Shown here: piece after piece, positions 1 to 64,000 of the stretch | How the letters are laid out: each line of letters starts with the position of its first letter | Numbering within the stretch: the stretch's first letter is position 1 | Assembly: GCF_963082655.1 (NCBI RefSeq) | Contig: NC_081556.1 | Span: 154,752,559-154,816,558 of the forward strand | Direction of reading: 5' to 3' | DNA: 64,000 nt | From: Stomoxys calcitrans | Lineage: Eukaryota > Arthropoda > Insecta > Diptera > Muscidae | Position numbers and translations under genes: made by a program | The notes under the pieces: generated by a model | What the model saw: only the letters and a program-made list of their open reading frames with translations | Databases searched by the model: none | What the model was told of the DNA's origin: nothing

Positions 1-116
1 ATCATATTGAAAAGAATGTTTATGTATTTCTAAATTTTTTTCCTTAATGCATTTTTCATAACTAAGGAAAAATTCATTCTTTCCTTCTGAACATGTCACT
101 TTACCAGTAATAAATT

Positions 117-210
117 GGCAGCCGGTTGTAGGCGTACTGTATTCACCCGATGGAGTGCTTCATCGGTAACAGCTGCCGCCTACAACACATTGCTACAACA
201 ACAACAACCA
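117..210 (+). repeat. Fragment of dispersed repeat family B (CAACAACAA tail)
   Basis: This lies in the intron upstream of the first visible esterase exon. The block starting GGCAGCCGGTTGTA and ending in CAACAACAACAACC recurs at about 16760-16860 and 17190-17280 and, reversed, at about 6560-6660. An A-rich or CAA-rich 3' end fits a retroposed non-autonomous element, but no internal promoter was identified. The rest of 1-425 is AT-rich intron with nothing recognisable. Confidence 0.6.
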
Positions 211-425
211 GTAATAAAATTAAAAAAGTCTTCGGGTGTCAAGTTTGTGTTCTTCAAATAGCCGTCTTAAAGGCTCCGGGGTACCTGGGGATATGTCCCA
301 CCTGGAAGAATCAAACCCTAATTTAGATTTTTTTGCTTCTTTTCACATACTAACGGCTTTCATACGTTTCTTATTTAAATTTTATTAAAATTTTCTTCAG
401 TTATTTGCCCTTGTCTTTAATGCAG

Positions 426-1790
426 GAAGATGTTATTGTGGTAACTTTCAACTATCGCCTAGGAGCACTTGGCTTTTTATATCTGCCTGAAGAAGGCATT
501 TGGGGTAATGCTGGCTTGAAGGATCAGGTAAATATTTATATGGCTACTCTTTTTGTTTGACTTGCAATAATAAAACTCAAATTTTCATTCCAACAGCGCC
601 TAGCCCTGGAGTGGGTAAATGAAAATATTCATCGTTTTAATGGGGATCCCAACAATGTGACCCTATTTGGAGAATCCGCTGGTGCTGCTTCGGTTCATTT
701 ACATATGTGTTCAAAACATGCCCATAAACTCTTTCACAAGACAATAATGCAGAGTGGCACAGCCAACATGGAATGGGTGTTCCAAACAAACCCAGTCTAC
801 AAAACACGAAAGCTGGCCGAAGATTTGGGTTACAAAGAAACAAGCAATACCAAGGGGCTTTTGAAATTTTTACAGTCACCTGAAGTTACCGATGCACACA
901 TACTATCCAAGATGTTGGGTGTACTAACGCGCGAAGAAAGAAGACGTGAACTGCCTTTGCCATTTAAACCTGTGATCGAAGATAGCCAAAGTCCCGATAG
1001 TTTCCTAGATCAACCAATATTGGAGAAACTCAAAAATCAGCCAAATAGCATCGCCATACCCTCCATAATGGGATACAATTCTGCAGAGGGTATAGGCATG
1101 ATGATAAATGCATTAAGAAAACTAGAGGAATATGATCGCGATTTTAAACGCATGGTTCCGCGCAATATACCATTGGACCCCTATCATGCAGATGTAGAAG
1201 AGATAGGCAAACAAATGCGTGACTTCTATTTGAATGGCCGTCCCTTGACCCTCAAAATGTTAAACGAATTGGCAAACATTTTAACAGACTATCACTTCTC
1301 CGTTGATATGCAAAATGCGGCTAAATGGCAGACGCTATTGCAGCCCCAGGCCCCTGTGTATTTCTATCAATTCGATTATGTGGGCGGTCGTAATTTGTAT
1401 AAGGTTATGCTGCAATTGGATAAGCTGAGAGGTGCCTCACATGGTGATGAATTGTTTTATCTCTTTCAAATGGCTGGCAACAATGATATGGGAAGTGCAG
1501 AAGATCAAAGGATAACCAAACAATTGAGTTATTTGTGGGCAAATTTTGCTAAATACAGCAACCCTACTCCCAGTAATCTGGAAATGGATGCCTCTATCAG
1601 CTGTAAATGGCAGCCTGTAAGGAAACCCCCCTCGGAACAAGAACCATTTATACTAGATTATTTATCGATTGAAAACAGTGGATGTCACATGAAAACTAAT
1701 CCCGATAAGGAGAGAATTGAATTCTGGCGCAATATTTATCAGAAATTTTCTCAGCCTCTGGATTACTCAAGGATAAGTGCAAAATTGTAA
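426..1790 (+). CDS. Type-B carboxylesterase (alpha-esterase-like), 3' exons
   Basis: A serine hydrolase of the carboxylesterase/cholinesterase family, expected to cleave carboxylic esters. Two exons are visible: 426-527 and 597-1790. The first follows a TTTAATGCAG acceptor and the 69-bp intron is bounded by GTAAAT and CAACAG. The joined reading gives NYRLGALGF, then [15 protein letters not shown], then the nucleophile elbow FGESAG with the catalytic Ser codon at 675-677. The acid residue lies in NSAEG and the His in GASHGDE, so all three catalytic residues are present. The stop is TAA at 1788-1790. The N-terminal third, including any signal peptide and the oxyanion-hole HGG motif, lies left of the window. 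Downstream come a 96-bp hairpin MITE and AATAAA-like sequence. The gene is convergent with PTP-ER. The exact paralogue cannot be assigned without the N-terminus. Family assignment is firm. Confidence 0.93.
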
Positions 1791-1813
1791 AATCATAGAA
1801 AAATATTTACGTA

Positions 1814-1909
1814 AAACCCCGTTTGCACTGCTCCTTAAATCCGGATTTAATGGCTCCATCAATTGTTTTCCCTTAAATCCGGATTTAATGAGCAGTGTAA
1901 ACGGGGTTT
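1814..1909. mobile_element. 96-bp hairpin MITE in the esterase 3' UTR
   Basis: The left arm TAAACCCCGTTTGCACTGC and the right arm GCAGTGTAAACGGGGTTTA are near-perfect inverted repeats, and the palindrome TTAAATCCGGATTTAA occurs in both halves. It begins only 24 bp after the esterase stop codon. A half copy is present at about 21434-21473. There is no coding capacity, and the superfamily cannot be told from the ends. Confidence 0.75.
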
Positions 1910-2046
1910 AAAAATAAAAAATACACTAAGTTGCATTTGTTTTAAAAGTATAAGCTATATCCCAGAATAATTCATAGATTTGTTGAAAACAAAAGCTATT
2001 GGTTCACGTCGTCTCGTAGTTGTATGCTTAAGAAGTTGACACTGCG

Positions 2047-3186
2047 TACAGTGGGATGAAAAAAAAAATAAATGGAAATAAGTCTGCCATTTTCGAGCGG
2101 ATAAAGATATCTTCATGAAATCGTACATGGTTATTCTTCTTATATTCAGAGCCCGAAGGGCCATTGGCGGAACTTGAAAATTGGTCACCTTGGCCCTACA
2201 ACATTTTTTTCGGGTCGGCAAAGCACATTTATGGTCCGATTTTCAAAATTTTTTAATTGCTGGAAAGTGCTCAAAAAAAAACTATGTGAAGTTTTATAAC
2301 ATATTTTGATTGCACCAAGTGGTCCCTAATTGGATGGAAAAATTCAAAGATTGAGGTCTTTAAGGCTATGCATTGCTAAAAAACGCCAATTTTGTAAAAA
2401 CTTTTCCCCAGTATGGGGATTTTGGTTATTTTTGTCAAGAAATGTGGATAAAATTTATATTCATTTGTTTGGGGAGACATTTATCTACAAAACGATGTAA
2501 AACTTAAAACGATATCTTTATTGGTTTCAATTTTATAATCATTTCATTTTGAATTTTTGTTTTCACAAAATTGCATATTTTGGGTTCACTTTGAGTTTTA
2601 CTCAAATAATCCGAAACTAATTTAATATTTTTCTTTCCACTTGAGCATTTTATTATGAAACACGTCCTTATCTCTCCAAAAATATATATTTTATATATAA
2701 AATATTTTAAATATGAACAAAAATTGCTACCCAATGTGGACACCTCGGTGATTTTTCTATACATACACGACAAATTACGCATTCGGAAGACTTAGAAGAT
2801 GAAAAAATCAGTTTGCCATTTTTGAACGAATAGAGATATATCTATGAAAAGTGAAATGATTAGAGAGAAGGTATCTGTAAGACCATATGCAAAATTGCAG
2901 GTCCGTAGAATGCCTGGACCCTATTTTTGCTTGCACTGCGAAATGTTCGTTTATGGTCCTATATTCAAATTTTTTATTGGAAAGTGTTTCTCAAGCATTA
3001 TATTTTGTGCCAAATATATCTATTTGTAATGGACCTGGAATTTTGTGAATTGCGAAGACATTTGTGAAACTATGTTAAAATTAAATCACAGATTTAGATT
3101 GCTTACAAAATTGCTTTATGAAGATATCTTTATCCGTTCCAAAATGGCAGACTTATTTTCACATATTTTTTTCGCATCCCACTGTG
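2047..3186. mobile_element. Non-autonomous Transib-like element, 1.1 kb
   Basis: The right end, read inward, is CACAGTGGGATG and the left end is TACAGTGGGATG. Both are followed by an A-tract, then AAATAAGTCTGCCATTTT, then GGATAAAGATATCTTCAT-like sequence. The block GGAAATAAGTCT lies at element positions 28-39 from the left end, exactly where it lies in the palindromic Transib at 57324. The right flank is CGACG, which matches the GC-rich 5-bp target typical of Transib; the left flank CTGCG is only partly similar. A decayed internal copy of the end region is visible near 2790-3030. No transposase ORF is present. Confidence 0.65.
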
Positions 3187-3379
3187 CGACGTTTAAACTT
3201 TTAGTGTCAAAGATGCTTTTCAAGGATCTAAACAGCGATGCCAGCCACAAGGTAATGATCCGAATAAATGTTGGCAACTCGCATCGATGTGGATAATTAA
3301 GTTATTTTTGTTCAAAACAAAAAGAAATACTGTCTGTCCCACTAACTTTGTGTCACTCAAGTGAGTGACTCCAGTCGCT

Positions 3380-4260
3380 CAAGCATCTCTTTTTCCTTTA
3401 CGAAATCAGCTGGCTTTGGAGCGATGAGGACCAAGGACCACTAGGGCACTGGAGACTATTCTACATAGTCCTCCCATTGGTATATAGATTAAGTGTGAGG
3501 CAGCCACTGCGGCTATGAGACTTAAGGCGATAGGAGAATAGATTGAAGATGGCAGCAGCTCATACCATCGCTGTATGATCGAGGCGGCAATGGGAAGCCT
3601 GGAAGGATGCGAAGAGGTTTCCGATCGGATACCTGAGACGACTGCAAGACACTGCTGCCAGTGGCACCGTCTTGAACTGACGAAACCCTAGTATTGCCAT
3701 CTGGAAGATCATATTACACGGATGAATCAAAGCTAAAGGACCGAGTGCGCCTGGGGGTCTTCATTGACAACCCAAGGACTGTGATCTGTTTTAGACTGCC
3801 TGACCATAATACAGTCCTGCAGGCGGAGATCCCGTCGATCACGGAAAGCGTCTGGTGTTGTTGTGCTAACGTGAGGACATCGAATGTGAACATCTTTACG
3901 GAAAGTAAAATGGCCATAAGAGCAATAACCATCAGAACGGTAAGATCACAAACATTCTTGCACTGTAAGAATGAGATTAACGTCTTCTCTGAGGATGGCA
4001 CAATCCCCATCGTTTCGGTACTGGGCCATAACGGAGTAAGGGGGAATCAAGGGGGAGACGATTTTGCGGTGAAGGCCAGAGGACTCCCGTCAATGATCTT
4101 GGTTAACCCGAAGCCTTTCGGGTAGACTCAGTTCGAGACGAGCTCAATGGTCGGAGATTTTCTTTGCAAAATGGAAAAGGAAAGCCAGAGATTGCAACAC
4201 ACACCAATCGCTACGGCACGCGTTTCGTCTTTTTCGTTAGAAGACTTTTCAACCATATTA
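3380..4260 (+). pseudogene. Non-LTR retrotransposon remnant, RNase H domain
   Basis: The open stretch 3694-4125 reads as a retroelement RNase H domain: YTDESKLKD (first Asp), LQAEI (Glu), FTESKMAIRAI where TDS is normal, and GHNGVRGNQGGDD near the C-terminal His/Asp. The second catalytic Asp appears changed to Glu. Upstream, 3430-3690 reads as the decayed end of the reverse transcriptase region with several stops. This organisation fits I/R1/LOA-type LINEs. It is a dead fragment in opposite orientation to the RTE fragment that follows. Confidence 0.7.
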
Positions 4261-4377
4261 GGTGTGATGGCTTCAAGTGCCTGAAAGTCGTTCGCGTACA
4301 TTATTTGCCAACATAAGAGAGCGGGCGAGTTCGTGAGAGCAACCTACATTTTGAGAGTTTGAGTAAAATCTTTGCCT

Positions 4378-6036
4378 ACTTACTTACTTTAATTGGCTAT
4401 GACAGAACATTTGTTCCATTAGCCGAACGTAGAATAGCGTTCTACGGGCCTCGATCTTCTGCGATCATTCTAAAATCTCTGACGCCGAGTTTCGAGGTGT
4501 CTCCCACCACTTGATCTTTCCATCGGGCTTTTGGTCTTCCCGGTTTGCGTATACCACCGTGTTTGCCTTCAAAATACTTCTTTGCTGGAGCTTATTCATC
4601 CATTCTGAAAACATAGTATGCTGAGGTTCCAATCATCGCGTATGCGTTCTTCTAGCCACATTGCGCATACGACTTATCAGCGTGTCGCCTCTGATAAGTC
4701 AGCTCCTGCTGCCTTGTTGTTCTTTAGCCGGGTCACAGTTACTAGGACCTCAATCTGACTAGGAGGTAAACATTCTATACCGTCAACAGGGATTTGTTCT
4801 GCGGTATCCTCTTCGCCGCCAACGTCGGACACTAGCAGTTGGGTAAAATGTTCTTTCCATATCCTCAGCATGTTATCTGTGTCAGTTACCAGATTTCCTT
4901 CTTTGTCTCTGCAGGAGACCAAAGCCATCGGTTTGATGTTTAATTCTTTGGTAGAATTTCCGGACTTCAGAGTCAGGCTCTTGTACATCTCAATTCGCTT
5001 ACACTCACATCTTTCCATTTTCTTTTTCTTTCTGCGGAATAGACGTTTCTCCTCTCTCCTTTTCTCCCGATACCTCTCCTTCATCTGGCGCGTTGCTACT
5101 GATTGCAGGGTTGCTCTATATGCCGCATTCTTGGCTTCAGTAGCATTTTGACACTCTTGGTTTCTTAGAGGAGGTTTCCGGTACCCAAGTACGGATTTCG
5201 CGGCAGTTTTTATGAAGTGGGCAATAGTTTGTCTCTGCGCCATTATATCATAGGAACAAGGAGTGCTTTCATCAAGCAGTTGGGTCAGTCGAATGGATAT
5301 CCCGCTGTCATTTGTTGTGTTTGCAACTTTTCAATGTCCAGCTTCCGTGCAGTGTCAGATTATACTTTCCTCGCCATGTTCAAACGGGTGCGAACATTTG
5401 CTGAAACAAGGTAATGATCCGAATCTATATTCGCTCCACGGATCGGAATGACTTCCATCTATCACAATGTGATCACTTTGGTTCCTCGTGTTTTGATCGG
5501 GTGACAGCCATGTGGCATTGTGAATATTTTTATGTTGAAATCTGGTGCTACTAACTATTATATTTTTTGCCGCGGCGAAATCTATCCGTCTCTACCCATT
5601 ACTAGACGTTATCTCGTGGAGGCTAAACTTTCCGACTGTTGGACCAAAAATGTCTTCCTTCCCTATCTTCGCATTAAAATCTCCCAGAACGATTTTAATA
5701 TCATGGGCGGGGCAGCGGTCATATTCTCTCTCCAGGGGCTCGTAGAAAATATCCTTGGTCTGTTCGTCTTTGTCTTCCTTCGGGGCATGGGCACAAATAA
5801 GGCTGATGCTGAAGAATTTGGCTTTTATGCGGATTGTGGCAAGCCTATCAACCACCGGAGTAAAGCAGGAGGCAAGGTGTTTCATTCTCCGACTAACCAC
5901 AAATCCACAGCCAAATTCATGTCTCGTGTTATGGCAGCTATAGTATAGTTCGTCACCGTTTGGTGTTGTAGTGACGCCATTCCCAGTCCATCGCACTTCC
6001 TGTAAGGCGGTAATATCTGCCTTGTATTTCTCTAAT
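4378..6036 (-). pseudogene. RTE-type LINE remnant with RT domain deleted
   Basis: Reading the minus strand from 6050, the endonuclease (EEP) domain is visible: YKADITALQEVRWTG, then CAHAPKEDKD and LGDFNAKIG. A frame break follows near 5590. The linker 5243-4677 contains WKEHFTQLL and LKNNKAAGAD, which normally precedes the reverse transcriptase. The next sequence reads RDDWNLSIL and then, at about 4615, jumps directly to the C-terminal motif KYFEGKHGGIRKPGRP followed by RWKDQV. The polymerase core is therefore deleted. The 3' end (about 4378-4400) finishes in AAGTAAGTAAG-type short repeats, as RTE elements do. A second fragment of this tail lies at 52120-52205. Confidence 0.8.
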
Positions 6037-6216
6037 ATTGGGTTGGCCAAAAAGTAATTTCGGATTTTTCATATAGTCGGCGTTGACAAATTTTTTCACA
6101 GCTTGTGGCTCTGTAATTGCATTCTTTCTTCTGTCAGTTATCAGCTGTTACTTTAAGCTTACTTTAGAAAAAAAGTGTAAAAAAAGTATATTTGCTTAAG
6201 TTCATTCTAAGTTTTA
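6037..6216 (+). mobile_element. Mariner-type MITE, copy 1, truncated
   Basis: It begins ATTGGGTTGGCCAAAAAGTA and runs through the same interior as 38657-38896 (CAGCTTGTG, CTGTCAGTTATCAGCTG), but stops near AGTTCATTCTAAGTTTTA without the right terminal repeat. It abuts the 5' end of the LINE remnant. Confidence 0.8.
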
Positions 6217-6229
6217 TTTATTTTGTTTC

Positions 6230-6775
6230 TCATAGTTTTCCGGGGGCGGGTTACTGGCCCAGCGCGCCAACCGCATGGGTTTTGTGGGATTGCACATGTT
6301 TCCCTCGTTGTGGCTAGCCCCTTTCTCCAAGATCCGACGCTCGCCTCCAGCCTCCTCTAACCTGGGAACAGACGCTGATGTTGGCCATTGGTTATTTGAA
6401 GGCGTCAATAACTCGCCTTGTCATAGCGAGTGTCATTGGCACTCAGTATTTAATTAAGAGCCTGTGCCACCTGAATCCTCACTGAGACTCTCCTTTCGAA
6501 AATCGCTGACTGCCCGCGGCCGCATTTGCAGCTACTCTGCATAAAAACGGAGCTTTCCACCATCCGCAACCTGTTGTTGTATACACTGAGGCGCCAGCCC
6601 TTGCCGATGAAGAACTCCAACAGGTCAATCCGGTACGTATAACCGGGTGCCATGGGATTGATCCGCAACCTGCGGACGAGCCCGGTAGCTTTCTGCTAAG
6701 CTTCCCGCGATAACGATGGACACCACACAAGTCGGAGCTCAAAGTTCCAGCCTGTGTGGTGCTCATAGTTATCTC
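6230..6775 (-). repeat. Dispersed repeat family B, reverse orientation
   Basis: The reverse complement aligns by eye with 14384-14700 and 16680-17160. Shared blocks are the Cys/Ser-codon-like start CACAGGCTGGAACTTTGAGC, the CCCATGGCA..CGGTTAT segment, AGAGTCTCAGTGAGG, and GACGCCTTCAAATAACCAATGG. It has no long ORF in common frame and looks like a non-autonomous interspersed repeat of about 550 bp. Confidence 0.6.
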
Positions 6776-7337
6776 GTGTCGGCCGGGGGAGGACCCTGAT
6801 CATTCAGCCTAAACTTTAATCGGACTGCACTGCATTGATATGAGAGAAGTATTCTCCTGTTCCTTAGTGGAAAGTTCATGGGTAGTAGCAGATTTGTAGG
6901 TGTAAGGCTTATCATAAAGGATAGTCTGAAAGTAAGATTTTTGCTCCCACATAGAAAGTTTTTCCATATCCCGCCATTCGTGAAAATAAAAAAACCTTTT
7001 TTTTTGTATATTTCTTTTGTCCCGCGATAACGATGGACACCACACAAGTCGGAGCTCAAAGTTCCAGCCTGTGTGGTGCTCATAGTTATCTCGTGTCGGC
7101 CGGGGGAGGACCCTGATCATTCAGCCTAAACTTTAATCGGACTGTACTGCATTGATATGAGAGAAGTATTCTCCTGTTCCTTAGTGGAAAGTTCATGGGT
7201 AGTAGCAGATTTGTAGGTGTAAGGCTTATCATAAAGGATAGTCTGAAAGTAAGATTTTTGCTCCCACATAGAAAGTTTTTCCATATCCCGCCATTCGTGA
7301 AAATAAAAAAACCTTTTTTTTTGTATATTTCTTTTGT
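6704..7337. repeat. 317-bp tandem duplication with one mismatch
   Basis: 6704-7020 and 7021-7337 are consecutive direct copies starting CCCGCGATAACGATGG and ending TTGTATATTTCTTTTGT. I see one difference, C at 6828 against T at 7145. Each unit carries the end of family B and the 3' part of the tRNA-derived SINE (in the same orientation as the SINE at 17683), so the duplication happened after those insertions and is young. Confidence 0.9.
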
Positions 7338-8113
7338 TACATTTAATGAATTGGTATTTGTTGGGTTTGTCATCATCAGTTAAAGCTTAAGACTACGTTT
7401 ACGCTTTTAATTGTTTTGTGTTTTTTTGTTTTTATTATTATTTTAATTAATTTATTTGACTAGTTTTGGGGTTGGTTTTCTCTTCTCTCATCTTATCGTT
7501 TTTGTTTTTTAAAGCTAAATTGTACAAATTATAAAAAACGCAAATAAACAAATTGAAATTTGTTAATTTGTTTATGTTTAAATAAGATCATCGTCATATA
7601 TGCAAATAATGTTTACATTTTTAGTTTTTTTTTTCTTTTTTTTGCTCCCAATGCAAAAAAAAAACTTGATGCTTCGAAGGAATTACACAATTGATGTTGT
7701 TGTTGTTGTTGTTATAGTTAGTCTAAGTTTAAATTAGTTTTTGGATGCGTTTGGCTTATAATACAAATTAAGAGAAAAAAAATTATTATAATTTATTAGG
7801 ACTATTTGAAAATGTTATAAATTTTAATACAATTCGCGATTTGATTGATGTGTGTATGGGTGTGTGTGTGTGTGTGAATAAAACTTAAATACATATTCAT
7901 TTACTTATACAACTATAAAATCATTTGAAAGTTTTTGTTTTCGGTTTTGCTTTTGCAAATCTTCGGCTCTTTTGTTTTGTGTATTGATTTTTTCCACGGT
8001 TTAATTAACTACAAACATTTAGATGGAAATGAAGAAAATTTTCCCTTTTTGATTTGATACCAAATGCTTTCGCGCACACATCGACATCGACATCGACATC
8101 GACAACGACGAGT
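7338..8113 (-). other. 3' flank and probable 3' UTR of the PTP-ER-like gene
   Basis: AT-rich sequence without an ORF, with poly-T and TTTATT runs that read as AATAAA-like signals on the minus strand. It includes a GTTGTTGTTGTT run near 7695 and a (TG)n run near 7858-7876. A run of CATCGACATCGACATCGACA sits at about 8078-8106, just after the stop codon. The polyadenylation site cannot be fixed from sequence alone. Confidence 0.45.
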
Positions 8114-11100
8114 CTAAAATCGCTTTAAAGCAAATGTTCGCTTCAGATAAAGACACAGGGCCCTATGTATGAGCTCGTACTGTTCGGAGTTCTGCACCAT
8201 ACCGCCCCGTTGCAAGCGTAAATTGCAAACAATACCCAAGACGTCCACGAATATGTTGGGCATTTTTGGCAGCTCCGCTATGGAGGGCAGTCGCCAGTTG
8301 TCCTCGAATTGTGGCGGAGGTGGTGGTGGCTTTGCGTCCAGTTCTTCCAACTGCAGCGGCTGCTGTTCTTGCTGCTTGATTTTCAGTTCCATTTTCAAGA
8401 TGTAGCGCATGTACATCAAAGTATTGCGGGTAAAACTACAATCGATTTCCGTGGGCAGAGGAGCCTCCAGCAACAGCATATCCTCCTCCAGAAATTGCTG
8501 GGGCAAACGAAAATCGACCGGACTTAGAGCCTGGGCTGAGGTGGCTTGTTTGGCCGCATTGGCAGCCATGGAGGTTAAGGAATAGGCCAAGGACTGGCGC
8601 ACCTGGCGTATGCCATTCAGTATGGCTGTCATGCAACCGGTGCGGCCTATGCCCGCGGAGCAATGTATCACCGGCAAAGGCTGCACTGCATTGAATATAT
8701 CCTGTTGATATAGTTCTGTGGACTGAGCATTTACATGGGAGGGTGGAGTGGAGGCCGCATCGTTAAACACCTCAAATTCCGATTCACATTTACCCAAGTT
8801 GGCCACATGCAGTGAGATATCCAGCAAGGTGTTTATATCTCGAGGCGAACGATGGTCTGGCCAATCGGGATACCAGTAGTGGTAGCATACAAACTTGTTT
8901 AGCAACAAAAACGGATTGTTGCTGACCTCAGCCGTAAAGTTGACGCAGTACAGTATAATTATTTTTCTTATGGAGAAGCCATTCTTCTTAACTATGCCCA
9001 CATTTCTCATAACAAAGAAGCTCTTGCTGTTGGGCACGTGACCCCTCAGTTCCTCGGCCACTTCGGCCTTTGTGCAAGTGATACTTATGACTTTGACCTC
9101 GTTGCCCTCGATATCATCGACCTCAGTGTCCATTTCTTCCTCACACAAAAACGGACTAATAAATTCGGCAAATTGTGCCGAGGCCTGAACTACCTCTTCC
9201 CTGGGGGTGGTTATGAAGATCTCATTCAAATCCACCGGAAAGTAAATGGAACATTTTTGACGATTGTTTTCCATGAAATTCGTGAGCATAACTATTTTCT
9301 GATAATACTGTTGCAATGGTTTGCCCTGGCGTCGACTTGGACTATCGGGTCCTTTTGATATTTTAATGTACTTCTTGGTATTTTGGTAGATCATCAGCCA
9401 AAACTCGTATATGGTGTTGGGCAATGGACCTTGGGTGGCTATGTAACATTTTGAAGTGTAGTCAGGACCCTGCATAGGAAAGAGAGACAGAAGAAAGTAT
9501 TTGAGAATAAAGCTAAGCAACTCCATCTCTGGCATACTCACTTTTATGTAGTTGGCATTTATATAGGGCACTTCTTCAGTGTTGGGAAAAGTGGGTTTAG
9601 TTAAGGCGCTTGCCAATGCACTATCCACACCCTCAAGGTTAGGACAGTTGTCCAACATGTCCATTAGAATTTTTGATTCCTTTTCCAAAATAACACGAGA
9701 ATTTTCATTTGGCAAAATAGTCTTGTAGCGATTTTTTGTTTGCGATCCAAACACCATGGGCTTCTCCTGATGGTTCAAAGGCAGGTCCCAGAACTCCTTG
9801 TGTAGGCTACGGAACATACGCTTCTGTTCCTCTTCGTCGAGCTGGAGGGACTGTAGAATTTTGGAGACCACTTGCATGTATCGTTCAATAATTTCACAAT
9901 CTTCTGAATTGGAAACCATAACTGGTGGGGGAGTTTCTGCTTCCTTGCTGGACTGGTTGTGCGTCGACATCAGTATGGGTATACTCTGATCGGCAATGCT
10001 CTTGGAACGGGAGGCATAGCTGTTGTCGAATATGTAATTGAGTTTGATAAGATCATTTTGATTGAGTGTGTTGGAGGCGTTCTGCAGCATTTGTATGTTG
10101 GCCAAATAGATTTTGAACTCCTCGCTTGTGGTCTGCGGCGAGAGAGGCTTTGTCATAATGTTTCGTATGCTGGGGCATGTGCAAACAGATGTTTCCTTGA
10201 AGTCGAAGTGCTCGGCCTGGGTTTGATTTTCACTCTCTAGGTGATGGTGGGAGGAGCCCATATCTGGACTAGGTTTAAGGTCATTGGCTGAACCGAAACA
10301 GACTTGGTTGGCGTTCCTTTTGTGCGGTGGATTTAGCTCGCCGAACTGAGAGTTGTTTCGATTCAGGCTTTCACTGCTGAAGAAACGCCTCTGGTGCGAG
10401 TGAACCGAACAATTGGGCATCAAAGTTGAGTGCGAGGCTTTGGTTTCTTCCTCGGCTTTGGCGGCATCCCCCAAGTTGATACTGCTGTTGCCGAGGGCCC
10501 CTCTTTCACTGCCAATGCCCCCGAACGAGCTGCTCATGTTGAGTGTTAGACTTTGGTTGGAACCCCTTCGCTCCAGCAGCCCCCTTCTTGGAGTGGTGCT
10601 CAAGGAGACATTGGCCGCAGGTCTTGCCAATGTGGTCATATGATTTCTGTCCACATTGAGCGAGTGTTGGCTGGCAAATGAATTTAAATTGCCACAAGAG
10701 AGATTGGTGAGCGTCAAACTTTGATTAGATCCCCGGCGCCGAAATAGGCTCTGTTTCGCTCCTTGGCTGTTTACTGCCGACACCGTATTTGTGGTTTGTG
10801 ATGACTGTGAGGTGGTTATGTTCAGGTTACAGCTTGACTTTGAATTCAGGTTGTTGGTTGAATTGCCCACAGACCCCAGGCTGTAGTTGGATACCGAGAG
10901 ACCAGACCGACAAGAACCCAAAAGATTGGAGTAAGACTGCGAATGAAGATTTAGAGTCAGGCTGTGGTTAGAACCTCTCCTTTGCAGTAAATTGGTGGAC
11001 GATGATGAGTTGGGTGGTCTCCCACCTTGTGCGCTGCTGGCCGCCGATGTGCTTGGCAAATCCATGGACTTTTGCTTATATGGGTGCTCCACTGGCCCTG

Positions 11101-12985
11101 GAGCCGCCGCTGAGGCGTGAGTTGTAAACTCGACCAGTGTCAAAAATTCCGGTAGCGTCTTCAAGTTAGTATTGGAATTGTGGAGCAATGGGTTGTGTTT
11201 GTAGGGCGTTCTGGTGTGAGCAGACGATGATGTGGAAGTGCAAGTACTTGAGCTGGGTGTCTGCAAAGCTGAATAGGATGATAGGCCTTGATGATCTACT
11301 CCCATCACTTCCTCGTCCTCCTTCAGTATCACCACCAATGTTGGGTCATCCCTTTTCTCGTTTAGCTTTTTCCCCAACGGTTCTGGTATATTGAAGGAAG
11401 TGTGTTTCCGCTGATGCAACTGCCAATCCGCACTATTTGAGTTGGGTATGCGTCTGCGTATATTTTTGCTCAATTTCGCACTGTTGCTGCTGTGCGTAGC
11501 GGCCAACTGGATAAGGGATGTGGATCGAATACTGCTTGGATGGGCTCGAAGGCGATCATGAGATTGTACGTGTGGGAGCTTCGAGGGATCGCTTATGTTC
11601 GAATCAATTTCATCACAGCTAAGATACAGTTCAGGCTTTATCATTAGAGTGGACTTAATGCCACTCTCTTTAACAGCAGGGGCCGAGTCCAGGGACAAAG
11701 CCTTCTCTTTGGTTGATTTAATGGTAGGAGTCTTCGGCCGATTGCTCGAGTTCGGTGAGTTTGGGGGCTTGTCGTGACATGCGGAGGACGAGATTGAGGC
11801 ATTGGCGGATGATGAGCTACTTATTATTTTTATGGTAAGGTTGTTTTTGTTTTTACGATTTCTTTTGGTTTCGATTTTCGGTAGAATTGCACTTGTTGTA
11901 GTAGGTTTGATTTCCGTTTCCGTTTTAAGGGCTAACTCGTAATTGGAGTTTGAAGTCGAAGTGATCTGGTTGTTATCATTGGGCTTGCGCGGGGTAGCGT
12001 TAGCTCGTTTAAACACTTGATTGTCTTTGCTGCGAGTCGTTTGGCAATTATCGTCCACCACCATTGTGCTGGAGGTGTTGCTCGGGGCATTGGCGGCTTC
12101 CGGCACCACATGATCTATTTCGGGAAATTTAAAATAATTGCCATTCTTGTAGCCCGCCGAACTGATAACACCTAATGGTGATGCCGCTAAGTGTAGATTG
12201 TTGATGGATGTCAGTAGTTTAGGTGAATATGTCAAACGGCCTGAGGATAACATGGCTGCTTCGGCCGATGTTAGTATTCTGGGCGATCCTGTGGTCTCAT
12301 CCAATATTAGGCTAGGCGAATTGTTGCCGCCGCTACTATTCTCCTCATGCTTGTCCGCCTTGACACTCTTCGGCTTGGTATTCTCCTTGTCGGTGTCTAT
12401 GGTACACTCCACCGAGGCGGCATTCTTGATGATCAAATGCTGCGGCGAACAAGAGCGTCTTTCGTACAAGGAGAAACGGCGAAATTTCCTCTGCACTTTG
12501 GGCGATGATGGCTCTAAATGCTGTTTGATGAGCGATGTTGTTGCCTTGGGGGTGGGAGGGCCTGTGGCTGAAATCTGCAAAATTCTGGGGCTCTGCTGAT
12601 TATCCACTATTTCCGAGTGATGATCTTTCGAGGGCATGCCTTCCAATTCACTTTGGGTTTTGGCAAACGTTGGCGCATTACTACACAATGTCGTCGTTGA
12701 TGCTGATACGAGCTCTTGCTGCTGCTGATGTTCCGTTGAAACGTCCGTCAGACGTGGCGTTGGAAATTCAAATGGACTCTGCAGAAATTCCATGGGTGTA
12801 AAATACGGTGTACTCTTATTACTTTCGGTGTCATCATCGTCCTCGTCATTGTTGGTGGGAAATGAATACTCAAAGGCAGTGGTGGTGCTGCGCATTAAAT
12901 CCTCTTGACCACGCTGCATTCTTTCGGCTTGACAGACGCTGTTGTTGTTATTATGATTATTAATATTATAGTTGTTGTTCTCCAT
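8114..12985 (-). CDS. PTP-ER: PTP-ER-like protein tyrosine phosphatase
   Basis: A cytoplasmic tyrosine phosphatase of the KIM-containing class (PTP-ER in Drosophila; PTPRR, STEP and HePTP in mammals), which binds and dephosphorylates ERK-type MAP kinases. The start is ATG at 12983-12985 and the stop TAG at 8114-8116. The first ~1000 residues are low-complexity, rich in Ser/Asn/Thr. Three copies of RRGSN-[HQ]-SLTL, the kinase interaction motif, occupy residues about 666-680, 747-762 and 803-817. The C-terminal PTP domain shows KNRYKTILP (about 1083), NANYIK, the WPD loop YPDWPD (Asp 1377), the signature HCSAGIGRTG (Cys 1442, Arg 1448) and a Q-loop-like QRGGMVQNSEQY (about 1592). All catalytic elements are present, although the Q-loop departs from the usual QTxxQY. 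Numbering includes a 72-bp candidate intron (9470-9541); spliced, the product would be 1599 residues. The gene is divergent from Sara, about 9.9 kb away. Confidence 0.92.
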   Translation of the reverse strand: MENNNYNINNHNNNNSVCQAERMQRGQEDLMRSTTTAFEYSFPTNNDEDDDDTESNKSTPYFTPMEFLQSPFEFPTPRLTDVSTEHQQQQELVSASTTTLCSNAPTFAKTQSELEGMPSKDHHSEIVDNQQSPRILQISATGPPTPKATTSLIKQHLEPSSPKVQRKFRRFSLYERRSCSPQHLIIKNAASVECTIDTDKENTKPKSVKADKHEENSSGGNNSPSLILDETTGSPRILTSAEAAMLSSGRLTYSPKLLTSINNLHLAASPLGVISSAGYKNGNYFKFPEIDHVVPEAANAPSNTSSTMVVDDNCQTTRSKDNQVFKRANATPRKPNDNNQITSTSNSNYELALKTETEIKPTTTSAILPKIETKRNRKNKNNLTIKIISSSSSANASISSSACHDKPPNSPNSSNRPKTPTIKSTKEKALSLDSAPAVKESGIKSTLMIKPELYLSCDEIDSNISDPSKLPHVQSHDRLRAHPSSIRSTSLIQLAATHSSNSAKLSKNIRRRIPNSNSADWQLHQRKHTSFNIPEPLGKKLNEKRDDPTLVVILKEDEEVMGVDHQGLSSYSALQTPSSSTCTSTSSSAHTRTPYKHNPLLHNSNTNLKTLPEFLTLVEFTTHASAAAPGPVEHPYKQKSMDLPSTSAASSAQGGRPPNSSSSTNLLQRRGSNHSLTLNLHSQSYSNLLGSCRSGLSVSNYSLGSVGNSTNNLNSKSSCNLNITTSQSSQTTNTVSAVNSQGAKQSLFRRRGSNQSLTLTNLSCGNLNSFASQHSLNVDRNHMTTLARPAANVSLSTTPRRGLLERRGSNQSLTLNMSSSFGGIGSERGALGNSSINLGDAAKAEEETKASHSTLMPNCSVHSHQRRFFSSESLNRNNSQFGELNPPHKRNANQVCFGSANDLKPSPDMGSSHHHLESENQTQAEHFDFKETSVCTCPSIRNIMTKPLSPQTTSEEFKIYLANIQMLQNASNTLNQNDLIKLNYIFDNSYASRSKSIADQSIPILMSTHNQSSKEAETPPPVMVSNSEDCEIIERYMQVVSKILQSLQLDEEEQKRMFRSLHKEFWDLPLNHQEKPMVFGSQTKNRYKTILPNENSRVILEKESKILMDMLDNCPNLEGVDSALASALTKPTFPNTEEVPYINANYIKVSMPEMELLSFILKYFLLSLFPMQGPDYTSKCYIATQGPLPNTIYEFWLMIYQNTKKYIKISKGPDSPSRRQGKPLQQYYQKIVMLTNFMENNRQKCSIYFPVDLNEIFITTPREEVVQASAQFAEFISPFLCEEEMDTEVDDIEGNEVKVISITCTKAEVAEELRGHVPNSKSFFVMRNVGIVKKNGFSIRKIIILYCVNFTAEVSNNPFLLLNKFVCYHYWYPDWPDHRSPRDINTLLDISLHVANLGKCESEFEVFNDAASTPPSHVNAQSTELYQQDIFNAVQPLPVIHCSAGIGRTGCMTAILNGIRQVRQSLAYSLTSMAANAAKQATSAQALSPVDFRLPQQFLEEDMLLLEAPLPTEIDCSFTRNTLMYMRYILKMELKIKQQEQQPLQLEELDAKPPPPPPQFEDNWRLPSIAELPKMPNIFVDVLGIVCNLRLQRGGMVQNSEQYELIHRALCLYLKRTFALKRF
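9470..9541 (-). other. Probable 72-bp in-frame intron inside the PTP domain
   Basis: On the minus strand, CATAAAA|GTGAGTATGCC at 9542/9541 is a strong donor. CTCTTTCCTATGCAG|GGTCCTGAC at 9470/9469 is a strong acceptor with a pyrimidine tract. Removing 72 nt joins NANYIK directly to GPDYTSKCYIATQGP, restoring the spacing normal in PTP domains. The segment has no stop and keeps the frame, so retention would insert 24 residues, several of them hydrophobic. Confidence 0.8.
10535..10990 (-). other. Region with three kinase interaction motifs (KIM) in PTP-ER
   Basis: Motif copies are encoded at 10946-10990 (LLQRRGSNHSLTLNL), 10700-10747 (LFRRRGSNQSLTLTNL) and 10535-10579 (LLERRGSNQSLTLNM). Mammalian MAPK-binding phosphatases carry one such motif, with a Ser in RRGSN that PKA phosphorylates to release ERK. 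Here all three Ser residues and flanking Arg pairs are intact. Confidence 0.85.
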
Positions 12986-13011
12986 ATCCTTGGTAAAGGT
13001 TTTTTGCTCGC

Positions 13012-13048
<37 letters not shown>

Positions 13049-14099
13049 TTTCTAGCCGCCTTTTTGGGTGGTATTTGGTGTTGTCACCACTCTCTCTCAC
13101 TAAATCTATTGACTATATGCGGCCCACAGGTAGTCGTGTTTGCGTTCCCTCAAAAAAGGATAAGAGGAGGCGCCTCCTAGTCTGGCATTCATATTTAAAA
13201 CACTGCTAATATAAAAAAAACAGGTAAATCCAATGCATGGACCATATTGTGTTATGTACTTACTCTGGTTGTTAAATATAATCCCAAAGATTAGCATTTA
13301 TTAGATTTTAAGTAGTTTCATTTATTCCAAGAAGTGCCAAGATTTAGTGTTTTATTGACGTTGGCGGCTATCGGTAGCTGTGTTTATCTCGTTTTTGTTG
13401 TTGGCGTGGTCGATCGATCGTTTGGGCCGGTCGTCAGGTAGGACTCTCGCATTGCCCACACACTTCTAATGTGGACATTTAGTGGAAAGCCTATGACCAT
13501 GGGTGTTGTCGCGATTCATTCGTTTTTAACGATTCCTTTCGTCTTCGCCGTTAGGTATTAACACCAATGTCATCCTCGTGATCAGACAATCAGATCTAAA
13601 ATCGGAAATATCGGAATTATTATCACTTGGAGGATGCTTATGAATGATTTCATTCGATGTCGTTGTAGAGACTGAGTGTGTAATTCCAAGATTAGATTAT
13701 CAAAGAATTTCATGCAATTGTTTATTTTTGTGCCTTTAATATTCACACAAACGGACACACGCAAACAAGTGCCGTGTAAAATGCGCAGATAATCGTTTGT
13801 CGTGCCACTAGGCGTACCCCAGATTGTATACACAAGTATTATTATTAATTAAAAAACAAGCCAGCTTGATCCCTTGATCTGTAGTAGGCTTGATAGGATT
13901 TCAGTGCACTTTGACCCCTTGACAGGTGTACCCCTCCCTGCCATTTCCCTAATCGAAAAGGTTGAAATGAATTTCTGGGAATTACCAAGACACTCAATTC
14001 AATGAACGTGCACATATACCGACTGTGGTAGATGCAGATGTTGTTGCGGTATCGACAATAAAATACCCTACAGCATATACATATAAGTTGATATTGGAC
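12986..14099. other. 5' flank of the PTP-ER-like gene
   Basis: There is a (CT)n microsatellite at about 13010-13045, immediately upstream of the initiator ATG and hence probably in the 5' UTR or promoter as a (GA)n tract on the sense strand. GA repeats in fly promoters can bind GAGA factor (established for Drosophila; inferred here). No coding exon is recognised in the remainder, and no TATA box was assigned. Confidence 0.4.
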
Positions 14100-14345
14100 A
14101 ATACCACTATATTGGCCCTATATCTGAACAGATTTTGATGGCATTTCGATGAAATCCATACCAAATTTCTGGCAAATTTGTGTAAAATTGTAACGAACCC
14201 ATACGTGTAAATCTTAAGCTCTTAATCTGAACCGACATTGATAATATTCACCAGAAATGTCAAGTCATAGGAGAATGAGGAGGATCGGTTGAAAAATTAC
14301 CGCATTATTACAATATTACTTAAAACCTGACGAACATATATATGG
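14100..14345 (+). repeat. Family A3 dispersed repeat fragment
   Basis: The phrases CCTGAACCGA, TGAAATTCACC, AATGTCAAGAG and GAGAATCG recur with variation at 16225-16620 and 17345-17680. These look like diverged modules of the same class as families A1/A2 (short 'Tctatatg...ccgat' units), but without a recognisable head or tail. No ORF. Confidence 0.4.
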
Positions 14346-14706
14346 GAGCCATAACTCCCATAGTTGGGCATGGAATAACTATGAGTATCTCACAGGCTGG
14401 AACTTTGAGCTACAATCTGTGTGGTGTTCTTCGTTATCATGAGAAGCTTAGATGGAAGCTAACGGGCGCGTCCACAAGTTGGGGCTCCATCCGGAGTCGC
14501 TGACAATCAGCGGTATCGAGTGGAGAGACTCAGTGAGAGGCCGGGTGGCACTGACAAGGCGTGAAATTGACGCCTTTAAATAACCAATGGCCATCATGTT
14601 CCCGCGCCGATCGATCGTAAAGACCGGAATGAGCTTGCTCGCCTATAGGTGCTTGACGAGGATCGCCACCTCCACATGAAAATGAGGCTACAACAACAAC
14701 AAGACA
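14346..14706 (+). repeat. Dispersed repeat family B, copy with CAACAACAACAA tail
   Basis: This copy runs from CACAGGCTGGAACTTTGAGC to GAGGCTACAACAACAACAAG. The block GACGCCTTTAAATAACCAATGG is shared with the reverse copy at 6230-6775. A CAA-rich 3' end and lack of coding capacity suggest a non-autonomous retroposon. Confidence 0.6.
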
Positions 14707-14911
14707 TTGTGCATACTTTTGGGCAGAAATCAGCAAAATTGTAATAACTACGACTCTATTAGGACATATATATCAGTGGTACATAAAAATTTAAATTTCG
14801 TGCACTTATGCTCTTTGTTTCGGTCGTTGTTGAGACGGCAACGAGTGAACATGTACACGGGAGTACGAAGCTTTTATCTGTTTTCCTTATTTAACGTTAG
14901 AAATAACCAAA

Positions 14912-16216
14912 ACAAGTAAAAAGGCGAAGTTCGGCCGGGCCGAACTTTGGATACCCACCACCTCGGTTATATATGTAAACCACCTTTCATCAAAATCCGG
15001 TGAAAATTGCATACCTTATGTCCCAAAGCAGTTATATCGAAATATGTTCCGATTTGGACCAAATACTAATAAGTACAAGTCATTATTCAATTGTGTATTA
15101 CAAAACATTGGTCTTTTTAATAGCTATATCTAAAAATCTGAACCATATACAACATGGATGTCGAAAATCCTAACATAAGTCACTGTGTCAAATTTCAGTG
15201 AAATGGGATTATAAATGCGCCCGTTATGGGGCCCAGATTTTAAATCGAGATATCGGTCTATATGTGGCAGCCATATGCAAATCTTGATCGATCTAGATGA
15301 AATATCGGACAATAAATGCGCCTTTTATGGGCCCAAAACATTAAATTGAGAGATCTGTCCATATGGCAGCTATATCCAAACCTGGACCGATCTGAGTGAA
15401 ATTGCAGAAGGATGTCGAAGGGCCTAACACAATTCACTGTCCGAAATTTCGGCGACATCGGACAATAAATGCGCATTTTTGTGGGCCCAAATCAAGGGAT
15501 AGGTCTATTTGGCAGCTGTATCCAAATCTGATCCGATCAGGGCAAAATTGAAGAAAAATGCAGAAGGGCCTAAGACAACTTACTGTCCCAAATATCAGCA
15601 AAATCAGATAATAAATGTGGCTTTTATGGGCCTAAGACCCTAAATAGGAGAATCGTTCTATATGACAGCATATCCAAATCTGGACCGATCGGGGCTAAAT
15701 TGACGAAAAATGTCGAAGGGGCTAAGACAACTCACTCTCCCAAATTTCAGCAAAATTGGAAAATAAATGTGGCTTTTATGGGCCTAATACCCTAAATCGG
15801 AAGATCGGCAAATATGGCAGCTATAACCAAATTTGGACCGATCTGGGCCAAAATGACGAAGGATGTCGAAGGGCCTAACACAACTCACTCTCTCAAATTT
15901 CAGCAAAATCGGATAATAAATGTGGCTTTTATTGGCCTAAGACCATAAATCGGCGGATCGGTCTATATGGGGGCTATATCAAGATATAGTCCGATATAGC
16001 CCATCTTCGAACTTAACCCGCTTATGGACAAAAAAAAGAATCTGTGTAAAGTTTCAGCTCAATATCTCTATTTTTAAAGACTGGAGCGTGATTTCAACAG
16101 ACAGACGGACGGTCTAGATCGTCTTAGATTTTTACGCTGATCAAGAATAGGGAATTTCGAAGTGTTGCAATCGGAATGACAAAATGAATATACCCCCTCC
16201 TTCTGTGGTGGGTATT
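14912..16216 (+). repeat. Family A1 dispersed repeat, copy 1
   Basis: The head is AAGTTCGGCCGGGCCGAACTT, a near-perfect palindrome, followed by GGATACCCACCACCTCGG. The tail ends TTCTGTGGTGGGTAT. The stretch TACCCACCACC near the head is the inverse of GGTGGTGGGTA at the tail. The interior is a run of roughly 150-170-bp degenerate units, each with TCTATATGGCAGCTATAT, GGACCGATCTGGGCCAAA and AATAAATG.GGCTTTTATGGG. No protein-coding capacity. Other copies: 39299-40080, 41417-42615, and partial ones at 49541-49640 and 62415-63230. Confidence 0.8.
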
Positions 16217-16224
16217 GCTAAATT

Positions 16225-16620
16225 TGAGAAGATCGGTTGATAAATGCGCTTGCAAAGGCTGTAGAAGTGAAAATCGGACAATGTATATGCACATGTGTAT
16301 GGGAGATATATTTAAACCTGAACCGATTTCTATGAAATTCACCGGTAATGTCAAGAGTTACAAGAGAATCGATTGTGTCAAATTTCTTGAACATTGGTTA
16401 ATAAATTACCACATTGTAGCAATATTAGTCCAAATTGCTAGCTTTATCCCAATTGAAGCAATTGCAATAGGTTTCGTCTCCAGGCCAAAAAGATGTTTGT
16501 GCAAAATTGAAAGATGTTCGCATGATAATTGGCGACCTGTACTTTGTACACAAATTAACAAGGATAGACAGACAAACGAACATTGCTAATTCGATGCGTT
16601 TACTTATCAATGGGTCTAAC
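16225..16620 (+). repeat. Family A3 dispersed repeat fragment
   Basis: This sits directly after A1 copy 1 and shares the phrases GAACCGATTTCTATGAAATT, CACCGGTAATGTCAAGAG and ACATTG.AGCAATATTAG with 14100-14345. No ORF of note. Confidence 0.4.
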
Positions 16621-16679
16621 TCTCCTCCTTCTGTATTTTACAAGCAAATGCGCTAAGTTATAATATCTTGTACCAGGCA

Positions 16680-17290
16680 CGGGATAGCTATTAGCCCCAC
16701 CCAGACGGGAACCTTCAGCTCCGGTCTGTGGGGTGTTCATCATTGTCACGAGAATTCAATCCCATGGCAGCCGGTTGTATGTACCGGATTGACCCGATGG
16801 AGTCCTTCCTCGGCAAGGACTGCCGCTTTAGTGTACAACACAATGCTACTACAACAACGAGCAACTTAACTGGGAGCTACCTAGCACGTCCATAGGTTCC
16901 GGATAGTGGAATGCTCCATACCGAGTCGCTGCAACGACAGTCACGCACAATCAGCGGTACCGAGAGTCCCAGTGAGAGGGTGGCGGCACCGGCTCTTGCA
17001 TAAATAATGAGTGCCTATTATGCTCTATATAACGAGACGAGTCATTGGCGCCTTAAAATAACCAGTGGCCGGAACGAGTTTGCTTACCGGACCGGAACGA
17101 GCTAGCTCATTATAGGAGATTGATGAGGATCGCAACCTCCACATATAAATGAGGCTACAAAAGCATTTTACCACAGTAGTCAATCCCATGGCAGCCGATT
17201 GTACGCTGACCTGATGGAGTTCTTCATCGGCAAGGACTGCCGTCTCAGTGTATAACACACTGCTACAACAACAACAACAACCACAGTAGT
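16680..17290 (+). repeat. Dispersed repeat family B, rearranged double copy
   Basis: The CCCATGGCAGCCGGTTGTA module occurs twice, at about 16763 and 17187, each ending in a CAACAACAA run (about 16850 and 17265). The GCGCC..AAATAACCAGTGGCC block lies between them. The order suggests one family B copy inserted in or duplicated over another. Confidence 0.55.
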
Positions 17291-17344
17291 GGTGTGGGGT
17301 ATAAGAAAACCAGAAGGAAAGCAAAAGTCGTGCGGTGCTGACAG

Positions 17345-17680
17345 TATAATACCCTACACCTACCCTCTAAGTGCTAAGTGGTAGATATATTTACGCCTGA
17401 ACCAACTTTGATGCACCTCGACGGATGTTTTCAGATGGGTTATTAAACAATCAGTACCAAATTTCGAGCAAAGATGTTTAACTGATGTTTGACTAAACTT
17501 CTTAGATTTTGTGAAAGTCATCGAGGAAAGCGTTGTACAAAATTTTGGCAAGATTGGTCAATGAATGCGCTTGCAGTGGCTCTAGAAAATCGGGCAATAT
17601 ACATATATCACAGCGATATCTAAATCTGAACCGATTACTATGAAATTCACCAGCAATATAAAGAGTCATAAGAAAATACA
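17345..17680 (+). repeat. Family A3 dispersed repeat fragment
   Basis: It contains GAACCGATTACTATGAAATT and CACCAGCAATATAAAGAG, matching the other A3 fragments. The SINE at 17683 begins at its end. No gene is seen. Confidence 0.4.
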
Positions 17681-17682
17681 CC

Positions 17683-17965
17683 GTAGCGCAGAGGTTAGCA
17701 TGTCCACCTATGACGCTGAACGCCTGGGTTCGAATCCTGGCGATACCAACAGAAAAAATTTTCAGCGGTGGTTTTCCCCTCCTCATGCTGGCAACATTTG
17801 TGAGGTACTATGCCATGTAAAACTTCTCTCCAAAGGGGTGTGGTAATGCGGCACGCCGTTCGGACTCGGCTATAAAAAGGAGGCCCCTTATCATTGAGCT
17901 AAAACTTGAATCGGACTGCACTCATTGATATATGAGAGGTTTGCCCCTGTTCCTTAGTGGAATGT
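17683..17965 (+). mobile_element. tRNA-derived SINE, full-length-looking copy
   Basis: The 5' region reads CCGTAGCGCAGAGGTTAGCA (RNA polymerase III A-box-like TAGCGCAGAGG) and, about 35 bp later, GGGTTCGAATCC (B box). A tRNA-unrelated body follows, with CACGCCGTTCGGACTCGGCT, AAAAGGAGGCCCCTTATCAT, TTGAGCTAAAACTTGAATCG and CCCTGTTCCTTAGTGGAATG, ending near GGGCAAATTT. Reverse copies occur at 45542-45840, 50157-50455 and, partial, at 25660-25880. Tail fragments occur at 6800-6900, 7117-7217 and 32665-32720. Confidence 0.88.
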
Positions 17966-20420
17966 TTATGGGCAAATTTTGCAAATTTGAAGTCATTCAC
18001 AATCCTATGATGGAGGATATAAAAAATGGGATATAGCGATTGTGTGCCGCAACGGCGTTCGAAAATGTCTTTACAGAATAAAACTTCACACCTTATTAAT
18101 TTGGCAAAAAGGAAGAAGCTTTGGTCAAAATGATGTTTTGACACTTCAGAAAGCCGAATCATTTCGATCATTCTCACAGCGATTGGCATTGAATTTCAAA
18201 TCTGCAATGAAACTTTGTAAAAGGGATTCATTGATCGTAATTAGGGCGTATTGTCCATAAGGGGAATTTATGCATTAACAAAAAACGGAAACAAATTCAA
18301 CAAACACACACGTTCGTAGCTATATTTCACCACATCCCTACTTCCTTAACACACAAATATTAAGATATTCAAGTGCATAGCAAAACCAACATCGTTTATT
18401 TCTTGAAGTTTTTATGGACCGATATTTGCAATAACCTTATTTGTGTTACATACTTGTGCGTGGTATAACAATCACACATTAATTAGCTTGTGTCTGTATG
18501 TTTATACAAAGGAAATCATAACATTGCGCTGGCTGGATTGTTCCTACTTTTTTTTTTTAAACCTTTCCAACTTCTGTTCCGGTTACTAAGTTTCATTAAC
18601 ACTGTGGGGCGATGTGAAATGAAATCTCACTCATCCGCGTACATCTCACACATATCGACGTACATATTGAATACACGAGTATATATGTATGTACGTAGCT
18701 ACGTATGTAGATGCAAGTGAGTATTATATATACAAATCGTTTATGAATCTGGAATGTATTTGTTGAAATGTACGGACATACGTACGTCGAGTTAATTGAA
18801 AAGAAGAGTGTGGTCGGTGTTGGTCTTTAGGTGATGGGAGTAGGGGAGGGATGATGGGTTTGTTAGCAATTGGTTAATAAAAATAATTATAAACAAATCA
18901 CACAACATGCAAATAAGCACTTTTTCTGAGATTGTGGTATGTACTGCTATAGAGAGTAGTAGTGGTATATGGTGATGATGATGGTTATGGTGATGGTGGT
19001 ACCTACTGAAGAAGAAGACAGCGGCAGCAACAGCAATCTAAGGTGAGAATACATCTCGTCGGCACATCTCGCAAAGCTAACACGAGATATAAAGCAAGTC
19101 GAAGAACAATTGGCAATGACTGGCAGCCAGCAGCGTCAGTGCCACCGCCAACAATAATTTTGTTTTTGGTTTTGTGTGCGTTCTTCTTTCTGCCTTTGTT
19201 ATTATTATTATTATTATTACTATTGGTGTTTTGTGTATTTTCGTATCTAATAGATTTCTATTTTCGTTACAAAACTCATTCACTCGAACGAACAACCTCC
19301 TCTCACCAATGGCATCGGTACGGGGGGGCATAGATGGAGGTGGCGATCGCTTTGGATTGGAGGAGTAACAAGAACGCTTATTAAATGTTGCTTGTACAGC
19401 TTAATGAAGGTCTTGTTTATTTTAAGTGACCAACCGACCAACCAAACTAACACATCAAGTTCAATGAAGTGTTCATCGTTTCTATTTTTATGATGATTAG
19501 AGCTGTTCGCTGAACTATCTGTGAAGATGTTAATGCTAGGCAGTTCCTTTTTGGCACTTTCGCTATCGAGGATTCGCTTACTCTCTTTCGATCTATTACT
19601 TCGATTTTTGTTTATTTATTTTTTGTTAATCCATCAAAACGAAATTTACAAGAGCAAATTCTCCACAATGTTTGTGTGTGCGTCAAAACACTTTCCAATA
19701 AACTAAATCTCTTTTTCTTTTCGTCTGTCGTTGGCTCAACTCTGCATGAGTCCTCCTCACAACACATTCCCTCTTTCGGGGCAATGTAGTAAATGAGGTG
19801 TCATAGCCCGTATTTTCTTTAAAAACATCGCAATTTTCACACACAGATTTTTGTCGTTTGCTTTGGCCTCAACTCGCTCGAAGGGCCACCGTTAAACTTT
19901 GATTTTTGTGAATTTGATCGTTTCAATTCTAACGTAGATTTTTAATATTTCAATTTCGCTTGTTATTCCACAAGCAATAAATTCCAAATTCTTAATTTTC
20001 TATTTTGTAGATGGTTTTTTTTTTCGTTCTTATTAAAGGCAGACACAGTGAAAAATCTTTAATATACACGAGAGCCAGAAAGTATCTAACAGATACAGAT
20101 ACTCCCAGGGATGAATGAATTGCGTAGTGTGCAGTGTCGAAAAGAATAGTAGTAGTAAAATACAAATATTGTGTTTTTTATTTTAATTTTGTTGTCCCAT
20201 GTTTTTCTTACATGTAAAAAGAGATTGATTTTATCGTTTTATCATTACATTCTATTTTTTCTAACAAATATTTATGTAAAAATGAATTGATTTCATTACA
20301 TTCTATTTGTTTTTTTTTTTTTGGGTGTTCACACCAGAGCATTATTTTGAGCGTCGGATTGCAAAAATGCAACTCTCCACACAAATCCCTCAAAAGAAAA
20401 CAAGGCGGATTTAACAATCG
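17966..20420. other. Intergenic sequence between PTP-ER and Sara
   Basis: No ORF with family features. The region holds short runs such as GATGATGATGG near 18975 and TTATTATTATTATTATTA near 19200. Upstream non-coding exons or enhancers of either divergent gene could lie here, but nothing in the bases identifies them. Confidence 0.3.
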
Positions 20421-20432
20421 TAAACAGCTGAG

Positions 20433-22050
20433 TACAATATTTTCTCGCGAAGTGCACTATATGTCAACTATTTTTTGTTGTGTGTGTGTGTGAGTATTAT
20501 AGTTAAGAACCATTACACATAGCGAAAAATGGCGCGGACTAGTAATATACTTAAAATCAGAGTTGCACTAACCACTGATTTGACAGATAGTGCACTCAAT
20601 ATTTTGACGTTGGGCAACTGCCACTACCTGTAAATGAATATATCTTGGTCTCATGTGAACAGCTGTTAACAGGATTCACTAATAGAAGGTTAGGTCACAT
20701 GCGAAAGCATAAAGTGGATAGGATCCATGAACATCATTAAGGATGTCAAATCTGCCGATTGAAAATGTCATCATATAGGAGAAAACGTAAACAAGGAATG
20801 AATGTAAAAAGAGAACAAATTGACATCCTCAACGCCAAGTTCAGCCAAAAGTTTAAAAAAATGTATATCGGCTGACCGCTTGGCTTAACCTTATTCAGTG
20901 AATCCTGAGCTGTAAACAGCAGGCCAGGTTTGACGGTATTAAGATGTCAGATTTTTGTTTGCATTCTCTTTGTTGTTATTTTCTCTCTCTCATATTCTCT
21001 GCTCATGTACGTACGTGTACATACGCACGCACACGCACACACACACACACACACACACATGATGACAAGATAGCAGATTGCACCGTATGATTTGTGGTTG
21101 TTGTAAAAATGAGACCACCTTTAATTGTTTCGCCATGAGCTTTGATTTTGAGCGTCGCGTTGTCATTTGATTGCAGAGTTGCATTATTCAACGCGCTCAT
21201 TTCGTTCCGTCCTTCATTCTGTTTAGATCTTAAGAAACAGAAAACGTAAACAGTTTTAGAAAAGGGTAATTTTTTAGATATTATCGCTTTGGTAACACTG
21301 CTTTAAATAGCTCAGGCACGTTTCGTATTTTGTTTCACTGTCAAACATCTTCAGTTTTGTTTATAATTTAACCATTAAACCGTAGCTGTTCATTCAGCTG
21401 ATTTTATAAAGGGAAAACAGAAGATCGAGTGATTAAATCCGGTCTTAAAGAGCAGTATTAACGGGGTTTTAATCGTCTTACAAACGAACAACGCTTGCAA
21501 ATTATTGATTTCTTTTTTCAAAATGCGTGCTCTGTTAAGAAAGTTCATCGCTTCTTCCCTTTTACGAGGAAGTTCATTTTTGGATTAATGGGTACGTAAG
21601 TAAGCAGAATTATCGATTTTGGAGTGAAGATCAGCCAGAAACATTGCAAAAGCTACCAAGTCACAGTTTGGTGCGGTTTATAGGCTGGTGGCATCATTGA
21701 CCCGTACTTCCTCAATGATGATACGAATCGTAACTATGAATGATGAGCGCTATCGTGAGATGATATCCAGGTTGCACTTATAAGGCGAGGTCATGCGAAC
21801 AGCTGAGTACAACTTTTTTATTTTGGTTTTGATAACACATTAATTTACGGGTAGTGGCAGTTGCCCAACAACAAAATATTGAGTGCACTATCTGTCAAAA
21901 TCAGCGAATAGTGGAACTCTGATTTTGTGTATGTAACTAGTTCGCGCCATTTCTTGTTGTTTGCGTGTCTCTGGTTCTTAACTATAATACACACACACAA
22001 TACTCATTAACAGATAGTGCACTTCGCGAGAAAGAAATTGTACTAAGCTT
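20433..22050. repeat. Fold-back repeat with inverted arms of about 210-220 bp
   Basis: The left arm (about 20433-20650) contains TTTCTCGCGAAGTGCACTAT, then ATTATAGTTAAGAACCA, AATCAGAGTTGCACTA, GATAGTGCACTCAATATTTT and GTTGGGCAACTGCCACTACC. The right arm (about 21830-22050) carries the same strings on the opposite strand and in mirrored order. The arms differ by substitutions and small indels, so the structure is older than the Transib palindrome. The roughly 1.2-kb interior includes a (CA)n tract at about 21021-21058, a mariner remnant and a piece of the hairpin MITE. Confidence 0.65.
21475..21775 (+). pseudogene. Mariner/Tc1-superfamily transposase remnant
   Basis: The plus strand reads LTNEQRLQIIDFFFQNACSV, an N-terminal helix-turn-helix start, then jumps to FWINGYVSKQNYRFWSEDQP, the region after the second catalytic Asp. 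Where the related copy at 26139 has FSDEAHFW, this one reads FYEEVHFW, so the Asp is gone. Frame breaks follow. It is a dead, internally deleted copy within the fold-back repeat. Confidence 0.75.
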
Positions 22051-22054
22051 TTTG

Positions 22055-22877
22055 CGGTGGAGTTCAATACCATGCGCACTAATGCGTTCTTAAACAACAA
22101 ATTCGCCTACATGCGTTCCTTGGATTAAATTATACACGAAGTGCGTAGCTCGCGCGTCGCTTTGTGTGTAACTCCACCTTTACAATGAGCACCGTTCGAG
22201 ATGTACCGTGTAAATTTTTCATAAAAGTAAACGTCGATGACTCGATTTAAACTAATCGAGTAGTCGAATTCGACTAGAAGTCGAAAATCGATTCCGACGA
22301 TTACACTTTGTTCGAGGAGAAATATTATTTGTTGGGTTGGAATATTAATTGGATTTGTTCATGATGAAAACTCCAAGCAAGGATAAATAACTTTAAAAAA
22401 GCTATATGCAAGTGCCTGATATGAGGATCGATTGAGTGGCAGTATAAGAAATCGACGGTAAAGGATACTTTGATACTTCTTGCAATCGCACTGACCTGTA
22501 AACAAAAACAGAGGATAGAAAGATAAGCTGGGAAGCATTTGATAAAGACGCAAATTAAGCAATTAATGCGAGTGATTCATCGTTATCATCTTGGCACACA
22601 CACTCCACCACTACTCCGCTGCTGCGCTGGATAAACTGTGGAGACACTAACTGTTGGTGGGTTGCTATTAACTCAGTGACATTGTTTTTTTTTTGTGTAC
22701 ATTATAGACTCTGGCTCAATTAAACACCTTCACCTCCCGTTTTTGCCATAGGTCAATTGTTTCTTTTTACCGGCAGCTGATTTGGGAATGGTGTGAAAAC
22801 ATATCCATCAGCTGCTCTAAGGACAATAGAAAGTTGGATTACTCCTTGACTTAGTGAGGACATAGTTTAAGGACAAC
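22055..22877 (+). other. 5' flank of Sara
   Basis: This precedes the ATG, whose context is GACAACATGG. Contents are an AT-rich segment, the palindromic patch ACTCGATTTAAACTAATCGA near 22240, and a poly-T run at 22686. The 5' UTR start and any promoter motif cannot be fixed by eye. Confidence 0.35.
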
Positions 22878-25800
22878 ATGGATTTGGTTGATATTGACCA
22901 GGTATTAGATAATCTTGAGCTGCATGAAGAGGAGGCCAACGAACAACAACGAAAAAAACTTGAGGAGACTAAGAAAAAGGAAGTGACACAACACAAAAGC
23001 GGCACTGCCAATGGTTTTGTCTCCCAAGCAAGTGCAGGCTTCAAAGCAGTTTCCCTGGTTTTCAACAGTTTGGATGACTATTGTAAAAATGTTGAGTCTT
23101 TAGATACACATGCGACTTCGGTGTCTTCTCTCAATGAACAGTTACAGGCCAAACAGGTAGAATGTCGCGAAAAATCTGGTTTCCAGCCCTCACATATGGT
23201 AGCTACGTCTCGTCAGGAATTGGAGGAATATGAAAATGAGGTCGAAGAGAGCAAAGATATACAGAAATTCGTAGAGAAGCCGCGGAAGAAGAAACTTACC
23301 ACTATCATAGATAAGGATTCTCCCGATGAGTCCACGAATTCGCAGAGTTCGGAGTCACTGACCACTTCTTCAAATTCCACTTTTTCTTCGGGTCCCTCAT
23401 TAGATGCTGATGACTCTCTGGAGGAACCAACACCTTTGACCAACTCTGGCGAAAATGTAATAGGTGAGAGAAGTGTGGAGGCGCAGGAGCCTCATAACGA
23501 GCAACTAACAAATAATGAGCAGCTGTCCGACAATCAATGTTTGCTGGAAAGTTCTGAGGCCAAAGAAGAGCCGCAAACCTCTGTGGTCGAAGTTAGCGAT
23601 GAAGAGGCCAACTATTTAAGCGAGATTTCAAATTCGTTGGACTTAATACAGCAAAATCTCCAAAACTCCACAAATGTTGAAGAGCTGACACATGGCCTGT
23701 CCTCCATATCTCTTACCAGCGCTAATTTACAATCTCAATCGGTATTACATTTGGAGACCTCGCTTTCATCGTCCATGGGCAAGGTGTTGGAAGACCTAAC
23801 GGATTCCAACATAACTTCAGCTCTGACTCAGACGAGAGACATGGCTCCGATAGCTCCGAATACACCCATAGAAGAATCTTCTGAGGCAGCCAACACTTCG
23901 GTGGAAGTACTACATGAACAATCTGTACCTGATTCTCAACAGCTACCACAACAGCAACAAGGGCCGCCAATTTATAATTATAACCAAGCCGTGTGCAATG
24001 AAGCCAATTCACCAATTCAGCAGCAGCCGGTCACATTTTGTTCAACTATGGATGAAATTTCGGATACAGAACTGGATTCCATGTTGCAAGAAATGGATGT
24101 AGATGAAGAGGCTGTTGCCGAAAATACCACGCCAGCGGTTGACGACATGAAACCCGAACAAACCGAGAGTCTCAGTGCGATGCCACAAACAGAGTCGGTA
24201 GTGCAAAAAATAGAAAATGTTATCGCCGAACCGTTGGACGACATTTTATCAAATGAAAGTTCCGGCGACCATCCAAATGGAGACAGTTTTTCTCAAGCAT
24301 CGACAGTAGAATTTTCGGAAATTCGACCCCAAAATCATCAAGACTTGGGCGATTGCGAGGAAAGCATGGTCATAAACTCCGCGGTATCCTCCTATAGCAA
24401 TAGTGAATCTTCATCCTTGGAAGGTGATATTATTCAGACAAAGAATTTGGAAGCAGAGGACACGGATCCATCTCGACCCCAAAGACCAACCTCACTGGAT
24501 TTGCCGGCAGTACAAGCCCAAGCCCTTGACATCTATGCCAACGCCGGACAAACACCACCAGGTTCTGAACAGGCAGAAGTGGGAGCAGCAACAGAAGAGG
24601 ATTTGCAAACTCCACCATCGCCGGATGTGGAACCCGAAACCAGTCCCGTAGCAAATGATATTGCCGAGGCAACTGGTTATAGTGAAGATCCCCATGCTAA
24701 TTTGGGGAAAATTCCACCTATATGGGTGCCTGACAACATGGCCACCGGCTGTATGCAATGCAGCGCTAAATTTACCATGATAAAACGCCGTCACCATTGC
24801 CGTGCGTGTGGCAAAGTCCTGTGTTCTGTATGTTGTTCGCAAAAATTCAAATTGGAATTTCTAACTGAACCCGAATCCAGAGTTTGTGTGCAGTGCTATT
24901 TAATTCTTACGCAAAGGCAAACATCCCAGCCAGTTGGATCTTTGACATCCGGTCCTCATGTAAATCCTAACAATGCAGCACGCTCGCCAAATCCAAATAA
25001 CCCTATGGAATATTGTTCGACCATTCCCCCACACCGACAGGTTAGTGGAGATGTGAAAACACCACCTTCGGTTATTGTGCCGGTGGGCGTGTTAAAAAAG
25101 GACACCGGAAGTTACTCATCAACTTCGTCCAACTCAAGTGGTCAAAAGGCACGCAAACGAAAGTCGGTCATGTTTAGCGATGGCATTGCTCCGGGCAGTC
25201 ATTTGGCCAGCATTGAACTGTGGAATGAACAGCCTAAGCAAGCGCGACGGCAGAGTTCTTCGAATCGTAATGCAGCAGCGAATAAGCCAGCTACACCACG
25301 TTCTGAATATATAACAGATGCCACAACAATGGGTTTGGTGGCACAATTGTTTAGAGGATCCATTCCACCGATGGCGGCAGCGGCAACCCTAAATACAGCT
25401 GCACAATCTGTGACAACATCGTCGCCAGTAGCAAGTGGTAAGTTAAGCTCTATTGAATACGTTTTATAATCATCCTTGTCTGCACCATATATGCTATATG
25501 GTACATATGGTATACATGTTCATGGTCCAACTAAAACCAAAATGTCACAAAATATTGGGGGAAAATTTTCCAGTGACGAAAAATAGACACAAAAAAAAGA
25601 AAGATTAAGGAAAGGATGGCAAGCAAAGAAAATAGAAATTTGTCCACGAAAATTCCACTTCAATGAGTGATGTCCAATTTAAATTTAAGCTCAATGATAA
25701 GGGGTCCCCATGTAAAAACTCTTTGAGAAGTTTTTACATGGCTTAGTATCTAACAAATGTCGCCAGCACTAGGAAGGGAAGTCCACCGCTGGATAACTGT

Positions 25801-28800
25801 TTCTAATGTTCTCGTCAGAATCCGAACCCAGGCGATCAGCGTCATAGACCGATATGCTAACCTTTGCGTTACAATTTCCATAAAAAGTGAATATACATGT
25901 AGTCGAAAATTCACATTAAAAAATAATTCTCATCTGAGATAAAAAATTTTGTAGAAATTAAATTGTTTACTTTAGTGGTTTCTTCCCCAAAGTGAAGTCG
26001 AGCTGAACTAAGTATGATATCATAAAAATATGGAAATTTTAAAATTTTTATCGAAATTTTAGATATTGATCGAAATTTAAAATTATTGTCGAATATTTAG
26101 TTTTTACCGAAACATCTTGTACGAGTAGACTTCTATTATAAAGGGTGATTTTTTTGAGGTTAGGATTTTCATGCATTAGTATTTGACAGATCACGTGGGA
26201 TTTCAGACATGGTGTCGAAGAGAAAGATGCTCAGTATGCTTTGACATTTCATCATGAATAGACTTACTAACGAGCAACGCTTGCAAATCATTGAATTCTA
26301 TTACCAAAATCAGTGTTCGGTTCGAAATGTGTTCAAATTTTGACAAATTTTGTTCAGCGATGAGGCTCATTTCTGGTTGAATGGCTACGTAAATAAGCAA
26401 AATTGCCGCATTTGGAGTGAAGAGCAACCAGAAGCCGTTCAAGAACTGCCCATGCATCCCGAAAAATGCACTGTTTGGTGTGGTTTGTACGCTGGTGGAA
26501 TCATTGGACCGTATTTTTTCAAAGATGCTGTTGGACGCAACGTTACGGTGAATGAACACATTTCGAACCGAACACTGATTTTGGTAATAAAATTCAATGA
26601 TTTGCAAGCGTTGCTTGTTAGTAAGTCTATTCATGATGAAATGTCAAAGCATACTGAGCATCTTTCTCTTTGACACCATGTCTGAAATCCCACGTGATCT
26701 GTCAAATACTAATGCATGAAAATCCTAACCTCAAAAAAATCACCCTTTAGTAACGAATTCCAACTTTCCTAAAACTTATCGAAACTAGGTATAAGATTCG
26801 GCGTCATTAACGAGCGATTCCCCCTTTTCAGCTACCAAGCAATCCAACAACTCAGCGACAGCAAGCAGCACTCCTAAAATAATCGAGACTAACCGCTCCA
26901 AACGTTTGCCACCTTCAGGATGCGATGACAATGGCTGTTTCATTCCCGATACCGAAGGAAGTTTGCCACCTATTGTTATAACGAAAGACGAAACTGGTTG
27001 TGATTTTGATTATAAAGATGTCGTAAATAACTATGATTTGGTATTGCGTTTACAAAAAGAAACCCTAAAATTTGCCGTGCAAAAAAATTTCTTTGTTTTT
27101 GTTAAAATAGTCAATTGTAAGTGGAGTCACATACACAACGCACCACCATAATTTCTAATTTTAACATTTCTTCTCTTTTATAGTAAAATGTTGTTTGAAT
27201 CGAACAGTGATTAACTTTACCACATGTGGCATGCATCATGTGGGCAATGATGAAATTATTATCCTTTTGGAATTCGAGCCACCAGCGTCAAAAGAAGAAG
27301 CTGCCGGCTCCGGGTTTTTAATACCACGTGATGTTTTCGTGCATTTGAATGAAATCTACAATAATGCCGAAGCCGGAAGTCCTATACAGGAATTGTCACA
27401 TACTAGCCCTCAACAGGGCACATTTTTGGGATCTCGCGATTATGGAGGTTTTATTTTCATTAGGCCCACGTTCCAGTGCATGCTTGATGTCATACAACCG
27501 GACAAACCCTATCTGATAGGGATATTGATACATCGCTTTGAAATTCCTTGGGCCAAAATATTCCCTTTGCGTTTGATGTTGCGATTGGGAGCCCAATATC
27601 GCTATTATCCTTGCCCACATGTGTCCATGTGCAATAGGGAATCGGTTTATGCTGAAATTGCTCAGACAATAATGGTGTTCTTGGCTGTAAGGAAAATAGT
27701 TCTTAAGTTTTAAGTTGCCTCAAATCTAATATTTTTTTGTGTTACAGGATTTCCGCAACTATACTTATACTCTGCCTTTCATAAGGGGTATGTACATCCA
27801 CATGGAAGATCGCCAGACTACGGTAGCCATTCCTCGCAATCGACTAGATGATGTGGTGAAAGCCATTAACAATTCCAGCGATCATATATTGGCTTTTGGT
27901 GGGAATTTTTCCAAAACTGCCGACGGTCATTTGGTGTGTATGCAAAATGTTAACGATGATCGAACAGAAATGTATGCTTACTCCACACAAGCCATCAACA
28001 TTCAGGGACAACCACGTAAAGGTTTGTAAAATGAATTGATAACTTTTTTTTTAAAGCTAAAATATTTATTCATTTTGATATCAGTCACCGGTGCTAGTTT
28101 CTTTCTTCTAAACGAGTCCTTAAAGCCCAGCAGTGGTCTTTCGGGAAAATGTAGTATTGTGGAGGATGGCCTTATGGTTCAAATATTGCCCTCACAAATG
28201 GCAGAAGTGCGTGAGTCACTGAAAAATCAAAAGGATGTCACAATTGTTTGCGGTCCCATAGGAGCTGATATTCATCAAACTGAAATTGTTTGCCTGAAAT
28301 GGGTGAACAATGATAAGGAGTTTAATATTGGGTAAAATAAAAAACTTTTAGTTTTGCTTTAAGAATGACTTAGCCTGAATAATTACAGGGTAAAATCGCC
28401 CATTGATGACCGTCTGATGGATGGCGTGTCGAGTATGCGAGTCCATGCCAGTTTCAACTATTCCAATTCGAATTATGCAATACGTTTAACGGACATATAT
28501 GTGATTCAGGTATGATTAATCCTATTATAAGAAGTGATTGACATTTTTGAACAAAGATTATGTAGTTTCATATACATTTTAATTTTCTAAAAAACTTTCG
28601 GTTAAAATTTTAATTTTCGGTTAAAATTTTAACTTTTTGAAAAGGTTTTTATTTTTCTTTCAATTCCCAAACAAAAGCTATTGGTTTTAGCTGGACAAAG
28701 ATGAGCAAAAACAAATTTAAATTGTCATCCACAATTTAAATTTTCGATCAAAATTAAATTTTTCGATAAAAATTAAATTTTTCGATAAAAATTAAATTTT

Positions 28801-31716
28801 TCGATAAAAATTATAATTTTCGATATGAATTAAATTTTTCGATAAAAATTTAATTTTTTGATAAGAACTAAATTTTTCGATAAAAACATTATTTTTCAAT
28901 AATTTTTTCGATAAAAATTAATTTTTTCGATAAAAATTATAATTTTTCGATAAATATTATAATTTTTCGATAAAAATTATGATTTTCGATATAAATTAAA
29001 TTTTTCGATAAAAATTAAATATTTTGATAAGAATTTAACTTTTTGAAAAAAATGTAATTTTTCAATAATTTTTTCGATCAAAATTAAATTTTTCGATAAA
29101 AAATTAATTTTTTTGATAAAAATTAAATTTTTCGATAAAAATTAATTTTTTTGATAAAAATTAAATTTTTCGATAACAATTTTTTTTTGATCAAAATGAA
29201 ATTTTTCGATAAATTTTTTTTTTTTTTGATAAAATTTTATTTTTTATTTTTCAATACAAAATTTAATTTTTTGATAAAATAATTTTCGACAAAAACTTAA
29301 TTTTCGATAAAAACCTTATTTTCGATTAAAATTTAAATTTTTCGATAAACATTTAATTTTTCTTAAAAATTCAATTATTTTAAAATTTTAATTTTTCGAT
29401 AAAAAGTTAATTTTTCGATAAAAATTTAATATTTCGATACAAATTTAATTTTTCGATAGCTATTTAATAAAATTTCGATAAAAATTCAAATTTACTATGA
29501 AACTAAAAATTTTGTTAAAAATTTCAATATTCTCCCTTGTTTTGTTGTTGTTTCATTAAACCAATCAATTTTTTTTAAGAATAGAAGAGAAAGGAATACA
29601 CGTTTTTTAAAAATATTTGGCAAAATGTGCTGTCGCAATATCTAATTAAATTTTCTTGAGATTCTATTGCAGGATATTGTCCGGCTTTAGACCTTTGTTT
29701 AATGCTTTCTATTCAAAGCAAAAGACATTTAAAAGTTAGCAAAAGTGTGTTTTTTTCTAGAAGCATTTGACTTGCTATCCGTATCGCGATTTAAATTTCA
29801 ACCAAGAAATATCATCAGCGGACGATTTCAAATGGATCATGGTGCTTTACATACCATCCCAACAAGAGTAGATTGTAAAGCACACATCTGAATTTGAATT
29901 TTCGATAAAAAAATGTAAATTTTCGATCCATATTCAATTTTGGATAATTGAAATTTTTGATGACAGTTTTATTTTCAATGACATTATTAATTTTCAATAT
30001 AAATTTAAAATTTCCAACAATTTTCCATAAAATTCCAATTTTTGATAACATTTCAATTTTCGATAAAAATTAAAATTTTCTATAAAAATTTCAATTTTCA
30101 ATAAAAATTTAAATTTTTGGTAAAAATTTCAATGTTCTATAAAAATTTTAATTTACTATTTTAAATTGTGGAAAAAATTTAATTTTTGTTAAAAATTAAA
30201 ATTTTAAATAAAATATTATATTTTTGATAAGAATGTAAACTCTCGGTAAAAATTAAAATTTTCGATAAAATTTTAAATTTTTCATATAATTTTAAAATTT
30301 TCGATTAAATTTAAAATTTTTGATAAAATTGTAAATTTTCGATAAAATTTTCAATTTTCGATAAAATTTTCAATTTTCGATAAAATTTTAAATTTTCGAT
30401 AAAATTATAAATTTTCTAAAAAATATAAAATTTTAGATAAATTTAAAATTTTCGATAAAATTTCAAATTTTTGATATAATTTTAAATTTTCGATAAAATT
30501 ATAAATTTTCGATAAAAGTATAGATTTTCTATAAAATTTTAAATTTTCTATAAAATTTAAAATTTTCTATAAAATTTAAAATTTTCTATAAAATTTAAAA
30601 TTTTCTATAAAATTTAAAATTTTCTATAAAATTAAAATTTTCGATAAAATTTAAAATTTTTGATAAAATTTAAAATTTTTGATAAATTTTTAAATTTTCG
30701 ATGTATTGTAAATTTGATAAAATTGTAAATTTTCGATAAAATTTTAAATTTTCTATAAAATTTGAAATTTTCGATAAAATTTTAAATTTTTGATAAAATT
30801 TTCGATTAAATTTGAAATTTTCGATAAAATATTAAATTTTCGATAAAATTTTACATTTTCGACAAAATTTTAAATTTTCGATAAAATTTGATACTTTCGA
30901 TAAAATTTTAAATTTACGATAAAATTTTGAATTTTCGATAACATTTACATTTTCGATAAAACTTTGATGTTCGATAAACATTTATTTTCTCAACTTTTGG
31001 TAAAAATTAAAAAATTTCAAATATTCCCTTCGTGGTATATTAGATCAATGGTTGGTTTGGTATGATGTTGCAAAATCTATTTCAATTTTCGATTAAAAAA
31101 ATATTCAATTCGATACTAAAAACTTTTCATCATAGTTTCATTTTTAATGACGATAGTTTAATTTTAATAAAAATTTATATTTTTATGCAAATTTATTTTT
31201 CGATATTCCTTTCGCCGTAAAAATTAATGTTTAGATAAAAACTTAATTTTCGAAAAAAAGTTTTTTTTAACTTTAATAATGTGTTTTATTAATTTATTAT
31301 TTTAAACAACTTCAGCATGCCGATTGGTATAATACAAATTCATCCACATTGAGTGCGTCCACCACCTCGGATGTAACACGAATGACCGAACAAATAGCCC
31401 GTAGTACATCAATGGCATTGGTGCCATTCCTAGATCTTTTGGCAGCGAGTAAAAGTACGAAAATTGGTTTAAGAGCCACTCTACACCAGGACAATGTAAG
31501 TATTTTAAAATTACGCATCAGAGATTACCTTGGAAATAAATTGTAAATACAATCTTCTTCTAGGTTTGTTATGAAGCTGGAGCTCGTGGCTCAAAATTAC
31601 CTCCTCTATATATGAATGCGCTTGATAACCATTTGATTCCTACCCTACATGATATCTCAGCAGGCATAGAGGAGGCCCTTATATTAGAACTAATCTTTTA
31701 CATATTAAATGTTTAG
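22878..31716 (+). CDS. Sara: Smad anchor for receptor activation (Sara), FYVE-domain endosomal protein
   Basis: An early-endosome adaptor that binds PI3P, recruits Smad/Mad to TGF-beta/BMP receptors and marks endosomes in asymmetric division. Eight exons join in frame: 22878-25437, 26832-27116, 27184-27686, 27748-28021, 28085-28331, 28389-28509, 31316-31495 and 31564-31716. All introns are GT-AG, giving 1440 residues with TAG at 31714-31716. The FYVE finger spans residues about 612-676, with WVPD, RRHHCRACG, four CxxC pairs and RVC, so PI3P-contacting residues are intact. KSVMF at residues 762-766 fits the RVxF docking motif for protein phosphatase 1, which binds Drosophila Sara. Exons 3-8 encode the conserved C-terminal SARA domain. 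The acidic, Ser-rich N-terminal ~600 residues are unstructured-looking. Intron 1 holds a SINE and a palindromic mariner; intron 6 (2.8 kb) is filled with AT-rich repeats. The gene is convergent with Fkbp14. The splice model is by eye. Confidence 0.94.
25660..25880 (-). mobile_element. tRNA-derived SINE, decayed copy in Sara intron 1
   Basis: The order on the plus strand is AAGCTCAATGATAAGG, then TTTTTACATGG, then a degenerate B box (GAATCCGAACCCAGG) and GCTAACCTTTGCGTTA, which is the reverse of the SINE at 17683. The middle CACGCCGTTCGG segment is deleted, so this is a shortened, older copy. Confidence 0.75.
26139..26749 (+). mobile_element. Palindromic mariner-type element in Sara intron 1
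   Basis: The ends read TAAAGGGTGATTTTTTTGAG and the inverse, with TA on both sides. The left arm 26139-26334 and right arm 26554-26749 are both 196 bp and near-identical inverted copies, each containing the transposase start (MNRLTNEQRLQIIEFYYQNQ on the left, MNRLTNKQR on the right). The 219-bp centre encodes FSDEAHFWLNGYVNKQNCRI and further catalytic-domain sequence, with the second catalytic Asp in SDE. The HTH-linker, first Asp and third Asp are missing. The natural 3' end has been replaced by a copy of the 5' end. Confidence 0.88.
28700..31010. repeat. AT-rich degenerate tandem repeat filling Sara intron 6
   Basis: The core word TTTTTCGATAAAAATTAA recurs, with a period of roughly 15-17 bp and many variants (AATTTTCTATAAAATTTAAA, AATTTTCGATAAAATTT). 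Density is highest at 28740-29470 and 29890-30990, with about 400 bp of ordinary intron between (29510-29890). CGAT is conserved while flanking A/T lengths drift. There is no ORF. Confidence 0.9.
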
Positions 31717-32365
31717 TAAAATAATCGATAGAATTGCGACGACAAATGAAACGACTACAGAAATTTTATCCCAAATGATAAACCTAGCCCCTGCGCCCCC
31801 AAAATATATAAGTGCAATGGAATTAGAATCAAAATTTAGCTAAGATTTTTCATAGAACGTGGTCGATTGTAAAAGGGAAGGCGAAAAAAAAGAGTAATTA
31901 ATATAAATTAATTCAAGTTATTGTAAATCAATTCTCAAATTTTGTAGAAATTAAAATCTCGTGTTTTTAAATTTATTTTCTTTTTGCTAAAACTATATAT
32001 TTGTTAAACGACTGTACACATGGAATGTGTACATTATTAGCGCTCTGTGAATCCTTCGTTTGTTGTTCTCTATAATTTTCTCACTGAAAATAGGAGCACA
32101 TTTGAACAGGGATCTTTTTATTTACTGTATTTTTGGGGAACACACTCTTCTTACATATATATACACACACACACCCACATATATATATATATATACAAAG
32201 AACTATAATGATAACGAACGTAGAAATATTTAATGTATTATATAATGTTTATTAAGCTTGTATTATTGTTTAAAAAAGATTCCCTTTATTTCTCTCATTC
32301 AAATGTTTTCAAAATTTAAGATCAAATCAATAATCAATAAAGAAAAAGTACCTTTAAATAGAAGG
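31717..32365 (+). other. Probable 3' UTR of Sara with polyadenylation signal
   Basis: AT-rich sequence after the Sara stop. It contains a TATATATACACACACACACC-like run near 32158-32195. The first canonical AATAAA I can place in a suitable context is at about 32337-32342 (ATCAATAAAG). A shorter UTR using variant signals is possible. Confidence 0.5.
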
Positions 32366-32957
32366 TTGTGGAAGGATTATTTTAAAAATGGTTAATGCCA
32401 TTAGTTGGTTGACACTACCCTTCATGATACATACTTACAAAGGAATTTGGTGAATTTGCCACTTTACTTTGGCGGTCTTCTTGATTATAGTGTGTCTTTC
32501 GTTATTGTGGCAAGTCGGTAAACATCCATAAAACTCTGATTAACAACAGGTTTCTACTTCTGCTTATGCATTGAAACGTGTCGCGTGCCCTACAAAGACC
32601 ATAACCGGGTTCGCAGTCAGCGATTATGATTCAATAATGAGGTTGTTTCATGCGAACAGCTAGCATCAAATGCAAATTTGCCCATGAACATTCCATAAAG
32701 GAACAGGAGCAGCTCGTATCGGGTGGCCGCAATTGATCGTTATAAAAAGACATACGCAAGTTCATGTAGTACATATGGTGATAGTTCCATTTTGAAAAGT
32801 CTCACATTGATCTAAGAACCTTTCAAATCTACATGAAACGGGGGATTTTTTTATCAGTTAAATTTTCCTTAGTGACAGCACTGTTTAAAATTTTTATCCA
32901 AACGCCATCACTCAAAGTGAAAAGTGTTCAGTATACTATGACACTTCATTATAAAGG
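32366..32957. other. Intergenic sequence with SINE tail fragment
   Basis: At about 32665-32720 the string AAATTTGCCCATGAACATTC followed by AAAGGAACAGGAGC is the reverse of the SINE 3' end. Just upstream, TCATGCGAACAGCT matches the edge of the fold-back repeat at 21790. Nothing else is recognised. Confidence 0.5.
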
Positions 32958-34070
32958 TCAAGTAAGAGCGTGCTAAGTTCGGCCGGGTCGAATCTTATAT
33001 AGCCTCCACCATGGATCGCATTTGTCGAGTTCTTTTCCCGGCATTTCATCTTAGGCAAAAAAAGGATAAAAGAAAAGATTTGCTTTTCTATTAGAGCGAT
33101 ATCAAAATATGGTCTGGTTCGGACCATAATTAAATTCTATGTTGGAGACCTGTGTAAAATGTCAGCCAATTCGAATAAGAATTGCGCCCTTTGGGGACTC
33201 AGGAAGTAAAATAGAGAGATCGATTTATATGGGAGTTATATCGGCCTATAGACCGATTCAGACCATAATGAACACGTATTTTGGTGGCCATGAGAGAATC
33301 TGTCGTACAAAATTTCAGGCAAATCGGATAATAATTGCGACCTCCAGAGGCTCAAGATCTCAGATCGGTTTATATGGCAGCTATATCAGGTTATAAACCG
33401 ATTTGAACCTTATTTGGCACAGTTGTTGAAAGTCATAATAAAATACGTCATGCTAAATTTCAAAAAATTCGGATAGGAATTGCGCCCTCTAGAAGCTCAA
33501 GAAGTCAAGTCCCCAGATCGGTTTATATGACAGCTATATAGGGTTATGGACCTATTTGATGAACCATACTTGGCACAGTTATTAGATATCATAACAAAAT
33601 ACTTCGTGCAAAATTTCATTTAAATCGGATAAGAATTGCGCCCTCAAGAGCCAAGATCGGTTTATATGGCAGCTATTTCAGGTAATGGACCGATTTGAGC
33701 CATACATGGCATAGTTGTTGGATATCATAACAAAACACGTTGTGAAAAATTTCATTCCAATTGGATTAGAATTGCGCTCTCTAGAGGCTCAAGAAGTCAA
33801 GACCCAAGATCATTTTATATGGCAGCTATATCAGGTTATCCATCGATTTGAACCATACTTGGCATAGTTGTTGGATATCATAACAAAACACGTTGTGCGT
33901 GCTTTCGACAGACAGACGGACGGACAGACAGTCGGACGGACATGGCTAGATCGACTTAGAATGACATGACGATCAACAATATATATGTAGTTTATGGGGT
34001 CTCAAACGTATATTTCGAGGTTTTGCAAACAGAATGACGAATACCCCCATCCTATGGAGGAGGGTATAAA
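32958..34070 (+). repeat. Family A2 dispersed repeat, copy 1
   Basis: The head is TAAGTTCGGCCGGGTCGAAT and the tail CCTATGGAGGAGGGTATAAA. The interior is several units of about 130-150 bp with GATCGGTTTATATGGCAGCT, TTGGCACAGTTGTTGGA..TCATAACAAAA and AAAATTTCA..CAAATCGGATAAG. Before the tail come GACAGACAGACGGACGGACA and CATGGCTAGATCGACTTAGA. The same head/tail logic as family A1, with different internal units. Confidence 0.75.
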
Positions 34071-34199
34071 AAAATAAATACATAAAAAAAATTCATTGCA
34101 TTATTTCTAAGGAAAAAGAACAAACTAAAAAATTTCGCTCAAAAAAGTATCTATCGGTAAATTTATCACAAAGATAGGACTATATATTGATAGCATTTA

Positions 34200-34278
34200 G
34201 TACATTGTATGGCAATCCTTATTGGTTGCAGATGGCCTCCAATCGTCTTGGCATCGATTCTATCAAGTTTTGACACAT
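34200..34278 (-). mobile_element. Tc1-like transposase C-terminal fragment, copy 1
   Basis: The minus strand from about 34256 reads MPRRLEAICNQ, stop, GLPYN, which resembles the end of Tc1-family transposases. A very similar fragment lies at 35035-35115. Both are preceded on the plus strand by TATTGATAGCATTTAGTAC, so they share more than the coding piece. Confidence 0.5.
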
Positions 34279-34284
34279 TTTTTT

Positions 34285-34440
34285 TTGGGTTCCGAGAACT
34301 CATCATGGAAAATGAATCCATTCTTGTCCTTATCTTCAAGTTGGAAGATTTCCTCTACCAACTTATCATTTTTCTTCTACATGTTCTTCAACTCATCCGA
34401 ATCTTGGCCCTCCACGGCAGTCATTTGTTTTTTCAGATGG
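34285..34440 (-). pseudogene. Decayed duplicate of the last Fkbp14 exon
   Basis: The minus strand reads [19 protein letters not shown], then a stop where the intact exon has Leu, then [20 protein letters not shown] and FHDEFSEP. It matches 35855-36008 almost base for base. Differences include TAG for TTG, QL for QH, IF for IS and EP for GP. The HDEL end is missing and the copy is joined to the Tc1-like fragment. It lies about 1.4-1.6 kb downstream of the intact exon, in the same orientation, and is not expected to function. Confidence 0.9.
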
Positions 34441-34604
34441 ACAGATAAATGGAAGGTCAGTCGTCAAACCCATAGAGTATAATGAGAAAATTGGTACCAC
34501 TTTTAAATTATTTAAAGCGAAATAATGAAAAATCATACGCCATGGTGTACAATGAGAGAATTTAATCATACGCCATATAGACCTAAAAGAAAAACGTGAA
34601 TACG

Positions 34605-34925
34605 AGGGGTTATTATACGAGGGGGCGGACGGACATGGCTAGATCGACTTAAAATGTCACGACGATCTATATCAAAGCATGGACCGATATGGCCCATTTA
34701 CAATCCCAACCGACCTACACTAATAAGAATTATTTGTGCAAAATTTACTTCTTCGAAAGTTAGCGTGCTTTCGACAGACAGACGAACATGGCTAGATCGA
34801 CTTAGAATGACATGACGATCAATAATATATATACTTTATGGGGTCTCAGACGCATATTTCGAGGTTTTACAAATAGAATGACGAAATTAGTATACCCCCA
34901 TCCTATGGTGGAGGGTATAAGAAAA
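34605..34925 (+). repeat. Family A2 dispersed repeat, 3' fragment(s)
   Basis: It contains GACATGGCTAGATCGACTTA twice (near 34630 and 34786) and the tail CATCCTATGGTGGAGGGTAT, so parts of two A2 copies are fused. No head is present. Confidence 0.65.
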
Positions 34926-35034
34926 AATAAAAAAAAATCATTGTCTTATTTCTAAGGAATAATGAAACAATACTAAAAAATCTTGCTCACAAAAGGATCC
35001 ATCACAAAGGTAGGACTGTATATTGATAGCATTT

Positions 35035-35115
35035 AGTACTTTGTATGGTAATCCTTATTGGTTGCAGATGGCCTCCAATCGTCTTGGCATCGGTTCTATC
35101 AATTTTGGACACCAC
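35035..35115 (-). mobile_element. Tc1-like transposase C-terminal fragment, copy 2
   Basis: This repeats 34200-34278, with GGTTGCAGATGGCCTCCAAT and CGTCTTGGCATCG intact, after a similar upstream stretch (about 34985-35035). It does not continue into Fkbp14-like sequence, which places the exon fusion in copy 1 only. Confidence 0.5.
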
Positions 35116-35839
35116 TACTTACCTATGTTTCACCTATTCATTTAAATGTCAATTCAAAATTTTCATCTTGGTTACTCATTTAATAAATTACTTTATTTAC
35201 TTACAAAAAATGATTGTGAACAATTGTTGTTGGTTTTTTTACAATACAAAAATTTTTAAAAAAATTTCACTTAATTTTATAACGCCCACATGTACATACC
35301 AAATAAAGTAAGTACCCAATTCTAATTCTTCGTTCATATTTTCATTATCATTAAAATGAAATTTCCCATTGTGTAAGGTCTCAATGCCAAATGCATTTCT
35401 TAAGCCAGTTTTCGGTTTAAGCTAAACTTAACAACTTAAAAAAGGAGCTATGTATGTATGTGGATGATGAACTTACATATTATATATTTCGGGTAATGGG
35501 TGTGTATGTCTGCCGTATGTATGTATATATTACATATTAGAAAACAAGAATTGCTAATTGAAAGGGGAAATTTTGTTGAAACAATAATAAAAATATTGAA
35601 ATAAAAAATTTGAGAATTTAAAAAAAAAAATACCCTTCAACTCCAACAATGAGAGTAGTTATGTATGTATACATGAAACAATTTAGATTACAATGTTAAA
35701 TAATGTTTTAGAATCAACCATATGGGGGTCAAATGATGTGAATTTTTAAGTTTCCATACAGGTGGATTTAATTGGACTTCATGCTGCGGAAGACCCAAGG
35801 AAGAAAGAGAGCAGCTTTGATTCTTTGTGTTGGCTAATC
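35116..35839 (-). other. 3' flank and probable 3' UTR of Fkbp14
   Basis: AT-rich, without ORFs. On the minus strand AATAAA appears at about 35192-35197 and AATAAAG-like sequence near 35300. TATGTATGTATG runs occur near 35448 and 35517. Which signal is used cannot be told. Confidence 0.4.
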
Positions 35840-38800
35840 TTACAGCTCATCATGTTTGGGTCCCGAGAACTCATCATGGGAAATGAATCCATTCTTGTCC
35901 TTATCTTCATGTTGGAAGATTTCCTCTACCAACTTATCATTTTCCTTCAACATGTTCTTCAACTCATCCGAATCTTGGCCCTCCACGGCAGTCATTTGTT
36001 TCTTCAGATATTCACTGACCTATGATGGGATAGAGAGTTGTTGCAAAAAATATTTAATAAAAACAATTTTTCAAATTTTTATTTTCTTCTTAAAAAGTGC
36101 TCTTGTAATGATTTAGTGGTTAGTGCTACAATGAGTTGTTAGGGAGAAAAATAATTGTTTTTTTTTTTTGAGATAGTAACCATAGCCTTTTGTTGGGGGG
36201 GGGGTAATACAACACATAAATGAGTTGAACCAAACACCAATCAAACAAATTTGGACAAAATGAAAAAGTGCGATCCATACATAAAGGTTTACCTCTTCGC
36301 GACTCAATTGCTTATCGCCGTTATCATCGATCTCCTTGAAGACATTTGTGGTTGGGGGGCTGTTGCCAATGTTGATGAGCTCAACATCGAAGTGCAAAGT
36401 AGCCTTGGGTGGGATGACATTGCCAGCACCACGATCGCCGTAGCCCAACTCTGGAGGAATGGTAAGTTTACGTTTTTCACCTGTAATAAAATAATAAAAA
36501 AAATAAGATATCAAAATAAATAATAGAAGTTGGTTATAATGAAATTTATTAAAATAATAAATAAAAAAAATCCTTGAAATCAGCCTGGCCCATCACCTAT
36601 AAATCATACACCCATCGAATGAAGAAAATCTAATACTGCTATTTTAAACTTTGACAAAATCTGATTTAAGACTTAAAAATCTATGTGGCAGTTATAACTA
36701 GATATGACTTAGATTATATTCGGACGGGAGAAAATAGAGAAAACAAGTAAAAGTGTACTAAGTTCGGCCGGGCCACCCACCACCATGGATTCTACTAAAA
36801 CATGGGACTGTTACGACTTCCGCTAACTGCGCCAAGTACGGTCCAAGTCATTCTATAACCTGATATTGCTCCCATATAAACCCATCTCTCGATTATCCTT
36901 TTTCGTTTCGTAGAAGCTTTAATTTTTGCTGGTTTGACAGAAATTTGGTATATAGGATAAAATTATGCCCTTCAACTAAATTTATTTTTATAAATTATTT
37001 TTATAATAAGATAGTAGATTTGTATTCTACTCGCAAATACCTTTCATTTGAGTCCCATATTGCCATGGTCGGGTAATATGTCCGATTTGGGAGTGTTTTG
37101 GGGGTTGGGGTGGTCCGTCCCCCCTAACACTTGGTCCGACAATTGGATAGCAGATAAGTTTTCTTATCCTAAATACCTTTTATTTGAGTCCTATATTGTC
37201 GTGATTGGTCTTAATTGGTCTTAATATATATTTGATAGGTTTTGAAGTGGGGCGGCCAGCCTAGGTACCCCATTCGAAATTTGAATACCAAATTTTGAAT
37301 GGGGTATTATAAGAGAGCACACAAAATTTTGCTTAAATCGCACCACCCATCACCGAGATCTGGCATTTCTGAAAATTAGGGTAAGGGGGAGGGTCCGCCC
37401 CCTCTTTAAATATTAGAAAATGTACTACCCTATTTTCACCACGGGATCATTATGCACCATCTGTGAAAATTTCATGGAAATTAGTGTTCTATAAGGAACA
37501 CACAAACAAACATACAAATTTGGTTATACACCGATTTGGATCGTACTTGACACAGTTGTTGGAAGTTATAACAGAACACTATGTGCAAATTTTCAGCCAA
37601 ATCGGATACAAATTGAGGCTTCCAGGGGCTAAAGAAGTCAAATTGGGAGATGGGTTTATCTGGGAGTTATATCAGGTTCTTGACTGATTTAAACCGCACT
37701 CAACACAGTTGTTGGAAATCATAACAGAACACTATGTGCAAAATTTCAGCCAAATAGGATGAAAATTGAGGCTTCCAGGGGCTGAAGAAGTCAAGTCGGG
37801 AGATTGGTTTATATGGGAACTATATCAGGTTATAGACCGATTCGAACCGCACTCGACACAGTTGTTGGAAGTCATAACAGAACACTATGTGCAAAATTTC
37901 AGCCAAATCGGATGAAAATTGAGGCTTCCAGGGGCTCAAGAAGTCAAATCAGTTTATATGGGAGCTATATCTGGTTAGAGGCCGATTTGGACCGTACTTG
38001 ACACAGTTGTTGGAAGTCATAATACAAAATTTCAGTCAAATCGAATGAAAATTGCGGCTTACAGGGGCCCAATAAGTCAAATTGGGAGATCGGTTTATAT
38101 GGGAGCTATATCAAGTTCTTCACCGATTTGAACCGTACTTGGCACAGTTGTTGAAAGTCGTAACAGAACACAATGTGCAAAATTTCAGCCAAATCGGATA
38201 AAAATTCAGGCTTCCAGGGGCACAAGAAGTCAAATCGAGAAATTGGTTTATATGGGAGCTATATCCAAATCTGAACCGATATAGCCCATTTGTAATACCC
38301 AACGATCTACATCAATATTAAGTATCTGTGCGAAATTTCAAGTGGCTGACTTTACGCGTTCGACCCCTATCGTGATTTCGACAGACAGACGGACATGGCT
38401 AGATCGACTCAGGATTTCGAGACGATCAAGAATATATATACTTTATGCAGTTCTAGATCACTATTTCGAAGTGTTACAAACGGAATGACTAGATTAGTAT
38501 ACTAGATTAGTAGATTAGTATACCCCCATCCTATTTACAATCCCAACCGACTAATAAGAAGTATTTATGTAAAATTTCAAGCGCCTATCTTTACTCCTTC
38601 GAAAGTTAACGTGATTTCGACAGATCGACTTAAAATGACATGACGATCAAGAATATATTGGGTTGCCCAAAAAGTAATTGCGGATTTTTCATATAGTCGG
38701 CGTTGACAAATTTTTTCACAGCTTGTGACTCTGTAATTGCATTCTTTCTTCTGTCAGTTATCAGCTGTTACTTTTAGTTTGCTTTAGAAAAAAAGTGTAA

Positions 38801-40440
38801 AAAAAGTATATTTGATTAAAGTTCATTCTAAGTTTTATTAAAAATGCATTTACTTTCTTTTAAAAAATCCGCAATTACTTTTTGGGCAACTCAATATGTA
38901 CCTTATGGGGTCTTAGACGCATATTTCGAGGTGTTACAAATAGAATGACGAAATTAGTATACCCCCATCCTATGGTGGAGGGTATAAAAAACATTATATA
39001 TGTCACAAATTCTCTCAAGAACTTATCACAAAAATACATGTTCTTTTATCGTAAACAAAGTCCAGCGTTTTTAAGAAAAGAAGTTTACTTGGCGAAAGTT
39101 CCCTTTATGACAAACGAATTATTTTGTTTGCGTGTAGCTAAGAACAAAAAATATACCAGTATGAATGCACTAAAAAAAGCCGTTGTATAGCTTTCCTCTT
39201 TTTGACCGACTCAGAGCAAAAAGTGGTCGTATCGATCAAAAGTGAATGGGTTCTGAAATTTACATTACTTCCACAGATTTTTCTTTTGAATCAATAAACA
39301 AGTCAAAAGGCGCTAAGTTCGGCCAGGCCGAACTTTGGATATCCATCACCTAGGGGATATACTTAAACCACCTTTCCTTATAATCCTGTGAAAAATGCAT
39401 ACCTTATGGCCCATAGCAGCTATATCGAAATATATGCATTATAGATATGGCCATAGCAGCTATATCGAAGTCTATAATGCAGCTATATCCAAATCTGGAC
39501 CGATTTAGGCCAAATTGAAGAAGGATGCCGAAAGGCTTAACACAACTCACTGTTCCAAATTTTAGCAAAATCGGACAATAAATGCGCCTTTTATGGGCGC
39601 AAAGTCTTAAATCAAGAGATTGGTCTATATGGCAGCAATATCCAAATCTTGAAAGATCTGAGCCAAATTGAAGAAAAATGTCGAGTGGCCTAAAACAACT
39701 CACTGTCCCAAATTTCAGCAAAATCAGATAATAAATGTGGCTTTTATGGGCCTAAGACCCTACAACGGCGGATCGGTCTATATAACAGCTATATCTACAT
39801 CTGGACCGATCTGGGCCAAATTGAAGAAGAATGTCGAAGGGCCTAACGCAACTCACTGTCCTAAATTTTAGCAAAATCGGATGATAAATGTGGCTTTTAT
39901 GGGCCTTAGACCCTAAATCGGCGGATCGGTATATATGGGGCTATATCAAGACACAGTCCGATATAGCCCATCTTCGAACTTAACCTGCTTATGGACAAAA
40001 AAGAATTTGTGCAAAGTTTCAGCTCAATACCTCTATTTTTAAAGACCCACCCATCCATCCCTCGGTGGTGGGTATAAAAATTGTTTCACACAAATTAAAA
40101 AAATGTGGTCGTTTGAATTGGTACCACTTTGTGTGAGCTAAACTGTATTTATTTTATAAGTTTGCCAATGAATATTTCGAATAAGACCCCATCCTATGGT
40201 GCTGGTGGTTCTAAATTTAATAAAAATATTTTTAAATAATACTGTGTATTTAAAATATTAAAAATTTGCGTTGTATATCAATGAAGAAGACATTTGACTT
40301 TTGAAGTTCCATAGAGCATTTTCAGCAATATTTGAATTTACTCGTACTTACCAACACACATATCGACTAGACCTTGATCCCAGCCTTTAATCACTTGTCC
40401 AGCACCCAATTGGAAGGTAAATGGTTGGTCACGATCCAAA
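35840..40440 (-). CDS. Fkbp14: FK506-binding ER peptidyl-prolyl isomerase, last three exons
   Basis: An ER-lumen prolyl cis-trans isomerase with calcium-binding EF hands, acting in secretory-protein folding; in Drosophila it is known to affect Notch and presenilin levels. Exons, in coding order: 40352-40440, 36293-36480 and 35840-36019, with GT-AG junctions that keep frame. The first visible exon encodes the FKBP core ([16 protein letters not shown]). The next adds [18 protein letters not shown] and the start of EF hand 1 ([12 protein letters not shown]). The last gives EF hand 2 ([12 protein letters not shown]) and ends in HDEL, the ER retrieval signal, then TAA at 35840-35842. The signal peptide and the N-terminal FKBP strand(s) are not in view: no matching exon was found from 40441 to 64000. 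The intron 36481-40351 holds A1 and A2 repeats and a MITE. A broken copy of the last exon lies at 34285-34440. Confidence 0.95.
36743..38530 (+). repeat. Family A2 dispersed repeat, copy 2, with inserted family C segment
   Basis: The head CTAAGTTCGGCCGGGCCACC is at about 36768. Units with GGTTTATATGGGAGCTATAT, ACACAGTTGTTGGAAGTCAT and GGCTTCCAGGGGC are repeated at least four times from 37520 to 38290. The GACAGACGGACATGGCTAGA block is at 38380. Segment 36955-37450 does not match and is family C (see 50631). The element lies in the Fkbp14 intron, antisense to it. Confidence 0.7.
38531..38990 (+). repeat. Family A2 3' fragment interrupted by a MITE
   Basis: The tail module GATGACGATCAAGAATATA...TGTACCTTATGGGGTC is split at TA by the mariner MITE 38657-38896, then resumes to CATCCTATGGTGGAGGGTAT. 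This gives an order of events: A2 first, MITE later. Confidence 0.75.
38657..38896 (+). mobile_element. Mariner-type MITE, copy 2, complete
   Basis: Terminal inverted repeats ATTGGGTTGCCCAAAAAGTA and its inverse TACTTTTTGGGCAACTCAAT lie at the two ends, extending to GCGGATTTTT on both sides. The TA target is duplicated. The interior contains TTCACAGCTTGTGACTCTG and GTCAGTTATCAGCTGTTAC. It is about 240 bp with no ORF. Confidence 0.88.
39299..40080 (+). repeat. Family A1 dispersed repeat, copy 2
   Basis: The head is CTAAGTTCGGCCAGGCCGAA and the tail CTCGGTGGTGGGTATAAAAA. Three internal units carry GGCCTAA..CAACTCACTGT. The stretch before the tail lacks the GACAGACGGACGG block present in other copies, pointing to a small deletion near 40045. 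It sits in the Fkbp14 intron. Confidence 0.78.
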
Positions 40441-41416
40441 CTAAAAATAAATCACAAAAAGAAAAATGAAACAATTAGAATGGGAAACCAAAAAAACACA
40501 CACACACACACACACACAAAAGTCCTTATAAAACCCTAAACAATTCAACAAGCACCTGAAATGCTCTTACACAAATGAAAAGTCTAACAGCACTCCACTT
40601 AAAACGTATGTTCATCATTTTTAAGCCTTTTAATGCCCACGAATCGTGTGTGAACAATCCATCATTTGGTAGAGCAAAGTAAAAAACGAATGAATGAATT
40701 CAACCAAAGGCTTTCGTACACAGAATGTTGCTTTAGCAGCAGCTACCAAGGCACAAACATTTTGTGTTTCTTTAAATATTCAAAAAGGTCTGGAGTAAGC
40801 GCGAATTGCAAAACTTTTTAAATGTGAGATTATTAAAAATTAGCAATTTGGGGATACGTATTGGGGAATTGTCCTCACTTTTTTTCCCAAAGGACTTGCA
40901 AAATGGTTGTTTTAGTATTTTGTTATTAATTGTATTTTATGTTGTTTATATCATTTTGTATGTTTGATGTTACAATCTTAAAATATAATGTGGACCTCTT
41001 TAGCAAAAGAGCAGGACTCACTCAAAAGTGTTTGTTTGCAATACGTCTTCCCCAACCGTCTAATGATGCCTAAACAAATGACACACGGGGGTAAATAAAA
41101 AATTATTATCATAACTTGAACAACTTATCACAGGCTAGTGAAGTGCGCGAGTACACGAGTGCTGCGGGAGGAAATAGCAACGAGACATGTAAATGTTTCC
41201 TTAACATTGTAATGTCCCCATGGACATGATGAGGCTGTTGTACGATGCTGGTTTGCATCAATTTACAAAGTCGTTTAGCTTAAAGAGAATTTCGAAAAAA
41301 AATGTGGGAACGCAGTAGGAATAGCGTAAACAAGCGAGATTCGGTCCTCTATTTAAATTCAAAAGAAATGATGAGCAAAAACATTTTTGTGCACAAAAAT
41401 TTTGCAAAAAAAAAAA
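40441..41416. other. Upstream Fkbp14 intron or flank, no exon found
   Basis: There is a strong acceptor for the 40352-40440 exon at 40441 (minus strand TTTTTAG). A (CA)n tract lies at 40495-40518. I searched both here and onward for the N-terminal FKBP sequence and signal peptide and saw none. Confidence 0.35.
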
Positions 41417-42615
41417 ACAAATAAAAAGGCGTTAAGTTCGGCCGGGTCGAACTTTGGATACTTACCACCTCGGGTATATATGCAAACCATCTTTCGTTAC
41501 AATCCGGTGAAAATTAGCTAATTTATGCACCCAAATTCGGAACGGATATTGAGTTGTCAAAAAAAAAAAATAAATCACTGTTCAATTTTAAACAGTATTG
41601 GTCTTTTTGGAAGCTATAACCAAAAAAAAAAATCCGATCTGAACCATATAGGACAGTGATGTCGAAAAGCCTAACATAAGTCGCTGAGTCAAATTTCAGC
41701 GAAATCCGATTATAAATGAGCCTTTTATGGGCCCAAGACCATTAATCAAGAGATCGATCTATATGGCAGCTATATCAAAATCTGAACCGATCTGGGCCAA
41801 ATTGAAGAAGAATGCCAAAGGGCCTAACACAACTTACTGTCCCAAAATTCGGTGAAATCGGACAAAAAATGCGCCTTTTAACGGCCCAAAACCTTGAATC
41901 GAGACATCGGTCTATAAGGCAGCTATATCCAAAATCTGAACCGATCTTAACCAAATTGCAGAGTGATGTCGAGGGGCCTAACACAACTCACTGTCCCAAA
42001 TTTCCGCGAAATCGGACAATAAATGCGCTTTTTATGGGCCCAAGGCTATAACTAAATTTGGGCCAAATTTGATAAGGATGTCGAAGGGCCTAACACAACT
42101 CAATGTCCCAAATTTTGGCAAAATCGGACAATAAATGCGCTTTTTATGGGCGCAAGACCTTAGATCGAGAGATCGGTCTTTATCGCAGCTATATCCAAAA
42201 ATGGACCGATCTGGGCCAAATTGAAGAAGCATGTCAGCCTAACACAAATCACTGTCCCAAATTTCAACAAAATCGGATAATGTGGCTTTTATGGGCATAA
42301 GACCCTAAATCGGCGGATCGGTATATATGGGAGCTATATCAAGATATAGTCCTATATAGCCCATCTTTAAACATAACCTGCTTATGGAAAAAAGAATCTG
42401 TGCAAAGTTTCAGTTCAATATCTCTATTTTTAAAGACTGCAGCGTGATTTCAACAGACAAGCGGACAGACGGACGGACATGGCTAGATCGTCTTAGATTT
42501 TTACGAAGATCAAGAATATATATACTTTATAGGGTCGGAAATGGATATTTCGATATGTTGCAAACGGAATGACAAAATGAATATACCCCCATCCTTCGGT
42601 GGTGGGTATAAAAAA
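41417..42615 (+). repeat. Family A1 dispersed repeat, copy 3, most complete
   Basis: The head TTAAGTTCGGCCGGGTCGAA is followed by TACTTACCACCTCGGG. The tail has AGCGGACAGACGGACGGACA, GGCTAGATCGTCTTAGATTT and CTTCGGTGGTGGGTATAAAA. Four or more internal units each have GGGCCAAATTGAAGAAG and CCTAACACAACTCACTGTCC. This copy is a good reference for the family. Confidence 0.8.
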
Positions 42616-42689
42616 CATCCGATTTATAAAATTTGGTCTAAATTATAACGTTAAATACTAATATTTTAATATACAAAAAAAAAAATTAT

Positions 42690-43440
42690 ACACCCAGAGA
42701 AATTTGTTGGTAAAAACAGCGAAAATGGTTGATAAAATAGCAGAAATTCTGCTGAAATTGGGACAGCAGTAACTTTTTGCTGCAACAGCAAACAATTTAT
42801 GCTGTTTTCAGACAGCAAAAATTGAAAGTAGTTTAAAAGTTTCAAAAAAATGCTTCAAAAATTTGTATGTTGCATCCCATATTTTATTAAAGGAGGTACA
42901 TAGTGTAATTTTTGTTTTAGTTTCTTACAATTTGATAATATTTTAACGATTTCTAATAGCAGCAGACAAAATATCTTCACTCAGAGAAGTTTATTTGTAC
43001 AAACAGCAAAAATGGTTGCTGTAGCAACAGAAAGTCTGCTGAAAACGGAACTGCATTAGTTTGTTGCTAAAACAGCAAAACTTTTTTGATGTTTTTAAAT
43101 TTTAATTTTTCAAGCTTTTTGCCTGTTAGGGCAAGATCATTAAATTTTACAAAAGTAAGCACAAAAATATCATAAATATGTCAACAAAATTTTGAATGGA
43201 TTTATTCAAAAGTTTAAAATTTGTGATTTAATATCAGCAGACAGTGTTTACTGATATCAGCAGACTAATTTTTCTGAGTGTACTAAATGTATGAATAAGC
43301 TATTAAACAAATATAGAAGAAAATGCTTATTGTTTTGAAGTTCATAAGTTTGAAAAAGTTTCCGGCAATTGTTAAAAAATTGTCATCTAAAATCAGCAGA
43401 CAGTGTTTGCTGATATCGGCAAACTCATTTCTATGGGTGT
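42690..43440. mobile_element. Nested MITE with ACACCCAGAGAAAT ends
   Basis: The outer ends are ACACCCAGAGAAATTTG at 42691 and CATTTCTATGGGTGT at 43440. Inside, a second pair, CACTCAGAGAAGTTT at about 42980 and AATTTTTCTGAGTGTAC near 43282, marks a related inner copy. Between the pairs, words such as ACAGCAAAAATG, TCTGCTGAAA and ATCAGCAGACAGTGTTT recur in both orientations. The superfamily is unknown and there is no ORF. Confidence 0.6.
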
Positions 43441-45059
43441 AGGCTAATATACTCCCTCCATGGTGTAAGGTGTTATAATTTACCAAAAATATCACCGATG
43501 GCAACACTGATTTTCCAGCCTGCCTGACCAACCTCAACCTAAGTATGCCCCTGAAAATGCAAATGTTGCCTTTATGGCAAATCGCCCAAACCTTATGATT
43601 ATCACTTGTGCAACAAACTTTTAACAAATGAAAAATGCCTCCCAATGCAACACTTTAACGAAAAAAAAATCTCTCCCAAAAAAGTTTTCCGAGAACAATT
43701 GCCTGATGACGACCGAAAAGAAATTTCTCTATGGGTTGCATTAGCATGGGCGCCTTGTTTCTTGTGATGAGAGTAACAGAAAAACAATGTACGAGTACAT
43801 CTTTTATTTACGCTTTTTTTTAACAGGCAGTGCGAAAAAATAACAACATAACAGGCAGCAAGTGGCGGGTTTAAATATTTTATATGCCCTCCTTGGGGGG
43901 CTTTGCAACAATTCAAATATGGTGTTGTTACACAAATATATTTGTTAGCAGCATGAAGAAAGCAACAACAGCCTCCAACACCGTCTGTGACAGCAAAGAA
44001 GCTTAGCTGACAATTTGTCGTGGTACAATGATGAAGCGGGTTTCTTGCAGTCCAACTCTCAAGTACGATGAGGGAAGGAAGGTTGGTGCTAGCTCCCCCG
44101 AAGAAGTGGATAATCTGTGGCGTGCGTTAGGGAGCACACCAACACAGAAACGGCGACAAGTGGGAAATGGTAGCACCATCAAATGTCATGGAATGCGCCT
44201 GGTTTATTTTTTTGGGGGGCTTTGTCGCTTGTTGTTGTTTTTGCTGAAATAACCATACTCGTATTTGTGTAACAAACGACACCGGAATCTAACACTCTAA
44301 AATTAATGCGTTTATAAAAACTTGGAAAACACAAACACAAGAAGACATGGAGTTTCCGCTGGATTACAAGTGGGGCTCTCCACGTCTACGCCACCCATGC
44401 TCCTTGCACACGGATGGCACTTCAATATGTTATGCATGCTTATACTTTGATACCACAGCCCATTCATACGAGTTTTTCTTCTTACCTTGAATGTTTATTG
44501 CAATTTTTTTTTTCGTTTGCCTCTTGCTTTACATTGCCACACACTTGCTTGCCACTTGCTTGTTGTGCCCCCAACGCAAAAGACCAATGTGAACATATTC
44601 ACACAACAAACATGACACTTGGCTTCCGTCCGTTTGCCATAAACACACAAAGCAAATCGTGCAAATGTTTCTATTGAGTGAGCCGAGTTTGTATGAGAGT
44701 GTGTGTGAGTGAGGTTGCGAAGTTCTTTAAGAGATTATGATGATTCTATCGTGTGAGATGTGTGATACCAGAATGGCAGGTGAGTTTATTACCTTCACAA
44801 ATATGTGAATATAGGGGAGAGGTTTGTTTGGGTAAGATAATAATAATAATTTCAACCCGGATTGGCAATGCTGAGTGTGATTTACTTTTATACAAGCCGA
44901 AAGTATGACTGATGGAACTCGATATAAAGTGTACAGGGTAGCTGACATGAAGTGTTACCAAGTTCACAATGGTATATTTTTCAAAGTAGAAATGACAGCT
45001 GCATGATCACGGTTTTATTAACAGCTGATCATACTGTTTGCAAGCCACCAAAAAAACAA
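43441..45059. other. No recognised gene
   Basis: Short open stretches exist on both strands (for example 44028-44252) but none shows a domain, splice context or codon pattern I can support. The sequence looks like ordinary intron or intergenic DNA. Confidence 0.3.
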
Positions 45060-45480
45060 TAATGCTATTGCGTTATATTTGGCTGGGAAATTACAACTGG
45101 CTACCGTTGGCAAACTCAAACGCCTCAAGGTGAACAAAATGTTTGTGTATCACACCATAAATCGTTATAATAACACTACTAGTGTTGCCAAACGCCATGG
45201 TGGTGGTCTAAAAAAAACTACCAACAACGCCTTAAATGGTTTGGTGAGTGAAGCTTGAATTCAAGATATGTGAAAATATCCAGTGAAAGAATGCAACATA
45301 TATATATTGAAAAACCAGGTCAAGGTTATACCTTACAAATTCCAAAAGGCACTGAACGTACACCGAAGCAAGGAAAATTTGGACTCAAAAGGGGAAAGGA
45401 GCTGCACTTGCACGAACGTGGTGAGTTTAGGAATATTGTGTTCTCCGACGAGAAAAATTTGTCCAATTGAGCAAATCGTT
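45060..45480 (+). pseudogene. Tc1-like transposase remnant
   Basis: The plus strand at about 45118-45210 reads KRLKVNKMFVYHTINRYNNT and then SVAKRHGGG, the paired HTH and GRPR-like linker region of Tc1-type transposases. After stops and frame shifts, 45255-45470 reads KRGKELHLHERGEFRNIVFS followed by DEKN, around the second catalytic Asp (FSDEKN). The remainder, including the third acidic residue, is lost. Decayed, inactive. Confidence 0.8.
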
Positions 45481-45541
45481 TACTTAACCGAGCGGAATTA
45501 TGAGAATTTGAGCCTATAATCGGGCAAAAATACAAAAAATG

Positions 45542-45840
45542 CAAATTTTGCCCATAAACATTCCACTAAGGAACAGGGGAAAACTTCTCACATATTAATT
45601 AGTGCAGTCCGATTCAAGTTTAAGCTCAATGATAAGGGACCTCCTTTTTAAGGCCGAGTCCGAACGGCGTGCCGCAGTGTGATACCTCTTTGGAGAGATG
45701 TTTTACATGGTATAGTACCATTAGGAGGGGAAAACCACCGCTGACAATTTTTTTCTGATGGTTTCCCCAGGATTCGAACCCCGGCGGTCAGCGTCATAGG
45801 CGGACATGCTAACTTCTGCGCTACGGTGGCCTCCCGAAGT
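45542..45840 (-). mobile_element. tRNA-derived SINE, reverse copy 1
   Basis: On the plus strand it runs from AAATTTTGCCCATAAACATT through GGCCGAGTCCGAACGGCGTG to GGATTCGAACCCCGG (B box, reversed) and CTTCTGCGCTACGGTGGCC (A box, reversed). It lies immediately after the Tc1 remnant. Both promoter boxes are recognisable. Confidence 0.88.
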
Positions 45841-46409
45841 AATTTTCCATTTCAAATGAGGCATGGACAGATGGCCGCTCTCCAATCGTTTTCATCGAGC
45901 CTGGTGTCAAAATAAAAAATCGGGAAGTCCGCTTTTTAGCGGAAATTCGAAATTAGCATCAGAGTTGCGTAGAGAATTCTTTAAGAATTTGAAATTCTGA
46001 GGGAATTTTTGAAATTGCTCAGATATTTCCGATGTTTTGTTAGATTTTTGTGATAATTTCAGACCAAACTCTAAAGTAACATTCGAAATTGACCAGAGAA
46101 TGGGAACATTTTCTGATGTTTAATCTGAAATTCCAAACAGTTTCAGATGCTTCATCGGAAAATCTGAAAAATTTCTGGTGTTTTGTCGGAATATTGCCCA
46201 AAAAGTTAACTGTGATCTAAAAAAACATCCGAAGAACCCGAACCCTCTGTAAAATTTCGTAGGTTTGTTTAGAAAATAATCAGATGCTCTACACATATTC
46301 GAATTTCCTCCTTTTCGATATGACAACTCATCCACTCAGTGATAATGTGGTGAAATGTCGCTTAGTGAGTTTTTTTTTTTTTGTTTTACAACCAACAATC
46401 CCTTAGGAT

Positions 46410-46490
46410 GGTGCATATTAGCCATGGAAGGAATATTTTATTGGGTTGCATATTAACCATGGAAGGAATATTTTATTGGGTTGCCCAAAA
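46410..46490. repeat. Short direct duplication at MITE copy 3
   Basis: The phrase CATGGAAGGAATATTTTATTGGGTTGC occurs twice (about 46423-46449 and 46458-46484). It includes the first bases of the MITE, so the duplication post-dates the insertion. Confidence 0.7.
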
Positions 46491-46675
46491 AGTAATTGCG
46501 GATTTTTTAAAAGAAAGTAAATGCATTTTTAATAAAACTTAGAATGAACTTTAATCAAATATACTAAAGCAAGCTAAAAGTAACAGCTGATAACTGACAG
46601 AAGGAAGAATGCAATTACAGAATCACAAGCTGTGAAAAAATTTGTCAACGCCGACTATTTGGGGGCAACCCAATA
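46475..46675 (-). mobile_element. Mariner-type MITE, copy 3, reverse orientation
   Basis: It starts ATTGGGTTGCCCAAAAAGTA then AAAAGAAAGTAAATGCATTT, and ends GGGGGCAACCCAAT, the reverse of copy 2. The right-hand terminal repeat is shortened (the AAAAAGTAATTGCGG part is missing), and the TTTTA array starts at its edge. Confidence 0.85.
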
Positions 46676-47070
46676 TTTTATTTTATTTTGTTTTATTTTA
46701 TTTTATTTTATTTTATTTTATTTTATTTTATTTTATTTTATTTTATTTTATTTTATTTTATTTTATTTTATTTTATTTTATTTTATTTTATTTTATTTTA
46801 TTTTATTTTATTTTATTTTATTTTATTTTATTTTATTTTATTTTATTTTATTTTATTTTATTTTATTTTATTTTATTTTATTTTATTTTATTTTATTTTA
46901 TTTTATTTTATTTTATTTTATTTTATTTTATTTTATTTTACTTTATTTTATTTTATTTTATTTTATTTTATTTTATTTTATTTTATTTTATTTTATTTTA
47001 TTTTATTTTATTTTATTTTATTTTATTTTATTTTATTTTATTTTATTTTATTTTATTTTATTTTATTTTA
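46675..47070. repeat. TTTTA pentanucleotide array, about 79 units
   Basis: TTTTA is repeated without break from about 46675 to 47070. The only variants I see are one TTTTG near the start and one CTTTA near 46941. Because 5 and 3 are coprime and TTTTA contains no in-frame stop in this strand, all three plus-strand frames stay open (Phe-Tyr-Phe-Ile-Leu repeats). These ORFs are artefacts. Confidence 0.97.
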
Positions 47071-49540
47071 TTTATCTGTATTTTATTTTTAATGTATCTT
47101 TTATTTTGCTCGCCCTTTATTATTTTTAAATTCCTCTCTGGTTTTCACTGTCCCATTTTACAAATCTCTCCCTCAAGAGAGACATTCAAGTACAACGAGG
47201 GGTTACTACGATGCAAAAACAAACCCCAACAAATATGATGGCTTGAATTGGTATCTTTTTTTAATGCCATGCTAGATTTTTTTTATTGAGATTGTGCAAA
47301 TGCATATCTAATTTTATGCGTATTCGGTGGCAAATGCTCTCCTATATGATGCTCACTCTTGGTGTGGTTGTTATTGTAACGCTGTGGGTTTTATTATCAT
47401 CTGAAAATCTTTGGAAGCTTTTCCGCATATCAGAATTTATGGGTTTTATATTAATACTCGGTGTGTATATCGAGACATTGATTTATGATAATCAAAGATG
47501 ATAATTGTTATTGTTAAACATACACACACACTCACACGCGCACAAAACATAGATACAGGTTGTTGTTTTTAAGCGGACTTCATTTTCTTTCTATAAAACA
47601 TTATAATTTAGTGGGAGCTGAGGCATTGGAGCTGTCAGTACTGGTGATAAAGAAATATGACGGCAAAGCGAGAGGATAAGATTAGATTTTATATTTAAAC
47701 TTTTGTAAGGCTTTGTTGGTGTAGAAAAATGTTAGATATAATTAGTAAAATTCTTAATAGAAATTCAATTATTGTTGAAAATTTCGTAATAATCGAAGTT
47801 TAGTGGCAAATTTTGTCAAAACTTGAATTTCATAGAATATCAGCTAAACCCAGCTTAGCCTTCTTCTACAATACGCCATATAAAAAAATTTGCAAATTTT
47901 GGCCAAATTTGATTGAGAAAATTTGATTTTCTTTGAAATTATTTTATGTAAAATCACAGTCAAAATTGTATTTACAGAGAATGTTTTGCTGAAATTTTCT
48001 TTTTAGACAAATTATTCAAATATTTCTTTTTTTTTTTTGAAAATATAGGATATTGCGATTTAAATCTCTTGCAACCATTTGACTTTAATTCGTTTATCCA
48101 AAGATTCGTTGAGGGCTTTCATACCTTTTACCGGAATTAATTTGTTATTGATGGTGCCGATGAATGTTTAATGGTCGTGTAAACAGTTAATTGGATTGTC
48201 ACATTTCCCACTCTGCAAATATTTACAAGTTTGGGAAAAACAATGCCAACTGGGTAGAAGGCAGGAAGACAGGCTGTATGACGTATGCAATATGAATGAG
48301 ATTCCATCACGATGATGATGATATCCATCACTCCATCACAGCAGCTATGCTACACCATGATGTATATGAAGTAACCAAAAATCGACAGGTGCTGCAACTG
48401 ATGATGGTGGTGACATATAAAGTTGTGAGCTTTTTTTCAACTTGTTTTGAAGTCTGTTCACATATGTATACACCGATAAGTTTAAATGCCACAAAAATCA
48501 TTGAGTAGGAAATGCCCATAATCATCAGCTCACGATATAAAAGCATGCTTAACTCTGGATGAGTTATCTTAAAAATTGGATCAAGCTCCAAAATAAGACT
48601 AAACAAACAAAGACCAATCACAAAACATGTTTTGTCTATTAGCAACTTGTTGTCTTTGACTCTGGTTTTCTTGGTAAACTCTTGTATATGATACCATTTT
48701 CAAAGACCACAACAAATGCCACCAACCAACAGTTTTAGCTTAAAAGCTTTGCCATTTGGGGAAATAATGTGGCTTGTCATTAAGTCCATCAATGCTATAC
48801 CTTTGGTAAGTTAAGTTATGAGCTGTGATACCTGAAGAGGGTCAATAAACTCATGGATGAGTTGACTTTCACTGTACTCGTATTTATGAGTCCTTAACGT
48901 ACTATACTGTTGCCCAAAAGAAATCATTTATAACGCCAGACCCCCTCAAAATGCATCACCCATGACAATGTATCTTTAAGATATAAACGGCATTCCCATC
49001 CTCTACTCATGCCACATATAACTCATGCAAGGACTGTAAGTGGTGAAATTTTGAAAATTAACTTGAATAATGTTTGCAGGCATTTGATGGTAGAAAACTG
49101 CATAAAAAACACGTACTACAACTACAGCATCCGACAATGAAGACCACACAGCACCATCGGTTACATAAAAGCCCAAAGAGTGTCTGTAACTGTGTATGAT
49201 TAAAGTTGTCTGGCCAAGAGACAAGAAATATGACCAACTTTTTTAGCGACTGGCAAAGTGCAGCGAACAAACCAATTTAATAAAATTTAATTAAAAATAA
49301 AATTTTAACAAAACATTTTACTGAAATAATTAAATAAATAAAGAAAAATGCCAAATAAATATACACAAAATTGTTTAAGAAATAAAATATTCCAAAAATT
49401 TTTCTATATAAGAAAATTTAACAAATTTTGCTATAAAAAAAAATGTTAACAACATTTCCCAGAAAATTTTCAAGAAAAAAAATTTTAAATCTTTTATAGA
49501 AAAAATTTTTAAAGAAAAAAATTCTATAGAATTAAAGGCA
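47071..49540. other. No recognised gene
   Basis: An open minus-strand stretch at 48645-48328 is hydrophobic (for example YSMIFVAFKLIGVYICEQ), and a plus-strand stretch at 47286-47501 also is. Neither matches a family I can name, and neither has convincing splice partners. The rest is AT-rich. Confidence 0.3.
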
Positions 49541-49640
49541 AGTAAAAAGGCATTAAGTTCGGCCGGGTCAAACTTTAGATACCCACCACCTCGGGTGTAT
49601 ATGTAAACCCCCTTTCGCCACAATCTGGTGAAAATTTTTT
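49541..49640 (+). repeat. Family A1 head fragment
   Basis: The head TTAAGTTCGGCCGGGTCAAA, then ACCCACCACCTCGGGTGTAT and CAATCTGGTGAAAAT, breaks off where the mariner remnant starts. This suggests that the mariner sequence or a deletion cut the element. Confidence 0.75.
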
Positions 49641-49659
49641 ATTAAAATCGATAATACGG

Positions 49660-50155
49660 TCCATATAATCGATGCGCCTCAAATGGTCTATCCCCTAAGC
49701 CCAATTTTGGCATAATTATTTCAACAATTCGGCCGGTATCTCACGCATAAATGCTTCAATGTTGTCTTCCAATGCGTCAATAGAAGCGGGCGTGTCTGTA
49801 TAGACATGAGCATTAACATAGCCTCACAAAAAATAGTTAAAAGGCGTTAAATCGCACGATCTAGGCGGCCAATTGACCGATCCCGAACGTGAAATAAAAT
49901 GTTCACCGAACTTGCCTCTCAATAAGTCCATTGTTACGCGTGCTGTGTGGCATGTGGCACCATTGCATTTTGGGCAAAAAAAATAGATATCATCTCACGC
50001 TACGATTCACATCCTCTTTGAGGAAGTACGGCCCAATGATGCCACCAGCCCATAAACCGCATCTAATTGTGACTTTTTCTGGATGCATTGGTAGCTTTTG
50101 CAGTGCTTCTGGCTGATCTCCAAAATCGACAATTCTGCTTATTTACGTACCCAAA
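49660..50155 (-). pseudogene. Mariner-superfamily transposase remnant, C-terminal half
   Basis: The minus strand, in mixed frames, reads YVNKQNCRFW, then PEKVTIRCGLWAGGIIGPYF (by frame change), then VNWPPRSCDLTPFNYFL with the third catalytic Asp, and finally TDTPASIDALEDNIEAFMRE. An in-frame stop replaces Trp after FNYFL and more stops follow. It is related to the elements at 21475 and 26139 but covers the opposite end of the protein. Confidence 0.82.
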
Positions 50156-50156
50156 T

Positions 50157-50455
50157 GCAAATTTGCCCTTGAACATTCCACTAAGGAACTGGGGCAAACT
50201 TCTCACAAATCAATGAGTGCTGTGCTATTTAATTTTAAGTTCATTGATAAGGGAACTCCTTTTTATAGTCGAGTCCGAACAGCGTGCCGCTGAGCGACAC
50301 CTCTGTGAGGAGAAGTTTTTACATGGCAAAAAACCTCACAAATGTTGCCAGCATTAGGAGGAGAAAAATTTTCTGATGTTCCTGTCAGGATTAGAAACCA
50401 GGCGTTCAAAGTCATAGGCGGATATGCTAACCACTGCGCTACGGTGGCCTCCGAG
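50157..50455 (-). mobile_element. tRNA-derived SINE, reverse copy 2
   Basis: The same order as 45542-45840: AAATTTGCCCTTGAACATTC, GTCGAGTCCGAACAGCGTGC, a decayed B box (GGATTAGAAACCAGG) and ACTGCGCTACGGTGGCCTCC. It is joined directly to the mariner remnant. Confidence 0.86.
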
Positions 50456-50630
50456 CCAAACTGAACACAATTTTAGAGCGGTGAACTTTCTCAACAAAGC
50501 ACGCATATTGATAATAAAATTCAAGACAAAACTGAAGATATTTGACAGTGAAACAAAACACAAAACGTGCGTGAGCTGTTTAAACCAATGTTGCCGAAAA
50601 GCTAATAGCTAAAAAATCACCCTTAATATA

Positions 50631-51575
50631 TATAACATCAACTGGTATGTTGTACGTTCCGTATAGACTTTCAAATGGCTTAACCGATTTTCTTAAAAAT
50701 TTTACACACGGTGCAGAATAGTCCTGCGGTAAATAGGGAACTTAATTTTTTGATATCTTAAGGGGGGTGTACTCCGCCCCTGACCACAAAACCGCCACCC
50801 AAAACCAAAAGTGAACCGATGGGGACGATATGGATATCAATTGAAACGTATTAGAGAGTAAAATACAAATATTTTATTAAAAAATTGGTCGAAGTATCCA
50901 GGGGGCTGCTACAACCCCAAAATTCCTAGAAACAGACATATTAGACGTTCATGTCAATATAAGACTCAAATGAAAGGTATTCGGGAGTACATTATTAGGG
51001 GGCCGCCCAACATTGGGAGTTTGGACGTCCAATTTATTTGAGAATAGAAAATGAATCAGATATCCAATTTCGGGAACAAGTGGTTGGGGGGACGCCCCAC
51101 CCTCTAAACTCCCCCTAAACCAGACGTATTACCATCAATGGCAATATGGGGCTCAAATGAAAAAAAATTGGGAAAAGGCACGGAATTGGTATAACCATAA
51201 CCATAACGGAATTGGTAAAACATATAACCTTTCGGGACCAAGTGTATGGGATTTCGCCTCACCCCAAAAACATGTTCCATTCTGGACTTATTCAATGACC
51301 ATGGTAATATGGTCCTCAAGTTAAAGGTAGTTGAGAGTAGGACAGGAATCTTATGTCTATTTTAGGGGCCCCACCACCAAAACTCCCCCAAACAGGACAT
51401 ATTTACCTAAAATCGTAATATGTGCATAAATAAAAGTATTTGGGAGTAGAGCACGAATTTGATTCAACTCAATCCCCAAATAGTACTTATTTATCATCCA
51501 TGACAATATAGGGTTCAATATAAGGTATAGGAGGGTGGAAGAAGGCTCAGCGGAGTGGGCCTGGCTCAGCTAGTC
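50631..51575 (+). repeat. Dispersed repeat family C
   Basis: It starts with TATATATAACATCAACTGGT and TTCAAATGGCTTAACCGATT, then units of about 150-180 bp with GGCTCAAATGAAAGGTATT, GGGAGTA.A..ACGAATCTGATATCC and CCCCAAAACTCCCC-like C-runs, ending AGCGGAGTGGGCCTGGCTCA. Fragments occur at 36955-37450 and 53480-54030. There are no long ORFs. Confidence 0.65.
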
Positions 51576-52119
51576 TTTTTTTTTTAAATAAAATTTTTAA
51601 AAGTAGTTTAAAGACAAAATTTCTAGAAAATTAAGATAATTTTTTTTTTAACTTAAATAAAATTTTTTTACAAATTTTCCTACGAAAATTTCGACAAAAT
51701 TTTCAAAGTTTTAAGATAAAATTTCTAAAAAATTAACATAATTTTTTTTTACCACAAATTAAAAAAAAAATTTTTAAACTTTTGATAAAATTTTCTATAG
51801 AAAAATGGATATAAAATTCCAAAAGAATTGAAATAAAGAAAAATTAAAATAAATTAAAAAAAAAAAACTAAGGAAATAAAATGTTGACCAAATTTTGTTT
51901 TGGAGACAAAATTTTTGGAGCTTTATTTTAGAAATATGATACAAATTTTTATAAAAAAAATATTAGAAGATTATATTAGAAAAATATAACTTATTGAATT
52001 TTTAACAACATTGTTAATATTGATGATATTGTAAAGATGTATAGTTTTGAGAACATTTTCTATAGATTTAAGAGAAGCTTCCCCAGAGTTGGGGTGTTCC
52101 TGGACAAATTTTAGATTAG

Positions 52120-52205
52120 ATGAAAAACTCTATTTTTTATTACTTTACTTTAATTGGCAATGACGGAACATTTATCCCATTAATCGAGAGTAGCGTTCCA
52201 AGTAA
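52120..52205 (-). repeat. RTE-type LINE 3' tail fragment
   Basis: TTACTTTACTTTAATTGGCA and ATGACGGAACATTTATCCCA correspond to 4381-4420 (TTACTTACTTTAATTGGC, TGACAGAACATTTGTTCCA). Only the last ~80 bp of the element is present, as expected for 5'-truncated LINE insertion. Confidence 0.7.
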
Positions 52206-53479
52206 ATTTGGGGTAAAATTTTTAAAGATATTGAATTCTTTTAACAACTCACGTGAGGATTTCAGTCAAGAAAATTTTTCTGCAGAAGTTGTATTAAATG
52301 AAGCGATCTTTTCCACAAATCTCATATATTCCAAGAAATCTTTTTTACTTTTCACCCATTTAAATCCACAGTGCTTTTCCTACACCGAGCTTTAAATAAC
52401 ACAAGTTACAAATTGTTTTAGTTCTTTTTGTGTGTGTGCGAAAAGACCCGCGACCAGACTTCAAGGTTCTACCTTGTCCCGCATCCCAAAGAAAACATAT
52501 GTCATAGTCTGCTAAAGTTTTTATATGACTTGTATGCTCATTGTTTATTCCACCCAAACCATCGGGTGGGTGAAGCGGGTGGTATTAATTTTTCCCGGCG
52601 CTGGAGTTGCTGTCGTTTATCATTTGAAATGATGAAAATGAAATGTCAACAGGAGTAGCTCTCACAAAAGATGGAAAGAAGGAAAAAAAAAGAGTTATAG
52701 CACGAAATAAATAATAATTTCAATATTTAGGTTTTCAGGTCATCAGCATAATGAACTAATTAAAAAGACAAAAAGCCTTCTAGCAAGGACTTGTTGGTTT
52801 AAAAGCGAAAAAGAATGTTAGCCAACATCTTTCAGGTAAATAATATCAAGAACAAATAAAAACGTCTGTAGCAGTAAATGACTTCATTGCCTTCAATTGC
52901 AATCATTTGATGGATCCTGTTGAATTCAATTGTAAGCATCTTTACTCACTTCTCTTGCCCCGCTTTCGTTGTCACTCTTATTTGGTCTTCCTTTTTTTTG
53001 TTGCGTTGCATTTAAATTGTATTCACTCATTTGTCCGGGAAGCACGTGCTTCTAATGTTTTCTTGTCTGTCTGTTTATTGTTGTTGTTCATTCAGAAGAT
53101 TGTGTTTTTGTGAAGTTTATAAGGCTGGCCTTTGGTACGAGTATGCTTTTGGCAGCATGGCAAACAATGGAAAAACCAAAGGACTTAGTGTATGGGGTAT
53201 GATGGCAATAAAAGCCTGTAAAACGTGACCATATACTTTTCGCTAGTGTTAAATAATTTATAAATTGTTTAAGCATTGTCTTTTTTGTTGTGGCTGCTGG
53301 TGATACAGCTGCTACCATTGTTGCTACCTTGAGTTTGTTTTAATTATGCAAACTGCTTTACAAGTGTTTGGATGGGAGAAACGACTTTCTTTTAAAGCTG
53401 AATAATATAATCCTTCATATTCTACTAAGAAAGGATTTGTTTGCTTATGAAGTAAACATAAATTGGTACAATTGACTTT
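52206..53479. other. No recognised gene
   Basis: AT-rich DNA with short unconvincing open stretches (for example 52428-52658 and 52907-53113). No domain or splice structure can be supported. Confidence 0.3.
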
Positions 53480-54030
53480 TAATCAAACTATCGGGGACCA
53501 ATCCCCAAAACCGCCCTCTAAGCGACTTTATGGCTTGATAATGACAATATCAGCTCAAATTAAAACTAATTGAAAGTAGATTGCGAATCTGACATTCAAT
53601 TTCAAGGCAGGTACCTGTGGTCACCTTACCCTCAAAATAGCATAAACCGTCAAATATATCGATCAGGATAATATGTGTCATAAATGAGTTGTTTTTGGAA
53701 CAAGAGTTCGATTCTACCATATTACTATTGTCTGGAAAGTCCTACTGACACTATACTTAGGACATTTGAATCATTGAACCAAGGAAGGACCCAAAAGTTA
53801 TTTGGTAATACAGCACGAATCTGATATAAAAATTCGGGGCCAGGCTACCCCAAGTCCCTCCAAGTTCCTCCAAGCATACATGTAGTTTTATAGTGGCAAC
53901 ATAGGGCTCAAATTAAAGCAAATCTAATATTGAAATTCGAGGCTGAGTATCTAGGGCCCCCAAATTCATAATACCGTAAATTGACAATTAGGTCGATTAA
54001 GATAATATAAGTCATAAATCAAATAAAAAG
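53480..54030 (+). repeat. Family C fragment
   Basis: It contains GACAATATCAGCTCAAATTA, GGCAACATAGGGCTCAAATT and ATACCGTAAATTGACAATTA, resembling the internal units of 50631-51575. It is followed at once by the minisatellite. Confidence 0.5.
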
Positions 54031-56010
54031 GTAGTTTAAGAACCCTTTCACAAAGGGATAGGCAGTCCCTCGAAGAAAGGGATAGTCTAAGTACAATTTC
54101 CTTGGAAAGGGATATTTTTAGTACACTTTCCCTAAGAAAGGGATAGTTTTATTACACTTACCCTTAGAAAGCGATAGTTTTTGTACACTTTCCCTTTTTT
54201 TAGGGCACTTTCCTTACTTTTAGTACACTTTAGCATACTAAGGGGTACTTTGAGCATACTTAAGCAAAGGAAAGGATAGTTTTAGTACACATTCCCCAAC
54301 GAAGGGTGTACTTTTGGTACAGGAAGAGGTAGTTTTAGTACACTTTCCCAAACGAAGGGGTATTTTTTAGTGCACTTTAGCAAAAGAAGGAGTTGTTTTT
54401 GTACAATTTCTCAAAGGAAGCACCAGTTTTAGTACACTTTCCCAAAGGAAGGGGTAGTTTTAGCAAACTTTCCCAAAGAAATAGATAGTTTTAGTACACT
54501 TTCGGAAAGGGAGAAGAAGTTTAAATACACTTTCCCAAAGGGAGGACCAGTTTTATTGCACTTTCCCAAAGGATGGAGTAGTTTTAGTACACTTTTCAAA
54601 AGGAAGGAGTAGTTTTAGTACACTTTTCCAAAGGAATGAGTAGTGTTTTATTACATTTCTCCGAAGGAAGGGGTAGTTTTAGTATACTTTCCCGAAGTAA
54701 TGGGTAGTTTTAGTACACTTTCCCTATGGAAGGGGTAGTTTTAGTACACTTTCTCAAATTAAGGAGTACTTTTAGTACACTTTTCCAAACGAAGGGGTAC
54801 TTTTAGTACACTTTAGCAAAGTAAGGAGAACTTTAAGCATACTGAAGCAAAAGAAAGGGTAGTTTTAGTACACTTTCCCGAACGAAGGCGTACATTTGGT
54901 ACACTTTTCTAAACGAAGGGGTACTTTTAGTACACTTTGCCAAAGGAAGGGGTAGTTTAACGGCACATTCACGAACGAAAGGTTTTTTTAGTACACTTTC
55001 CCGAACGAAGTCGTACTTTTGGTACACTTTTCTAAACGAAGGAGTATTTTTAGTACACTTTGCCAAAGGAAGGGGTAGTTTAAAAGCGCATTCCCGAACG
55101 AAGGGGTATTTTTTTTAGTACACTTTAGAAAAGGAAGGGGTAGTTTTAGTACAATTTTCCAAAGGAGGGAAGAGTTTTAGTACATTTTCCCGAAGGAAGT
55201 AGTAGTTTCAGTACACTTTACCAAAGGAAGGAGTAGTGTTTTTGTGCAATTTCTCAAAGGAAGGGGTAGCTTTAGTATACTTTGCGAAGGAAAGGGTAGT
55301 TTTACTATACTTTGCGAAGGAAAGGGTAGTTTTAGTATATTTTCGCAAAGGAAAAAGAAGTTTGAGTATACCTTGCCGAAGGAAAGGATAGTTTCAATAT
55401 TCTTTCTCAAGAGAATAAGTTTTAGTACACATACCCAAAGGAAGAAGTGGTTTTAGTACACTTTCCCAAAGTACCAGTTTTAATGCACTTTCCCAAAGGG
55501 CCAGTTTTAGTACACTTTACCAATGGAAGGAGTAGTGTTTTAGTGCACTTTCCCAAAGGAAGGGGTAGTTTTAGCAAACTTTTTCAAAGAAAGGGATAAT
55601 TTTAGTACACTTTCCCAAAAGAAGAAGAAGTTTTGGTACACTTCCCAAAAGGAAGAAGTGGTTTTAGTATACTTTCACAAAGTAAAGTCCAGTTTTAGTA
55701 CTGTTTCCCAAAGGAGGGACCAGTTTTAGTGCACTTTCCCAAAGGAAGGTGTAGTTTTTTTGCACTTTCCCAAAGGAAGGAGTAGTTTTAGTACATATTC
55801 CCAAAGAAAGGAATACTCTTACTACACTTTCCCAAAGAAAGGAGTAGTTTTAGTATACTTTCTCAAAGTAAGGAGTAGTTTTAGAACACTTTCCCAAAGG
55901 AATAGGAACCTTTAGTAGAGTTTCCCATAGGACTTGGTACACTTTCCCAAAGGAATGGCTACTTTTAGTACACTTTCCCACAGGAATTGGTAGTTTTAGG
56001 AATAGGTACT
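54030..56010. repeat. Two-kilobase degenerate minisatellite
   Basis: The unit is about 30 bp with consensus CCCAAAGGAAGGGGTAGTTT followed by TAGTACACTTTC. Roughly 60 units are present, with many substitutions and small indels. Local higher-order similarity is visible: 54840-54980 resembles 54990-55110. Open frames on both strands (for example 54833-55066 and 55177-55410) are by-products. Confidence 0.92.
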
Positions 56011-57318
56011 TTGGGTACATGTTTCGATCATTCGGCCTGGCTGAAGACAGATCGTTTTAACGTTTCTTTTTATGGTTAATTAATTTAATCATAGCTAGGC
56101 ATTTGACAAACGTTTCACTTAAAAATAGATATCAAAAAAAAAATCTTTTCTGAATCTTTGAAATTTTTAATCCAATTTTCTGAATTTGGAAAACAATCTC
56201 TTGAGTACATTATTTATCCTTTGGGAAATAGTGTACTTTGATTTGTTTTAGATCGAACACTTTAATTCTACCCCTGCCCTTTCAAACTGCCAAAAATTTC
56301 TATAGCCGCATAATTTTCCAAGGATTTTTATGCAGTAAATCGTTTCAATATCTCCCTTGCATACGCACCCACACAAAACACAACATGAAACCAGACATTA
56401 TCATAAAGTCAAAAGGTCAATGTTTACCTTTTTTATCTCCTCCCGCTCAAATGTAGCCAGAGGCAATGGAGCATTGTAATTTTTTAACAACAAGCCTAAA
56501 TATTTAATAAGTTTCGATTTTCAATGAAGACAACTACGAAACGACTACCAAAAACAATTCAGCAACAAATGTTGCAAATAAAAAATGCCATAACATAGTG
56601 AGTTGTAATGTGAATGTTAAACAGGATAAAATTGATTGCAATGCCAAGTGTATGGGTGGTTACAATGCAGAAAGGATACTACGTTTGTTCGGCTCATTGC
56701 TTTTATTTGCAACTGTAACACATTTAAAATGTAAACAAACCTCTCATAAAAAATGGGCAGCATGGCATGGGGGAGAACGACCCATCCCCTTTGCCCAGCA
56801 CAAGGGGTGTGTATGAATAAATAAACCAATAACCAAGCGATAAACATGCTCCCTCACACGTTATGCCTTATGTCAGTTAGTCGGTAAGTCAGTCATACAA
56901 TCACCGTAAAACGGAAATCATATCATTTTCACACACACATTCATCCAACAAGGATTCTCCTCTCCTCTGAGCTCATCACAACATCATAAAATAGTCACAC
57001 ATACGTATCGATGCGATTCATTCATGGGACCAGACGGACAAATGGTCGTTGTCGTCCTCGTCAGTCTGGATTTATAACAGGGTAAAATCAAAAAATTTGG
57101 GCTTTCCAGATGGGAATCTTTACTTTATCAGTCATCACACTACTCTTCAAAATACCACCAACCTTTAGTGTTGGTGCTTTTCAAAATGAAATTTAAAGTT
57201 TTTCCCTTCAGGACACCGTTCGTCCTTCCCACACACCCAGTGGCAGTGATTACGATGAGGTTGCATGGTACAAGTATCACCACCTTAGGGATTAATCGTT
57301 TTGACTGTTTGTGTTAGG
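56011..57318. other. No recognised gene
   Basis: Ordinary AT-rich DNA between the minisatellite and the Transib element. Short open stretches at 56238 and 56598 show no domain. Confidence 0.3.
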
Positions 57319-58802
57319 CGTCGCACAGTGGGCCAAATGGCAAAAAAATTGGAAATAAGTCTACAACTTTTTATCTGTTGATTTTAGCCATACAAAATGT
57401 TCTAGACATTTGTAGAGGAGGACATAGGCTTTCAGAAAAGTGCTGTTGTTGGTCCATATCTTTAATACAGGGTGAGCTACAGGGTGTCAAAGTTGACCAC
57501 TTTTGACTTCTCCAAGCTTCTGGGGGCCATAACTTTTGATCTACTCAACCGATTTACATGATTTAGGACTCTAGAGAAAGAGCTTGACAAGATCTAAAAA
57601 ACTTATGCATAAAGTACCATGCCATCGTGTACTGTTAAGGAGTTATGAATTGTTTAATTTTAAAATATGAAAATTTGGCCTTGGTTTTTTTCAGTGTTTT
57701 TTTAATAACTCCGTCAATTTAAAAGCTATAAACTTCATACTTCACACAAATTATGCCAGCATATGTGTGCATAAAATACAAAAGGAATCACGTGAATATC
57801 TTTGGCGGTTTAAAAATGGCATCGTTTTCAATATGAAAAATATTTTTTTTGTCAAAAAATTGCAAAATTTTTCAAAAAAGATACTCCCATTTCCTTTAAG
57901 TTTTCGCAAACTTTGGCCGTCAAAGCATTATCATTTCTTTCCATTTTCACAAAGTCGAGGTATTAAGAAAAGTTTTAAGTGCTAATTTGGCTAATTTCGA
58001 TATCAAACAACACCGTTATCTTAAGACCAAAATGGCCAATTTTTTTACTAAACTTCAAAAGTTTCTCACTGGAAAAAAAGTTCCACGGGGATTTTTTCGC
58101 TTTTTTTGAACTTAAATGAAAGCTTAAAATGTTCCCAACATTTTAAGGTATGTCTCGCCATATCCTAGCCATAAATGAGATCGTAGCGATCAAAATACTG
58201 AAAAAAGTCAATTTTCAAGTAGTGCTATATTCATTGCTAAAAAACAAGTATTACGTCACATTTTATTGCAAAGATGTTAAATAAACTTTTATTTGGTAAC
58301 ACTTCTTCTACAAAACACAAAAAGAATCATGGAAATATCTCTATTCTATTCCATTTTATGGAACCGGCAATAAAAAAGTCAATTTTTCAAAAAAGTCGAA
58401 TTTCCCAAATTTTGTTTTTGTTGTCCTAATTGCACATGACACACTATAGCCATATTTACGCAACATACCTTATCGTAAAGGAAATTTTCATACCTTTCCA
58501 ACGATGTATAAAACATTTCTCAACTCGGATTCTATCTACTCTAAAATTCATTTACACTTCATTAAACTCTATATAAAAATGTCTATTTGTGAAATGGAAC
58601 CTTATATGGGGCCTACACTAAAACATTGATAGATTTGCCCAGGGTTTACAATACAAATGTGTTAGAATAAAAAAAGGTCTCCTGCCAAAGTTTAAAAAAA
58701 TTGGAATAAAAATATGTGTTTTAGAGCGAAAACACTTCGCATCGGCGTGCGTTTATATGTATATTAGCTACTCCCAAAATAAAAAAGCATTTTAGTTTTG
58801 TA

Positions 58803-59207
58803 TTATTTGATTTTATTCTCTACCAAATAATCTAAGGTATCAAAATTTAAAAGCTCTTTAATTTGAATGGCATCGGGATCGTCCTTATCTATATCGTCAC
58901 ATATTTTTGGTAGCCATTTAGTTCTGATGCTGTATAGTACCGGATCAGACGATAACAATAAATATTGAAGTAAATCATAATTTTGGTTAAATTTGGTGCT
59001 CTTTCGGGTATTGAAAAGCCGGAACTGTTTAACATCTCTATTACGGGATTCCTGAGCTTCTTCTGTAAGTTCTCCTAACGGAAGTATGTTGTATTCCACA
59101 ATTTCCTTGCCATGATGTAAGACTTTATGTACTGTCGGTGTTAAAGCTTTCCACGAATATAAATCAGATAAAATGTTTTTTGTGTCATTACTATAAGCTT
59201 CAAATTT
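58803..59207 (-). pseudogene. Mirror copy of the Transib transposase C-terminus
   Basis: The minus strand encodes the same 134 or so final residues as the plus copy (from KFEAYSNDTKNILSDLYSWK to VENKIK, stop at 58803-58805), including the final Glu. Upstream of 59207 it runs into antisense of the centre. Having the 3' coding end on both arms proves the inversion duplicated the transposase C-terminus together with the terminal repeat. Confidence 0.92.
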
Positions 59208-60274
59208 CTGGGTCAAAATATTTATGTCGCCCAATTCGGTTTGAGTATACAAAGGAAGACCGGAACACAACACGATCTTTGGTGAACGAAATAAAGGAAG
59301 AAATTGCTGCATTACCCATGATTGTTATAAACCAATTGGGAAGAAATATAAAAGTTTCGTTTCAACTACAACTCACTATGATCGATGGAAAGGTGGCAAA
59401 CGCATTAACTGGCGTTATGTCCAATTGGAGATGCAATATTTGTGGCAAGAAGAATGGGCAATTCGAGGACAAGTCTGATGAAAATTTAGTAAACGAAAAT
59501 GCGCTCAATTTCGGTATTTCGCCCCTGCACTGTAGAATTCGATTCATGGAGTATTGTTTGCATTTATCGTATGACCTTAAATATCGGACTAGCCCTGGAA
59601 ACCGCGATGTCTCTGCTAGAAACAACCAAGATCTTCACAAAATGAGGCAGGAAGAGAAGAATCGAATCCAGTTGGAGTTTAAACAAAAGGGACTTATAAT
59701 AGATAAACCTCTTTACGGATACGGAAGCACAAATGATGGCAACTCGGCAAGGCGGTTTTTTGAGGACCCCGTATCGACATCTAAAATAACCGGTCTTGAT
59801 GAACACTTGCTAAGACGATTCAAAGTGATTTTGGCTGTAATCAATAGCAAAAAGATGATAAATTCAACCAAATTTGAAGCTTATAGTAATGACACAAAAA
59901 ACATTTTATCTGATTTATATTCGTGGAAAGCTTTAACACCGACAGTACATAAAGTCTTACATCATGGCAAGGAAATTGTGGAATACAACATACTTCCGTT
60001 AGGAGAACTTACAGAAGAAGCTCAGGAATCCCGTAATAGAGATGTTAAACAGTTCCGGCTTTTCAATACCCGAAAGAGCACCAAATTTAACCAAAATTAT
60101 GATTTACTTCAATATTTATTGTTATCGTCTGATCCGGTACTATACAGCATCAGAACTAAATGGCTACCAAAAATATGTGACGATATAGATAAGGACGATC
60201 CCGATGCCATTCAAATTAAAGAGCTTTTAAATTTTGATACCTTAGATTATTTGGTAGAGAATAAAATCAAATAA
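59208..60274 (+). pseudogene. Transib transposase, C-terminal part (RAG1 core-like)
   Basis: The open frame continues to TAA at 60272-60274. From 59208 it reads a RAG1-related catalytic core. TMIDGKV (Asp codon 59384-59386) corresponds to the second catalytic Asp. It is followed by the zinc pair CNIC, FGISPLHCRIRFMEY, then NDGNSARRFFE, TPTVHKVLHHGKEIV, and LTEEAQESRNRD with the last catalytic Glu at 60026-60028. The region with the first Asp is absent. The frame runs open upstream to an ATG at 59138 within the left arm, but those first ~24 residues are antisense arm sequence and not native. Named from resemblance to Transib/RAG1 core motifs; on its own it should not be catalytically complete. 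Confidence 0.9.
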
Positions 60275-61758
60275 TACAAAACTAAAATGCTTTTTTATTT
60301 TGGGAGTAGCTAATATACATATAAACGCACGCCGATGCGAAGTGTTTTCGCTCTAAAACACATATTTTTATTCCAATTTTTTTAAACTTTGGCAGGAGAC
60401 CTTTTTTTATTCTAACACATTTGTATTGTAAACCCTGGGCAAATCTATCAATGTTTTAGTGTAGGCCCCATATAAGGTTCCATTTCACAAATAGACATTT
60501 TTATATAGAGTTTAATGAAGTGTAAATGAATTTTAGAGTAGATAGAATCCGAGTTGAGAAATGTTTTATACATTGTTGGAAAGGTATGAAAATTTCCTTT
60601 ACGATAAGGTATGTTGCGTAAATATGGCTATAGTGTGTCATGTGCAATTAGGACAACAAAAACAAAATTTGGGAAATTCGACTTTTTTGAAAAATTGACT
60701 TTTTTATTGCCGGTTCCATAAAATGGAATAGAATAGAGATATTTCCATGATTCTTTTTGTGTTTTGTAGAAGAAGTGTTACCAAATAAAAGTTTATTTAA
60801 CATCTTTGCAATAAAATGTGACGTAATACTTGTTTTTTAGCAATGAATATAGCACTACTTGAAAATTGACTTTTTTCAGTATTTTGATCGCTACGATCTC
60901 ATTTATGGCTAGGATATGGCGAGACATACCTTAAAATGTTGGGAACATTTTAAGCTTTCATTTAAGTTCAAAAAAAGCGAAAAAATCCCCGTGGAACTTT
61001 TTTTCCAGTGAGAAACTTTTGAAGTTTAGTAAAAAAATTGGCCATTTTGGTCTTAAGATAACGGTGTTGTTTGATATCGAAATTAGCCAAATTAGCACTT
61101 AAAACTTTTCTTAATACCTCGACTTTGTGAAAATGGAAAGAAATGATAATGCTTTGACGGCCAAAGTTTGCGAAAACTTAAAGGAAATGGGAGTATCTTT
61201 TTTGAAAAATTTTGCAATTTTTTGACAAAAAAAATATTTTTCATATTGAAAACGATGCCATTTTTAAACCGCCAAAGATATTCACGTGATTCCTTTTGTA
61301 TTTTATGCACACATATGCTGGCATAATTTGTGTGAAGTATGAAGTTTATAGCTTTTAAATTGACGGAGTTATTAAAAAAACACTGAAAAAAACCAAGGCC
61401 AAATTTTCATATTTTAAAATTAAACAATTCATAACTCCTTAACAGTACACGATGGCATGGTACTTTATGCATAAGTTTTTTAGATCTTGTCAAGCTCTTT
61501 CTCTAGAGTCCTAAATCATGTAAATCGGTTGAGTAGATCAAAAGTTATGGCCCCCAGAAGCTTGGAGAAGTCAAAAGTGGTCAACTTTGACACCCTGTAG
61601 CTCACCCTGTATTAAAGATATGGACCAACAACAGCACTTTTCTGAAAGCCTATGTCCTCCTCTACAAATGTCTAGAACATTTTGTATGGCTAAAATCAAC
61701 AGATAAAAAGTTGTAGACTTATTTCCAATTTTTTTGCCATTTGGCCCACTGTGCGTCG

Positions 61759-62414
61759 GCAAGTGGAAAACTTGGACACTTTAGTTGTTCCATCACTTTA
61801 ACACTTTACACCAGCCTCCTTCAACTACTCTTCTGTTACCCAACTTTGGCAAAGTTTGTTGCGAGCAGCAGCAATTGCAAGACGATATATTCACATTTTG
61901 CCAACGACACGTACATTCACGAAACGTTTGGAAATGAATAAAGAAGAGCACAAGGTTTTTTAGCGTTATTGCTTTGAATCCTTTAAATTATTCAAAATAT
62001 TTTGTGATTATATGCTCAATGTAAGGCTGAGGGGGACTTCACTATGGGTTGGGAAACTCAACAACGAAACATCTTGGCTGTTGGGCAATAAGCAGAAAAG
62101 CTATAAATGCCAAACCATGTATCTTCCTACAAGGTTTGTTATCCTAGCTAGATGCTCGGTAGACACCATATGTGAAGAGAAGACTTCTTTAAGATTATAC
62201 TTGTAATAAAAAAGTAGCCGTTTTGGTTATTTTTAACATTTCACTCGCGATGTTGTTTTTTCTTTTTTGTCTTAAAAAAATAATGTGTCTGCCTGCAATT
62301 GTAAATGTCGGAGGAAATTCAAGAAGGCTCTTAGGGAGAAAATTCCTGTTGGAATTGTTTAAATCTTTAATTGAGGGATTTCTTTTAATTCAAATTACTA
62401 ACTTAATATGAACA
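61759..62414. other. No recognised gene
   Basis: Just outside the right Transib target copy. The sequence is unremarkable, with one short open stretch at 62012-62206 that shows no family features. Confidence 0.3.
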
Positions 62415-63230
62415 AGTAAAACGGCATTAAGTTCGGCCGGGTCGAACCTTGGATACCCACTACCTCGAGTATATATGTAAATCCCAATTTGTCACAATCC
62501 GGTGAAAATTGGAAAATTGAAAGCACCCAAATTCGGCACGGACATTGAGTGGTCTAATATATATGTCACTATTCAATTTTGTAGAATAAAAGATTGGTCT
62601 TTTTGGCAGATATATCCAATTATAAACCGATCTGAACCATATTAAGGTCGGATGTTGGGAGGTCTTAACCTATTCACTTTTTCAAATTTCAGCGAAACCG
62701 GATAATAACTAAAGCTTTTATGGGTTTCAGTCCTCTTATTGGCAGATCGGTCTATATGACAGCAATATCTAAATATAGTCCGATCTGAACTATATTTTGG
62801 TCGGAAATTGAGATGCTTATAACTGCCCACTATTCTTAATTTCAGCGAAATCGGATAATAAATAAAGCTTTTATGGGCTTCAGACCCTTTATAGGCAAAT
62901 CGGTCTATATGGCAGCTATGTCTAAATATAGTCCGATCTGAACCATATTTAGGTCGGGAGTCAGGAGGCTTAAAATAACCCACTTTTTAAAAAATAAGGC
63001 AAAATCGGTTAAAAAAATAAAGCTTTTATGGGCTTCAGACCCTTTATCCGCTGATCGGTCTATATGACAGCTATATCTAAATATAGTCCCATCAGAACCA
63101 TATTTCGGTAAGATGTTAGGAGGTCTTAACCTACTCACTTTTTCAAATTTCAACGAAATCGGGTAATAAATAAAGCTTTTATGGGCTTCAGACCCTTTAT
63201 CGGCAGATCGGTCTATATGTCATAGAAAAG
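62415..63230 (+). repeat. Family A1 dispersed repeat, copy 4, tail missing
   Basis: The head ATTAAGTTCGGCCGGGTCGA, then GATACCCACTACCTCGAGTA. The units have GATCGGTCTATATGACAGC, AATATAGTCCGATCTGAAC and AATAAAGCTTTTATGGGCTT, a sub-type distinct from copies 1-3. It stops near 63225 without the GGTGGGTATA tail. Confidence 0.75.
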
Positions 63231-64000
63231 GAATGACTGAACTAATTAAACCTTTTCCTCGATGGTGCATATTTAAGAGCAAAATTAAAAAAAAAATACC
63301 CTCCCCCATAAATCGAATTTGAATGACTTTTTCAAATATATATGAGCTATATCAAGTTATTGACCGATATGGACAGTACTTGTCATGCCGTACAAGTAAT
63401 ATAAATATATCACCTCAAAAATCTCAGGCAAATCGAGTAATAATTGCGCCTTCACGAGGCTGAGAAAGTTAAATTGGGATATCGGTTTATATGGCAGCTA
63501 TATGAGACTATGAACCGATCCAGACCAGAGAGCACGCTTGGTACGGTTGTTGGAAGTCATACCAAAACGACATATGCAAAATTTTAGCCAAATTGGATAA
63601 GAATTGTGCCCTCTAGAAGCTTAAGAAGTCAAAACCCAAGATTGGTTTATATGGCAGAAATATCAGGTTATGGACTGATTTAAATCATTTATCACTGATT
63701 TAGATCAGTTGTTGGAAGTCATACTAAAACGATATGTGCAAGATTTCAGCCAAATTAGATAATAACCGCACTCTCAAGAGGAACAAGAAGTCTAATCTGG
63801 AGATCGGCTGATCTAAGCCGATTTAGAAGCTCAAAAAGTCAATAAGTCTTATCGGGAGATCGGTTTATATGACAGCTATATCAGGATATGGATTGATTTA
63901 GATCATATTTAACACAGCTGTTGAAAGTTATACCAAAATGATATGTGAAAAATTTCAGCCAAATCGGATAAGAATTGCGCCCTCTAGAAGCTCAAAACAT
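63231..64000 (+). repeat. Family A2 dispersed repeat, running off the window
   Basis: Units with GGTTTATATGGCAGCTATAT, GGTTGTTGGAAGTCATACCA and AATTGCGCCCTCTAGAAGCT continue to the last base. No head is seen, so it is 5'-truncated, and its 3' end lies outside. Confidence 0.7.

Follow-up and report, generated by a model that had tools for sequence, protein, structure and literature searches.

A Transib-derived element of Stomoxys calcitrans arranged as a palindrome with two apparent copies of the same transposon end

In a 64-kb stretch of Stomoxys calcitrans DNA (the window) we found an element of ∼4.4 kb (57324-61753) which, judged from its sequence, derives from a Transib transposon and which is organized as an inverted repeat of two 1884-bp arms around a 662-bp centre. 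Where the 5′ part of its transposase gene would be expected, the element carries what appears to be a second, inverted copy of its own last 1884 bp, and both ends would accordingly be the same (3′) end.

The arms at 57324-59207 and 59870-61753 are reverse complements of each other at 1883 of 1884 positions; the sole mismatch is the G at 58503 against the complement of 60574. When the sequence was compared with its own reverse complement, the terminal match was not a short one and ran over the full 1884 bp, and a chance origin of the palindrome was ruled out by an inverted repeat of this length with one mismatch. The right arm (plus strand) carries the original 3′ half of the element, with the end of the transposase coding sequence up to 60274 and non-coding sequence from there to the terminus, and the left arm (minus strand) is the inverted copy of this half, comprising the 3′ transposase coding end, ∼1.48 kb of non-coding DNA and the terminal repeat. 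The non-coding 3′ stretch between the transposase stop codon and the terminus (60275-61753, ∼1.48 kb) contains no ORF of at least 80 aa, and an ORF scan of the element revealed no further ORF of at least 80 aa beyond the listed ones. No internal repeat above a 25-bp match was present in the arms, and the centre (59208-59869) has no palindromic match. Outside the terminal heptamer the inverted match continues for two bases only, the CG of a flanking CGTCG; since it stops inside the target-site duplication, the boundary of the palindrome coincides with the boundary of the transposon, marked by the heptamer. The flanks past the element are not inverted copies of one another. Blastn of the arm and the centre against the rest of the 64-kb window gave matches of at most 29 bp and no second palindromic copy, and the first 20 and 30 bases of the terminus found no other match within the window at up to 25% mismatches.

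The element is bordered by CGTCG on the left (57319-57323) and on the right (61754-61758), both read on the plus strand. Given the local base composition, agreement of two random flanking 5-mers has a probability of ∼0.0013, and the occurrence of CGTCG on both sides a probability of ∼1.4e-7. The duplication has the palindromic form CG-N-CG, i.e., five bases with mirror halves about the centre. In the passages of the literature consulted, a 5-bp target duplication is given for RAG and Transib in general (PMC7204232), 5-bp targets with CCANTGG motifs for hopper and transib2 (PMC3276498), and the target form CNNNG for Transib MITEs (PMC7764229). The element thus shows the palindromic 5-bp duplication characteristic of the Transib superfamily; the letters of CGTCG differ from the hopper motif, whereas its length and symmetry agree with it.

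The element starts with CACAGTG and ends with CACTGTG, so the CAC-starting, heptamer-like terminal inverted repeats known from Transib are present at both ends. The left terminus (57324-57351, plus strand) consists of the heptamer CACAGTG, 12 bp and the A-rich AAAAAATTG; by the RSS layout as outlined in PMC8355894 it resembles a 12-spacer signal, with weak resemblance to the nonamer. The right terminus (61726-61753, minus strand) is identical. A count over both strands of the window gave seven CACAGTG, those at the two ends of the element among them, against about eight expected by arithmetic; the heptamer alone is not rare, but its falling on the ends of an 1884-bp inverted repeat is. The element shares with V(D)J signals and RAG1 the CACAGTG heptamer, an A-rich block after 12 bp, a related nuclease and a weak match to PF12940, and differs from them in that its ends have one and the same spacing without 12/23 asymmetry and match the nonamer poorly. 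A pair obeying the 12/23 rule (one 12-spacer and one 23-spacer RSS) was ruled out because both ends are identical. The passages of PMC8355894 record both Transib families whose spacers are symmetric and some whose ends show 12/23 asymmetry. The V(D)J resemblance is of the ordinary Transib kind. Short terminal repeats, which are typical of Transib without strictly defining it (for example 13-27 bp in the Transib MITEs described in PMC7764229), were not found; the arms measure 1884 bp. A preliminary description made from the sequence had pointed to V(D)J-like CACAGTG at both ends, a perfect CGTCG duplication flanking the element, and near-perfect 1884-bp inverted arms around a 662-bp centre, and each of these observations was confirmed here.

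Across the centre runs an ORF of 378 residues (59138-60271) that matches the structure of the HzTransib transposase, 6pqn, with an E value of 1e-59 over query residues 28-341; the Transib identity proposed earlier is well supported by this match. A RAG1-core-like DDE transposase of the Transib type is therefore present, in its C-terminal part only. Among 1961 candidates, 118 related proteins were found at E 1e-3 or better, the best of them with 68% identity over 93% of the query. An organism name is attached to 11 of the 118, and all 11 are insects, from ten genera (Eumeta, Colias, Temnothorax, Osmia, Linepithema, Stomoxys, Lucilia, Uroleucon, Rhagoletis, and Anthonomus). The Pfam RAG1 model scored 19.5 bits on the truncated ORF, below the 25-bit cutoff; PF26100, annotated on 45 of the 118 relatives, was not returned for the truncated ORF in the Pfam scan.

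The surviving C-terminal portion of the transposase gene, stop codon included, was placed at 59208-60274 on the plus strand by the 6pqn match and by an alignment with seven relatives. Its open frame begins upstream at 59069, in antisense sequence of the arm. In the alignment, homology to the relatives begins at GSKYLCRPIRFEY, directly after base 59207, and from there sense coding sequence extends through the centre, including the aspartate of MIDGK (codon 59384-59386). Everything before GSKYLCRPIRFEY is absent, corresponding to ∼300 residues in relatives of ∼650 residues (e.g., P0007) and including the KWGCDG segment. A complete Transib transposase has three catalytic motifs, D, D, and E, and the aspartate of KWGCDG is what we take, from the RAG1 and Transib literature, to be the first catalytic residue. 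Thus one catalytic-type segment (KWGCDG) is absent and two are present, MIDGK in the centre and GELTEEAQE in the arm, where its position causes it to occur twice in the element, once on each strand. A complete transposase of the autonomous type was ruled out by the absence of the KWGCDG region from the alignment with the seven relatives. Having lost the N-terminal part and with it the first aspartate motif of catalytic type, the element should be non-autonomous, and it probably cannot move by itself. The preliminary picture of a Transib with giant terminal repeats was right about the palindrome and the superfamily and incomplete in the rest: an inverted duplication of the 3′ half appears to have taken the place of the 5′ gene part, and the gene is broken.

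The inverted copy meets the sense gene at an internal junction at 59207/59208. In each of the seven relatives a proline precedes the G of GSKYL; the element has TCT at this position, with T contributed by the inverted arm and CT by the gene. This split of the codon between arm and gene indicates a direct join, with no filler and no evident microhomology. The comparison at the protein level suggests that a base was lost at the junction. The original left terminus seems to have been lost as well, as judged from the gene and not from a parent sequence.

In a minus-strand ORF at 58803-59312, 35 codons antisense to the centre are followed by the mirror copy of the C-terminal transposase segment, which is 134 codons long and includes GELTEEAQE. 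A protein search with this ORF (query of 168 aa, residues 1-34 antisense of the centre) returned nine matches out of 41 candidates; the broadest of them spans 80% of the query, and none was read as covering the junction. In BLASTP against the retrieved proteins, the 30 rows with the earliest starts included query starts at residue 1 (n = 2: P0039 and P0057, 36-38% identity), 6 (n = 1), 13 (n = 5), and 14 (n = 2). From the alignment positions, the early starts are tentatively read as chance extensions in relatives with an ordinary gene and not as other palindromes; as a test for further palindromic copies this comparison is weak.

Further relatives were sought in two contig collections. In the viral contig collection, the transposase ORF gave 10 pattern stretches and a profile gave 78 stretches, none of them confirmed, and the exact 29-base terminus had no match; the same profile gave 63 stretches in the prokaryotic genome contig collection, again with none confirmed. 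Absence of relatives from viral and prokaryotic collections is as expected for an insect element and means little.

Several other repeats were noted in the window. A stretch of ∼430 bp (46674-47107) is a nearly pure 5-bp tandem repeat that reads as FILFY-type peptides in all three plus-strand frames. A very AT-rich tandem array occupies 28713-30990, with GC content down to 12% in a 1-kb window and diverged units, roughly 72-84% alike among the matches listed. On the left side of the element, a 1.7-kb array of diverged tandem copies (54215-55999) stops ∼1.3 kb short of it. Tandem blocks at 14909-15995, 39293-40046, 41412-42352, and 62411-63219 form a dispersed family in which the blocks are roughly 70-87% alike; on the right side, one of these blocks starts ∼650 bp from the element. 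A recent tandem duplication at 6703-7337 consists of two adjoining direct copies of 318 bp that differ by one mismatch. Pieces of host genes in the window are a carboxylesterase exon (561-1787), a protein tyrosine phosphatase gene (8117-13051), a SARA (FYVE) gene (22866-27710), and an FKBP exon (36116-36592).

We consider it probable that aberrant repair or a template switch gave rise to a palindrome carrying a 3′ end on each side, and that this palindrome was afterwards inserted whole by transposase provided in trans. In such a course of events, an autonomous copy would have undergone aberrant repair or replication, during which the growing strand would have jumped from 59208 to the opposite strand at 59870, a distance of 662 bp. 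After the switch, synthesis would have run outward again over the last 1884 bp, with loss of the 5′ gene part and of the left terminus that the element originally had, and the resulting palindrome would have been bounded by two copies of the 3′ terminus. The finished palindrome would then have been cut and pasted as a unit by a Transib transposase acting in trans, giving the clean 5-bp CGTCG duplication. Observed are the palindrome with its target duplication, the identity of the gene as Transib, the lack of the N-terminal part and the direct join; that a template switch took place, that a distinct left terminus was lost, in which order this happened and that mobilization was in trans is what we infer here. 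Flanks that are not inverted copies of each other are expected if the palindrome arrived as a unit, and the clean 5-bp duplication together with the unrelated flanks fits the arrival of a finished palindrome by cut-and-paste. Against this reading, no second palindromic copy was found in the window, and the truncated ORF scored below the Pfam RAG1 cutoff and did not return PF26100. From one locus, arrival as a palindrome and formation in place cannot be told apart, and if the parent family needs asymmetric, 12/23-type ends, two identical ends might not be mobilized. The single arm mismatch would imply a recent origin or continuing gene conversion. Mutation rates in insects are a few in 10^9 per base per generation, and one mismatch between the arms would correspond to the order of 10^5 generations, with a wide error and dependent on this general rate.

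The main competing explanation is formation in place, which we regard as rather unlikely. An ordinary Transib would have inserted with the CGTCG duplication and been excised, and gap repair from a sister or homologous copy would have switched template inside the gene and ended via the homology of the short terminal repeats. The same duplication and the same internal junction are predicted, and defective copies arising from abortion, slippage or template switching in gap repair are on record for the P superfamily in the passages of PMC4168063. This explanation demands that the second copying tract ended exactly at the left terminus and rejoined the left flank without loss. The joining of hairpin flank ends is usually imprecise, which also counts against formation in place. 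Such hairpin ends on the flank are what RAG-type chemistry is described to leave (PMC8355894).

Whichever of the two origins applies, the palindrome could have been kept because its hairpin RNA silences an active Transib family, rather than being a passive by-product; we consider this very unlikely. The description of Mu killer as an internally deleted, partial inverted duplication of a transposase gene with both termini from the same end (PMC3440606) matches the present element, the arms of which pair at 1883 of 1884 positions, and hairpin-RNA loci that silence selfish genes have been described in Drosophila simulans (PMC10292708; PMC10317233). Against retention for silencing, no transcription unit across the element was evident in a Pfam scan of eight ORFs outside it (among 32 stop-to-stop ORFs of at least 110 aa, 22 of which, among them 62645-62986 to the right of the element, lay outside the scan), and the nearest Pfam match among the eight was the FKBP exon, ∼20 kb to the left. 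Because the 5′ side of the gene is lost, read-through from the flank would probably be needed, and the near-identity of the arms is explained by a recent origin alone. If the element is transcribed through, hairpin RNA against the transposase message of its own family is predicted, as proposed for maize Mu killer. The same paper on Mu killer (PMC3440606) proposes a new model in which the small RNA stems from antisense transcripts that are not long enough for a large hairpin, and from this account hairpin silencing is not to be assumed from structure. It seems to us quite unlikely that the element stands for a mobile lineage of palindromic Transib which uses two identical 3′ ends for transposition and suppresses its own autonomous family through hairpin RNA, as a RAG1-type counterpart of Mu killer in animals.

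An assembly or library artefact (a fold-back read or chimera) that produced a false palindrome is in our view very unlikely: one copy was seen and the arms are identical except for one base, but a fold-back is expected to mirror the flank too, it fails to explain two different flanks with a matching 5-bp duplication of Transib type, and the arms do differ at one position.

In comparison with known systems, the element resembles Transib (HzTransib, and hopper and transib2 of Drosophila, as far as described in the sources cited) in its transposase family, its CAC-type heptamer ends and its 5-bp palindromic target duplication. It differs in its ends, where 1884-bp copies of a single terminus stand in place of short repeats, and in its gene, which lacks the 5′ part and has two oppositely oriented copies of the 3′ coding end. 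No description of a palindromic Transib was found in the literature searched (titles and starts of abstracts, with most subscription journals outside the scope), and for Bari elements no palindromic form is described in the passages of PMC4877112. That terminal repeats can be long is already known from foldback-like elements in flies: very long terminal inverted repeats are reported for the DNA transposons Galileo, of the P superfamily (PMC4168063), and Tetris (PMC4079207). Galileo is a multi-copy family whose longest copy has additional repetitive regions in the long repeats (PMC4168063), whereas here the arms carry transposase coding sequence and one copy was seen in the 64-kb window. If the present element moved as a palindrome, Transib can transpose in nature with the same end on both sides, a point relevant to the evolution of symmetric versus asymmetric (12/23-type) end pairs; if it is transcribed, it would offer an animal test case in which a transposon is silenced by an inverted derivative of itself. 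The closest precedent is Mu killer, an inverted-duplication derivative of maize MuDR that silences its family, in which both termini come from the same end of the element and whose centre proved refractory to sequencing (PMC3440606). The two differ in superfamily (Mutator versus Transib/RAG1) and in host (plant versus insect), and in the present element it is the 3′ end of the gene that is duplicated and silencing is only putative. The partial inverted duplication of a transposase gene and the derivation of both termini from one end are found here as in Mu killer, and by this analogy the architecture appears to be the Mu killer idea in a different transposon superfamily and a different kingdom.
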